Below, one piece after another: positions 1 through 64,000 of a DNA stretch of 64,000 bases. Each line of letters opens with the position of its first letter. Positions within the stretch are counted from its first letter, which is position 1. A model generated the notes under the pieces. It had not been told where the DNA came from. It made no database searches and was given only the letters and a program-made list of their open reading frames with translations. Position numbers and translations under genes: made by a program. The stretch comes from Chrysaora quinquecirrha (Eukaryota; Cnidaria; Scyphozoa; Semaeostomeae; Pelagiidae), in assembly GCA_014526335.1 (NCBI GenBank), contig JACTAT010000022.1:1246604-1310603 (forward strand), read 5' to 3'.

Positions 1-139
1 CATGAACATAACACGAATAAATCTCGATCGGAAGAATTTTAGGGTGGATTTAGGCCGTTCTTAGAATCGCCCGCATGCTCACGTTCCATAGAGATTTAAA
101 TGGATCCTAACGTGTAGTTTTTCGTTTTGATATTTTCAG

Positions 140-3100
140 TACTGAACAACTTCAAGATCCCAACAGGCCAGGTGATGGAGCTGTCGATGAGATCGAGGTA
201 AGTGAAGTTTGTAGGTTATTTATTAAAAGAAAAAAGGTAAGAAATTTTCTTTCTTTTCATTTGCTCATATAAAGGCAGGGATATGGATATCAAGGTTTAA
301 ACTCTTGATCGCCCAGTTCTGGTTCTGAGAATTTGAGAATATTTTTTGACATCACAACATAAAATATGAAGTGTTTTTGTTTTGTTACATATCAAGACCT
401 GCTGATGATGAATGATCCTATTATAGACAGACAGATATAATTATTAAATGTCCTTCAAAAAAGATTAATGATATTCCGTAACAATTCCTAATCCAGGTGG
501 AAACTTTGTTGTGCCCATCAAAAGCTTTGGTGCAATTTTGGCCAAATGGAATAGAAAACAATGTCCCTATTGTTTGGAAAACAATACCCTTTGCTATTCA
601 GTGCAAAAAGTTCCAGTCTGGATCCCAATCACTGCACACTAACTCTACCCTATCTTTAAAAACGGCTTCTCTGAAGAAGCTGGATCTGCTATGCTACACA
701 CTGAAGCCACACTGCAGAGTATGACATTTGCATACCTGGGTTTGCCTATAAAACAATAGGATAGAATAATAGAAAGGGGCTTGTGCACAACCAAGATCTC
801 AGGCACTAAGTGCAAGATTTCCATCATGACCTATCAAATCTTGAGCTGAATGCCTTGACACATCTGCCATGCCACCTCTCTGCTGTGCAAGTTGAAGCTA
901 GAATGAATATCCGTTACTGTATACTGGGAGAACTTTCATTATCTTAAAAAACAGCTGTTCTCAAACAGTAGGGGTAATCTAAATGCACAGTTATGATCAA
1001 CTTCAACAACCTGCAACTTCAACCAAAATATAACACCAAAAAGAATGTCTAAAGAGCTAGCTCTTTACAATTCATTGTTGATTGCCACCCAGATAAAGAA
1101 TAAAGAATATTGTATGCAATCAGAGGGGACAATAAAGAATAGAGGGTAGAATGCAGATGGTTTTAAGTTGGGAAGGGGGTTCCACTTTGGAATAAAAATA
1201 AGACCCTTCAAATAGGAAACAGACATATAAGAAACCACAGCCTGACTCTGATTATAACAATGGGTAAAACAATAGCCTTTTATTCTCAAACAATACCTTG
1301 ATGGAAAAGCCTGGCTTTCAGAAACTTAGCCTTCAATTCATAGCCATTTTTAATTAGGGGTGGCCCTCCCCCTTATGAAATCTCCTCTGCATAGAATACT
1401 TTGGTTCTAGTCTGCAACAAGCATGATTTGTCACATTCAAATGCTTTAAACTGAGTTATGTTCTAATCACCAGTAAGCCCTTCAACTACTTATAGCCACC
1501 TTGCTATCTCAGGTTGATGATAATAATCTCTAAAAGAGTGACTATTGTATAAATATTTTCTCTCTCTGTTTTCAGTCCAACTGGACCACAGTATGCGAGA
1601 GCTTTGATGATATGAATGTCAAAGAAGAACTCCTCAGGGGAATCTATGCTTATGGGTAAGCTTTTGTATTTCATTGAGATGTATCTTTAATGATTGCTAT
1701 ATAAGGGATCTTTGGGAAGAGCCTGTCAGTCTGTCCCCTACCTGACTAGTTGAAGAAAACAAGTTTTTTATGAAATAAAATTTCTAACATCTTTGTCCTT
1801 TGCACAACCCTGAAATTGATATAGATATCATCAATCTACGAACTTGATGAAAATTTCATTATTATGCTTACAACAGAAATAAAGGACCAATGGTTTAGAG
1901 ACAGACTACCTTTGAGGCCACACCCTTTTTCCTTGGCCCCTCCCTCAACAGTAGACAAATTAAGCATTTTTCCTTGGTCAGATTTTAGTGGCTTATCTTT
2001 TAAGTCCAACTGTGGAAGTCTCTTGCACTAGACTTTAGGGCCGGTTGTGATGAGGTCTCTCCATTTGACAGTTGTTGCCACACCTACTGTATGCAAGCTC
2101 ACCTGCCTCAGTGTCTGTTGCAATGGTAATAATATGCTGTGTCCTTAATGACTTTCTCTCAAGAAAATTTTTCTGTAAAGATGCAAAGAAATTAAGGGCT
2201 GAAAAAAGAAATTTTTTGTGCTCCTTATGAAAAATATATTGCATGCTGGTTATTTTTTGCAATTGGTTGTCTTGCTTAGGTAATGTTCTTTTGCTTCTTT
2301 TCTGATCAGATTTGAGAAACCATCTGCCATTCAACAAAGAGCTATTGTACCTTGTATCAAAGGTAAGACAAATTATCATGATTGCATTATCACTGCTTTT
2401 GTGAACTGAAGGCAATTTGATCTCAAAGTTTTCAATTTGGGATTTAGAGTCTTGAAGGCTTGCTTGCTTGCTTACTTGTTTTTTCTTTATTTAGGCTATG
2501 ATGTCATTGCCCAAGCACAATCAGGAACTGGCAAGACGGCAACATTTTCCATTGCCATTCTTGAGCAACTTGAAATTGCTGCTGCTGCAGAAGTAAAACC
2601 AAGTCTTCAAGCCCTTGTTTTGGCCCCTACAAGGGAATTAGCCCAACAGGTTGGTACCATTCTGAATTAAATTGCCATTTTACTTTGAATGAATTAATGG
2701 GGGTGTTGATTAAGATATTTTCAAGTTAAAACTGTGATATTTGTCGTAAGGGGCTGTTTAAATCAAGACTTATGTGGTCCTACAATTTGATAGAATTAAT
2801 GCCAGCTATTTGTAACTGCTAACTTATGTCAACAACTATTCCGAACTTATAGTATGCTGTTAATCTTTGAATTCGCCCCATCAAATAAGCCCTCCCCTTG
2901 AATTAGCCCCCACCCCAGAGCGAGAAGTTGTAAGTAAGCCCCCTCAGATAAGCCCCCCAGACATGTTGATTTTTTCCATTTGAGCCCATATTGATTCTCT
3001 TAGCCAGAAAAATGCATTAACTTTAAGTAGTGATAAATCATGATTTTATTAATGATTTCATAAGCCCCCTCCTATCTAAGCCCCCTCCAAAATAATAAAA

Positions 3101-6085
3101 AACAAATAAGTCCCCAGAAGGCCAATTAGAAGATTCATGGTACAGTTCATGGTTGCAAGAGGGCTTTTGTCAACTGCAACTGACGGGAATCAGTTGTAAA
3201 CTTATTGCGGAAGTAGTGCATTCCCAAGTTTCTTGAACTACGCATCAAGTTGCAGGCAAAAAGGAACTATTTGCCAACTAGTTACCAGATTGCTTATGTC
3301 GACTGGTCAGTTGCAACATTAATGGTCGTAAATCCTCTGCAAAACACATATTCCACAAGTTGGGTTTCTAACAAGCATTCCAGTGAGGATTTGTTGGGCA
3401 CTGTGTGGAATGCCCCTTCATGATGCTGGCACTGGACTGCACATTTCATCTATCTGATTGTTTTTTCTTTCCCTAGATCCAAAAGAACATTCTTGCTCTT
3501 GGTGACTATTTGAATGTCAAGTGTCATGCTTGCATTGGTGGTACCAGTGTACGTGATGATATGTTGAAGCTTGAACAGGGCATTCATGTTATTGTTGGCA
3601 CACCCGGACGTGTCTTTGATATGATTGAAAGAAGAAAACTAAATGTCAATGATATTAAGATGTTTGTTTTGGATGAAGCTGATGAAATGTTGTCCAGAGG
3701 TTTCAAAGATCAAATCTATGACATCTTCAAGAAATTGTCTTCAAATGTGCAGGTGAAACACTTTCTCTGATTCCTAATCCATTGGCTGACATAGACTTTT
3801 TCAATTCAATCATTTTCCACCAGGATTTTCCAAAATTTCAAGATATTAAGTTTTTGATGCTACAATCACACAGAATATCCCAAATTTAGACTAGGTTCAA
3901 AGTTTCGTTGTCATAGCGCTAGTATTATTGATTTTATGAGCATTCAAAGTTCCCAACTCCACAAGGGGCTTAACCCTAAAATGTGGCTTGGGGTGAACTT
4001 TATACCATGGTTCGTCTGATCCTGTATAAAATCAAACTTTGGAGCACATGAAATCAATACTAGAAGTGCTAAGGTTGAACCTTTGCAACTATATGAAATT
4101 TTGGGTGTTTTATACAAATTTGCTGTTGAAAACTCTCTACCTAGATATTTTTAAGAGTTTCCATAATCACAGCTGTTTTTCATAAAGGTATATTGTAGTA
4201 TCAAAATATTTAATGATGCTTCACTTTGCATTCAGGTTATCTTGCTATCTGCTACCATGCCAGCTGATGTATTAGAGGTAACTACAAAGTTCATGAGAGA
4301 GCCAATCAGAATCCTCGTTAAAAAGGAAGAACTGACCCTTGAGGGTATTAAGCAATTCTACATTGATGTAAATAAAGAGGTTAGTATGATACAGAAAGTC
4401 ATGTTTCTACTGGGTGAAATTCTACCCTTTTGGTCACTTGAATTGTTAAGCTGGGATTACTGTGCTGTGCATGTTTCGTTGTAAGGGAATTTCAACCAAA
4501 GAATAGGGATTCAAAGACTCTGTTGGAATGCTAACTTTCAATGTCACAGTTTTTGATAAAAAAAGAATCATAGTTGGCATCATAAACTCAATTCCCTGTA
4601 AATGAAAATCTTTTACAGCCATTTTATATCTTTTGTATGTGTGAAAAAGGAAACTGAATCCTGTGCTACTACCTTGGCACAATTGCCCCTCTATGGAGTA
4701 CTGACTCCATATCTTGGAATTTGCTCCCAAATTTTGTTTTTCCCTTTAAGATCCAATAAAAACCCACTTGTCTATTTTAAATCACTCAGAGACTTCCAAT
4801 ACTTTTGTCATTGTAAAAACGTCTACAGATACTAACGTTTCCATAATTGTTGCACTCTCAGGAGATCAATTATATTATGCCTGGCCTCCTGAGACTAATA
4901 AGAATGCCTAGATCTTCCACTAAAACTGTCGACCTTCCCAAATCTCCTTCCTTAATTTGCAAAATCTTTTCTAAAGAGATGGTAAGAGTTCCTGGAACAA
5001 ATATTGATGTATTCTTTGTCTTGTAGGAATGGAAACTAGAAACCTTGTGTGATTTGTATGACACACTGTCAATCACACAAGCTGTTATATTTTTGAATAC
5101 ACGAAGGAAAGTGGACTGGTTAACTGAGAAGATGACCAACAAAGATTTCACTGTATCTGCCCTTGTAAGTCTTTTTTGTCTTGCATGTTGAAGATAATCT
5201 GTCAAATTTGATAATTAACACAAGTTTCCATCACTTTTTGCCTATTCAAGTACAGTGTTGCATTGAATTTAAAGCAGTTCTATATGGACAATTTTAAGGG
5301 AATTTTTATGAAAATGATTGTTCTGTAATAACTCAGGGTATTTTCATTTTTTTGTCAGCATGGAGATATGGACCAGAAAGAAAGAGATCTGATTATGAGA
5401 GAGTTCCGAACTGGATCCAGCCGAGTTCTCATCACCACTGATTTGCTGGTAAGTTTTGTTGTTTAGTTTTATCATTCTTAATTTCAGTTTAATTTGAAGA
5501 TAGTTGCATTCTACTGTACTTGCATGGTTAAAGCTGAATTCCTCCTCAGGAAACAGAGGCTTAAAAGACTAATTTCCTTCCTCAAACTCTTTCGTAAACG
5601 GCTACTAACAACTAGAACAACATAATTGCTGTGTCCTCAGAGTAGTTGGAGTGGTGTGACGGGGTTGTGGACTAGGACGAATGTAAATAATAATTTTGGA
5701 GGGTAATCAATTACCCTATTGTTTAAAGCATTTCTTCTAGTATTAATAAACTAACATTGCTTTCGCTAATTATTGGTTGGATAGTAATGAATGATTGATC
5801 TTTAATAGTGATCTTTTGTATTGTTGACATTTTCTTTAGTCTCGTGGTATTGATGTGCAGCAGGTCTCTCTAGTTATCAATTATGACCTTCCAACAAACA
5901 GAGAAAGTTACATCCACAGGTGAGCTTTTTTGTTTTATTCCCGTCTGTTAATTCTGTTTGATTTCGTATTCTCGTTCAGCTGCTGTCTTTGCGACTATTC
6001 TCCTCTCAGACAGCAACAAAAATAGCATTTCAGACTAAAATCATAATAATAATCGTCGTCTTCATCATTATCGTCATCATCGTCG

Positions 6086-6134
<49 letters not shown>

Positions 6135-6822
6135 TATCATCAAGCATTTCCCACGCAAAATTGGCGAATTAATCCCAGGGTCAGTCCATCAGCCACTCTA
6201 ATTTCTTTTCGCCACTGGGTTCTGCTTTGGCTGTTTTCTGGACTTAGTTGATTTGCTTCCATGTCTCTTCTAGACATCTCTATCTCTTCCTTGGCTTTCG
6301 CTTTCATCTTCTTCTTTCAACCATTCTCCCCATTGCTTCTTTATCGCACTTCGTTCTTCGCTTCTCGCGACAGAACTTATAATCTCGTGAGAATGGTATG
6401 GATTTAAGGTCGTGGCAAAAACGATCAAGTATTGTCAATTTGCTTTAAAAGCAATGTGAGGCCGTTTGGTGAAAAATTGCCACGTCGCAAAACGCTGCTT
6501 GGCTAGCAGAGTTAGCTTAGTGTTTCTGTAACACTTCAAAAAAGTTTTCTGCTTGTCAAAACCGACTGTCTAACGAGCAATGTTTGGCGACGGGGCTAAA
6601 CGTTAAATCTCGTATGTTTGACTAACATTATTTGTTTCTTTGATTAAGGCCTAACTGTCTGCCGCTTGCTATTCTAGGATTGGACGTAGTGGCCGATTTG
6701 GTCGTAAAGGAGTCGCCATAAACTTTGTTACCTCTGACGACATTCGTCTAATGCGTGACATAGAGCAGTTCTACAATACCTCTATTGATGAGATGCCAAT
6801 GAATGTTGCTGATTTGATTTAG
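140..6822 (+). CDS. EIF4A: Eukaryotic initiation factor 4A (DEAD-box RNA helicase), 5' exon outside window
   Basis: ATP-dependent RNA helicase of the cytoplasmic eIF4F complex that unwinds mRNA 5' ends for 40S scanning. Ten exons are supported by GT/AG borders and consistent phases: 140-197, 1576-1655, 2310-2362, 2495-2649, 3477-3752, 4236-4379, 5027-5164, 5359-5448, 5840-5919, 6678-6822. In order I see the Q motif (FEKPSAIQQ), Walker A (AQSGTGKT), PTRELA, TPGR, DEAD, SAT, and the C-terminal [13 protein letters not shown], ending MNVADLI as in eIF4A1/2. The sequence follows eIF4A1/2 rather than eIF4A3. Exon 1 starts in phase 2, so the initiator lies upstream of the window. Between motif I and Ia there is a short Ala-rich insertion (about AAAAEVKPS) compared with vertebrate eIF4A. 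No frame breaks. No canonical AATAAA was seen just after the stop. Confidence 0.96.
6044..6142 (+). repeat. (ATC/CAT)n microsatellite in last eIF4A intron
   Basis: A run of ATC/GTC trinucleotides lies inside the final intron of eIF4A. It yields a meaningless poly-Ile reading frame. It is intronic and has no coding role. Confidence 0.9.
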
Positions 6823-7009
6823 GCATAGATGAAGAATAAGATCAAAATGACACAAGCTTACAACTATTTAGGTTCATTATCGTTGTTGTCATTTGTAAAG
6901 AAATTTTACAATGAAAATACTAAGAAAAAAAGGGTATAATGGTTGTCTTTATTTGTACAAAATCCGTGTAATGCTATCTCGCGATGCTCGGCTCCTTTTG
7001 GTCTTAGGG

Positions 7010-7282
7010 TTTTCGATCAAACATTGTCGGTCAAACATTTGAAATTTGCTTGTCAAGCAAAATGTTTGAACGTTTGGCCATGTCCAAAAACATTGCTCGT
7101 CCAATATTTTTTGTTTGCGTCAAGCAAAAAAAGTTTTTGAACTTTTTCAAAAACACGCCACAAATTTTTTTGACTTTTGCTTGTCATCAATCAATGTTTT
7201 TGGACGTGGCCAAACGGTCAAACATTTGCTATAAAGCAAATCTAAAATGGGCCAACAATGTTTGATCGTTTGGCCAGGGCCT
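7010..7282. mobile_element. Palindromic MITE, family A (copy 1)
   Basis: The left end resembles CGATCAAACATTG; the right end reads CAATGTTTGATCGTTTGGCC followed by AGGGCCTAA. The ends are inverted copies of each other. The interior repeats the module AATGTTTGAACGTTTGGCC. No protein coding. The same family recurs at least a dozen times in the window. Confidence 0.75.
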
Positions 7283-7745
7283 AAGACACTGTCGATCAGA
7301 CATTGTTGGTCAAACATTTGAGATTTGTTTTACGTTTGACCGTTTGGCCACTTCGCAAAACATTGTTTGATATTTGCTTCTGCTGATTTGCGATATCAGC
7401 AAAAACTCAAACACAAGCACAAGAATGTTCGCTAATAAGATTAGGCTCAACAAAAACACCAGGCCCTTGCTATACGATAAAATATTGTTTGACAAACATT
7501 TGAAGTGCGTTTGTCAAGCGAAATGTTTTTACGTTTGGCCACGTCGCATAAAAATGCACATTTCAAAACATCGCGCTATGAATTCTGCTTATTTATGCGT
7601 GCAAGGAATGTTTTACGGCGTGGCCGAACGTTCGAACATTGCTTGATGAGAAAGATTCAAAAGACAACTCCTGATCGTACCAATTTTTGGAACAGAATGA
7701 TTTTTTAAACGGTACACAATCGTTCTCGTGTGAGCAGGGCCCAAG
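7283..7745. mobile_element. Palindromic MITE, family A (copy 2, degraded)
   Basis: Begins GATCAGACATTGTTGGTCAAAC directly after copy 1 and carries internal TTTGACCGTTTGGCCAC modules. It ends near CAGGGCCCAAG. More diverged than copy 1. Confidence 0.6.
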
Positions 7746-7786
7746 ATACAATTTACAACATATGGAGAATTTGCTAACTTTTAAAC

Positions 7787-9164
7787 TTAACTATCTGGAG
7801 AGGGTCGCTTTTCCTTCTTCTGAGGTACCGGTACTTCAGTTATCTTATAATTAGTCTCAAATAGTTTATATTTGACTTCATCTAATTTTCGCTTTCTCTT
7901 TAGTTTTTTCTGGCTCATATTTTGTTTTTTAACTTTCTTTGAGGACGGTTCGTCAAAACTATCTTCTGTCTCCGAGTTTTCAAGCAGTTTTTCTGGTCCT
8001 TTGGCTTCTAAATTGTCCTTCTTTCCATCTTCATCCTCAGACCCTCTATAAACTTCCTCGGTTTCTTGACTTGGTTTATCTATCGCTTCAATTTCGGTGT
8101 TTTCCTTTTGCCATATTTCAAGCCAAGGAACTTTGACACATGGAATCTTATCTTTTATAAAACATACCAAGTCATCGAGTGGGTTTTCTTGCTTGATCTG
8201 CAGAAGAGATTTAGAGAATGAATGACCCATTAGCAAACTAAAAAGAGTAAAACAGCAGAAACATCTTTGTACATACTTAAAAGCATTTTTCGTCTGACAC
8301 TCCTCGGACTATGAACGTCAGAAACAGACCGAAACAACATGTGGGATACAGCGGAAAGACCAATAAAATTAATCGAAGAGTCCAAAGGTAAAAAAGTACA
8401 ACCAAGAGCTCGACAGTCCAAACATTACATTAGGCTAAGCTTAAGAGTCTTCATTTAACTTTGTTTACATGTCTCCGCTTGTTTTTGCGATTCTTAAGTT
8501 TTGTTCCACTGTAAGTCTTAAAGCCTTTACCCCCAAGTTGAAGGCACAAATGAAAATTCGTTCAAGACAGCGAATACTTACGATAGTTGGTAGAATTTGC
8601 ATATACATTCTTGAGCAGGGGGGGGGGGGCATTGTTCGAGAATATTCGAGTTGGTGAGTTCACAAATATGAAGCGTTAAGCTATGGCTAAACTAGGAGAC
8701 TTGTCCCGCGCGACACTGTATTCGGCCTGTCTCCCAGGGTGGCTAAACATGCGAGTGACAAGCGAGCAACATGTCCTTCGTGTTATGTGCATGTCGCAGA
8801 GACAAGAAAGGTTTCTGTTGTCTCCCAGAAACTTCTGCGTGTCTCTTGCTACAAATTTTATCGCGTGCTGCAAAGTTTCCGAGGTGGCTAAACTGGGAGA
8901 CACCGAGGGGACGCCAATGTCGAGCGTGACATGTCTCCTAGTTTAGCCAAACCTTAAGAGTATTTAAAGCAATGAAAAAGCTTTTAAGATTGAGAAAAGT
9001 GTCTTAAAATTCACCTTAAAACCAACTGCCAAACTAGAGTGTAAGTCCAGCACATCGCAAATGGCATTATTCAAACCAGCAACGCAACATGCATCAGTGT
9101 TTTGCATCACACATAGAGGTATCAGATGATGACTGATTTTGACCGGTTTTATAGATTTACAAAC
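7787..9164 (-). CDS. RPP38: Ribonuclease P/MRP protein subunit p38, 3' part (two exons)
   Basis: RPP38 is an L7Ae-fold protein that binds kink-turns in RNase P and RNase MRP RNA (tRNA 5' processing, pre-rRNA cleavage; nucleolus). Two minus-strand exons are supported: 9015-9164, read as VCKSIKPVKISHHLIPL...LHSSLAVGFK, and 7787-8197, read as IKQENPLDDLVCFIKDKIPCVKVPWL followed by an acidic/basic tail ending KRPSPDS. Both junctions are phase 0 and the join matches the human order LALAFK-...-SLSVPWL. The C-terminal tail is Lys/Glu rich and suits nucleolar targeting. The N-terminal exon(s), including the segment matching human NEVTRALE, should lie between 9165 and about 12600, but I could not place them. 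An open stretch at 8230-8421 between these exons is intron. Confidence 0.8.
8676..8957. mobile_element. TTAA-flanked MITE with GGCTAAACTAGGAGAC terminal inverted repeats
   Basis: GGCTAAACTAGGAGAC at 8685 is matched by its exact reverse complement ending at 8948. Both ends are flanked by TTAA (8676-8679 and 8954-8957), which is the target preference of piggyBac-type transposases. About 280 bp, no coding capacity, in an RPP38 intron. A degraded relative lies at about 41955-42180. Confidence 0.8.
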
Positions 9165-9464
9165 CTAAAAAAGCAGAAAATAATACTATTAAGCTCAATC
9201 ACAAGAAATATAGGCATACATATTCAGAAATAAATAGAATTAATGAATCGTCATTGGCAGCATCATTTTGGGTGGGCTGGGAAAAAGAGCACAGAAAGCA
9301 AAACACTCCTCGCAATTTTCGAAATGTTCCTTTGAGAAAGGCTGAGAAATGCTTTTTCTTACAGAAACAAGTGAATAAGAGCTAAAACTAATCATAGAAT
9401 CAATTTTGTAACACATAACAATCTTCCCAAACGTGGTCGTTCCTTTTTTGTGGGAACCTGGTCG

Positions 9465-9715
9465 TTGACTGGTTGATACGATTTTGAACTTGATCGAAGA
9501 TTGGTACTTGTGGAAATCGAACTGAAACCAATCGGAATTATTGGAAATAGTATCTGAACCTAATCGTTGATACCGCTAGAAATTCAACCTGATCAGATCT
9601 ATTAGAAATCGAACCCGAGGCTGAACTTGATTGTTCATACTCCTGGAAATCGAACCTGAACCGGTTCATTTATCGGAAACCAGACATGAACTAAAGTTTG
9701 ATCGTTGATTCTCAT
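9465..9715. repeat. Degenerate tandem repeat
   Basis: Repeated variants of the phrase GGAAATCGAACCTGAACC and TGATCGTTGATAC at roughly 60-70 bp spacing. Strongly diverged, with no coding sense. Confidence 0.5.
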
Positions 9716-10221
9716 TATACGTAGATTCTCAGTGGTCGTTTGTACACTGGTTTCCAAAGTAGCTCGTTATCATCGCTGGGAGACGATGCAATTTTGCCTT
9801 CGTTTTGGTTCAACTGGAAACTCTTCCGTTTGATTCTAAAGCCTGTAAAACCGCGTCCCCGACGGTTGTCATTGTGGTTGATAAAATTGCTGGAGTTCTG
9901 GGGAGTTCTAAGAGCCAAAAACTGCCTCAATTGAACGTCAAAATAACAATCTCGACGATCAAATTAAGCTAGTCTTTAGAACTGAAACCCATTTTCGTAA
10001 CAGCCGTTTTCTTTGCTCCAACAATTGCAAGTGAAACTTCGAAATTTCGGTTAAAAAATAAAGGACTTCTCACCAAAACCAGAGATAACGGACCCTTTTC
10101 CAGTGCCTTCGTAACAGCGTTTATACCAAGCAACAGATGGTCGGCATGAGGATGTTTATTTTATCGTTTTCTATTTCATCGCCATTTTCGTGAGATGAAC
10201 CATTTCGGCGTTTTGGTAACC

Positions 10222-11332
10222 AGTGGCGTAGCCAAGGCGGGCACAGGGGCGGTCGACCCCCAATAGTTGAAAAGTTGGTGTTTTAAAAAGTCCATTTCTG
10301 CAATAAAATCAGTGGGGGGTAAGAGAAACTCTAACAACCTTTGGGCAGTAAATATTTTTCAATGTCGAAAAAGAGTAGAGATATCATTCCACCTCACCTG
10401 CTCGGTTCCAAGGAAAATGTTCTACGACTAATATTATGCGGCAATTAACGCCACATGTTTACTATTGTTCAACCCACACTCCCTCCTTTTGGAATAGGTC
10501 TCGATGTGTGAAGGGTTATAAAGGCACGGACTTTCTGATGTTTTTACGATCCCGTCGGACAGATTTAAAGTTTATTCAAAAGACCTCTCTAGCGTATTCT
10601 TGCTGTGGCGAAGAGTGAAAACGTCAATCTCCTTTCTCTCGTTTTCGAAATAAAGCGAGATAGAACGAAAAGGCAAAACCACGAAAAAATTAGTAGAGTA
10701 AACGAAAAATCAGACAACACAGTGCATGTTTCTAGTAGATAAACGTGAAATTTTTCACCGCTTCGCATAATAAGTATGTATTTTTGGCTGGAATGTTCTA
10801 CATCAACAAGAAAGCAAGTGTTTCCAACAAACAGTTGAGGTGAGATGTCTTCGGATATCCAGTATGTAACACAATATAATAGGCAAGCAAAAAATATGCG
10901 TTCTATGCGATACTAAAGGTTGGAAAATGAAAATTTTTCCGGGGGAGCATACCCCCGGACCCCCCTAGTTTTGTGTGCCTTCCATTAATCAATTTGAGAC
11001 TATTTCCGTGTTTTCATACTAAAAAACGCATGGTAACAAATTTTGTGTTTACAACGTAGATATTTGGAAGCTTTCATGAATTTCAATGGTGTAAGAACAA
11101 TTTTTCCCTGGCATAGCAATAGACGCTGTACGAAGATTGTTGGTCCGTTGTCATGAAATTATTGTGAAAAGCAAGAATTATCCAGCATATTTTCTCCGTT
11201 TGAAATCCCATCAAATCTCTTTTCTAGAGGGCCGTTTTACGACCTGTAGAAGGTCATGGTCCCAAAAATTGAGCCCATGTTTTTTGTCTTTGTCTTTGCC
11301 CCCCAAAGCCAAGACCCTGGCTACGCCACTCA
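10222..11332. mobile_element. Element with CAGTGGCGTAGCCAAGG ends
   Basis: CAGTGGCGTAGCCAAGG near 10222 is mirrored by CCTGGCTACGCCACT near 11330. The interior has a G/C palindrome (GGGGGAGCATACCCCCGG, about 10940) and no convincing ORF. Related ends occur at 27210-27390 and 35241-35455, showing a dispersed family. Confidence 0.6.
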
Positions 11333-11649
11333 TCATTTGCCTGTCTCCGGAAATATTTTTTGACTTTTTTGCCTTTCCCATCCAAACTGATTGCTAAGTA
11401 TTCCAATTTATCTAGAGATGAGTCGATTTTAACGTCTGAGTGGCAACACCACAGCAAAGAAAACAAAATGGCTACCTTTCGTGTTCTCTCTTCTTCATTT
11501 GCACGATTGCACGTGGTTTAAAACACAGGGTGCTCACTGTTCAAAGTCATGTGGAGTTTCGAGTGATAAAGGGTGCTCAGTGGCAATGCCAGACGAGAGA
11601 GCCACCCCGTGTCTTGAGGTGCAGTACCTTTCCTTTAATGGGCTCGGAA

Positions 11650-11935
11650 AGACAAACAAGGTAGCTAAGAATCACAATAATAGCTTTGAGAATGACAGAC
11701 AGTGTACGTTTAAGAAGCCTGGAATGGTCAAATGTATGAATGAAAGTGTGCCTAGACAATGCAGCTTAGAATGACAATGATAGCTTTGAGAATGAGGACA
11801 GTGTACCTTTAAGTAGCCTGGAATGTTCAAAATGTATGAATTGAGGCATTTGAAGTGCGCATCTAAGTAGCTTGGAAAGACAGACAACGTAGCAGAGAAT
11901 GACAATGGTAGCTTTTAGAATGACAGTGTCAAGGC
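11650..11935. repeat. Degenerate roughly 115-bp tandem repeat
   Basis: The phrases GAATGACAATGATAGCTTT, AGTGTACCTTTAAGTAGCC and TGGAATGTTCAAAATGTATG recur two to three times in the same order. No gene seen in it. Confidence 0.6.
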
Positions 11936-12613
11936 AAACACTTTTGCAAAGCGTCGAAGCATCGTTCATCTGGAATCTGATCTTGCAATTTATTTAATGA
12001 ATGATTTAGCAAACTTAATTTGCAACAATCTAAATTCATGCTACAATACTTAAAGCATTCTCAAAGACAGAAGCAAAAACAGCAGTGATAATTGCAAATC
12101 CAACGAGAAAAGAGGTCACGATCACATTACAATTTTGGCAAATTATTCGTAAAAGGGGGCATAGTAGGGGAGGACGCAGATTCGTAAAATCCGATCATGA
12201 AGCGTATTTTTGGCGAGCTACCAAAAAAAAGCATGGCTCAATTTATCCCTTTCTTCAACGAAACTTTAGATAAAAAGGCTATTAAACTGTGCATCTTTCT
12301 GAGCCAGCATTTTCAAAGGGCCATTGCTTTGATGTACGATTTACTTGGTTTGCAAAACAAGCGATTTGATCCAGGTTTGAATAGTGTGAATCGAAGAATA
12401 CCTACACCGAACAGGTGGGTGACCAAATGGAGAAAGTTTTTTTATGATCGGCAAAATCTTACTGTTGCACGTGCAACAGGTAAAATACCCTGGATCCGCT
12501 CCTGCCCCTCCCCTGCAGCCCTAGGTGATCCAAGTAACCTATAATGAACCAGCGAATGTTTACAAGCATTTCAGTATCGATTTTAGTATTAAGAACAGGA
12601 GTTTGAATTTGTA

Positions 12614-14998
12614 CTAAGAGAATTCACAACGATGTCCACAGCCGGCCGGACACTGACGATTCGTCTGGAACCACTCTTGAATGTGACCAAGGTGGCCGCC
12701 ATGTCCACACCCTTGGCACCACGCGTATAACCCTTTGACTGGAAGATGACAGATAGAACAGGGGCAGCATTCTTCATGCATTTTTGCAATACCATCCACT
12801 TGACAAAGGAATAGGCTTATTGCAGCCACCACAGATCGTATTAATGGTAGTAGATTCTTGATTTAACATTGAGATATTTGGGAGATTCGCCATTTTGATT
12901 ATTTTCGCTGAGATTGTCCATAAACGAAATCGACTGAGTAATTCAAGATACGCATGAAACCATTCTTCTTTCGTTGCGATGTCGATTTCATCACCTATTC
13001 TATCCTGCAATGCGAGCAGAGCCGTAACTGACATTTGTACGTCGCCTTGTTCGGCAAAGTATCTGAGCATTTCAACAACTAACGGTTTGAATTCCCACTC
13101 TGGCAGCGCCAGAAATCTGCAGTTTCGTAGCAGCTGTATGGTGTTCTCCCTACTTGTGATCTGTTTTTCATTCGTGAGATGTTGGCTTGGGTGATCTTGC
13201 GATGTTGGACTTGTGGACGGTTCAAGAGAATGATCAATTGCGAGTGATTTTTCACCAATCGAATGCCTTGGCTGAAACGCTTCACTTGGAACCGCCCAGT
13301 CTTGCATATCATCATTAATAGCCTCAGAAGAAAACAACTGTCCATCAAACTGATCATCTTGAAAAATAGCATCCAAATCTGCTCCAACCATAAGATCGAT
13401 CTCGTCAGCTTTGTTATTGATATTTGAATAAACATCATCATTATCTGTGCTGTCGATCGATGAACTATCGTCGTTAAGATTTCCTTCGATTACTGAATCA
13501 AGAACAGACCCTCGGTTGATGTTATTGATATTATCAGAACTAGAAGGATGGGTCGATGATGTGCAATTAATATCATCAATGTTAATTTCTGAAAACAAGA
13601 AGCGTAAAATTATCCATGTCTGTGCCTTCTGATAAAGTCGAAGCTCCTGGCAGACCCTTTCGTTATTGATGCAAATTTCAGGAAAGGGTTTTCCAGAGAA
13701 AATCCATCTCTTTGCCAGTGTCTCAATCCAAATTTCATTCAAAGTTGTTTCACAGTTGAATAATTTCAGCGTGCTATGCACTGACTTGAATTCATCATCA
13801 GCAGATGGCGTTCTCTTGAAAAAAGCAGGCATGGCAGGAACTTGCTGGGATAAGTTCTTGCCAACTGACGTCTTCCGTTGATTCAAAGATTGCTCAGTTT
13901 GATTGGAGCACGCATTACAAATATCCCCTTTGCAGCTGACCCCAAGACCTACTGGAGGTGCATGCTCCGCAGGTCTCAAAGCATCCTGAAATGCATGCTG
14001 ATATAAAGTGCAATCTTTGGAGCATGATAACAGTGTATCTGATTCCTTATGCCAAATAATACCTGTGGCCACATCGTCATGTTCTGTGAAAGCAGCAAAT
14101 GGAATATATGGCCGTCTTATGTCCCAGACACTGACATGATGATCAACAACAAGAGCTGAACTTGCGATATGGTATTTCCCTCTGGGTCTCCATCTGACAC
14201 AGGCGACTTCAGCTATCGTTGGTACACAATGCACTGGCACTCCTTTGCTATGCACATTCCATACTTTGATTGTCTTGTCCCTCCCCCCTGTTCCAAGCCA
14301 GCTCCTGTCTTCCGGATGCCAATCCATTGAGAAGACTGGACCAGAATGACCGTGAATTGCAATAAAAAGTGATCTGATTTCCGCAGATCCCAAATCTGTA
14401 TGCTTCCACCTTCGCAAGCAGCTGCAAACCAGTTTCTTTCAAAAGGGCTAAACTGCACATCCCTGACGCTATCAGCCCTTCCAAAGAACTTTGCAGCAAC
14501 ACATTTCTTTCTGATATCAAAGAAATTAATTGTACCATCTTGAGACCCACTGAGCAATATGTTAGCATCAGTAGGGTGGAAGCAAATTTTATTCACCGTT
14601 CTTTTATGATCTGTGAAAACAAATTCTTGCTTGGTTTTTGAGACTCTGTTCAGATCCCATAATGCAACAGCACCATTCCCAGCAGCCGTTGCAATCATGT
14701 TGTCATCAAGGTGATGCCACATCACATCAGTTATACTGAAATTAAGGTTGATGCGGCCAACCCGTAAATTGATCCTTTCGTTAAATCCATTATCTGTGAT
14801 GTCAAGAATCTTAAAGACATTTCTCCCACCAACTACAACTTGACTGAAATCTCTGTTGGTGCTGATTGTGTTCACTGGGACATCTAGACTGCAGAAAAAG
14901 GTTCTTGGCGGCAAAACACCAACAGCTTTATCTTGTGCGCGAGCCATTCTCAACACTGAGTCGTCTGATGGACTTGGTTTATTCACTAGTTCCCACAT
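12614..14998 (-). CDS. WDR24: GATOR2 complex protein WDR24, intronless coding region with two frame breaks
   Basis: WDR24 is a GATOR2 subunit that relieves GATOR1 inhibition of mTORC1 at the lysosome. Residues 1-260 carry WD repeats (VVVGGRNVFKI, MWHHLDDNMIATAAGNGAVALWD, HKRTVNKICFHPT, LLSGSQDG, DVQFSP, IQIWDLRKSD). These continue as SGPVFSMDWHPEDRSWLGTGGRDKTIKVW, and the C terminus is the CxxC zinc/RING region ending CPAGCGHRCEFS. About 795 residues in total, close to the human 790. Reading requires two shifts: one at an A5 run on the + strand (14364-14368) and one at a T5 run (12781-12785), inside the zinc region after GWYCK. The start MWELVNKPS at 14998 is the first ATG after a likely 5' UTR acceptor (exon upper edge 15043). 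A 5' UTR intron with donor near 15185 argues against a processed pseudogene. Confidence 0.88.
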
Positions 14999-15011
14999 CT
15001 TCCTCCATTTT

Positions 15012-15975
15012 TCTTTAGTTTGCCATTTAGCTCAAAAATCTGCCTGAAACACAAAAAGCATGCTACTTTCCACGGCCTGAAAAGCGACTAAAAATTAATT
15101 CAATGCACCGACTTAGGTAACATAAATAAAGCAATTTCAAATGCTTATATTATATATATAAAAAGATTCCAATTCATTCAAACTTACCTTACCAATGTGG
15201 GAGACGGCGGAAGAACCCTTCCTGGATTGGGTTCCTGGCTTGTTTGTTACAGAACTGAGAACAAAAACAAGAACAATTAGACTCACTACACGAGTCTCTA
15301 GTTTACGCTCCCCTTATTTTGATTTGTCACTCCAACAGAGACTCATGTCCTTACAGCTCTGAAACTGGCAAAAAAAGAGTTGCCTCGTTTTCATTGTACC
15401 GGTATGTGGAAAAGTCGGAATGCTACCGACCAGGGACATTTTAGACTCTAGTGATTTTATTATAGAAATGATTCTAATTATTATTTCAAATTCTGATGTA
15501 AAATTTTATAGCGAATCTAATGACGTTTTCGGCATGTTTGTATCTTTTTTCTAAGCCTCACAACTTGCCTTTAAGCCTGCCGACATTTCGTCTCGGGGCT
15601 CTGATGGGCCTAAATTCGGAAAAACTAAAGTGGGTCGAAAAATAATGTTACTTTGATTAAAAACTCCATTTCTTTTGCCTTGAAGCCAGAATAAAAGCTT
15701 TTCTGACTTCCAATATATTTTATTGTTACCAGCTTTGTCAAAAAGTCACTGAAATCGGGTCAGTTGGGTCTTGATTTCGGCCGCAGCAACTTAACATTTT
15801 CCAGACCAGTCCGAAAAATCCAGACAACGGCCTCACTCTGGAGTTTCAGAATTTAAAGGCATTTGATTGGTTCAAAAGACAATACCTATTGTTTTTGTGG
15901 CAAATGCTGCAATCTGATTGGGACGCCAATTTTTTGGCGCGGCTTGCCAGTTTCAGAGCTGTAAGGACATAAGAC
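15012..15975. promoter_or_regulatory. Divergent spacer between WDR24 and HLTF with a 26-bp inverted repeat
   Basis: Holds the WDR24 5' UTR exon/intron and presumably both promoters. A perfect 26-bp inverted repeat has arms at 15346-15371 and 15944-15969 (core TTACAGCTCTGAAACTGG). The right arm ends 6 bp before the first HLTF ATG at 15976. Inverted CCAAT-type motifs (GATTGG) occur near 15868 and 15916. No TATA assignment is possible. Confidence 0.45.
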
Positions 15976-18900
15976 ATGAGCGAAGAAAACAGCAACAACA
16001 CTGAGCGAGTTTTAGAACAAATCAAACAGCAACTAACAACATCGATTTTGCTCATTATTCCTCAATTAAAGTCAAAAGTAGTGGGACTTATGGAGTGAGT
16101 CTAATTTGCATTGATGATGACATTGATGTCGACAACGAAGACGTTCAAGGCCTGGATGATATTTCCTTTGGTTCTTTCAAAGCAGACATCGTTGGGATTA
16201 GATATTACAAAGGAAGGGTGAATACAAATGAAATGGTTTCTCTTGTGCGAGAGCCTCATAACCCGTATGACTGCAATGCAATCAAAGTGAACAATGTTTT
16301 TGGTGTTCAAGTTGGGCATATCAAAAGAGAGCAGGCAAAAGTGTTGGCAAGGATTGTTGATAGAAATAGAGCAAGACTTGAAGGGTATGTATGCGGTAAG
16401 AATTTAGTTTAATTGTTCTTAGTTACCTGTAATATTGTAGCTGAACTGTATTTTCATACTGTTCCGAATACATATTGTGCGAGGAGACAGAAAGAACCAG
16501 AAATGAAAAATGGCCGGATTGGAAAGTTTAAAACATACCCACACCCGCAAGATATTATCGAGTGAGGGGGGGGAGAAACTCCTTAGAGGGTTGGGTATTC
16601 ACCTCTGGAGAAGTTCAAGCCCAAGGACGTTCCAGTGTCTAGGTTTGAAAACATGCAAGTTTCTGCCAACGGGTGACTGCTTATTGCAAAGGGCAAATGC
16701 TCATAAAATCTTTCATCTTCATTTCTTCAGAGTTGTCCCATTTGGCGTACAGAACATATACTCAATGCCATGCTATATATCTTTGCTTGGCAAAGAGGCA
16801 GACAAAGATTCAGTTACCACGGAAATGAGGAGAGCTGGATATCAGTTAACGGAAAGACAAGTCAAGAGACCAAAGGGTCATTATGAATCAAGTGGACCCG
16901 GACAGAACATGAACGTGTCTATTTCATCAATGAAAGTGTCTCCACAGGCGGTAAGTTTGATTTTCTCATTCAATTGATTTTTTTTGGTTAATAAGAGATT
17001 AGAAGTGAACTTCACAAAGGACATTATCTGTTATTCATGACAAATATATACAAATATGTATGGTGCTGAGGAAGGCTCAACATAGCTGAAACACAAAAAG
17101 TCAAATGAGAGGAGAGCTTTGGGCTGTATGACTTGGAGAGTTACTTGGTGATTTCATTGAGCTATATAGCTCAGTGGAAACATTGTTGGCTCTATGGTCA
17201 TGCAGTCCAGGTTTGTATCCTATCAATTATGGTACGCTTAGAAATTGTGGCAAATTTTCTAACTATTTTTAAGTGCCTTTAAACTGGACATGCACAATAA
17301 CATCCAAACATGGTAGTGCAGGTCTCACAAATATAGTGAGTATCTGTTGTATAGTCTGCTGCATTATGATGTGATAAATAATTGTTCTTATTCCATGCCA
17401 GATGAAAAAGGAAATGGACAATCTTTTCATGAAGTTGACAGAAAATACCAAGACATCTTCTCAAGAACCTGCTGAGGTATTTTACCATCTTGTGTCACTT
17501 TAACTCAAAACAAAAAGTCATGTAATATCGTTATCAATTATCTCATATAAAATGGTGTAAGAAAGATACACTGTGTTATGTTTCTTGGGGTAAAGGAGCT
17601 TGAAAATAGGGTTTATACAGATTGATGAGGAACCAATCAGATTGCACCATTTCTGGTCCCAGCAAACATATTTTTGGACATCATATAATAATGTAATGTA
17701 CCACAATGTAGCCTAATAATAATCATCATCATCATCATAATCATAATAATAGTGATTTAATTTAAGTGTCAAGGCATTTAGCATTTCTACTAATTGGGGA
17801 CACTGTCAGTTATTACCCAAGAAATCTGGGTACTCATTTACCAACCTCTGAAGGATGGACAGCTTAGTTGACTGCAGGCTTGTGGAAAGTAGTCCAGATG
17901 GGATTCAAACCCACAACCTTAAGATAGTGAGAAGAGGGTCATTGTAACACAGCAATGTAGTTAGTTGTCTTGTAGATGATCCTAACACATTACGAGGCAA
18001 AGTAACTGATTGTAATATGATGTCATTAACCATTTGTCTGTAGCACAAGTTGTTTGTGTTTTTCGTAGGCAATTAAAACCAGTCTTCTTGCACATCAAAA
18101 GCAAGCACTTGCATGGATGATGTCTTGTGAAAATGATGATACTTTACCACCATTCTGGGAGCAAAGAGGCCCTCAAGATTTCTTTAATTCTGCTACTAAT
18201 TTCAGTGCTCCTAAGAAACCAAAAAGCATCAAGGGTGGCATTCTTGCTGATGATATGGGTCTTGGAAAAACATTGCAGATAATTGCTCTGATTATTACCA
18301 ATTTCAAAAATGGTCAGAATCTTGTCACCATTGATAAAACTAAGCCACTCATGCTGAAATCAGAGGTTTGTTTGTTTGTTTGTTTGTTTGTTTGTTTGTT
18401 AGTTTGTTTGTTTGTTCCAGTCTCGTACGATAGCAATCATAGTGCTTCATCGTGTATTCCATTCAACTTTTTAGAGTATATATCCCTTGCAATCTTGCCC
18501 CAATAGTCTCCAATTGTGAAGGTTCTGTGGGGCCTTGGACTTATAAAGCTGGCTTGTAGTGTCAGGATCTCAGCGAGGTCGTGGCTCGAACCCCAGGTAC
18601 GGTAGCGTCACGGCCAGGAACAAACAACGTCTCGATTAGATAACTTAATACTGAGATCCTACTGATTTGCGCTAAATACATCATTTGACCTTCACCTTCA
18701 GTCGCTAGGATCTCATTAATGGCTTAACTAATCGAGACCTTGACCCCGGCTGTGATGCTGCTGTAGCTGAGGCTCGAACGCCGACCTCGCTGAGCTACTG
18801 ATAACACTAGCCAGTTGAATTAAGAGGAGCTTTCAAAGACAAACGTGTCTCAATATACAACATTACCCTTCCTCTTTACGATAAGATTCTGTCTTTTTCT

Positions 18901-21900
18901 TTGTTTTCAGATCCCACAAACACAAAAGAAAAGGAGACGACCTAGCAAGGCAAAATCTGAAAGCTTCATGGAAATACCTGATGGGAGTGAAGGTGAAGAT
19001 GAAGCCAAACTACCTGAATTACCATCGTTCACATCTAAAGATGATCCAGAATTCAAAATTAATGATGAAACATTGACTGAAACAACTCAGACTAGCAGAC
19101 GATCGAAAAGGTCAGTTTAGACTTAAGGGCTAATTACTCCTTCAGCATTTTGGGTGATGACCAAAATTATTGGGACAGCAACCATGCAGACATATTAGCT
19201 GGAAGACCCCCGTCCCCAATTCAATGTGGTGCATGTCGGCAGAAATTGTTTCTTTGATAACATTATTAACAAAACAACATGGTTGCCCTGACCAAACGAT
19301 CAAACATTATTTGTCAAACATTTAAAATATGCTTGCCAGTCACATTGTTTTACCGTTTGGCAACTTCGCAAAACATTGCTCGTCAAATAGTTTTGGCAAT
19401 AGTTTCAAACATTTATTGTAAGGAAAAGCTCAAATGTTTGACCAACACTGTTTTGCCATTTGGCTAGAGTCCTGCTTCTATATTGCACAGAAGCTGGCAA
19501 CAAGTTATAAGGAAAACGATAATTGCGAATGTTTTACCTGAGAAATGTATCTTTGTAGAGCTACAAAAAGGCCAGCTAAGTACACTTTTGATGATGAGGA
19601 TGGCGAGGGTGATGCTGATGCAGGTGAAGCTGAGAACGAAGAAGGGAAAGCATCCAAAAAAGAGAAGACAGAGAAGAAAAAGCGCAGAAAAGGTAAAAGT
19701 GTGAATAACGTTACAATGTGTTTAAGATCATTATACTTCTAATAGATGCCTCAAACAGATTCAATTGATAATCTTTTACGGTAAGACTCTTGCAATTGCG
19801 CATTAAAGGTAGCAATTAAGCACATTCTGCAAAAACAGTCTTATGAAACAAGCTGCAGGTCAACATCAGCATTAATGCTGAAGATTATATTTTAAGACCC
19901 TTTTGTTGTGAATTTCCAGGGACATCGTTGCTATAAATTAGTCAGAATTGAAACGAGAACCTTTCTACCTCTCAGCGAATACTATCGCTTTGCCCTTGTT
20001 GTCATATGATTACCAAAGAGCTCTTCTGTCTGTTCAAAAGAGAATAGTCATTCCAAGTTCGAGGAACTGGTTGTGGAAAGGGCAAATTTATTGAGAAATC
20101 TTCTAGTTTCTTTTTTTTTCATTCACAGATGAAACAAAGCAAGCTCCTCAAGTGATTGAAATTGATGATGCACAGATCCCAGTAAAAGAGACATTTGAGG
20201 TTCAAGAGACTCCTGAAATGATTGAAATCAATGACTCACAAATTCCCGTCGAAGAAACAGTAGAGGTCAATGCATCAGCCGAAGTTAAATCGACGACCCA
20301 GTTGAATTCAGCAGCTGAGACTCAGTTAACAGCTGATGCAATTTCAGAAGTTGAAATAATACCTCAAGTAGTTGCTGCTAAAAGAGGCAATCTAAAACAC
20401 CTCGTCGCAATTCGAAAGCATCACAGATTGCTGCCATGGAGGGGGAAACAGGTATGATTGTTTAACATTTAGAGCGTATTTTGGTGACTTTTGGTTTTAG
20501 GCAGACTCTTTCCACATTCTGAAAACGGTGGACTTAGCAAATAGGGAGTGACAGCCGGGGGGGGGGGGGTGACAGCCTCGTGGTTCGTCGGTACAGAGCT
20601 CCCGGTACACGGTATGTCCGGCTAAAAGCCGGTACAGTATGAACGCAATCTGGTGCACGGCAGAAAGAAAAAAGATTTCTATACAAAAAACAGATTCTGA
20701 AAATGGTTGGCTGATCGGAACAAAGTCGGGATAAATCTTTAAAGTCAAGAAGACGAGTACCAAAATAATACGCTTCTGTAGTCTACCGAAGAGAAGGCGT
20801 CTGCTAAAAACGGATGGTGACAACAAGAGGACTTACTATGCTTTTAAGGTAGCAAGATAATGAATACAGTGAAGACTTTTTAATAGCGTCAACGTCCAGA
20901 CATCCGACACCACGCGACCCGACACGATCAGGACAGGTCTTACACGCTTTTTATTTTATAAAGAGCATACTCCAAGGTCATTAAGTTCTTTATTTTTAGA
21001 CCAATTTTGATTAAATTGTATTACAAATACAAAATACTTGGCCAGAGGCTCCCAACTGTCTTTTTTCTACTGGATAAAAACATTTGACTCAATTGTAATT
21101 TTGCGTCTTTATTTCCTTTTGTAGTTGAAACTTACAAAGGCAAAAGAGCGAAGGCTTCTGGTGCAAGGGCCACACTTATCGTTTGTCCGTTATCTGTCTT
21201 GAGTAACTGGCAGGTACATCTTTTCGTAATTATATCAATAATTCGGTCTATTTTGCTTTCAATCAATTGCTTTTAAATCGACTCAGCACAAAATGTGAAA
21301 CAGTTTAAAAGTTTTAAATTAGTCTCTCAACAATAAATGCGCTTGTTTCTTTGCAAGAAGTCATGTCGAATGCAGTCTTTGCATTGAACACAAAAGTTCC
21401 CATAGATAGGAGAAAGAAAGAAAGAAATAGAGAAGGAGAGGAAGAATAAGGAAGGAAGAAATAGAAAATGAGAGAATAAGAAAGGGAAAGGGGGGAATGA
21501 AAGAAAATGTAAGAAGAATAATTATGCTTTTATCATGCTTGTCAAACAATGTTTTGTGACGTGGCCAATGGTTCAAACATTGTTTGATAAGCGAATTTCA
21601 AATGTTTGACAAACAATGTTTGACAGAATGGCCAAACGTTCAAACATTGTTTGATAAGCAAGTTTCAAATGTTTGACAAACAATGATTTGTGACGTGGCC
21701 AAAGGTTCAAACATTGTTTGATAAGCAAATTTCAAATGTGTGACAAACAATGTTTGACGACATGGCCAAACGTTAAAACATTGTTTGATAAGCGAATTTC
21801 AAATGTTTGACAAACAATGTTTGACGACATGGCCAAACGTTAAAACATTGTTTGAGAAGCGAATTTCAAATGTTTGACAAACAATGTTTGACGACATGGC

Positions 21901-24900
21901 CAAACGTTAAAACATTGTTTGAGAAGCGAATTTCAAATGTTTGACAAACAATGTTTGACGACATGGCCAAACGTTAAAACATTGTTTGAGAAGCGAATTT
22001 CAAATGTGTGACAAACAATGTTTGACAGCATGGCCAAACATCGAAACATTGTTTGGGAAACAAATTTCAAATGTGTGACAAACAATGTTTTATGAGCTGG
22101 CCAAAGGTTCAAACATTGTTTGGGAAGCTAATTTCAAATGTTTGACAAACAATGTTTGGCGAAATGTCCAAACATTGAAACATTGTTTGGGAAACAAATT
22201 TCAAATGTGTGACAAATTTCAAATGTTTGGGAAACAAACAATGTTTGACAAACAATGTTTGGCGAAATGTCCAAACATTGAAACATTGTTTGGGAAACAA
22301 ATTTCAAATGTGTGACAAACAATGTTTGACAGCATGGCCAAACATCGAAACATTGTTTGGGAAACAAATTTCAAATGTGTGACAAACAATGTTTGACAGC
22401 ATGGCCAAACATCGAAACATTGTTTGGGAAACAAATTTCAAATGTGTGACAAACAATGTTTGACAGCATGGCCAAACATCGAAACATTGTTTGGGAAACA
22501 AATTTCAAATGTGTGACAAACAATAGACCCTTTCACAATTAATTATAACAGCGAGGCCGCGAATCTGAAACGAGGCTAACGTTGTTCCAGAAAACCTTAG
22601 CATGAACGCGTGAATGGTGGAAAGGTCTGTGTGGCTATGATTACAAGTAATTATACATTTCACTCGTAAATTTGGTACAGTTCAGCTCTTTTCTTGTCAA
22701 GAACAGGTATTTAGAATGTCTTAGAGCCATAGATATAAAATGGTTAGTGAAAATTCTGTTGCTGTATATGGTATTTCGTGGTGTAGGCTAGGCCGCTCTC
22801 AAGCCTGCCCATTGACTGGTCTTACACCTCGCATGGGGTTTACATGCGCAAAATTTTGTCGAATAAAGCTGAGAAAAGAGAATTTAATTGAAAACGATCA
22901 ATTTTTCTAATAGGAAGATGTTATTTGGTGCATACGCACTTCTAGGGTGGGTTATGGCGTGTCATTAGAGGGATGTTTTGACTAATATGGTACACATGCA
23001 ATAGTGGGAGGGGCTATTATGTGTAGCTGGAGGGGTGTTTTTGCGTTATATGGTGCACATGCATTAGTTGGAGGGGCTATTATGTTAGATTGGAGGGGTG
23101 TTTTTGCCTTATATGGTGCACATGCACTAGTGGGAGGGGCTATTATGTGTAATTGGAGGGGTGTTTTGCCTTATATGGTGCATATGCAATAGTGGGAGGG
23201 GCTATTATGTGTCTTGGATGGTGTGGTTTCTCCTTATATGCTGCACCATAGTACAGTACTGCAGTGCATAGTAACCAGCACACATAGCAACTTGTCCTAG
23301 AAGTGCATATGCATCATTTTAGGCAAAAAAACTACCCTTCCAATGACCTAAAATAGCCCCTCCCACTAATGCATATGCACCATAAAAGGCAAAAATTCCT
23401 CAAATCACACAAAATGACCCACCCCAGAAAAGGGTATGCACAATATAAGGCAAGAGCACCCTTCCAATCACAAATAACAACCCATCCTAGAAGTGTGTAT
23501 GCACCATATAAGGCAAAAACACCCCTCCAATTACACATAATAGCCCCTCCCACTAGTGCATGTGCACCATATAAGGCAAAAACACCCCTCCAATTACACA
23601 TAATAGCCCCTCCCACTAGTGCATGTGCACCATATAAGGCAAAAACACCCCTCCAATTACACATAATAGCCCCTCCCACTAGTGCATGTGCACCATATAA
23701 GGCAAAAACACCCCTCCAATTACACATAATAGCCCCTCCCACTAGTGCATGTGCACCATATAAGGCAAAAACACCCCTCAAATCTAACATAATAGCCCCT
23801 CCCACTAATGCATGTGCATCCCTCTAATGACACGTCATAACCCACCCTAGAAGTGCGTATGCACCAAATAACATCTTCCTATTAGAAAAATTGATCGTTT
23901 TCAATTAAATTCTCTTTTCTCAGCTTTATTCGACAAAATTTTGCGCATGTAAACCCCATGCGAGGTGTAAGACCAGTCAATGGGCAGGCTTGAGAGCGGC
24001 CTAGCCTACACCACGAAATACCATATACAGCAACAGAATTTTCACTAACCATTTTATATCTATGGCTCTAAGACATTCTAAATACCTGTTCTTGACAAGA
24101 AAAGAGCTGAACTGTACCAAATTTACGAGTGAAATGTATAATTACTTGTAATCATAGCCACACAGACCTTTCCACCATTCACGCGTTCATACTAAGGTTT
24201 TCTGGAACAACGTTAGCCTCGTTTCAGATTCGCGGCCTCGCTGTTATAATTAATTGTGAAAGGGTCTATTGTTCAGACTACAAAATGGCTTCGAGTCGTT
24301 CTTGACGAAGGGCATTGCATCAGAAATCCTAATGCACTGCAATCAAAAGCTACGCATGCTCTGAATGCAGAAAGAAGATGGATAGTAACAGGGACACCAA
24401 TACAGAATTCAATGAAGGATCTTTGGTCGCTTATTTGCTTCTTGAAGATAGAGCCATTTATCGATAGACAATGGTGGACAAGGGTTATGGAAAGGCCAAT
24501 TAAACAAGGAGAAAAAGATGCCTTAGTGTAAGTACAAATTGAAAGAGGAGAAGGGGGAAAATGGGGACCCAGAACCGTGAAATTGAGAGCACTTTTAGCT
24601 AAGTTTCTTTTGCTGTAACTATGAAATTTGCCCTGTTCCAACTATTTTTGGCAGGGATTGCAGTTCTCAGTCTTGTATAGCACTTTATTTATCACTGTAT
24701 TTTTTTATTTTTAGCCGCCTACAGCAGCTGATGAAGTGCATAGCGATAAGACGGACAAAAGATCAGAAAATAGATGGAAAGCCAGTAATTGAATTACCAC
24801 CGAAGAATATATATATTAACTACATTGAACTGTCCCCAGAAGAAAGAGATGTTTATCAAGCGCTTGCTGAGAAAGGAAAAACCACCATTGGAAAGTATGT

Positions 24901-27900
24901 TAACGTTTGTATCTATCATTTCATTCCATTTATCACCTCGCTTCATTTCAGACATAGAGAAGGGTGCTACTACTTCTACTTCTTCTACATTATGATTTGA
25001 TGACTCCTTTAAGAAGGCTATGTCAGTGTTTTTTTTCTATGGCAACAAAGCCTAAATCTATATTATCAAAGAATTCTATATACATATGCCATTCATGGCG
25101 GGAAAAGACACAAGGTCATCTGGTCCCCATCATGGTTGACACTTACAATATAACGATTAATTCGAAGGTAATGAAGAAGAAACGAACGAAAAAAAAATAA
25201 AAAAATACAGAATTCAAAGAAATAACAATACAGCGACAATACAACATGGAGACACGTGACAGACAAAAGCCGAAAAAAGGATGCTGCACAGGGTGAATAT
25301 TAGAATGCTAAGAATTTGGGTGGAGCCGCTTAGTTTTTCGATAAATGAAATTGTAGCTTCCAAAATCATTCTGTTTGAGACAATATTTAATTTCTCATCA
25401 CCAAACAACAAGAGGTTGCTCAGCGCCTCATTGTCCAGAACTGAAAGGTTCAATAGTGGGCAATGTTAGTGTTTGAATAGCGAAGCAATTACTGTATACA
25501 CCTTCTCAACTAAGGGCCTCGTTTTCAAAAAAATCGAAAATGAAGTCATTGAGATATTTCGACTTCAAATTCGAATTTAGCACCTTCATTTTAGTGTTGA
25601 GGCAAAAATTTATGCTTCTATTCCTTATGATATTGATTTTATAGGTGTTGAAAATTTTCAATTTATAAAGGATTTGACTGTGAAAAATCGCTATGGGGTG
25701 AAACTTTGCACCCTCGGTCATTTGTTAATCTGATTTGTAGATTTGTCTTTTTAGGTACATGAAGGCTGGTACACTGCTGAATAATTATGGTGAAGTATTG
25801 GTGATTCTGACAAGATTACGACAGCTGTGTTGCCATCCTAAATTATGTACTGCTGCCCTCGAAGCTGCTGCTAAAGAAGGTATTCAGACTCCTTTCTTAA
25901 GTTTACCTCCCCCTTCCCCCTTAGAGCACTTAATCATATTTTGCAAGGGGCGTCCTGGCAAAGGACAAAGGAACGAAAGAAAAAGAGAAAGTCCATCTTA
26001 TGTCGAGTTTTATTGCTTAGCAGTAAACAGGCTAATGAAGAACCACATTACTTTCTAGCCGTCGAGAGTTCAACACCAGAAGAATTAAGAAAGAAATTAA
26101 CAGCCATGATAGCAATGGTTTTATCTTCCGGCGTCGATGAAGAGTGCTCCATTTGCCTTGATTCGCTAAACCACCCGGTTATTACTCATTGTGCCCATAT
26201 ATACTGCAGAAAATGCATTGAAAATGTCATTGGGTTAAGCGGTGAATACGGTTCTCGATGTCCGCTTTGCCGTGGTCAGATCGCCCTGGATAAACTGGTT
26301 GAACCGCCCGCTGATCAAGAAGACGAGAACGATTATGTTGATGCTAATCAATGGAACTCAAGTGCAAAGGTTTAGATTTAGATTTATACTCTCTGTTCTT
26401 CTTTATTCAGCCCCCCTCTTTCTATTAACCCCTCCCCCATCGTTTGCTCAGTAATTCTTCTGAAAGCTTCAAACTTTTGCACAAAGCCAAAATGTTTGAC
26501 GAGCAATGTTTTGTGATGTGACCAAACGATGTTGCTATACATTTTGTTTAACTTCAAATTGCTTGACATTGCTTTACAAGCATTTTTTTACGACGTGGAC
26601 AAAGGAGGGAGAACATTCTGTTTGACATGCATATTTCAAATATTTGACAAAGTTTCGTTGATCGTAGGTGCTGTGGCGTCGTGGTGTAATCCAGCTGACT
26701 CGTGGTGTCATAAGCTCAGTGTGGTCAGGGTTTCGAGCCCAGCCACGGTAGCGTCACGGCGAGGGTCGAGGTCTCGATTAGTTAACCTACTACTGAGATC
26801 CTAGTGACTGGCGCTAAAACACCATTTCACCTTCACCGTATGGCCAGAACTTTATATTCATCATTACTTCTTTCTATACAGGTCGATGCATTGATGCTTG
26901 CTCTTGAAAAGCAACGCCAAACGGATCCTTCTGTGAAATGCCTCGTCGTCTCACAATTCACGAAGTTCCTCAATCTTCTCAAGCATCCTCTAGAAGGAAG
27001 AGGGTTTCATTTCGTAACACTCGATGGTAGCATGTCACAAGAAAAGAGAGCTAATGCGATCAGAAGTTTCTCTGATATAAGACCAGGATCTCCCACCGTC
27101 TTTCTAATCTCTTTAAAGGCTGGTGGAGTTGGATTAAACCTTTCTGCAGCGACCAAAGTATACCTTATGGACCCAGTAAGTCTTAATTTGTATCTCTTTA
27201 CAGAAGCAAAGCCAAGGGGGGGGGCACGGGAGGTTCCCCCAGATCATCGCCAGGTTTTTAAAAAGGCAAATTTGATGTAAAAGTGTAGCAGAGAATGACA
27301 TGGTATATTTTGTTCTAAAAACCACGACCTAATTTTCATTGACCATGCCCTTTTGCCCTTCAAATATTGCGTGTCTGGTTACGCCACTCTCTTTTTACTT
27401 ATATTCGGCCTTTTAGGTTCTGGCCAAGTGATCAAACATTGATTTTCAAACATTTGAAATTTGCTCATCAAGTTATGTTTAAACGTTTGGCTGCGTCACG
27501 AAACATTGCTTGACATGTCAATCCTTAGCAATGTTTTTGAAAAACGCCAAAACTCCAAATTAAATACTCCAAAATTGAATACTCCGAAATTTTTTCTGCT
27601 TGTTAAAAGCAAAACATGTTTGAAAAGCAATGTTTTGTAGCGTGGCCAAACAGTAAAACATTTGCTTCACAAGCAAATTCCAGATGTGTTGATTAAACAA
27701 GATTTTTTTCACTTTGTTTTTGAAAAGCTTGAAAACATTTTTTGTAGTTCAAAGGAATATAACTAATCGCAGAAGTAGAATATACCCAACTTTCTGGAAC
27801 TATGCGCCAACTTGTTGCCGCTGCCTGTGAACTCATTGCCAGAGGCCAGAGTGCTAGTGTCGACTAATCAGTTACCATAAATTAGTACAAAAAACAGGCC

Positions 27901-29023
27901 TTTTAGCAATCAGCTACTAGTTTTGACTGTGTGCAATGTCGACATAAGACTGATATTAAAGTATTGAAGCTTATTTACGGTTACATAATGTTTAAAGTTA
28001 TTAAACATACTTCTGTCCCCGTTCAGGCTTGGAATCCAGCTGCCGAAGATCAATGTTTTGACCGATGCCATAGACTGGGACAAACCAAAGCAGTTGACGT
28101 TTTCAAGGTAGGAATTATGCTTTCAACTGAGAGGTAAATCTCCCTCTGGTCTAAATTCTTGATCTGACCTCACTAGTTCCCTAGCTTAGGGGCTGAAATG
28201 TAGCAAATCTGTTGTCACTTGGTTCCAATGACATTGTCTTGGCATAAGTCTGAAACCAAGACAAAGGTGACACTGTATCACAAACAACTAAGGGTGCATT
28301 TTTGGGGGCCTTTTTCTGTGTTTTCTTTTTTCTGGAGACTTCCGAGGGATCAAAAGGCCGTTCTTCGGGACAACTCTCGGGAAAATCCGAGACTTTGGAG
28401 GCTCCAGACTCTCCTGGCTCGAAGATATCGCAATCTTCGCAGAGGAATTGTTACCAAATCAACTTCTCTAAAGTCTCCCGTTTTCCGAGAAAGTGCGTTT
28501 TTGGCGTCTGAAATCGGAAGCCTCCGAAGTCTAATTTTTTAAGAATTCAAAAACGATTAAGTCCATGAAGCATGCACTCTAAGGCCTGGGCCAAACGATC
28601 AAACATTGTTTGTTAAACATTTGAAATTTGCTCGTCAAAACACAATGTCTGGCCGTTGTTTGACCATATTGCAAAACATTGCACGTCAAACATTTTGCTT
28701 GATGCAACCATAAAATGTTTTTGAAGGCTTCAAAAACATTGTTGAGCGAATTCTGTTCGTCAAGCAATGTTTATTACCTGGTCAAACGGTCAAACATTGC
28801 TTGCAAAGCAATTTCAAAATGTTTGACAAACAATGTTTGATCGTTTGGCCACGACCTAATTCAGCCACTCTGTTTCTAGTTTGTTGTGAAAAATTCGATC
28901 GAGGAAAGAATGCTTGATATGCAAGAGAAGAAGAGAAAACTTATGACTGGTGCATTTGCTAAACAGACAGCTGAAGTGCGACGTCAGCAACGAATCAATG
29001 ACGTCACAGTTCTAATGAACTAA
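15976..29023 (+). CDS. HLTF: Helicase-like transcription factor HLTF (HIRAN-SNF2-RING), one internal exon block missing
   Basis: DNA translocase/E3 ligase acting in post-replication repair and fork reversal. Exons: start to 16384, 16731-16950, 17402-17476, 18069-18365, 18911-19110, 19559-19692, 20129-20451, 21125-21213, 24277-24527, 24715-24894, 25755-25879, 26059-26369, 26882-27175, 28027-28107, 28880-29023. Visible parts are the HIRAN domain (GIRYYKGRVNTNEMVSLVRE, NPYDCNAIKV), Walker A (ADDMGLGKTL), LIVCPLSVLSNW, DEGH, TGTPIQNS, the RING (CSICLDSL...HCAHIYC...CPLC), helicase motif V (LKAGGVGLNLS) and motif VI (CHRLGQ). About 60 residues expected between SNW and WLRVVLDEGH are absent; the flanking junctions are both phase 0. 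Exon 7 (323 nt) is 1 nt short for its phases, with the shift at A-runs 20380-20397. The start is uncertain: the ATG at 15976 is in a different frame from the HIRAN exon. Confidence 0.93.
17155..17240 (+). repeat. tRNA-like SINE fragment
   Basis: TAGCTCAGTGG resembles a pol III A box, and AGGTTTGTATCC about 45 nt downstream resembles a B box. It does not fold as a full tRNA by eye, so it is probably a tRNA-derived SINE head in an HLTF intron. Confidence 0.45.
17780..17965 (-). repeat. tRNA-derived SINE (minus strand)
   Basis: On the minus strand a GGGTTTGAATCCC B box is followed by a SINE-like body. Text similar to TACTCATTTACC/GAGTACCCAG recurs near 35515. It lies in the HLTF intron before exon 4. 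Confidence 0.45.
18366..18416 (+). repeat. (TTTG)n microsatellite at a splice donor
   Basis: A perfect tetranucleotide run begins at the GT of the exon 18069-18365 donor, so the donor itself is part of the repeat (GAG|GTTTGTTTG). Length change could affect splicing of the HLTF Walker A exon. Confidence 0.85.
18548..18830. repeat. Two tRNA-derived SINE copies, tail to tail
   Basis: 18548-18700 reads TGGCTTGTAGTGTCAG...GTGGCTCGAACCCCAGG...GGTAGCGTCACGGCCAGG. 18700-18830 is the same family in reverse orientation (CTCGAACGCC, ACCTCGCTGAGCTACTGA). The B-box-like GGCTCGAACCCC is clear. Further copies lie at 26668-26845 and 63672-63860. Confidence 0.65.
19285..19472. mobile_element. Palindromic MITE, family A (HLTF intron)
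   Basis: Begins ACCAAACGATCAAACATT and ends GCCATTTGGCTAGAG. The interior contains TACCGTTTGGCAACTTCGC. Short degraded copy of the dispersed family. Confidence 0.65.
21540..22520. repeat. 67-bp satellite array derived from MITE family A
   Basis: About 14 head-to-tail units with a 67-bp period (the phrase GACGACATGGCCAAACG recurs at 21756, 21823 and 21890). Each unit combines TTTCAAATGTTTGACAAAC, AATGTTTGACGACATGGCC and AAACATTGTTTGATAAGCG. These are the same modules as the internal part of the dispersed palindromic MITE. It lies in the HLTF intron where conserved exons are missing. Immediately upstream (21400-21510) is a GA-rich purine tract. Confidence 0.9.
22526..24266. mobile_element. 1.74-kb foldback transposon with about 450-bp inverted arms
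   Basis: The left arm from 22526 (GACCCTTTCACAATTAATTA) to about 22985 is nearly identical to the reverse complement of about 23815-24266. It is flanked by TA on both sides (22524-22525, 24267-24268). Inside the arms lie opposed tandem arrays of a 63-bp unit containing TAATAGCCCCTCCCACTAGT and GCACCATATAAGGC: about 3 copies at 22985-23220 in one orientation and about 6 at 23330-23815 in the other. Because 63 is a multiple of 3 the array stays open in several frames, but the peptides are repeats without sense. No transposase, so it is non-autonomous. Confidence 0.92.
26488..26660. mobile_element. Palindromic MITE, family A (degraded)
   Basis: Contains AAAATGTTTGACGAGCAATG and TGTGATGTGACCAAACGATG modules of the dispersed family, in an HLTF intron. 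Confidence 0.5.
26668..26845 (+). repeat. tRNA-derived SINE copy
   Basis: GTAATCCAGCTGACTCGTGG, GGGTTTCGAGCCCAGCC (B box), GGTAGCGTCACGGC and TACTGAGATCCTAGTGACTG match the family at 18548 and 63672. It ends 36 bp before the HLTF exon at 26882. Confidence 0.7.
27210..27390. mobile_element. Fragment of the CAGTGGCGTAGCC-type element
   Basis: AGCCAAGGGGGGGGCACGGG at the left and GTCTGGTTACGCCACTC at the right match the ends seen at 10222-11332. No coding. HLTF intron. Confidence 0.5.
27412..27700. mobile_element. Palindromic MITE, family A (HLTF intron)
   Basis: TCTGGCCAAGTGATCAAACA at the left, and internal modules AAACGTTTGGCTGCGTCACG and GTAGCGTGGCCAAACAG. The right end is degraded. Confidence 0.6.
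28578..28860. mobile_element. Palindromic MITE, family A (well-preserved copy)
   Basis: Left end GGCCTGGGCCAAACGATC, AAACATTGTTTGTTAAACAT. Right end ATGTTTGACAAACAATGTTT followed by GATCGTTTGGCCACGACC. The terminal 40 nt are inverted copies. One of the best templates for a family consensus. Confidence 0.8.
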
Positions 29024-29041
29024 ACTAATAGAGAAGTGAAT

Positions 29042-29047
29042 AATAAA
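29042..29047 (+). terminator. HLTF polyadenylation signal
   Basis: AATAAA 19 bases after the HLTF stop codon. Confidence 0.6.
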
Positions 29048-29157
29048 AGACGAATTCTCTGCAAAGTTTGTATGAACTTATATTAGAGTTTATTACTTCT
29101 TCTGTTATGTTGATGGTTCGCTGGTTGTAAGTTGCATTGGTCTTAAGTTTGTGCTGT

Positions 29158-29333
29158 AAGGCGTTGGCCAAACAATCAAACATTGTTGGTCAAACATTTG
29201 AGATTTGCTTTATTAGCAATGTTTGACCGTTAGGCCACGTCACAAGAAATTGCTCAATAATCAGTATTGCTTTGTAATGTTTTTTGAAAGCTTGAAAAAC
29301 ATTTTCTGCCCGTCACAAGCAAAAGATGATTAA
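29158..29333. mobile_element. Palindromic MITE, family A
   Basis: GTTGGCCAAACAATCAAACA at the left and an internal AATGTTTGACCGTTAGGCC module. First of three adjacent copies. Confidence 0.6.
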
Positions 29334-29590
29334 GCCCTGGTCCAACGATCAAACATTGTTTATCAAACATCTGAGATTTGCTTTTCAAGCAGAATTTTTG
29401 ATCGTTTGACCACCTCACAAGCATTGGTTCACAAGCAGAATTTCTTAGCAATGGTTTTGAAACACTCCAAAACAGTAAAACATGTTTGACGAGCAATATT
29501 TGCAATTTGGCCGAACGGTAAAACATTTTACTTGGCAAGTGAATTTCAGGTGTTTGAACAGCAATGCTATATTGATGTTAGTGTTGTCGG
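29334..29590. mobile_element. Palindromic MITE, family A
   Basis: CCCTGGTCCAACGATCAAAC at the left. Interior has TTTGATCGTTTGACCACCTC and TGGCCGAACGGTAAAAC. Confidence 0.6.
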
Positions 29591-29594
29591 GGTT

Positions 29595-29850
29595 AGACAC
29601 TGGCTAAACGATCAAACATTGTTTGTCAAACATTTGAAATTGCTTATGTTTGAACGTTTGGCCACGTCACAAAACATTGCTTGACAAGCAAACTTAGTCT
29701 TGTTGCGCGGTGTTTTGTTGCATAACGTTTGAAACATAATTGTTTGAAGACAAATGTTTTGTGACGTGACCAAACAGAAGACATTTAGCTCGACAAGCAA
29801 ATTTCAAATGTTTGATAAACATTGTTTGATCGTTAGCGAGGGCCTTTGAA
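29595..29850. mobile_element. Palindromic MITE, family A
   Basis: CACTGGCTAAACGATCAAAC at the left; ACATTGTTTGATCGTTAGCG then AGGGCC at the right. Clear inverted ends. Confidence 0.7.
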
Positions 29851-31739
29851 TTAGTCCCATGAAGGAGATAGCGTTTTAGTTTAGCTTAGTGTACAAATCT
29901 GCGTATTCCTTTGTTAGATATTTAATCCGGTGTGTTTTTGCTGAATAATTTTAGTTTATTTTAATTCAATTTTTATTTCAGAACTCTGCTAAATCGTTAG
30001 GTTGGTTGTCAAATTTAATTGAACATTTTATAATATTTAACATCATTCATTATATATTAGAGTTCCTAACAGCAAAATTTGCAGTCGTTATTAGCTGTTA
30101 TTAAATATTAGGAAATAATTATTAAAAATATTATTATAGTGAGGCGATAGTTTTATTGGAAATTTAGAATAATTTTTCCGTGTTATGAGTTGCAGGCATT
30201 TTCATTTCGTGTGTCGCTCATGAAGTACTTCTATATTGTTCCGGATAATGCTTCGTAAACAAAGTTTCGCTGCAAACTGCAAATGAAATGCTGTTGGCGA
30301 GGTAAGGTTGCCTAAAATTTGTATTTTTGAAGTCGGACATGTCCGCGATCGTAACAGAGTAGGCTTGAAGGGTAAGCCATTATTGTATTCTAATCTCTTG
30401 GTGGTGACTATTTGGGACATTTGGACAGGCCTATTAAGCTTGTGTTAGTAGGGTGAGGGGTGGGCTGGGGCGCTGGGCCTCATTTTGTGCGTACATGTTA
30501 AGGTTAATGCTTTAGGAATGTTCTGAACCGCATTTGACCATAATGTTTCAACAAAGGAACGTTAAAGTAATTATAGATTTGAGAAGAAAGCATGAAGTTT
30601 TTGGCTGCTGTATGTCTTAATGTTGTTAGGATTTATCAATAAGGGTTCCTGATGCAAGCACTATATAGTTTGTGTTTGAATTTGTGGAATTGTAGTTGTA
30701 TTTCCTATGTTTCTCACAGGTTGGTCTTTGGTGGATTGTTCTTCATCTTATCTTAGTAGTGGAGTGATTGGAATGGCTTGATGTCTGTTTGATGTGACAG
30801 CATGCTTCCATGGGATATGAAAAGGTGTATCTTATTGTGTGCCATGGCATATGCAAATCCTGTCAACCAAATATACTGTATTGCTAAATAAAATATTTTG
30901 ACTCTGTGAAAGTGTTGTTGACACTTGTATGAAGGAAATGAAGTGCGTATTTGTAGAAATATCATCCATTTTCATTTTATTGCCTATAGGAATGTGTAGT
31001 CAATGAAGATAATCTGCAACATGTGTCACCTCTGTGCCTCCTTCGCTAATAACTCGAAGCCCTTATAAATTTGTTTCTGCTTATAATGTATCTTTTAATT
31101 ACACTGAAAAAGCTAGTGCTCCTGCAGATCAGTTTTACTAGGCTTATTCCCTGAGTCCCAGACATCACTCCTCAGAGCAATGCTACATCAAACTGAGATC
31201 ACTTAAATGGTAGTTTCGGGTGTTTAAGTGATTCATTTCAGTAATGATAACTCTGACTGAGGGAATAAATCTAAGGTTGTACTATGAATTCAACAAATAA
31301 CCAGGCATTGACTCTTGGCAAGCAGCTGATTTTGATTATACAATACAGATAGGTTATCTTTTGTCTCTCTGCTATTCTGTCAAAAATGCACTGGGACTAC
31401 TGGACTTTGAAATAACCCTTGCTTAAGCCTAAACATTGAATAAACTCCCAGCAAAAAATTCTTTTTTTCACTCAAGCTCCTGTGATGATATGTGTAGAGT
31501 GGTGGTGTATTGACAATAATCTGTTGCTGGTGTAGGTGGTGTTAAAAGGTCAATAATCAGTTGTGATGTTTGAAGTGCCTATATTTGAGTTGGTTTGGTT
31601 ACCCTGTCATTATAATATCAAGTCCCAATGTCAGCTACAGGGTGGTCACTCAGTTTCATTTAAGGTGGCAATTTCAGGTCTTTTATTAGTGGTGTGTAAA
31701 TCTTATATAGTATCTTGTTCAGTTAGTGGAATCATGGTG

Positions 31740-32800
31740 AAGACAGTCGTTATCCCTCAATGAACATTGCCCGTTTATTAAAGGATCGAAACAAAGCCTT
31801 GTCCCCAAAAAACATTTCCCGTTAATTAGAATATGGATACAAATTCTGTTGCCCTGCAACGACTATTGCCCGTTTATTAAAGAATGGAAACAAAGCCTGT
31901 ACTTCCAACAAACTTTCCCCGTTTATTAAAAGATTGAATGGCACTTGTTACCCCTCAATGAATATTGCCCGTTTATCAAAGGGTGGAAACAAAGCCTTTA
32001 CCCCCAAACAAACATTCCCCGTATTAGAAGATGGATAAAACTCCTGTTACCCCGCAACGAATATTGCCCGTTTATCTAAAGCATGGAAACAAAGCCTTTA
32101 TCTCCAACAAACATACCCCGTTTATTAATAGATTGAAAGACACTTGTTACCCCTCAAGGAATATTGCCCGTTTATTAAAGGATGGAAACAAAGCCTGTAC
32201 TTCCAACAAACTTTCCCCGTTTATTAATAGATTGAAAGACACTTGTTACCCCTCAAGGAATATTGCCCGTTTATCAAAGGGTGGAAACAAAGCCTTTACT
32301 CCCAACAAACAGTCCCAGTTCATTAGAAGATTGCCAGTCACTTGTCACCCCTCAACGAATATTGCCCGTCTATTAACGGATGGCAACACAGCCTTTACCC
32401 CTAACAAGTATTCCCCGCTTATCAACAGATTGAAAGACACTTGTTACCCCTCAACGAATATTTTCCGTTTATTAAAGGATTGAAACAGAGTCCACCCCCA
32501 ACAGACTTTCCCTGTTTATCGAAGGATTGGAACACAACTTGTTACCCCTCACAGAATATTGCCCGTTTTTTAAAGGATGGAAACAAAGCCTTTACTCCCA
32601 CCAAACATTCCCCGTTTATTAAAAGATTTCAAGACACTTGTTACCCCTCAACCAATATTGCCCGTTTATTAAAGGATGGAAACACAGCCTTTAACCCTAA
32701 CAAGCATTCCCCGTTTATCAAAAGATCGCAGGACACTTGTTGCCCCTGAACGAATACTATCCGCTCATTAAAAGATGGAAACAAAGGCTTTACCCCCAAC
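31740..32800. repeat. Roughly 99-bp tandem repeat (dimer of about 50-bp half units)
   Basis: Around 10 units. Each contains ATATTGCCCGTTTATTAAAG, GGATGGAAACAAAGCCTTTA and CATTCCCCGTTTATTAAAAG. The shared CCCGTTTATTAA shows the unit is a diverged dimer. Spacing of the GGAAACAAAGCC phrase is 99-100. As 99 is divisible by 3, open frames run through it, but the peptide is only a repeat. Confidence 0.85.
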
Positions 32801-33445
32801 AGATAACACACCTACATAGTTATGCTGTAGATTCTGGGTTGTACGTCGTAGGTCGTCGGTTCACCGGAAAACATAGCTGCATACAGAGGGGGGCTTTGGG
32901 GGGTATCAAAACCCGAAAACCCGGAAGAAAATTGGGACAAACCCGAAAACCCGGATGACCTTAGTTTCGACAACTGTTTTTAGAAGTTTACCCATGGATA
33001 TCCTTTTTCAGGTTGAAAACCCGAAAACCTGCACATTTTTACTACAATACCCGAAACCCGGACTAGAAGAATGGCAAAACCCGTTGCCCGTTAAATAAAC
33101 TTGACACCTAGGTACATACTCGAATTACCTTATCCGTAAAGTGCTCAACTGCAATGCAAGGTTTTGGATACTAATTACTTCGTACTACCCTAGCTACAAT
33201 AACAATTCAGATACTTTTATACCTTATTCTGCTCTCCAATTTCGATATGGTTTTGCTGAAACATTGTTGAACTGATAATATAATGTCTGCTCTCAAGAAA
33301 GAAAAGAAATTGAAGATATTCCATGCTGTATGCTAAGCAACTCTGGCATTTTGCCAAAGTTGCATGTGCTTCTTGCGCCCATTTGGTTAATTTTCAGGGT
33401 GGAGCAATTCATTGGGATTGGAGAATCTGGTACACCTTGTCATAA

Positions 33446-33600
33446 ACAGGGGCACCAGAAGCATGGGGGCAGCTGCCCCCCCTCCTACCCTTGGAAAAAT
33501 TGCCAAATTCTTTTATTTTCCTATTGTTTTGCCCCAAAATTGTTGCTTCTGCCCCGCTGCCCTGCATTGCTTCCAGCGCCCTTGGTCATAAAATCTATTT
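33446..33600. mobile_element. G/C hairpin element (GGGGGCAGCTGCCCCCC)
   Basis: CACCAGAAGCATGGGGGCAG at the left and GCATTGCTTCCAGCGCCC at the right are roughly inverted, with a GGGGGCAGCTGCCCCCC palindrome near the left end. A relative is at 55488-55640. Confidence 0.5.
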
Positions 33601-34176
33601 TTCATGGAGAATTTGTTTTACCATAAGAGCTAATTTAATAATGAATTTTTAAGGGATATTTTAACTGAATATATGTTTCCTATTTTAGATTTGCGTAAGA
33701 TGAAAAGTGGCAGAATGCAATAATTGAAAATTGTCTCAATGCATCTCAGTAGCATTCTTAGTGGAAAAAACATGAATCGATTTGGTGCAATAAATAACAA
33801 AAAGTAAGCATTCATAAAAAAGTTTTAATTTTAGTGTTGCTTGACTTTTCGATTCCTTGAGTACTCAAATTATACATTGTGCCCAGCACAACTGAAATGT
33901 CACATATATTGTTACATTTATTAAGGGACAAAGTACAGAATAGCAACAACAGCAGCAAAATTAGACAGAATCTCAATGAAGAGCTACACTATTATCTTTT
34001 TTATGAGTTTAAACTAAGAAAGATGGATAAGCATTTTGCACCCCTGCTTTGTGGGGTTACTGTGCCATACCAAGTGTAAAAGATAATTCGTTGATAAGAG
34101 AATTAAATATGATTAAACATAATTTTGACAGTCTGGTTCTTAAAGTATTACTGGTTCTTAAAGTATTGCACAAAGG

Positions 34177-37100
34177 ATGGGTGATCCTGATCAATCTCTT
34201 ATTAGTTTCCACAGTGACAGCACGGATTCAAGAACCAGTGTCAACTCAAGCTATGCTGATCTTTTGGAATCCAGTGATGTGGTGGTAAGATCACTTACTG
34301 GTTTTTTTATGTGACAAAGAAACTATTATAACATAAAAGATCTAACTATCCCCAAACTCTGAAGACAACTTTGTGGGACATAATATATTTGAACCTATCA
34401 GGGGCTGTTTCTGAAAGTGTGACGATCACTGCTTATCATGATAAGCCTTTGGTATTTCTCATTGCAACATTTTGGAGGATTGTTTAGAGAGTTACGTGTT
34501 CCCCTGTTCCCTTGAGAAAATCCCCTGTTCCCTGGAGTTTTGTAGGATTATTTGAGGATTTTGCCTGATTCCTGTTTCCTAATGTTTCATTGTTCCCTTT
34601 TGATTTTGGCCACATTCCCTTGTTCCCTAGGTACATTTTGCATGTTCCAATGTGCCCTGAGACACCAAGATGACAATCATTTTGGTAGAGATCTGTCTCT
34701 TATCATCAGGCTTAGAAACTCCAGGATTGCTGCTCTCTCAAGTTTTAGTCATATGTACTCCTTGCATGTCTCTGGTTAGCATGGGGTTGGTGTAGTGGCT
34801 CTGGCTCTGGCTCTGGCTCCTATTCATGCCTCCATGACAGTAGATGATGGGTTTGATTCCCTCCACTGCCAATCAATAACATTGCCCCTTTATGCATTAG
34901 TATTTTGGATAATTAAGGAAGGATTAAAGTGTCTAGTACTTCCATACCCTACTGAATTTTTTAGATAAGAGAGCAGTATGAAGGCTCTATACAAGGTCTT
35001 CCGTTTGGTTGCAATGTGGTGACAAGTAATCTGTTGAAATGCAAACGGAAGATGATTCATCCTTACTACAAAATGTTATCATTGGTGAGTTTGTCTTGTT
35101 TCTACTTTGTTACTACTATTCCATTTTTTTTAACTATATCAGTATTTGGCAGCATAGCTGACATGCAGTAGAGGTGGTGTGGCCAAGTGGTCAAGGTATT
35201 TGGCTCACAGTCCATGGGTCACTGGTTAAAATCCCTCCCACAGTGGCATACCCAAGGGGGGAATAGGGGGGTCCAGTCCCCCCACTTTTCTAAATATGGT
35301 CCTTGAGATTTGTCCAAAACATTGTAAAATTCATAGGGGGGGCAAAAAGGGTGATTCCCACATTTGCAAGAGTTTGAAGGATTCAGACTGTAAAAATTTT
35401 CTGCAGACCCCCCCCCCCCACCTACTACTTTAGACCTGGATATGCCACTGCACCAGGCCACTTTCCAGAAAACCAAAAGTCAACTCAGCTGTCCTTCCTT
35501 GCGAGGTCAGTATAAGGAGTACCCAGTTGATGTGTCCATGAACATCAGCTGCATGAACTGCCTGTCCTACGTTGGGAAATAAAAATGGCTTGCTGTCTTG
35601 CTTGCTTGCAGCCTGACGTGGCTGAAATTTTACCTCAAATGTTGAAGATGCTTTATTTTTGCCTGGTTTTGAGCTCTGCTAAAAAAATATAAGCCTTTTT
35701 GTGATATGAATGACAAAGAAAGGGAAATCTCACTCTCATATTAAGATGGACATAATATAGGTGTAATGGAGACATGGTCATAATTTACATAATTGTCCCT
35801 TCATTTCTTTTTCATTTGCATTGAAATTTGCATGTGTATTAAAGCTGAATTTGTCATTACAGATAGCCTGGAAGCCATTTGCCACAAATGCTGTTCGATT
35901 TCATTGTTTCTGGTCATTCATCAATTTCATTTATCCTGTTTTTGTAACATGTCTACTCATGGTGTGGTATGTTGCAAGAGTTTGGACGTGTCAAGGTAGA
36001 CTTTCTATGAATACTCCTGTTGAACCAACAACAATGCCAACTTTAAAGGTATGATATTGCTTTAATTCATTGATGCATTATTATATTTGAGCAATTGATT
36101 GATTGTGTTTTGTGTTTGATTGGTTGATTGTTTGATTGAGTGATTGGATGATTAAGAAATTATGATTAATTGATTGATTGATTCAGTGATTTGGTAAGTT
36201 GTTGATTCATTGATTCTTTAATTCTTTGTTTCCTTGATTCTTTGGTTCTTTGATTCTTGATTCTTTTGATTTATTGGTTTTAACATGTTTTGATTATTTG
36301 ATTCATTGATGGATGGTTGTCCTAACTGAGTGATAAAGTGATCCATTTAATTATTTTTTTGGTCAATTGATTCATTGATTCCGTAATTTTTTTACTTTTC
36401 ACTCAATAACTTAATAATTAACAGATTTAGCGATTTGATGATTAATTGATAGAGTGATTAATTTTTTGAAAAAAATTTCCAACCCCCCCCCACTCTTATA
36501 AGGAGCCCTGCTTATTAAGTTTGCATTAATATTGATGTTCATACTTTTAATAAACTTTCTTTGACGTTCTTGGTGTGAAATTTCACTTGTACACTCAATT
36601 TGTTGGTTAGAACTATGGATTTCCTCAGGTCATAAGCATTATATGGCCCCTCGCTTTACATTTCATCTGTTTCCAGACTAAGTTTGTCAAACCAAGTCCG
36701 ACCCCCCACCAATGAGGTTTGGACAGTAATTCCAACCCCCCCCCACCTATTCCGACCCCGAGCAATAAGGCACCTAAGAGCAATTGAACAACCGATGGCA
36801 CAAGTGATTTGTAGAGTTTTGTTAAGTTATGGGTGATTCTTTTGACTATTCAGTCTTTAGATATGAAATGCGTATAAACAGTGATTGTTGTACTTGTCTA
36901 ATGAAAGATTAGTGATTTGTTCAATTCATTGATTCTTCTATTTGTTTGTTTTATAGCCGATGCCTACAGCTCATCATAAAATCAATTCAACGTCAAACTG
37001 GAGTGAATTGATTCCAGCTCATAGCAGACGTTTTAATGGATCAAAAATGATACCTTCTGATGATCGACCTAACAATTGCCATCATCTCTTCGGCACCTAT

Positions 37101-40100
37101 ATCATGCCTGACTTCCTCTATTTTGTCTCATATTTGATTGGTCTTTACCTCTTTCGGATTCAAGAGAGTGAAGGATTCTATGCATTAATGGAAAAGGTCT
37201 GTTTAATTTTTGAGTACTGCAAAACTTATGTGTAGACAGAAAGAGTTCGTTTTCTCATTTGAAGAAGCTGGCTGTTCTTAAGTTTTTGCCTTTTCTGAGC
37301 CTGAAATGTTCTTATTCTGTTCTTAATTCCTCGGTTACTTAGACAGTAATACTTTTCAGTGAATGTCAGGAGTGGTACTAGATTTGTGAGAAAATGCAGC
37401 ATGGTTGTCTATTTTTTGTTCGCTTGCATTTTACTGTCTTTCTTTCATATTAAGATGATATTCCTAGGGCTTATGAAAAGGCCAGTCTCAGCTTGTTTTT
37501 AATTTGCTCTTAATATCTGGGCAACATTCAGGCTCGTATTCGTATAAAATTGGTCTTATAAAAAAAGCGTGTAGTTTAGTATATTGCTCTATTTTTTAAG
37601 CTTTGAGTTTAATTGATTGAAGAAAGTAATTTTCAGCAATATTTGAGAGATCTTATTGTAGAAACAATAACAGTTACTGTAATTCATGGATACGACCAGT
37701 ACAAGGTCCCAAGCCAGTTACTTCTGGCTTTGTAAAACTGTATGTTTGAGCTAATAATAACATTTCTTATTTATTAGGTATATCTACAAAGTACAAACCC
37801 GCAGCAGATAACACGAACGTTAAGGTAAAATTCACTTAATATATAAATTGTTTAGTGTTGGCTATGACATAGTGCTGAAGACAAATTTTGATTAACATAA
37901 AATTATCATTCAGTAATCAGAATGAAAGCCTGAGGAGTTTAATTAATTGTATTTTGAATCTCTTTGCTCCGATGGGATTATTAGTGGAACAGTTTACATG
38001 TCTCAATGAACTCTAGAGCTATGTCGACAGGAGTCTTCCACCCCTAGTAGGGTCAACCATCCCAAACAGGTCGAAAAGTAGAGAGCAGATGAACATGATT
38101 CAACTGGCCCTCCGGGTTATGGGTTGGGCTAAAGCCTAATAACGCATTCCGAGAAAACATGCTATTAGAGAAACCAAATACAATTCATTAGGACCACGAG
38201 ACAGGATAGCCTGTCCTCCTGGCAAGGGTCAAAGCCGAAGGGACGCCTCTGGGCCGACTGACGCACAATGGAGAAAGAAAGAGAAGAAAGAGGTGGGTTG
38301 AGAGGTTGAGATGATGGACCGTAACAAGATAAACTACTGCCGACCCGGGGTAGTGGTGTAGCACTAATGAGGCCTAATGTGCCGCCAAACCTCGAAGTTG
38401 ATAGGCATTTCGAAATTTCTTGCTTTCAGAACTTAATTTCTTGAAATTTTCTCTTCCGTAGATTCTATCTATATTTTGGCTTATGTTGGTTGCTCTGTAG
38501 CGCTGGTTTATCAATTTATTTTCATTACGTCTTCGGAATGCATCTTACCACTGGCCTATCCAATGATAAACCATTGTAAGTATCTTCTCAATTTACTAGC
38601 CCTGACCCTTGTTAAACTTGTCGCCAACAACGTCGCAACATGTAGCCTGTTTTTTCGCACTGGTGACGCAACGCACCGCATTGTTTTTGCAGGTTTTTCT
38701 GAAAATTGTCTACAATGCTTGTCAAAAGTCTTGGAAAACTTGCACTATTCTTACTCATGTATGAGCAGAAAAAGTCCTCCCCCCCCCCCCTCAAACAATG
38801 TTGATTTTCTATGGTTTGGAATATCCCACGAGAATCCACAATACATCTCGCGAAAGCTCAGACTTTACGAGAGCAAAATAACATTTTTTTGGGGGAAGGG
38901 GGTCGATTTTCTGTATTTCCCAGCAAGAAATGGAAGAGGAGTCGTATTTGTTTAAAAACTACGGGGGTGTTCCAAGGACTTTTGGCAGGCATTGTAGGAC
39001 TAATTCTTCTTCCCGTGCAAGTTGATTGTCGCACCAGTTCACCACAGCCATTTTGTCGCAGCGTGTAGCCATCTCAGGATTTCTCATATCATAACAGGAC
39101 ATTTTCAGGAGTGTCTCGTCGCTATAGAAGGGAAAAGCCGCGGGTACACGTGCGACGTTTTTCTTGGAATGACAACGCGACACAATCCTTAGGATGTCCT
39201 GTCATGAAAACTACTGAGGTGGCTACACGCTGCGACAAAAATGTTGTGACAGAAGTTCTGCTACAATCGACTTGTGTGATAAGAAGAATGAGTCCTAGAA
39301 AATTTCCACGAAAAGGCGCAAAAACAATTCAATGTGGTTTGAATGCGTCGACAATTCAAAAAACCTGCTACACGCTGGCGACATGCAAAAACGTGTCACA
39401 AAAAGGTCAAGCAAATCAATGTTCTCCGACCGTTTTTCCTAAGATCGCAGAACATTTTATTCGAAAAAGTATCCCTGGCTACACGTGCAACTCTTTTTGA
39501 CAATTTTTTAACATGTTCTGTCGCCGTTTCAAGCGAAAAGTTGCACGTGTAGCGGCGCCTTAAAGAACCGCACCTGTAGCCGCGGCTTAAAGAACCGCAC
39601 GTGTAGCCGCGGCTTAAAGAGCCGCACGTGTAGCCGCGGCTTAAAGAACGGCACCTGTAGCCGCGGCTTAAAGAACCGCACGTGTAGCCGCGGCTTAAAG
39701 AACCGCACGTGTAGCCGCGGCTTAAAGAACCGCACGTGTAGCCGCGGCTTAAAGAACCGCACGTGTAGCCGCGGCTTAAAGAGCCGCACGTGTAGCCGCG
39801 GCTTCAGAGGATGTATATTATTTAATCTTTTCTTTTTTCCTAACAGTGCTCAATATGGATTTGCGGCTACATTGGTGATTGCAGAATGTGCTGCCAATTG
39901 TGTAATTGTATCTGTGATAATCAGTCATGCTGGACAGTGTCAATTACTCAAATATTATATAGAAGGAATTATGAATAGATTGGAGGAGAAAAGCACTGAA
40001 CTTAGATATATTATGAAGGTGAGAATTCATTTTCATGCCTTAGTAATCTCTCTCTCTCTTTCTGTTTTTGGTATAGGTGTTGTAAGTCCCCCTCAGAAAG

Positions 40101-43100
40101 AGTTCTTTCTCTCAACTGGACTCTTTAATTCATACTATTGGCCTTCCCGTGAGCTGTATCTATCCTGTGAGCTGTTTAGCTTTCAACCTACCTATTGAGC
40201 TTCATGTGGCTATAAACTCTGCCTTAGTCAATTGTTTTGATCTGTTTCTGACGTTTATACTCAGAGGAGTGACAGAAAACAAAAGTTTGTAAAGTATGAA
40301 CAAGGATTTGGCGCCACAAATCTTAGAAATTGAGTGCAAAAAATTCGCATACTTCCTCGCAGGTCCGGTTAATTTCACACCTTTCGATCTGACCTTTGCA
40401 ATAAATAGAAAGAAACCACATTTTTCATTGCCCGGTGATGGGAGACGGATCTCTCTCGAAACGTTGCCCAACTAAATATCAAAGGCTTGTCATGATAAGT
40501 GGTGACTATCATGTCTAATAAGGTGTCAGAAGCAGCTTTGATAAGTCCGAATATATTTACTGTGACTAAGGATATTTCCGCCTTTTTCTCGCTTTCTTAA
40601 AGGTCTGTTCAGCCAAAAGTTAGGGGATGGAGTAAGGCTCCTGGGCAAACAACTAAACATTGTTGGTCAAACATTTTAAATGTGATTTAAAGCAAATGTT
40701 TGAACGTTTGGCATCATCCAAAAACATTGCTGTCCAACATTTTGGAACAACGAAGTTATTGCTAATGCACAGGCAACAACGCCTTCTTGCTAAGAAGTGT
40801 TGCTAGGCGCCGCAATATTGCAAGTTGTTGAAGTTTCACGATAAGAAAGAAATGTTTGGCAAGCAATGTTGAAAAGACAGCCAAACGATCAAACCTTGCT
40901 TGAAAGACAAAAGTAAGCAGTGGGACGAGCAATGGTTGATGTGGCAAAACAGTCAAAAATTTTACTGACAAGCCACTTTCAAATGCTTGACTAACAATGT
41001 TTGATCGTTTGGCCAGTGCCTAACACAGCATTTTCCATCAGATATCCGTCAAAAAATATTTCGGGAAAGAGAGCAATTACATTATAACAGGCATCTAGAC
41101 TTACTACATGAGTCGTAGTTTTCGCAGCCTTCACCTCAATTCAATTCATTCAAAAAAATGTAAAATAAAAAAATAGTTGTTGCTGTTGGTAATGGGCTGT
41201 GTTGCGTGGGGGCTGGGAGCGAATCTAGGACTTTTGTAGTGAGTCTAACAGGCATCTACAAACAGCAAGCTACGCTGCTACTCGACTATGCCATAGGGCA
41301 GCTCTTGCTTGATTACCCAGACCGTACGAAATTTACAGCGCAAAATGGTTCTGAATAATACTTTTCCATTGCCAGGATATCCTTGATGTTCGTCAAAACC
41401 TCTCTCGTATCAATGGACTATTAGCATTCAACACAGCCTGTGTAGTTTTCAATGTCAGCGTGATGGCACTTATAGGTAAGCTCAACACTTTCTATAACAA
41501 TGTTTGACCGTTTGGCAATGCTCTCCAAGGACCTGAATGCATTAATTTTTGTGATTGAAGTTTTGTGATTTGTTTCACAGGTTTTATGATGCTTGTCACG
41601 AATACACTAGACAGAAGAAATCTGTGGATTTATCGTGGGTGTTTTTTTGTTCTGTGGGGTGTAATTCTTGCTTTTGGTCTTATTCAGGTAACGAATTCAT
41701 TCTCTTTTATCAACGTGAATTCAAAACTCTTCATTCTGTGTTTTCTGGTATAAGTGCCCCGGCCGTATATTTACTCAGACAATTTTAAGGGCGTTCATCC
41801 AAGAAGGCAATTGTTTCGTGATTCTTTTCGCTTTCGCCTGAAATCATTAATTCTCCTAGGGGTATTACAGCTGAGTTGTTTGGGTAATAAGTTTAGAGCA
41901 TAAAGCTGTCCATCCTTTCGCGGTTGGTTAATGAGTATCTAAGGTATTCGTACTAGGAGACATGTCGCCGGCGACATTTTATTTGGCATATCTCCCATGG
42001 TGGCTTAACATGCGAGTAACAAGCAACACGTCCTCCGAGTCAAGGACCAAGTAGTGTTTCTTTTGTCGCCCAAAAACATTTCCATTCTCTCGCTACAAAT
42101 TTTATCGCGTGCTTCAAAGTTACCGGGATTGCTAAACTAGGCGATGTCGAGGGGACATATCACGCCCATAATTTGCGGAGAAGTTTGTTCTGGCTGCGAA
42201 TCGAATTTATAGTAAGTGTACTGTGAACGGCCCCATATCAGCCCACTTGCAGATAAGCCAAGCCGATTGCCTTGCTGGTAAGAAACAGGCTGATTTGGGA
42301 ACATGGGTCTCCTATAAGCGAATTTTCACTGTATTATTGTTTTGCAAACTTCTGATGATTTCGTTTTGTTCAACAGCCAGCCCGATTAACTGCCTGTGGT
42401 GAAAAATTAAAAGACAAATCATTAGTAATCAGAGTATTTGGTTATCATACTCATACACAACTTGATATTGATTCATTTCTTACATTTGTCAATCTCGTGG
42501 ATCTCAAGGTAAGCCCTTTCGAGTTTGATATAGATTGTGGTATGCCATTTGTTGAAAGTTTCATTTAGTAAATGTTTTTATCAAATGAGGACTACTGATT
42601 GACGATTGGTGATCACTGATTGATGATTGATGATCAGTGTTCACTTATGATTAATGATTGATTATTATTGATTGGTGATTGATGATTGGTTATAGATGAT
42701 TGATGATCAATGCTGATCTATGATTGGTGATTGGTGGTTGATAAATGTTGATACGATTGATTGTTGCTGATTGATGATGATTGGAATTCCTCTATGAATT
42801 TCACCTTCTCCTCCGTTACGATGTTGTTTCGAACAAAAGTTAACTTGATCTAATATCAACATTGTTTTGGGGGTAAAGGGGGGAAGAAATAGAGTTATGG
42901 AAGTAGAAAATCAATGGAATAGGCTATATTCCTTGGAAAAAAGGCCTTCAATGGCTGCCAAAAGTGTTGGAACGCCTGTGCTGAAATTCTCTTTCACTGC
43001 CTACTATTGCTTCACCCACCCCTCCTCCACCTTAAACAATGTTGTTTAACACCAAAATTTCCAGCTGAGTCTGACCTCACGCGATTGCTAAGAGAATCTA

Positions 43101-43402
43101 CCATAGTCTCAACTTTGTTTGAAGGGGAGGGGAGGGATTAAACTAGTGAATATGCTAGATATACCGAAAATGTCAGTGATTCACGCGAAAAATCTTGGGC
43201 GTTACAACTACATTTGGCAGCCATTGTTGTTCCAAATATTTTTTCCAAGATTGTGGCTAGCCGTTCTTTTCGTTTTCAGGCCAAGCTGTTCACAATCCCT
43301 GTAAAACCTCCGTATCTTTGGGGAGTGCTGGTAATATCAACGCAAATCATGATCATTCTTGTTCAAATGGGACATCTCGTCAAAGATAACATTTGGTTTT
43401 AA
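34177..43402 (+). CDS. Gustatory-receptor-like (GRL) seven-transmembrane protein
   Basis: A 482-residue multi-pass membrane protein of the insect gustatory/odorant receptor superfamily (7tm_7-like), which in insects forms ligand-gated cation channels; in cnidarians its role is developmental or unknown. Exons: 34177-34284, 34965-35084, 35863-36048, 36957-37196, 37778-37824, 38462-38575, 39847-40018, 41376-41475, 41581-41687, 42377-42508, 43280-43402; all phases agree with no break. The N terminus is polar (MGDPDQSLISFHSDSTDSR), as expected for an intracellular end. Seven hydrophobic stretches follow: FWSFINFIYPVFVTCLLMVW, FLYFVSYLIGLYLF, YFGLCWLLCSAGLSIYF, FAATLVIAECAANCVIVSVI, ACVVFNVSVMALIGFMMLV, CFFVLWGVILAFGLI, and a C-terminal LWGVLVISTQIMIILVQM. 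The short C-terminal tail after the last TM, and small exons with a phase-0 intron before the final TM, are typical of the family. I inferred the family from architecture; ligand unknown. Confidence 0.8.
34775..34960 (+). repeat. tRNA-derived SINE-like fragment with (GGCTCT)n
   Basis: GGTTGGTGTAGTGGCTCTGG (A-box-like), a short GGCTCT repeat, then GATGGGTTTGATTCCCTCC (B-box-like). Lies in GRL intron 1. Confidence 0.45.
35165..35590 (+). repeat. tRNA-derived SINE interrupted by another element
   Basis: GGTGGTGTGGCCAAGTGGTC and CACTGGTTAAAATCCCTCCC resemble A and B boxes of a Leu/Ser-type tRNA. The body resumes after about 35455 (CACCAGGCCACTTTCCAG ... GTACCCAGTTGATGTG) and ends near GGGAAATAAAAATGG. 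The interruption is annotated separately. Confidence 0.55.
35241..35455. mobile_element. CAGTGGCATACCC-ended element nested in a SINE
   Basis: CAGTGGCATACCCAAGGGGG at the left and CTGGATATGCCACTG at the right are inverted ends related to the element at 10222-11332. It sits inside the SINE at 35165-35590, so it transposed later. Confidence 0.65.
36055..36480 (+). repeat. Imperfect (TTGA/TGATT)n low-complexity tract
   Basis: Degenerate tetra/pentanucleotide repeats (ATTGATTGATTGATTCAG and similar) in GRL intron 3. No coding sense. Confidence 0.8.
37255..37580. mobile_element. Diverged relative of the 54169-54530 MITE
   Basis: CTGGCTGTTCTTAAGTTTTT, GAGCCTGAAATGTTCTTATT and TTGGTCTTATAAAAAAAGCG match, in reverse complement, phrases of the element at 54169-54530 in the same order. 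Lies in GRL intron 4. Confidence 0.7.
39051..39240. mobile_element. 190-bp MITE with TTTTGTCGCAGCGTGTAGCC inverted ends
   Basis: TTTTGTCGCAGCGTGTAGCC at 39051 is mirrored by GGCTACACGCTGCGACAAAA ending at 39240, with the symmetry extending about 8 bases further inward with one mismatch. Sub-terminal ACAGGACA/TGTCCTGT also pair. Related GCAACATGTAGCC and CTACACGCTGGCGACATG motifs flank it (38630, 39368), suggesting nested relatives. Confidence 0.75.
39545..39805. repeat. 27-bp tandem repeat with CACGTG and CCGCGG
   Basis: About ten near-identical 27-bp units containing GCACGTGTAGCCGCGGCTTA in GRL intron 6, ending 41 bp before exon 39847. Each unit carries the palindromes CACGTG and CCGCGG. 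GC content is far above the surroundings. A hairpin just upstream (GGCTACACGTGCAACT at 39474, AGTTGCACGTGTAGC at 39540) carries the same GCACGTGTAGC motif, a likely seed for the array. Confidence 0.9.
40637..41030. mobile_element. Palindromic MITE, family A (GRL intron)
   Basis: CCTGGGCAAACAACTAAACA at the left; CTAACAATGTTTGATCGTTT then GGCCAGTGCC at the right. An unrelated stretch (40760-40840) sits in the interior. Confidence 0.7.
41955..42180. mobile_element. Degraded copy of the 8676-8957 MITE
   Basis: Shares ACTAGGAGACATGTCGC, AACATGCGAGTAACAAGC, TCTCGCTACAAATTTTATCG and GCTAAACTAGGCGA with the RPP38 intron element. The ends are decayed. Confidence 0.65.
42590..42790 (+). repeat. Imperfect (TGATTGATGATTGG)n repeat
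   Basis: Low-complexity TGATTGATGAT variants in the last GRL intron. Confidence 0.85.
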
Positions 43403-43606
43403 ATAATTATTATTATGATTATTTAACTATTAATAGGACTTGTTTTCGAAGCTTTCGGATAGACATTTTAGGCAGCTTTGTAAAAAAAAAACATAAAAAA
43501 TACAGTATAAAGGGGGGGTATTTTAACGAGTTCTCACACCCTTATAAGTTCAAGCCTTCAGAAATCTTCAGAAGCATTCATATAAGATACCAGAGTCTGA
43601 AATGCC

Positions 43607-43946
43607 TAACTCCCTCGCAAAACGATCAAACATTTATTGCCAAACATTAGAAATTTACAGTATTTATCAAACAGTTTTATCGTTTATCCACGTTACATAA
43701 CATTGCTTGACAGATATTTGTTTGTCAAACATTAAATTTTTGCTTGTCAAATAATGTTTAAGCTGAAGTCACAAGACATTACTTGGCAAGCAGAATTCGC
43801 TGGTTATTGTTTGTGAAAATGTTTCTGACGTAAGCATAAAATGTTTGATGGACTATGTTTTGCGACCTGGAGAAACGCCAAACAATTCGCTTTACATGCA
43901 AGTTTCAAATGTTTCGCAAACAATGTTTGATTGTTTGGCTAGGGCC
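43607..43946. mobile_element. Palindromic MITE, family A
   Basis: CTCGCAAAACGATCAAACAT at the left; CAAACAATGTTTGATTGTTT then GGCTAGGGCC at the right. Confidence 0.7.
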
Positions 43947-44655
43947 TTTCAAGAAACACAATGCTGAGATTTGGGGCAAACTGAAAACTCAAAAAAAAAC
44001 TTGAGTTGCGGAAGGCTCTATACGTGAACACTTGTCCTGAAGCCTGAAGCCTACTTTGATCTTGTTTCGAGAAGGGTAAGGGGGTTCAAAGTCAGTAGGA
44101 TAAGATGGTTAAAAATCAAGATTGACAACGGCCTAGACTAAAAACAAAGCTAAGTTCTAAGAAGAAAGCATTTACACCAGTTACAAAGTATGATGCTTGT
44201 TTATTAATTTCAAAACACTGCCTTTTGTGGACAGCAAAAAATCAGCATTTACAATAATATATTTGGTACATAATTTATTTTTGTTGTGATGGAGTTTACG
44301 CTCAATATTCCGATTTTGTAAAGAGCTCTTTGAGATTATTTCTTATAACATTGTTAATTTTCTAGTACTAAATAAGCAAATTTTTCATAATAAATAGAGA
44401 AAAGTATCGTTTTATAGAAGAAATGTGAAATAGACCAGCTCTTGAATTCTTCCAGAAGAGAGATGTATCGTTGTTAGCATATTGCTATCTTATTTTTATT
44501 TTTGATACGCTTGTTTGAATTACCTAGAATGCACATCGCAGCGAATTGCTTTGCTTCTACTCAGCGAAACAGCGGAATGATTGATACAGCTGCGCAACGA
44601 TAATAATCTCATTTCGCAAAACAAGCCGTTGTTTTCAAGTTTTTCGATTCTAAGA

Positions 44656-45475
44656 CGCTTACCAAACGATCAAACAAAGTTAATCAAACATCTGAAATTT
44701 CCTTTCCAACCAAAATGTTTGGCCTTTTTTGCCCATGTCACGCAAAACATTCCTCCTCAAACATTTTTCTTGCGTCAAACATGAAATGTTTTGAACCTTA
44801 AAACATTGCTCGACAAATTTTGCTGAATTTTGTTAGTCAAGCAGTGTTTGTGACGTGGACAAACGTTAAAACATTGTTTGAGAAGCAGATTTCAAATATT
44901 GGACAAACAATGTTTGGGCTTGATGTCCTTGCGAAACAAAACATTTAAACTGCTTTTGGCCATATTGCAAAACATTGCTCGTCAAACCAACTCGCTCGCT
45001 TGCGAAAACCAGAAAAATTCTTTGATGGCCTTTTAAACATCGTCCCGAATTTGTTCTGATCTGAACGGCGTGTCTGAACGGTCAAACATCGGTCAAACAT
45101 TTCAATGTTTGACAAACAATGTTTCCCAAAACAATTTTTGAGAAAAGTTATTTGGCCAAGGCCAAAGCGAGTCACGGCTACAATATATAGATTTTAAATG
45201 TTGGACAAACAATGTTTGGGCTTGATGTCTTTCTGAAACAAAACATTTAAACTGTTTTTGGCCTAATCGCAAAACATTGCTCGTCAAACAAGTTTTGCTT
45301 GTGAAAACCAGAATATTCCTTAAAGGTTTTTTCAATCATCGTCCATAATTTTTTCCCATTGTCACATCAACCAATGTTTCGAGGCGTGTCTGAACGGTCA
45401 AACATTTCAAATTTTCGACAAACAATATGTTTCCAAAACAATTTTTGACAAAACGTTGTTTGGCCAGGGCTAAGT
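44656..45475. mobile_element. Two or more compound family A MITE copies
   Basis: Begins GCTTACCAAACGATCAAACA and ends ACGTTGTTTGGCCAGGGC. The inner phrases GGACAAACAATGTTTGGGCT and GATGTC occur twice (44900 and 45205), as do GCAAAACATTGCTCGTCAAA and AAACATTTAAACTG, so a roughly 300-bp segment is duplicated. Confidence 0.65.
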
Positions 45476-46238
45476 GGAACCGAAGCTGCAAATAGAAGCT
45501 CGAGATTTTTCAAATAGAAGAAAAAACTTCTTTTTTTCATCCAACAGAAACGAAGCAATGAATTTAAATTAATCTAATTCTTTTCAAAGCTCAAGAAAAT
45601 TAACAAAACATTAATTATGTCAATTATATATTTTCCAGATAAAAAACCAAATTCCATATGTTATCAAATAATTCCAAATATCTACTTCAGCGAATTCTAT
45701 TCCTAATTTTGTCATACTTTATTACTCAATTACAATTTTCAAATTTCATACAGTATAAGAATTATTACCCTGATTGATAACAGTAATCAATATTTTTATT
45801 TACCAAACAAAACAATAATCAAAATCGTAAACAAAACAAATCATTCAAATTCATTCAATAACAAAATCAGAAATTTAACATTTCCGCTAAGCATCCATTA
45901 TAAATGGTTATGAGTTTTTCCTTAGAAATTTTAACTATAAGCAAACTTTCCCTTAGTATCTTGAGGTCCAGAATAGAGTGGGTGAAAATAAAGGGGTCTT
46001 AATAAAGGGGTGCAGCATTTTAGATTGAGTTTGCTACATGGATATGAATGTTAGAGACAAGGGAGAAGCATTCTATAAGGGACCTTAGATGATTATAAAA
46101 AGTTTGATTAGAGACTATTTTAATCTATTAAAAAAACTGTTTTAATTATCTTGAGGATCAAATCCTTTTCTGCCAAATTAAATCCTTTCTCAGAAATTTC
46201 ATTTCTAGATATTTTCCTTTATTTCATTCTAATTTTAA

Positions 46239-47669
46239 TCATTGTATGACACATTTTAGTTTAGTGTCTTCCGTTGTTTCACTTATTTCTTCATTGACAA
46301 GTAAATCCTTGTATCTTGCAAGCTCCTCAGCTCTTGTCATTAGCTTGTCAACTTCTTTACGGATACGAGTGTGCAGTTGATCAGGCTGCGATGTTGACAT
46401 TATCTTCAAATACAATTCCACTGCTTTTTCATAATGCTCCAGTGCTATACCATATTTTTGTTCATCATCAAATTTTTCTGCTAATTGACTATGCTTATAA
46501 GCTTGCTCAATCTGAGGCACATCTGTGATTTTACCTTCTAATGAATGCTGTTTTGTAAGTGTGCCTTTTGATCTTGATTGAAGCTTTTTAGAATGCTTCA
46601 ATTGTTCTGCCCTGTTTATATACTGCTTGACTTTCTCCCTGATTGCTTCTTTTCGTACTGGGTTTCTTTCATATTCAATAGCAGGCATGAAGAACTCTAA
46701 AGCTTTGCAATAATTCATCAATGCCTCTGTCGACTTGCCAGCTGAATCTAACTGCACAGCTTGTGACACAATCCCAACTGCCTTATCCAAGCATTCCACA
46801 GTAGGTGCATGGACCAGATCAATAAACTCATGGTTAAAAAAATCCTCAAAAGATATCCTCCTCTGTGGATCTCTCTGCAACAGATGTGTCAACAAATCAT
46901 GACACTGGGGGGACAAAGGGGGGTCATTTGGGATGACCATAGGATCTTTTGACAATATCTTCATCTCCAGCTCCTCATATGTCTTTGATGCAAATGGGGC
47001 ATACCCAAATAAGGTTTCATGGAGAATTACCCCAACTGACCAGAGATCAACAGATGCATCATAGCTATCAGAGCAAAACATCTCGACAGCCATGTACAAA
47101 GGGCTTCCACGTAAGTTATCACGCCCTTCTTTTCCAAGAAGATGCTGAGCAAAACCAAAATCGCCAACTTTAAGAATTGGATCAACTTTAGAGAAAAGTA
47201 ATAAATTCTGCGGTTTTAAATCCATATGAGCTATGTTCTTCTGATTTATGTAAAACAACGCAAGTGACAATTGCCTAAGAAACTTTCTTGCTATCCTCTC
47301 AGGGAGTTTCTTGTATTTTCGCAAAAACATCGACAGATCACCGCCGCTACAATACTCCAGAACAAGAAAGACATTTTGACTATCCCACTGAAAATCTTTT
47401 AGTTTCACAATATGTTCGTGAGTGATTCCTTTCAGTATTTCAATTTCTCGAATCAGGTTTTCACCTGAACTTTTGCTCAGGGTTCTTCTGTCAATACATT
47501 TTACTGCAACTGTCTCTCGATTATTCCCTTTTCTGTATCCTTTAAAAACTGTAGCGTATGTTCCTTTGCCAAGTTTTTCACAGAGGACAAAGTCATTCAT
47601 TCGAGGCGGTGCATATTGACTGTTTACTCTCCTAAGGGAAGAGAAAGGCCTGTTTCGATTGTCCGCCAT
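46239..47669 (-). CDS. ULK3: ULK3 serine/threonine kinase
   Basis: ULK3 phosphorylates GLI factors in Hedgehog signalling and ESCRT-III in the abscission checkpoint. Single uninterrupted coding exon, 476 residues (human 472). Kinase domain about residues 27-283: LGKGTYATVFKGY (P-loop), VAVKCID (catalytic Lys), HMDLKPQN (catalytic loop), GDFGFAQ (DFG), RGSPLYM, DLWSVGVILHE. Two MIT-like helical regions follow: about 290-380 (VSQAVQLDSAGKSTEALMNYCKALEFF) and about 395-465 (HSQLAEKFDDEQKYGIALEHYEKAVELYL). The HRD Arg is Met here; human ULK3 has Leu in the same place. The usual APE is AVE (MAVEMF), an unusual change. MADNRNRP at 47669 is the first in-frame Met. It faces the CFAP97D1-like gene across 616 bp. 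Confidence 0.95.
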   Translation of the reverse strand: MADNRNRPFSSLRRVNSQYAPPRMNDFVLCEKLGKGTYATVFKGYRKGNNRETVAVKCIDRRTLSKSSGENLIREIEILKGITHEHIVKLKDFQWDSQNVFLVLEYCSGGDLSMFLRKYKKLPERIARKFLRQLSLALFYINQKNIAHMDLKPQNLLLFSKVDPILKVGDFGFAQHLLGKEGRDNLRGSPLYMAVEMFCSDSYDASVDLWSVGVILHETLFGYAPFASKTYEELEMKILSKDPMVIPNDPPLSPQCHDLLTHLLQRDPQRRISFEDFFNHEFIDLVHAPTVECLDKAVGIVSQAVQLDSAGKSTEALMNYCKALEFFMPAIEYERNPVRKEAIREKVKQYINRAEQLKHSKKLQSRSKGTLTKQHSLEGKITDVPQIEQAYKHSQLAEKFDDEQKYGIALEHYEKAVELYLKIMSTSQPDQLHTRIRKEVDKLMTRAEELARYKDLLVNEEISETTEDTKLKCVIQ

Positions 47670-48285
47670 TGCTCAAAAAACAAGAAACGAAATGAAATGA
47701 AGTGAGAGAACCGATGCATTATGGGAAAGTTCTGACTGTGACGTCATTCTGACGTATGATGAGGCTGAAGTGCTTGAAAACCAGGGATAATTTTCCGGGA
47801 ATTTTCCCCGGAATTCTCCGACTAGTTTTCACTTTTTTTGCTTTTATTTCAATCTAAGTAAGTGGCAAGGCTAGGTTAGTTAGATACACGCTGCCCTCAA
47901 AACCCCCAAAAAGCAAATTGTTCTTAAAAAGCGTGTTTTGCACAAAACCAAATTGTCAGAAATTGAGCTCTGCTTAAAAAATTTAGAAGGTAATTTTGTG
48001 TCTAATAATCATGGTTGATTCGAAAACAAAAGAATTATATGATCGGAAACCTCATGAAATAAAATGAAATAAAATGATTCCCCACTTTTGGGGTCCACTC
48101 ATTCCATTCCTCAGGTTCCCGATCCCTTGTTACCATTGGAAACAATTTGCGCGAGATCGAGGCCACTGTATCTTAGCAACTAATGTGATCTATGATCTGT
48201 TGATGAAATCAAATGCTCAATGCTCGTTCTTTTGAAAGGAAGGAGATTTTTAGCTCAGTTGAAGTTTTGAATACTTGAAATAAAT
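47670..48285. promoter_or_regulatory. Divergent ULK3 / CFAP97D1-like promoter region
   Basis: 616-bp spacer between the two start codons, with a palindromic TTTTCCGGGAATTTTCCCCGGAATT near 47790. No repeats or TATA element that I would defend. Presumed bidirectional from gene orientation only. Confidence 0.4.
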
Positions 48286-50950
48286 ATGCATCGTGCTTAT
48301 CAGCCAATAACGCCAGCAAATAACAAATTATTGAAGAAGAGATGGGACACAACGAGGTTTCATTTCCATCGTAAGAAGGTAAGAACAATCCCCCAGCTCA
48401 TCAGCCTAAGATTGCGCAAAAGTTTTCAAAACGAAAATTTTTTATCGCATTTTGATTTGGCCTTTTTGTAAATCTTATTTTCAAATCTTTAATCTTTCTA
48501 CAGGTCGATCAAGCTTCTGCAGTTATTGATAACAGACCTCCGAAAACATACATGCATCTCCATCTAAAACTCAAGAATCTTCAGGTATATTTTCACTCAC
48601 ATTTTATTGACATTTTATTGTACAAACTCTAGCTTTTTCCTATTATCGGCTGGGTTTGTGAGGACCGTGAGGACTTGAGTGCAGCTGTCACGTCAACCTT
48701 TCAATTTACAATACCATTTCGACGGGGACCCTCTTGTATTAGCCTTTTATTTGCTAACCTGTGCTTTTTTGCATTTTGATGCCACCTTTTTGTAAACAAG
48801 AAAATTGATTTGTTTATAAAATATAATGCTTTGTAAACAAATCTTAAACCCAGTCACGCAAGATGGTATTGAATTTCAAATGAAAAACAAGGTGCCATGA
48901 AAGTCAATAAAATCGTTTTATTCCAAAAAAATAGTATGATGTCATAAAATCACTACATCATCATATTTTTTTGCTTAGCACCCTCCCCCTCAATCTGAGA
49001 CTCCTTCCAACTGGCTTGATTAAGGCTTTTGTCTTTTATTTAAGCTGCTTTAAGTTTGAACTGCAGATGGTCCGCATATGCATTGTCTGAGAAACAGAGG
49101 TGTGGCAGCGGGAAAGGTTTTTCCAACTGAAAAAAGAACTTAATTATTAATGTTTCTGACAAAGCAATGCCAAATTCTTTTAATCCAGGATTTGTTACTT
49201 TGTAATACAAGTTTTCGAAAAAGTGCACAAAGAGTGATCCTGGGATTTCTGTGGTATTCATCTGTTTCAGAGAGCAGCCAGATATCTAACATTGGAGAGG
49301 CAAAAGGGTGTGCTCAAAGAAATTTTAGGCATTGTTTTAAGAAAAAAAAACAATCAAGTCATATCCTATGCCATTTTAACACCATATTTAATCTTTATAG
49401 AATACCTATCTAAATCACCAGCAATGATTAGGGTGACTACCCCCTTGCCCCCCTTTGTTACCCAACTGTTAATTGTTTCATATCTTCATAGATAGAGGAG
49501 GAAAGGCTTGCAGAGGTGGAGAGAGATAATCGAATTCTATTGGAGAAGATGTCCTACATCATGAGAACAAGAGGAAGTGTCGATAACAGAAATTATTATC
49601 AGCATAAAAGTTTGAACAAAACCAAGAGACAAAGAGAACTGCTCAGGCTTACTCATGAGAATCAAGTAAGAAATAAGTTAAATTCATTAAAATTGTGAAG
49701 AACAGTGGAATCATTTTTGGGCATACAGTATGTCCGAAAATGATTCCGGTGTTCATCGCAATTTTGAAGTTTTTTAAAACTCAAAGACTATTAAATTCAT
49801 TACTTTACTGATGAAATTCATTGAAGAAAGTCCCAAGTTTTGAAACAAGTTACTTTTGTCTTTTAGTAATATCTTACTTCTTTTCTCAGGCAATTTTGAA
49901 GAGAATTACATCAAAAGAGCCACATTATAATCATAACGAATGGGTAAGATTGTAATTTTTGTTTAGTTATTTTTCAACTGCACAACCTTTTAAAACTTTA
50001 TAGAGAGGGCTTTGTATGAGCAAAACTGACCCCCTTTCTGCTCCCTCCCCTGATCTCCAAATATTCCACTTACAAGTGCATTGAATGGTCATCAGAACTA
50101 AATTTTATAGTCATAACTTATTAAACCAGGAAAAATGAACGATCCACCCTGAATGAATTTCACATCAAATAGATCTTTTTGACGAATGACTGTCATTGTG
50201 GAAATTTTCACAATTTTGAGATACAGGGTTTCCTATTCCAGCCTCATATTAAACAGCAAAAATAAAGTCTAGATGCTAATTTTTAAATATAGTCTAGTTA
50301 GCATTCTCAGTTATAGATTTTGTAAGGATGCTGACCAGTCAGGGTTAAAGTTTCATCCCCAGTCACTTTTCACGGTCAAAAAGCCCTTCCCTTGCAGAAT
50401 TAGGAACTTTGAAGGCTCTTAAAATCAATGGCATAATCGCTAGGACAGGGAAACTTTGCGTCTAGACTAAGTTTTAGGTGCTTTATACGGTTTTAGCTTC
50501 AAAAACTGTTTTCAATGTTTTACTGAGTAGTCGCCGTATTTAGAAATGGACAGGTTTATAATTGCCACTCAAAGTCTATTTCACCCTTAGTCTTTTATTG
50601 TCGTTATTTTTATGTAGGAGGAAGATTGGAAGATTAAGCAAAGATACATGGACAACATTGCAAAATACCCAAAATATTGGCACAAAAAGAGCAAACAGGA
50701 ACTGGCTCCATTGCCACCAAGATCTGGGAGCAAAGGGAAGAGAAAGAGTCGAGAGAATAAAGATGATGAAGAAACTTCATCAGAAAGTAAAAATGAAGAA
50801 AGCAAAAAGGAAGAAAGAGAAGAAGAAAAAGTGGAAGAAAAAGAAGAAGAGCATGGTAGTGAAGAAGAAACGAAAAAAGAGGAACAACAAGAAGATAACA
50901 ATGAAAGCACTGAAGAAACAAACGAAAAGAAAGAAGTTGAAGAAGCATAA
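48286..50950 (+). CDS. CFAP97D1: CFAP97D1-like cilia/flagella protein
   Basis: Member of the CFAP97/Hemingway family, needed for normal axonemes of motile cilia and sperm. Exons 48286-48378, 48504-48584, 49492-49665, 49890-49943, 50618-50950; 244 residues with consistent phases. The family core is visible: RPPKTYMHLHLKLKNLQ, IEEERLAEVERDNRILLEKM, a run after SVDNRNYY with SLNKTKRQRELLRLTHENQ, and AILKRITSKEPHYN...WEEDWKIKQRYM. Mammalian CFAP97D1 is shorter; the extra length is a Lys/Glu-rich C-terminal tail (about residues 165-244) encoded by exon 5, likely disordered. Start chosen as the first ATG of the open exon (MHRAYQPITP). The CFAP97D2 paralogue is not excluded. Confidence 0.85.
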
Positions 50951-52736
50951 TGACTGTCAGCTTTTAAATGAGAATTTAGACTTATATTTTGTCGTATTAT
51001 TGAACATTTTCTTTTATAAATAATGGACTTAATAGTATGGTTAATTTTTTGTTGAACGAATTATAGGGTATTTAACTTGCACGAATTACTTTATATACTA
51101 GACTACTGTTAAACAGTTCTGCGTTTTTATTGATGTTTAAACGGAGGAAAACAAAACGTTTTTAATTTATTTTTGCCTCTCCCAGACCCACGGGGATCTC
51201 CCTCTCTGGTAGTTCTGCAATTTCACAAAATTTGAAAGAATTTACATAGTCTTGTTTGGTAATTTTACTTTCCTCTATCTTGTAGGGTCGCAGTACAACA
51301 GCAGTGTCGTGGACTGGTGTAATACATTCCTGGCCAAAACCCCTATTTCGAGAGGTAATTTAGAGTTCTCTTATTAAAATTCTAAGTAACATTCTCGCCC
51401 TATCGCGGTATTATACATGGTTAACATTAACAACCTATGCTTAGCTTATTATGACAAGCCTTTGATATTTATTGGCGCAAAGTTTTGGGAAAAGACCGTC
51501 CCCCATCATCAGGCAATGAGAAATATGATATGAAATATGGTCAGAAATAGCCTTGATAAGTTCGAATATATTTATTGTGCCTTCCCTCAGTTTATGGCTG
51601 GACCCCCTACGTCAATGAATCGGTTTTTGCCGTTCTTATAAGAACGAGAAGCAGAGTCGTTGAACTTTGAACTATTGACTATTTGAAGTTTTCGTTTTCT
51701 GTTTGGTGTGGTTGTAATCTGTCCTTAAGACCTCCCCCTCTTTTAGTCTTCGCATCATGTTGCTCTCCTTTCTCGCAACTCCATCCGAAGTAAGTCGATT
51801 CGCTCTTTTCTCATATTCCCGTCGAACGTGTCCATCCGTGTGATATCCAGAACCAGTTTGCTTGTATTGTCGTAGTAAAAGTTATGATAATTGTCTATAT
51901 TGTGAGGCGCAAGCAAAACATCATTTATGCAAGGAAAGCAATCATCGCAATAAGAGCATGTTCAACGATTTAAATCAATGGAATTTACGGCAAGTTATAC
52001 GACATTCCCAAGGACTGAATTGCGCCTTGAATCTACCCTTTTTGGCATCGACACGCGTATCCCAAGGGCTATACCTTTTACACGAGATTCCTTTGGAAAT
52101 ACGCGGATTTTTGGGGATTTCCTTGAAGTCAATGGATTCCGAGGACCTGCGCCTTGAATTCCTCTGACTCTTTTACAACTGGGGACTTGATACGATACGC
52201 ATCTTGGTCACAGTACACTTTTGCCGACTTCCGCGGAGTTTTCCCCCTTTCGCTCCTTCAATCGCTCTAGTATGTTTACATCTCAAATTGTCTCACTACA
52301 AATTATAATCCTATTCGCTGAATAAAAACTTGAAATAATACAACAGAAATTTTCCCATGCATACCACAGCACTATTTTGGATATCTTAAGACTAACACTC
52401 CACAACATATAACATAAGTTTTTAAAAGGTGAAATCAAGCAAATCTGAGATCCGACTAATCCCCGACTGATGAGAATGGATTTATCCGCTAAAGAAAAAA
52501 GATGTTGCGCGTCCACATTGTATAAAGTCTAAAGCTTATTTTGAAAGTTTTGGGAGCATCACATGAATCGAATTTGAAGCTTTGTCATGCTTTAGTGGCG
52601 GTTTTCTTAGGTCATAGGAGTCCAGTTTAGAAGCAAAAGATTTGGGAAGCTATAGTGACAACGAGGTCTTCATTTAGTATACGCCTGCTGTTCTCAATTT
52701 TGTGCAGCTATTGCTCTTTGCTCTTCTAGTTCTCCG
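50951..52736. other. Spacer between CFAP97D1-like and BTB genes
   Basis: 3' UTR of the upstream gene, then a dispersed-repeat fragment around 51440-51590 (TATTATGACAAGCCTTTGAT ... CCTTGATAAGTTCGAATATA) shared with 40480-40560 and in part with 34430 and 60720. No supported gene. Confidence 0.5.
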
Positions 52737-54065
52737 ATGCATAGAGTAATAGGCAAGTTCAGTGATGATCCATCTGTCGACTGGCAAGCAGCACGATCTA
52801 CAGTGAAAGAAAGAATCTCCTACTTGTATAAGAACGAATCTATGAGCGATGTCGCCTTTGTTGTCAAAGGAAGCAGAGTCCCAGTACACAAATTTGTTCT
52901 TTCGACCAGCAGTTCCGTGTTTTATGCCATGTTTAATGGTTCTTTAGCTGAAAGTGGAGCAGAAATCGAGATCGCAGATTGTGAGAGCATTGACTGCCTT
53001 CTAGAGTTTCTTAAGTTTATATACACGGATGAGATCTCACTGAATTGGGATAATTCTTTTAATATATTATATCTTGCAAAGAAATACATGATCCCATCAC
53101 TGGTGAGGATGTGTTGTGATTATTTAACGAAATCGTTGACTAAAGAGAACGTCTTGGCTGTTTTGCAACAGTCTGTGAAGTTCGATGAGCAAGATTTGCT
53201 AACACGTTGCTTGGAGTTCATACATCCTGTTATTTCTGATGTCGTCAAAATGGAAGCCTTCCTTTATCTTGATTTACACACTTTAAAAATCATCTTAAAG
53301 GAAGATAACCTTCAAATTCCAGAGATTGGTCTATTTATTGCCGTTAAAAACTGGTGTGAGAATAAGATCCTCAGGCGAAAAATGACTGATAATGATGAAT
53401 CAAAACGCAAGGTCATTGCTGATGCAATCAATTTGATTCGTTTCCCTTGCATATCAGCGCAAGACTTTGCGACACATTGTGTATTTTCAGGACTGTTAAC
53501 ATTGGAACAAATTCGAGATCTGTTTTACTTGATGGTATCCCAGCCTGCTGATCACACACGTGAAGTACTTCAACGTTTACCATTCTCAGCTAAGAAGAGA
53601 ATAGTGTGCCCCGCAATGATGTCATTGAATCGATTATCCTTAGGACGTGTGATGCAGAATTGGTCTTACAAAGGAGCAGCCGATGCCCTCGATTTTACAG
53701 TAAACAAACGAATCAATCTATGTGGGATTAGCATCTTTGGCGACCCGGTCCTTCAGCATGTTGACATCTCCTTGAATACCGGAGAGTGGATTATCCGACC
53801 GGAACTGAGCATCGGAATGCCCGACTCCGGACCCGTTGAAGGCTCATACCGTGTTATGTTTGGTCATCCGATCCGTATATTACCATTTAAACCCCATACT
53901 TTGATTGCTATTGTGAAAAGCCCCCAGTCGAAATTTGCAAAATACAACACAACAACGTTTAATTGTGATTATGTTGTTTTTACGTTCAATTCAAGTAATG
54001 AATCTGGGAATGGCACAAGCTCAACAAGGGGACAGTTCCCTGAGTTCCTTTATAAACTTGCTTGA
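52737..54065 (+). CDS. BTB-BACK-PHR domain protein (BTBD1/2/3/6-like), intronless
   Basis: Probable Cullin-3 substrate adaptor. 442 residues in one exon. BTB about 30-140 (MSDVAFVVKGSRVPVHKFVLSTSSSVFYAMF, then FLKFIYTDEISL); BACK about 145-260 (LTKENVLAVLQQSVKFDEQDL, then FIAVKNWCE); PHR-like beta domain from about 300 to the end (CGISIFGDP, LNTGEWIIRPEL, GSYRVMFGHPIRILPFKPHT). This order matches the BTBD1/2/3/6 group; the exact orthologue cannot be told by eye. The first Met gives MHRVIGKFSDDPSVDWQ just before the BTB domain, shorter than vertebrate BTBD3/6 N termini. Neighbouring genes are unrelated. Confidence 0.92.
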   Translation: MHRVIGKFSDDPSVDWQAARSTVKERISYLYKNESMSDVAFVVKGSRVPVHKFVLSTSSSVFYAMFNGSLAESGAEIEIADCESIDCLLEFLKFIYTDEISLNWDNSFNILYLAKKYMIPSLVRMCCDYLTKSLTKENVLAVLQQSVKFDEQDLLTRCLEFIHPVISDVVKMEAFLYLDLHTLKIILKEDNLQIPEIGLFIAVKNWCENKILRRKMTDNDESKRKVIADAINLIRFPCISAQDFATHCVFSGLLTLEQIRDLFYLMVSQPADHTREVLQRLPFSAKKRIVCPAMMSLNRLSLGRVMQNWSYKGAADALDFTVNKRINLCGISIFGDPVLQHVDISLNTGEWIIRPELSIGMPDSGPVEGSYRVMFGHPIRILPFKPHTLIAIVKSPQSKFAKYNTTTFNCDYVVFTFNSSNESGNGTSSTRGQFPEFLYKLA

Positions 54066-54139
54066 TCTTCAGATTAGTAACAAAACGTTTATCTCGTTTG
54101 ATTTCATGTCTTTATAGTGTCTTTATACGCAAAAAGGCG

Positions 54140-54145
54140 AATAAA
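54140..54145 (+). terminator. Polyadenylation signal of the BTB gene
   Basis: AATAAA 75 bases after the stop codon. Confidence 0.6.
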
Positions 54146-54168
54146 GTTCTTTGAGTTCTTTTTGTGTT

Positions 54169-54530
54169 TACACTCTTTTTTTTATAAGAACAATTTTATA
54201 AGAACACGAGCCTGGATTTTGCCCAGGTTTTAAGAACAAAATAAGAACAAGCTGAGGCTGGGCGTTTTCATAAGCCCTGAGAATATCAGCTAAATATGAA
54301 AGTACAACTGTCAGACAACGTAAAAAGCAAGCAAACAGTGAACTGGACAAGCATACTCCATTTTTACACAACCCTATTACCACTAAAGACATTCAATGAT
54401 AAAATCTAGATGTCTCAGTCACCAAGGAATTAAGAACAGATTAAGAACATTTCAGGCTCAAAAAAGGCAAAAACTTAAGAACAGCCAGCCTCAATCAAAA
54501 TTTCTTGGTTCTTATAAAAAAAAGAGTGTA
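54169..54530. mobile_element. MITE with perfect inverted ends (ACTCTTTTTTTTATAAGAAC)
   Basis: The first and last 23 bases are exact inverted copies, starting TACACTC and ending GAGTGTA. TA at the borders may be the target duplication. About 360 bp with many AAGAAC/TTAAGAACA motifs and no ORF of note. A diverged copy is at 37255-37580. Confidence 0.85.
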
Positions 54531-55270
54531 TTTCAGCTCTGTTTTTCCTCTGATTAAAAATGTATGTAGCTAATCTTCGATCTATTTATTTACTGGTAGC
54601 ACAAAAAGTTGTCGAATCGTCTTTCTTTTTTGAGCTATCTAAACAACCGAGTGGTCTCTCCTCGAGTGCTAGTGCTATGCAGATGACATGACCTGACGTG
54701 CCTTCCAAAACAGTGTTTAGCGGTGGCTGTACTGTAGTTCAACATCGTTAGAATCGAGCAGTCGATGTTATACGGATCTGGTTGAGGTTCACCGACCGTA
54801 GCTTGCGCAAAACGCCTTAACTTCGTAACCACCTTCTAGACCTAATCCTCGACCCCAACTGTTAATGGCTTCAACCTTAAGGACCCCCACTTAAGTACGT
54901 TTAATTGAAATTGGAACAGATTCTTTTTTCCTTTCACCCAACAACCAACCACACCCCTTTTAAAAACCTCACAGGCGATGCCTCAGTTTCAAGACGAGAT
55001 TGCGTACCAGTCTGAAAGTGCAGTAGATAATCATTGACTCTGTTTTGGCTGTGATTTTGGTTCTGCTTAGTGGTTTTGCCGTTGTTTATGCTGTAAAATA
55101 TGACTGCATCTATATTAGCAGGATCTCTCAGCCTCTTAGGAGAGTTAGACAGTAGGTAGATTATATTCTTTTCCAAGGTTTCAAGCTTTGGCATGAAAAA
55201 GTTACCTACAAATATCAACAACCACAACTTGGAAATGCTGTTTTAATTCACAATTTCCTTTCGTTTTCAG

Positions 55271-56716
55271 AAAAATTATTGGTGGTCTTGAGGGATGGAA
55301 GAACGTTAATTGGAGTTCTAAGGAGTGTTGACCAATTTTGTAAGTATTTTGAGCAATGCAAGTATTGTTGGGTTGGGCCAGCCTTCGGAGTGTGGCACCT
55401 GCACACCCGAGTTGAGCAATAGAAAAGTCGTAAAGAGCAATGGAAATCCCCTTATGCATGCATTAAATCTCATCAAGAACTGCCATCAAGCATGGGGGCA
55501 GTGGGGGGCAATTGCCCCCTTGGCGGTGGCCCCCATAAAAATTTGAAATTCTTTAATTTTCTTATTGTTTTGCCCTGCATTTAGTTGCCTCTGACCCTGC
55601 TTCCTGGTGCCCCAATACCTTGCTTCCAGTACCTCTGACTGCCATACTCCCCAGACTGGGGGTTGGGGGATGATCCTCTCGTCAGGATGGAGGTGGAGCC
55701 AAATATCCCTGAGGAAAAGTTGCATTTGGTAAACTTCTTCCTAAAGCAAGAAAGAAATAACTGGTTCTCTAATTTATCCAGTTACCGGAACATCAATCAA
55801 CACCGACAAAAACTGCATAATATTTTTAAGTCTGGCCCCTAAGCCCTTCTTAATACTGGACATTTTAATTTTTGCAGCGAATCTGGTTTTGGAAGAAACG
55901 ACTGAAAGGATACATGTGGGGAAACAATATGGGGACATTTCAAGAGGAATATTTGTCATCAGAGGAGAAAATATAGTTCTTCTTGGAGAAATAGTGAGTA
56001 TTTTTATTGTGCTTTATACAAGTCAAGCAAACTAAATTGGGAGACACCATAAACTGTCACATATAACCCTGGTCCTGGCCTAACAATCAAACATTGTTTG
56101 TCAAACATTGGAAATTTGCTTATCAAGCATTGTTGAAATGTTTAGCCATGTCACAGAAAGCTGCTTATGAAATGAAGCAGAAACAATTTTTGCCTGATAC
56201 AACATTTGACAAGCATTATTTTAAGACATTAGCCAAATTGTAAGACATTTTGTTTCACAAACATTGACAAACAAATTCCAAATGTTTGACAAACATTGTT
56301 TGATTGTTTGGCAAGTGCCCAAGGGTTAAGACTTATTAATGGGACAGAAAAATGCTAAGAAGAACAAATGGAGAAGGTTACTGAACTCATGGTGACTATC
56401 TTTTCTCAAATACTGGTAGGAAAATTATTAATTAGGGCTGGTGCAGATGGGCTATGGATTTATCTGCCAAAGTTTGCAGAACTAAATTCCTGTATTTCTT
56501 CTGAGTTTCAATTTTCTCTTAACTCCTTTTCTTTTTTTAGGATCCTGAAAAGAGGAAAATTCAACCTTACAAGAAGTCAGTGTAAATGAAATTTTAGAAG
56601 CACAAAATCAAGAACAATCTCTAAAACAGAAACATGATGAAGCAAGAAACAGAGCGAGACTAGAAAGGGGGCTGCCCCCACATATGCCAGACATTGGTCT
56701 TGATGATTACTCATAG
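55271..56716 (+). CDS. LSM1: LSM1 decapping-complex protein, first exon not found
   Basis: LSM1 is the defining subunit of the cytoplasmic Lsm1-7/Pat1 ring that binds deadenylated mRNA 3' ends and promotes decapping in P-bodies. Exons 55271-55339, 55878-55993, 56541-56716. The Sm1 motif reads LLVVLRDGRTLIGVLRSVDQF; Sm2 reads GIFVIRGENIVLLGEI. The C-terminal extension runs QEVSVNEILEAQ...LPPHMPDIGLDDYS, matching the vertebrate LSM1 tail. The last exon (176 nt) is 1 nt too short: DPEKR is followed by a shift near the GG at 56554-56555. Without it the protein would end at KKSV, truncating the tail. The N-terminal exon (about 20 residues) lies upstream and is unplaced. An intron carries a family A MITE (56075-56325). 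Confidence 0.9.
55488..55640. mobile_element. G/C hairpin element related to 33446-33600
   Basis: ATCAAGCATGGGGGCAGTGG at the left and CTGCTTCCTGGTGCC at the right, with GGGGGCAATTGCCCCC in the interior. LSM1 intron. Confidence 0.5.
56075..56325. mobile_element. Palindromic MITE, family A (LSM1 intron)
   Basis: CCTGGCCTAACAATCAAACA, TTGTTTGTCAAACATTGG at the left; ATGTTTGACAAACATTGTTT, GATTGTTTGGCAAGTGCC at the right. Good inverted ends. Confidence 0.75.
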
Positions 56717-58044
56717 TAAGAATATCAGAATTTAGTTTAGATTTATTTTTGTGTTTATATTGTGTTTATTTGATATATTGTATTAATTTTCAATGATCTA
56801 TAGATGAAGAAAGTTCTAGAACAATATATAGGCACATTTACCTGTTCAGAGGTCTCCTTTAGCATGCCAAAATGCAGCCCCTTTGCTGAAGGTTTTGCGT
56901 TGGCACGGCAGTAACCTATTAAAATGTTAAAATTCATGGGTACCCACACGTTACTGTCATCCTTGCAGTCGGCAAATTCCTGCTATACTACGCTTTTCCT
57001 TTGTAGAGATTATCAAACGGTATAAATTTTTATATATTTTGCCAACTTGTTTCCTCGCATGCTTGATGACTATTTGATTTGTAATAAGAACTTGAAATAT
57101 GTTGTGTCGCTAAAATCGCTAAATATTCGTTGTTGATAATTATCCGGCTTGACATTAGCATAGTCGTACAGTAGAAAGCTGGAAAATTGCGATAAATGGC
57201 GGAAAAGGTTCTTTAGATGCCAGTGTCTATAAAATTTTTCTTGGCGTAGTCTCAATTCTTTCTCAACTACATTCTACGCTTTTGATGGTTGATGGATTTT
57301 TGATGAGAAATAGTTAATCTTTGGATGTTTTAAAAGCAGGTTTTCATTTCTGTTATTTGGGTCGCGCGATTGTGGGTCCAGTTTTCTGGGTATGCGTAGA
57401 TATATTTCAGTGGCGAAGATTCCCTTGTCATCCTGCGATCGCACAAATGATTATGGAAGTTTGATTGACTTCAGTTCGACCAGTGGAGAGCCAGTTAAAT
57501 CGGTCAAATCACTGGTCGCGCGACCAGATTCATAGAAGTGGAAACCATTTCCGTGATCGCTTTTGAGCGATCGCACGCACGGGTCGCAAGACCTAATTCG
57601 TTCAGGTGGAAAGCCGCCTCGTGCCCCAGATTCTTAAGATCTTGCTAACATTGTGCCGTTTTTATTATAACTCTTTCACATTGAAAGTTTTGTGCTTCTG
57701 TCGTAAAAGCAATTCCTCTGTCCTTTGAATACTCAAGAGACAATTTTTAGAGACCAAGAAAACGGTGCTTCATATCTTGATGCACTTTAGAGAATTGAAA
57801 ACAACAAAACTGTATAAAAAGCAAACAACGTTTTGTTTACGCAACATTTGCTGTTTGGACGAGCGACTGAATCATTAGCTACTACAGTAAACAAGCAGGC
57901 ATATCTTCTACGAATTGAAATGGGAGCTTCTCTTTCAAATCAGCATAGATTCAAGAAAGTTTTAAAGCCTTTGAATCTACGGAAGACTAACAGAAATTCC
58001 CGAAAAGAGAATGAAAATTGCGAGATTGAAGTTTCAATGCAGAT
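56717..58044. other. Spacer between LSM1 and the Cut8-like gene
   Basis: AT-rich with the LSM1 3' UTR. 57360-57610 is richer in GC with repeated GCGATCGC-like text (ATCGCTTTTGAGCGATCGCA). An open frame at 57833-58048 (MGASLSNQHRFKKVLKPLNL from 57920) directly precedes the Cut8-like start and may be its true N terminus in another frame. Confidence 0.45.
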
Positions 58045-60930
58045 ATGATAAATTTGATGCATCGTCAAACTCGAGCACAAGCCAACTCGTCGATGGTAGA
58101 TGACGAAAATTGCAGCGAAAAGCTGGAAGTCATTCAGAGGAATGTTTTTTCTTCAAAGTCGAAGACACTTGAGAACAGGAATTCGGGATTAAGAGGAAAA
58201 CGGAAAAGAGATTCACTTGAAAAGCGTTCTGTTTTTAAGACTAAGAAGAATACAGAATTTAAAAGAAGATTGGATAAACTTTCTAAGAAGCAACTTGTGA
58301 ATCTAATGATACACATGGTGGAGTTGGACAACAAGATCGAGGAGGTAAAGGAAATGCTCGTTCTCAGCCTTGATGATTTTCATTTTTGAACCATTTTACC
58401 ACCCCATCACCTCCATGTGACTAAGACCCCGTTTACACGGCATAGGACCTGAGTGGGTCCGTTCCTGAAAGGTCATTATAGGCTTTCGTTAATACGTATG
58501 GATCCCTTGTGGGAATAGGATCGTATCTTTTCGGGCACACTGGTCTAAAAATCGCCCAAAAGTTGTCAGTTGCACTCTGATATCCGTTCTCGTGTGCCAA
58601 AACGCAAGGAAATTTATTCATAACCGAAAAGTATGGTTCCGTACTTTTTTCTCTCGTGTAAACAGGTCTTAAATTTCTAAGAATTCAGAGAAAAGGACCC
58701 AAGTCTCAGATTCGTGTTACGTAGAAAGTGTGTTCTTAACTTAAAAATTATCCTGTTTACTACTAAAATATTCATTTGTTTATTTGCAGGAATTAGAGAA
58801 ACTCTGCCCCAGTCCTACTCCTGATTTGTTGTTATTTCAAATACAACTTGAGATTCTTCTGAATGAAATTTATAAAGCCTTTTCCAGATGATTATGTTGG
58901 TTCTCTTCGGAATGGATTTTGCTTCGGGAAGGTGCAGAGCCAAATCGCAGCATTTAAGGTATGTAGAAGGGTAATTAAGTGTTCTCAAGGAATTTGAAAT
59001 AAATCTTGCTTGTGGACAGATCAGTTATGTCGAGGAAGGGCAAGAAAACGTTTTTAAGGTCCCAGAGAACTAATTTTGAGTATCTTCTCTTACTTCTAAG
59101 GATTCCAATTTGGGATAGATATGTATTCTATTTAACATTTGGACCAGATAGCTGGTTGTCGCAGAGAGTCGCACCACAGCTTTCATAGGTACAGCCAATA
59201 ATTTTTGTCAGAAAAGGCATCATAGTTCGTCGAGCGAGATCGAAAAATTTCTATTTCAGTGGAAGTCTTAACTCTAATCCATTTTAAAAAACCCCACATC
59301 TTGGCAAATTGTGTCAATACGAGAAGCATTTTGATATTGTTCCATTTTCAAATTGTGCATGCATATATTGAAACTGTTTTATTTTTACGCAAAGCCTATT
59401 GTCCGTCATGTTATTTTGCCGTTTTCAAGTACCGTTTTTTGCATCATGTCAATGTGAATGCAGTCTTGGTCATTGAAAAACTGCAAGGAAAAATTGCATC
59501 CTCAAATCTCTTCATCTTGGCTGATGGCATTCAATCTAAGACTTCAGTCAGGTTCAGGGTTACGAAGAAAAGCAGAAACATCTTTATTTTTCAAGATATT
59601 TCCTTCCTCTCATCTTCACAATTCTGAAGTGTTGTGCAACTCAGGGATTTTCAAGCATAAAATGTTATGTCCTAGCTTTTATGAATAACAGTTAACTAAT
59701 TCGATGTGCTTTGATTTAAGAAGAGGATTCATTTTTGCAGAATCAATGTCTTAGTCAACTGGACTCGCTCGCTGATTCCAATCATCATTCGTTAACTGTG
59801 GATTATGCAATAATGGCATGGCCAATCGTGAGTAGATTGCCCGAATGGAATCATCCTTCGCACAACAAACCAAAAGAATCGATATTTCAAAACTTATCAA
59901 AGCAAGTAATCAAGTCCTTCAAGAAATGGAATGTGACTTTAGAGGAATGTAGAAGATTAGAGAAAAGGTGAGAATTTTACCCCTAATAGAAGTCCTTCTA
60001 CAGCCCATGTCCCAATTGCTGGCATATCTGGGACCAATAACATCTGTACGTTGTAGAGACGTGTCCACTACTCTATAAACGCTCTTTTTATAAAGAAATG
60101 ACCTTCTGTATCAAGCCCAACGTGTCGTATTAAGATGCCCGTAAGGATGGAGATTCCACGATATTATGTATCATTGAAGCTGTAACTACAATCTCAAATG
60201 AGTTGGTTCAGAACGAATTTCATTGTTTAAAGCTTTCAAACCCTGTAAATATTAAAACGGAGAACCCTAAGCTAGCGAGTTTCTGTATGAAGCCCCCTTT
60301 GACATGGACTAAAACGATAGGAATGTGGCTGAAAAATAACAGTTATAATGACCCTATCTTCTTGGAATTCTTTCCATTTGAAGTAGCCTGCGTGCAGACT
60401 GAAACACTTCTTCACGTTTTAGTATGCACGCTGGCTAAATTGAAGTTGATGTTCTCGGGCAAATAAGTTTACTGTGACCCCTTTTATGTGATATGCTTAG
60501 AGAGGACCTCGCATATAAATCAAGATATCCGCACTTATCAAGACTGTTTCTGGCACAGTATTGCACGTTTCGGGAGAACTCCGTCTCCTGTCGTTGGGTA
60601 ACGTCGTGAAGTATGGCTCTGCTATTCTGCTAGCGTTCTGACACCTTTTTGATCCGACAAACGCATTAAATAAAAGAAGAAGCAAAGTTTTCAGTGCCCG
60701 ATGATGTGAGACAGAGCTCTGCCGAAACGTTGCCCTGATAAATATCAAATGTTTCTCATGATACGCGGTGATTATTTTACTTCTTTTTAAAGGCTTTTAT
60801 GGTTCGTTAAGGATTATAATTTTTTAATCTCTGTTTTTCCAGACTTCAGGAGGTTAAGGACATTGATTGGTCAATCTTGCCAGTACTTGACGAAGTCAAA
60901 AGAAGGATGGACACGTTTCAATGGTGTTGA
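58045..60930 (+). CDS. Cut8/Sts1-like nuclear proteasome tether (probable)
   Basis: Cut8 (fission yeast) and Sts1 (budding yeast) anchor proteasomes at the nucleus. Exons 58045-58344, 58790-58958, 59741-59967, 60843-60930. Pattern seen: a Lys/Arg-rich N terminus (GKRKRDSLEKRSVFKTKK), the helical LDKLSKKQLVNLMIHMVELD, KLCPSPTPDLLL, LLNEIYKAF, PDDYVGSLRNGFCFGKVQSQ, SLTVDYAIMAWPIVSRLPEW, NHPSHNKPKESIFQNLSKQV. The spacing (repeat-like PSP, AFP, Tyr/Cys-x-R/K-V, LPxWxxxxHN) is that of Cut8 family proteins as I recall them; a profile search is needed. Exon 58790-58958 is 1 nt too long for its phases, with the shift at the T4 run 58880-58883. The start is uncertain, since 57920-58048 may belong in front. 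Confidence 0.6.
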
Positions 60931-61358
60931 TTTCATTAAGGTTATAGAATATTTTTTGTCTTTTATCGAATTTTTAAGGAACGAATAAATTTTGAATTTA
61001 AAGATTGAATTTTCACTTCAGTTATTAGCAATTTTTCTCCGAAGTGCGTTTCTAAATTTTCCCGTTTTTCTCGTTTTTCTATCGAAAAGAATCTATCCGC
61101 GCGATTTTGATGAACTTCTAGAAAACGCATGATGATCTTTTAGCTAGATTTTTACAACTAAATTACTAATTTAAACTTTCAAGATCTTATCTTGAGACCT
61201 TGAGCGCAGCTTCAAACTGTGACAACCATGGCGTTTTCATCGTCAATGCAAGAGAAAAGTAGAAACAAAGAAAAAGTACCAGTTACTTCTGAAAAAAGTA
61301 TTTTTCGATGTAATGTAAAAGAAGAAACAAAACAAAGAAATTTTTAAAAGATTAAATT
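60931..61358. other. Convergent spacer between Cut8-like and NOL7
   Basis: Short 3'-3' spacer. Contains the Cut8-like poly(A) signal. No other gene seen. Confidence 0.6.
60984..60989 (+). terminator. Polyadenylation signal of the Cut8-like gene
   Basis: AATAAA 54 bases after the stop codon. Confidence 0.6.
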
Positions 61359-62023
61359 TCAAAATCTAGAATGTGGCCTTGCTTTTCTTGATGCCTTTTC
61401 ACATCTAATTGAACTAGAATCGACTCGTTTTATTCTGTCCCCATACAACTGATTTTTGAGAAAATCATTTGCTTTTTGTGCCTTATCTTCAAGTTCTTTC
61501 TGACTTGTGCCAAAAACGTGAGCTTTTATGGTCAGTCCGCTGCTTTCATCAACATCTTCATCATCACCATCTTCATCATCTTCATCGTCATCGTCATCTT
61601 CATCTTCATCTTCATCTTCATCATCATCACCATCTTCATCATCATCACCATCTTCATCATCATCTACTGTTTTGTCATGGAGTTCTGCATCTTCAGCTAA
61701 ATCCTTTACTTCATCATCAGTATCTTCCCTAAGCACTTCTTTATTATCTTTATCCTTTTCTGATAAAGCTTCTAATATATTATCTGGAAGTTTTTCTAAG
61801 TTTCCTAACTTTTTTATTTTCTTTTGTTGAACAAATTTCTCCTCTTTTTTCTTTCTTTTGTTTTTCTTCAATTCTTTTCCCGCCTTATTGCTTCTTGCTC
61901 TTTCTCCTTTCTCTCAAGGGCAGATTTCTTCGCATCAACAAGCGAGATATCTTCTGGGGCTTCGTCATCGCTGTCATTTTCAACTTCAGTGTCTTTTACC
62001 GCAGCTGTCACGTTTTCCGACAT
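61359..62023 (-). CDS. NOL7: Nucleolar protein NOL7, one frame break
   Basis: NOL7 is a nucleolar factor of early small-subunit rRNA processing. About 220 residues in one exon (human 257). The N part reads MSENVTAAVKDTEV...DDEAPEDISLVDAKKSALERKEKEQEAIRREK. Then, after a 1-nt shift at the T4 run 61875-61878 on the + strand, it continues KKNKRKKKEEKFVQQKK, KLPDNILEALS, matching human VRRDKTLLKEKRKRREELF and LLPDTILEKL. A long Asp/Glu tract encoded by GAT/GAA triplets follows, then the C-terminal AQKANDFLKNQLYGDRIKRV, corresponding to human AAQAFIHNSLYG. The C terminus ends earlier than in human. The start at 62023 is 186 bp from the CCDC39 start. Confidence 0.85.
61556..61668 (+). repeat. (ATC/TTC)n coding microsatellite in NOL7
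   Basis: Trinucleotide run encoding the acidic DDEDGDD tract on the minus strand. Likely length-polymorphic. Confidence 0.9.
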
Positions 62024-62209
62024 TTTGTTTCTTTTGGCTAGGCCATTTGAAAAGAACACAGCCTCTTATTGGAGATGAAAAAGTACTTTTGCGCATGCGT
62101 TTTCATAACTTAGCAACATCTGTTGCTATCCTATATCAATAAGGCCTAGGCGTTTTGGCGTCTTGAACTGCTGGAAAATTTCTGTTTCCTCAATAAAATC
62201 ACTTTCAAA
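62024..62209. promoter_or_regulatory. 186-bp divergent NOL7 / CCDC39 promoter region
   Basis: Start codons of the two genes lie 186 bp apart on opposite strands. The interval includes GCGCATGCG and no TATA box. A shared bidirectional promoter is inferred from spacing. Confidence 0.5.
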
Positions 62210-63347
62210 ATGGAGGAAATACTAAGCCAGATGAGTTTTGATGAAGGAGTTGCAATGCCAATTGCAAATGAAGAGAATAAACAGCTCGAATCAGAGGTAA
62301 GTTGGACAATTTTGATGTAGCATTTGGGCTTTTATTTTTTTTCTGCAGTGTGCTGTACACCTTTTTTGAATAATGTTTCAAACAAAAGTTAAAATGTTAT
62401 TTTCCTTATTTAATAGCTGGAAAGAAGTCAGAAAGAACTTGTAAAGATTCAAGAAGAGGTCACATTATTTACAGATCGTATCCATTCCATGTCTGATCAT
62501 CTAAAAATGTTCGCCAAGAGCTACAACAAACTCAGGTAAAAATATGCTCCTGTGTTTGCCAGACTGAAAAGTTTGTTGTGCGCAATTGTTCATGCAATAT
62601 ATTAGGCTATTGCGTGCACAATGCATGCTGTATTGCAGTCATTGCATGCTGTATTGCATGCTGTGTTTCATGCTGTATGTTCATGCATTCACAATGCATT
62701 CCAGGTTGGAAAACAGGCAACTGTTAGCGGACGCATCAGGCATCATTGTGAGCAGATTGAAAAACAATGACTAATTAACATTACAATAGGTTTAATAATA
62801 GGAGGGATGTGAGCGTGATTGTGAGTGGGAGCAAGTTTTCCAACTTGGAATGCATTGCATGCTCTTTGTACAGTTTTCTATATTTTCAACTAAATAGCAT
62901 AAACAATAGAACTATTGTGCATAAAACAATAGAACATTGAAAATTCAATTCAATTTGAAACTTTGTATGAAAAGTGGGTCCGCTATAGTGCATGTTTCTC
63001 CTTATTCCTACTAATTGAACTACCTTGAAACAAGCTATTGGCATCCCTTAGTCAGAAAATTTACCAAAATCATATGTATGATAAACTCCCAGTAAACTGC
63101 AAAATCACTGAGATTACCCATCCCTATAGGGATTCAGAAAAGCTCATGTCGTAGAATGCCATTTTTTTCTGCATCCGCAGTTGAGTCCTTTGTTTCTGCA
63201 TCTGCAGTTGACGTTTTTATTCCTGTATGCCTTTATTTGCTGTATTATGCCCAGAACAGCTTTTTTATGGTTTGTTTCTTTTTCAACAGGAGCTTTGTAA
63301 TGCAAAGAAAAGAGAAGTGTCAACTGAAAGTCATTTGAAACAAGTTG
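62210..63347 (+). CDS. CCDC39: CCDC39 (96-nm axonemal ruler), 5' three exons
   Basis: CCDC39 with CCDC40 forms the coiled-coil ruler that sets the 96-nm repeat of motile cilia and positions inner dynein arms. Exons 62210-62296, 62417-62535, 63290-63347; the gene continues beyond the window. The start MEEILSQMSFDEGVAMPIANEENKQLE aligns with human [21 protein letters not shown]. Exon 2 reads TDRIHSMSDHLK, then, after a 1-nt shift at the A5 run 62503-62507, NVRQELQQTQ. Exon 3 is ELCNAKKREVSTESHLKQV (human SLCKARERETESEEHFK). Exon 2 is 119 nt where phases require 120, so the break is likely a sequencing indel. Coiled-coil heptads are evident. Confidence 0.9.
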
Positions 63348-64000
63348 GTGAGTGTCCATCCATCTGTCTTGTTTCTAGGGTTTCGGTTCAATTTGCCCAA
63401 CCTCAAAACTTCTTTTTCACTCAAACTGGTCTTTTCTCCTTTCTGTGCTTTCTATTAAATAACTCACTTGATCATTAAAATGGTAACCGCTGTACATTAA
63501 ACCTGGGATTTGGGGTAACCAGTTTGAAAGACAAACGATTGGCAAGCTGCAAAGATGAAAACTTATCCGTTTTGCTTGTTTAATTTTCTTTGACTGGCAA
63601 ACAATCATCTTAGGTTGGACAAAATGCCTCAGAAAGTTAAGAGAATAGAATGTTTGGTGAAGAGAGGTTAAAGGTGCTGTAGCATCTCTGATTAATCCAG
63701 TTGGCTTGTGGTGTCAGAAGCTCAGCAGGGTTGGGGTTTGTGCCCCAGCAATAGTAGCACCACAGCCAGGGTCAAGGTCTTGATTAGTTAACCTACTACT
63801 GAGATCCTAGCAACTGTTGCTAAAATAACCAACTGCTGGAGCCAGGGTTGTTGAGAGACAGAGTGGAATCAGGTGTAATGTAATTGTACCAAGCCTTTAG
63901 GATGTTTTAGAGGAAAGCATTAAGAGAATTTCAATCTTTGGCAGGCCCCTTTACAGCCCAAGGGACCCCTCTCTCAACGGTACTGATTGGAGCTGCACCA
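63348..64000. other. CCDC39 intron to window end
   Basis: No further exon found. It holds a SINE copy, and the window ends inside the intron. Confidence 0.6.
63672..63860 (+). repeat. tRNA-derived SINE copy
   Basis: TTAATCCAGTTGGCTTGTGG, TGTGCCCCAGC (decayed B box), TTAGTTAACCTACTACTGAG and ATCCTAGCAACTG match the copies at 18548 and 26668. Confidence 0.7.

Follow-up and report, generated by a model that had tools for sequence, protein, structure and literature searches.

The window analysed here, a stretch of 64,000 nucleotides from the scyphozoan Chrysaora quinquecirrha, carries the DNA-repair gene HLTF at 15976-29023 on the forward strand, with GT/AG borders at its exons. A Pfam scan of the joined exons, with one X at a frame slip, places the HIRAN, SNF2, RING and helicase C domains in a single protein. 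This arrangement is shared with HLTF/SMARCA3, a Rad5-like SNF2 ATPase with HIRAN and RING, but some 54 residues between SNW and KWLRVVLDEGH are lacking, and the gap between SNW and DEGH leaves the SNF2 ATPase core incomplete. Exon 8 (21125-21213, forward strand) ends in phase 0 with LSVLSNWQ and is followed by a GT donor. The same border is found in a second HLTF-like gene, located on contig C415, and vertebrate skipping isoforms point to it as well. Coding resumes at 24277 with TTKWLRVVLDEGH, again in phase 0, at the start of an exon 9 remnant (24277-24527, forward strand). The initial annotation had placed both of these junctions correctly.

The gene is an orthologue of animal HLTF. In a tree of 16 rows and 635 columns it is sister to P0001 (support 100/99), and a group supported at 97/98 adds P0002, P0003 and P0007. 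None of the species-named proteins exceeds 61% identity to it. The window gene lies on a short branch (0.17) and is conserved outside the gap, so that any loss would be recent. The locus itself looks orthologous, since HLTF and WDR24 ORFs come from equal-sized contigs in two relatives (P0128 and P0246, 1,234,503 bp; P0126 and P0266, 48,541 bp). The best protein match of WDR24 has 78% identity. The C415 gene is a distant and fast-evolving paralogue, with a branch of 1.07, which keeps the block missing from the window gene. A foreign origin of contig C415 was considered; blastn between 40 kb of this contig and the window gave 22 matches at E 1e-8 or better, and C415 was treated as part of the same genome. 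A BLAST search of HLTF exon 9 against plasmids gave no match, a result that says nothing on the lesion in HLTF.

The block between SNWQ (21213) and TTKW (24277) is absent from the window gene. In relatives and in the C415 paralogue, it corresponds to one exon of 48-49 codons plus the opening codons of the exon after it, and the ORFs P0263 and P0266 carry it as a single exon. The missing exon, 48 codons long in relatives, holds the DIVLTTY segment of the SNF2 ATPase core. By comparison with P0001, the loss would amount to about 54 codons, i.e., the 48-codon exon and six more. An absence of about 60 residues had been proposed initially; the absence stands and the size is reduced. The block was taken from 114 of the 120 homologues listed and searched for by tblastn. 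The best match over the whole window ran through stop codons at E 0.011 and the best within 21114-24400 reached E 0.23, both no more than noise, and the missing residues were not found inside 21214-24276. As a positive control, the 60 residues following the block were sought with 119 homologues, all of which placed them in exon 9; the 120th was excluded as it is without LDEGH. When P0001, the nearest homologue, was cut into sliding pieces of 48 amino acids, 88 of 101 matched HLTF exons; the 13 unmatched pieces were accounted for by a variable linker (10) and by the missing block (three). At the scale of the 328-Mb assembly, some stretches of which are N, one search with a relative's block as query did not find the block among the best candidates scored. 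The single match there was the exon of the second HLTF-like gene, 50% identical. A second copy, allele or haplotig of the window HLTF was also looked for in the assembly, and none was found.

The interval between the two exons is occupied largely by repeats. The left remainder of intron 8 (21214-21534, forward strand) contains a short GA-rich repeat at 21410-21461. It is followed by an unstranded tandem array of about 15 units at 21535-22523, spaced at 67 bp save for one irregular junction (22199-22301). This satellite array breaks off in mid-unit where a foldback transposon copy starts. The element, likewise unstranded, spans 22526-24266 and lies between a TA at 22524-22525 and another at 24267-24268. 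Its terminal inverted repeats of 450 bp (22526-22975 and 23817-24266) are perfect, and inner 63-bp tandem repeats stand in inverted orientation. The 100% identity of the arms indicates a young insertion. Both ends are intact; the left one adjoins the satellite and the right one lies 10 bp short of the truncated exon 9. The interval had been described as the 67-bp array plus the foldback, and both are there, together with the intron remainder, its GA-rich repeat and the final 10 bp. As reported earlier, the TA border falls 8 bp before the coding remnant. These 8 bp, TTGTTCAG (24269-24276, forward strand), may be an acceptor, weak by its pyrimidine content, or a remnant of exon or satellite.

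The position 24277 had been taken as the start of an exon. In relatives, exon 9 begins about nine codons before the W (P0244, P0245, P0246, P0251, P0252 and P0262, ORFs read by hand) or nearer 11 codons before it (P0241), and the exon of the C415 gene likewise begins about nine codons before. Hence, 24277 is not an inherited border, and about six codons are gone. The clean in-frame exon skip suggested at first is the wrong picture, as exon 9 is broken internally, at the end of the foldback. The weak pyrimidine tract of the acceptor was rightly pointed out: its pyrimidine fraction at -20 to -5 is 0.44, the lowest of the 14 acceptors of HLTF (0.50-0.94 in the others), and its matrix score is the second-lowest of 14. 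The 10 bp to the right of the foldback fit the relatives' exon 9 poorly, with V here and L in 116 of 119 homologues. By eye, six of the 10 bases agree with the 67-bp satellite.

The foldback belongs to a genuine transposon family that is young and dispersed. It is present at at least 25 places, the window included, when matches are grouped by hand. The search returned 43 rows, of which three were short pieces and 40 were longer than 200 bp; the latter match the query at 88-100% identity in 39 rows and at 76% in one. Two arms are seen at 16 of the 25 places, in two cases with a partial second arm. When ends were searched with a pattern free of TA, all 31 distinct ends had TA next to the tip. 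At each of the 29 ends that lie outside the window, TA stands before the tip and A before TA; AA precedes TA at 25 of them and CAA at 12, and the site preference is AA-TA-TT. Both ends in the window have CAA before TA, so the junctions look like true transposon ends and not like random joins. Paired flanks show no repetition beyond TA by eye. TA is read as a target-site duplication of fixed size, with the qualification that TA is self-complementary and every TA is preceded by A, so that there is a small possibility of a short constant tip lying outside the duplication. Five extra matching bases outside TA were rejected as part of the element, as AACAA precedes TA at none of the 29 other ends. 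Chimeric and foldback read artefacts are documented (PMC12870357). An origin of the foldback as such an artefact, a long read joined to its own reverse strand, was rejected because the same ends occur at unrelated places. No transposase domain was detected by Pfam in the two longest ORFs of the element (163 and 156 aa), which are translated repeats. The lone Pfam row in them (a phage tail family, 28.3 bits) was dismissed as chance, the translation being repetitive and no stretch passing alone.

FB and Galileo are foldback transposons whose long inverted repeats contain internal tandem repeats. The present family has long terminal inverted repeats at conserved ends and many dispersed copies, and the window copy has 63-bp tandem arrays inside its inverted repeats. 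Tetris of Drosophila virilis, classed as a Mutator-type foldback, also has tandem repeats within long inverted repeats, together with a target duplication of 8-10 bp (PMC4079207). Like the Tetris-type foldbacks, the window element has long inverted repeats, unique in their outer part and tandemly repeated farther in, is without conserved coding capacity and belongs to a family whose copies differ in length. Unlike Tetris, it has a 2-bp duplication, TA, and thus falls outside the Mutator-type foldbacks as delimited by that figure; its outer part measures about 450 bp and its inner units 63 bp, and the likeness to Tetris is one of architecture.

The quality of the assembly also has to be considered. 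One-base slips, situated at or close to short runs of bases, occur in HLTF exon 7 (20129-20451, forward strand; near 20388), in WDR24 (three, in the simplest reading) and in the C415 gene. The slip in exon 7 goes unmentioned in the initial annotation. From their sequence context, they look like unpolished long-read errors and give no evidence of pseudogene decay. The exon 7 slip was set aside as a sign of decay, since the conserved WDR24 and the C415 gene carry slips of the same type. Their presence in several genes keeps an assembly error in play. An assembly with one-base slips is unfinished sequence, and this weighs against a lesion.

Rather than a novel gene type, the window HLTF is probably either a damaged allele or the product of an assembly shortcut. 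These two options, a loss-of-function or structural allele and an assembly collapse, had been offered by the initial annotation; both are still live, and the proposal is partly supported. The favoured reading, to which we give a probability of about 0.5 on the sequence as assembled, is a recent structural lesion truly present in the DNA of the animal, with the foldback as its most likely cause and a loss-of-function HLTF allele as its product. The lost DNA would comprise one whole exon of the ATPase core together with adjoining intron and the opening codons of exon 9. Its left edge would be the satellite array of intron 8, and its right edge would lie at, or at most 10 bp from, the right end of the young foldback. 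A foldback copy in the satellite may have recombined with another in or beside exon 9, or an adjacent deletion may have extended from one end of a single copy. Insertion of the foldback alone is insufficient to account for the exon loss, and the TA duplication is too short to separate a single insertion from two recombined copies. Without about 54 residues of its ATPase core, the allele would be loss-of-function. Exon deletions and loss-of-function alleles associated with transposons are a known class. As in these, HLTF has an intact element at the seam of the deletion; unlike in proven cases, the deletion event itself is putative here.

A serious, if less probable, alternative is that the exon really lies between two near-identical foldback copies or satellite stretches and that the assembler fused the outer flanks. 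The high-identity repeats at the break, the long-read-type slips and the recorded read artefacts fit this possibility, as do the otherwise conserved, slowly evolving HLTF and the fact that searches of the assembly yielded only one copy of this locus. On the other hand, the array (about 1 kb) and the element (1.7 kb) are short compared with the long reads suggested by multi-megabase contigs, and the assembler got through two-armed foldbacks elsewhere. Moreover, the right junction is at most 10 bp from the truncated exon 9, so that a collapse of intronic repeats needs a second copy in or beside this exon.

A different order of events within a real lesion is unlikely. In this case, a satellite-driven loss would first have fused exon 9 to the array, with later entry of the foldback into a preferred CAATATTG site at the seam. 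The joined flanks do form such a site, and the partial satellite match of the right flank is in line with it, but the foldback must then have hit the seam by chance.

It is improbable that the loss is real and tolerated, with TTGTTCAG as a new acceptor and an in-frame HLTF that keeps its non-ATPase functions (HIRAN, RING). Phase 0 at the end of exon 8 and at 24277, the conservation of the other exons and the second HLTF-like gene with the block would permit it. Against it stand the poor acceptor, the position of the block as the link between two conserved parts of the SNF2 fold and the distance and fast evolution of the second gene. Moreover, the block is wholly absent from just four of the 120 listed homologues (P0024, P0029, P0032 and P0046) and partly from one (P0104), and these are mostly isoforms or predicted proteins. 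A transfer of the exon elsewhere in the genome, or its capture by another foldback copy, is highly improbable given that the genome-wide search matched the paralogue's exon alone among the best candidates scored.

A broader proposal is doubtful, a little more so than a deletion preceding the foldback: that this young TA-targeting family, on moving or recombining, deletes adjoining DNA and took an ATPase-core exon out of the only canonical HLTF. The species, or a common allele, would then have no working canonical HLTF and would be left with the distant paralogue. If the lesion is not real, the locus illustrates how a hairpin repeat can cost an assembly a conserved exon and is a caution against calling gene loss here. 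If it is real, an invertebrate would carry a natural HLTF-null allele, and the locus would be a clear case of a foldback at an exon deletion.

The HLTF gene runs from 15976 to 29023 on the forward strand, and its GT/AG borders and phases are consistent apart from three places: the start is unclear, exon 7 slips by one base near 20388, and there is the gap described here. At the start, no ATG opens the HIRAN frame (15976-16060); the one at 15976 belongs to another frame, and either another slip of one base or a first exon that escaped notice probably accounts for this. The exon model confirmed that exon 8 (21125-21213, forward strand) ends at SNWQ in phase 0 and that coding starts again at 24277, reading TTKWLRVVLDEGH. 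The initial annotation had found no counterpart for the SNF2 ATPase-core segment between them (hereafter the block), and this was upheld: the block from 114 homologues gave nothing credible in the whole window, the best match (E 0.011) running across stop codons, whereas the 60 residues after it were found for 119 of 119 homologues. When P0001, the closest full homologue, was cut into 101 pieces of 48 aa, 88 matched HLTF exons, and the 13 others fell in a variable linker (10) or in the block (3). In the joined protein, the Pfam SNF2 match is split in two, and its better stretch begins only at profile position 124 of 290. For 96 of the 120 homologues listed (of 5859 found), a pattern match gave the distance between SNW and KWLRV: 60 residues in 74, 58 in 12, 59 in 5 and 61 in 2, with single outliers at 57, 66 and 22. 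The 24 that did not fit the pattern include P0024, P0029, P0032 and P0046, which are without the block, and P0054, which has no LDEGH. The absence of the block and the presence of a foldback element are both solid.

In the relatives' ORFs P0263 and P0266, the block is a single 48-codon exon (DEISNHVWPG...SK). Exon 9 of relatives opens about nine codons ahead of W, as in GKSPLKEVKW (P0245), GRSPLLTVKW (P0244), HESALMQTKW (P0246), and GKSPLANTLW (P0251); P0241, the most similar, reads NSPLITTKW. We placed these introns ourselves, at the points where homology in the ORFs gives out. A second HLTF-like gene of the same assembly (G000:C415:1965759-1983094, L002-L006, reverse strand) also carries the block as one exon, in the order SNWT, a 49-codon exon (DQFEQHVDPG...DFRQ) and EHSPLHKI...KWLRV. 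Together, these point to an inherited layout of exon 8, one exon of 48-49 codons, and an exon 9 beginning about nine codons before W. Only three of those nine codons remain in the window, and position 24277, previously taken for an ordinary exon start, is a break point instead of an inherited border. The loss itself stands, but its size, first put at about 60 residues, is about 54 codons by comparison with P0001. In a tree of 16 rows, the window's HLTF pairs with P0001 (support 100/99, branch 0.17); the C415 gene, on a long branch (1.07), is a distant paralogue, its position in the tree being unsure. C415 and the window share dispersed repeats (22 matches).

The break lies at a repeat element, as initially annotated. 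To the left of the foldback (22526-24266) stands a unit of the 67-bp satellite (21535-22523, intron 8), broken mid-unit; to the right, 10 bp separate the element from exon 9, which is present from about its seventh codon. In frame, the 10 bp read (I)VQ, and their native coding is doubtful because the V position is L in 116 of 119 homologues. The acceptor is weak, as had been noted: its pyrimidine content (0.44) is the lowest of 14 HLTF acceptors (others 0.50-0.94) and its matrix score the second-lowest. A plain insertion of the foldback does not by itself account for this, since the remainder of exon 9 would then stand to its left, where the satellite is found; DNA was thus lost, or skipped in assembly, with one edge of the loss at the foldback. 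Dispersed, degenerate relatives of the 67-bp unit were seen by eye at 19260-19470, 26480-26640, 27420-27720, 28580-28860 and 29160-29300, in several HLTF introns and beyond the gene; the satellite seems to have arisen by amplification of part of a dispersed palindromic repeat. Further tandem arrays lie at 31740-32801 (99-bp units, x10.7) and 39543-39804 (27-bp units, x9.7).

The arms of the foldback are identical over 450 bp, or 457 bp with the TA and five bases of flank included, and enclose 63-bp repeats that are themselves inverted. Both of its long ORFs merely translate these repeats; one has no Pfam match, and a phage-tail match in the other was taken as chance (borderline, 28.3 bits, no stretch passing alone). 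An arm query against the assembly returned 43 rows with 40 of 61 candidates scored, so the count is a lower bound: at least 25 places, grouped by hand and including the window, of which 16 are two-armed (two of those partial). TA directly precedes the tip at all 31 distinct ends matching the tip pattern, other tips being left out. Before the TA, the 29 ends outside the window carry A (29), AA (25), CAA (12) or AACAA (0). Both window ends read CAA before TA and hence look genuine. Across ten copies, arm-to-arm identity is 97.6-99.8% over aligned bases in nine and 302/331 in one rearranged copy; the window copy's 448/450 reflects reading two bases beyond the perfect arm, and two loci showed one end only. 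The foldback is a young TA-targeting transposon family, and its dispersal with TA at every counted end rules out a read artefact. Tetris (PMC4079207) is a known foldback that likewise has tandem repeats inside; the present family differs from it in its TA duplication.

That the assembly took a shortcut and dropped the block is possible, though less probable than a real lesion. In WDR24 (14998-12617, reverse strand, one exon, 76-78% identical to its nearest homologues), a one-base frame change at 14351 lies beside a short G run and two bases are missing near 12783-12770 compared with P0121 and P0122; both are probably consensus errors. The C415 gene has a one-base slip in an A run just ahead of KWLRV, and the HLTF exon 7 slip adjoins short A and G runs. 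The kinase with MIT domains (46239-47669, reverse strand), which we take to be ULK3-like, and the BTB-BACK-PHR gene (52659-54062, forward strand) are single ORFs, open throughout. PMC8812927 names wrong homopolymer lengths as the error most often left in bacterial assemblies built from long reads only. The slips are therefore not read as decay, though they mark the sequence as unpolished. We infer a long-read origin from contig sizes and slips. Contigs C324, C313, C279, C308 and C362 are sized in exact multiples of 500 bp, as if scaffolding had cut them at regular intervals. A real, tolerated in-frame form of HLTF without the block is improbable.

The assembly (328 Mb, 740 contigs; window at C168:1246604-1310603) was also searched with a relative's block as a 68-aa query. 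The C415 exon was the sole match among the best candidates scored (50% identical, E 2.2e-6); the lost exon itself was not among them, and its having moved elsewhere is very improbable. As the nearest sensitivity control, HLTF pieces of 30-60 aa were recovered on C415 at 38-77% identity. Among the matches listed for exon 9-10 DNA, only the window itself is full-length; the other 39 fall on a dispersed repeat of about 110 bp in intron 9 (24553-24660), a lower bound on its matches elsewhere in the assembly. With the 461-aa C-terminal query, 35 rows came back, 7 on C168 (77-98%), 7 on C415 (38-77%) and 21 elsewhere (29-47%). By these two queries, one canonical HLTF locus and no second haplotype were found in the assembly. 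Between the structural allele and the assembly collapse first proposed, a real structural lesion in the animal's DNA at HLTF is slightly favoured (about 0.52); a deletion older than the foldback, one form of such a lesion, would be an unlikely part of that figure.
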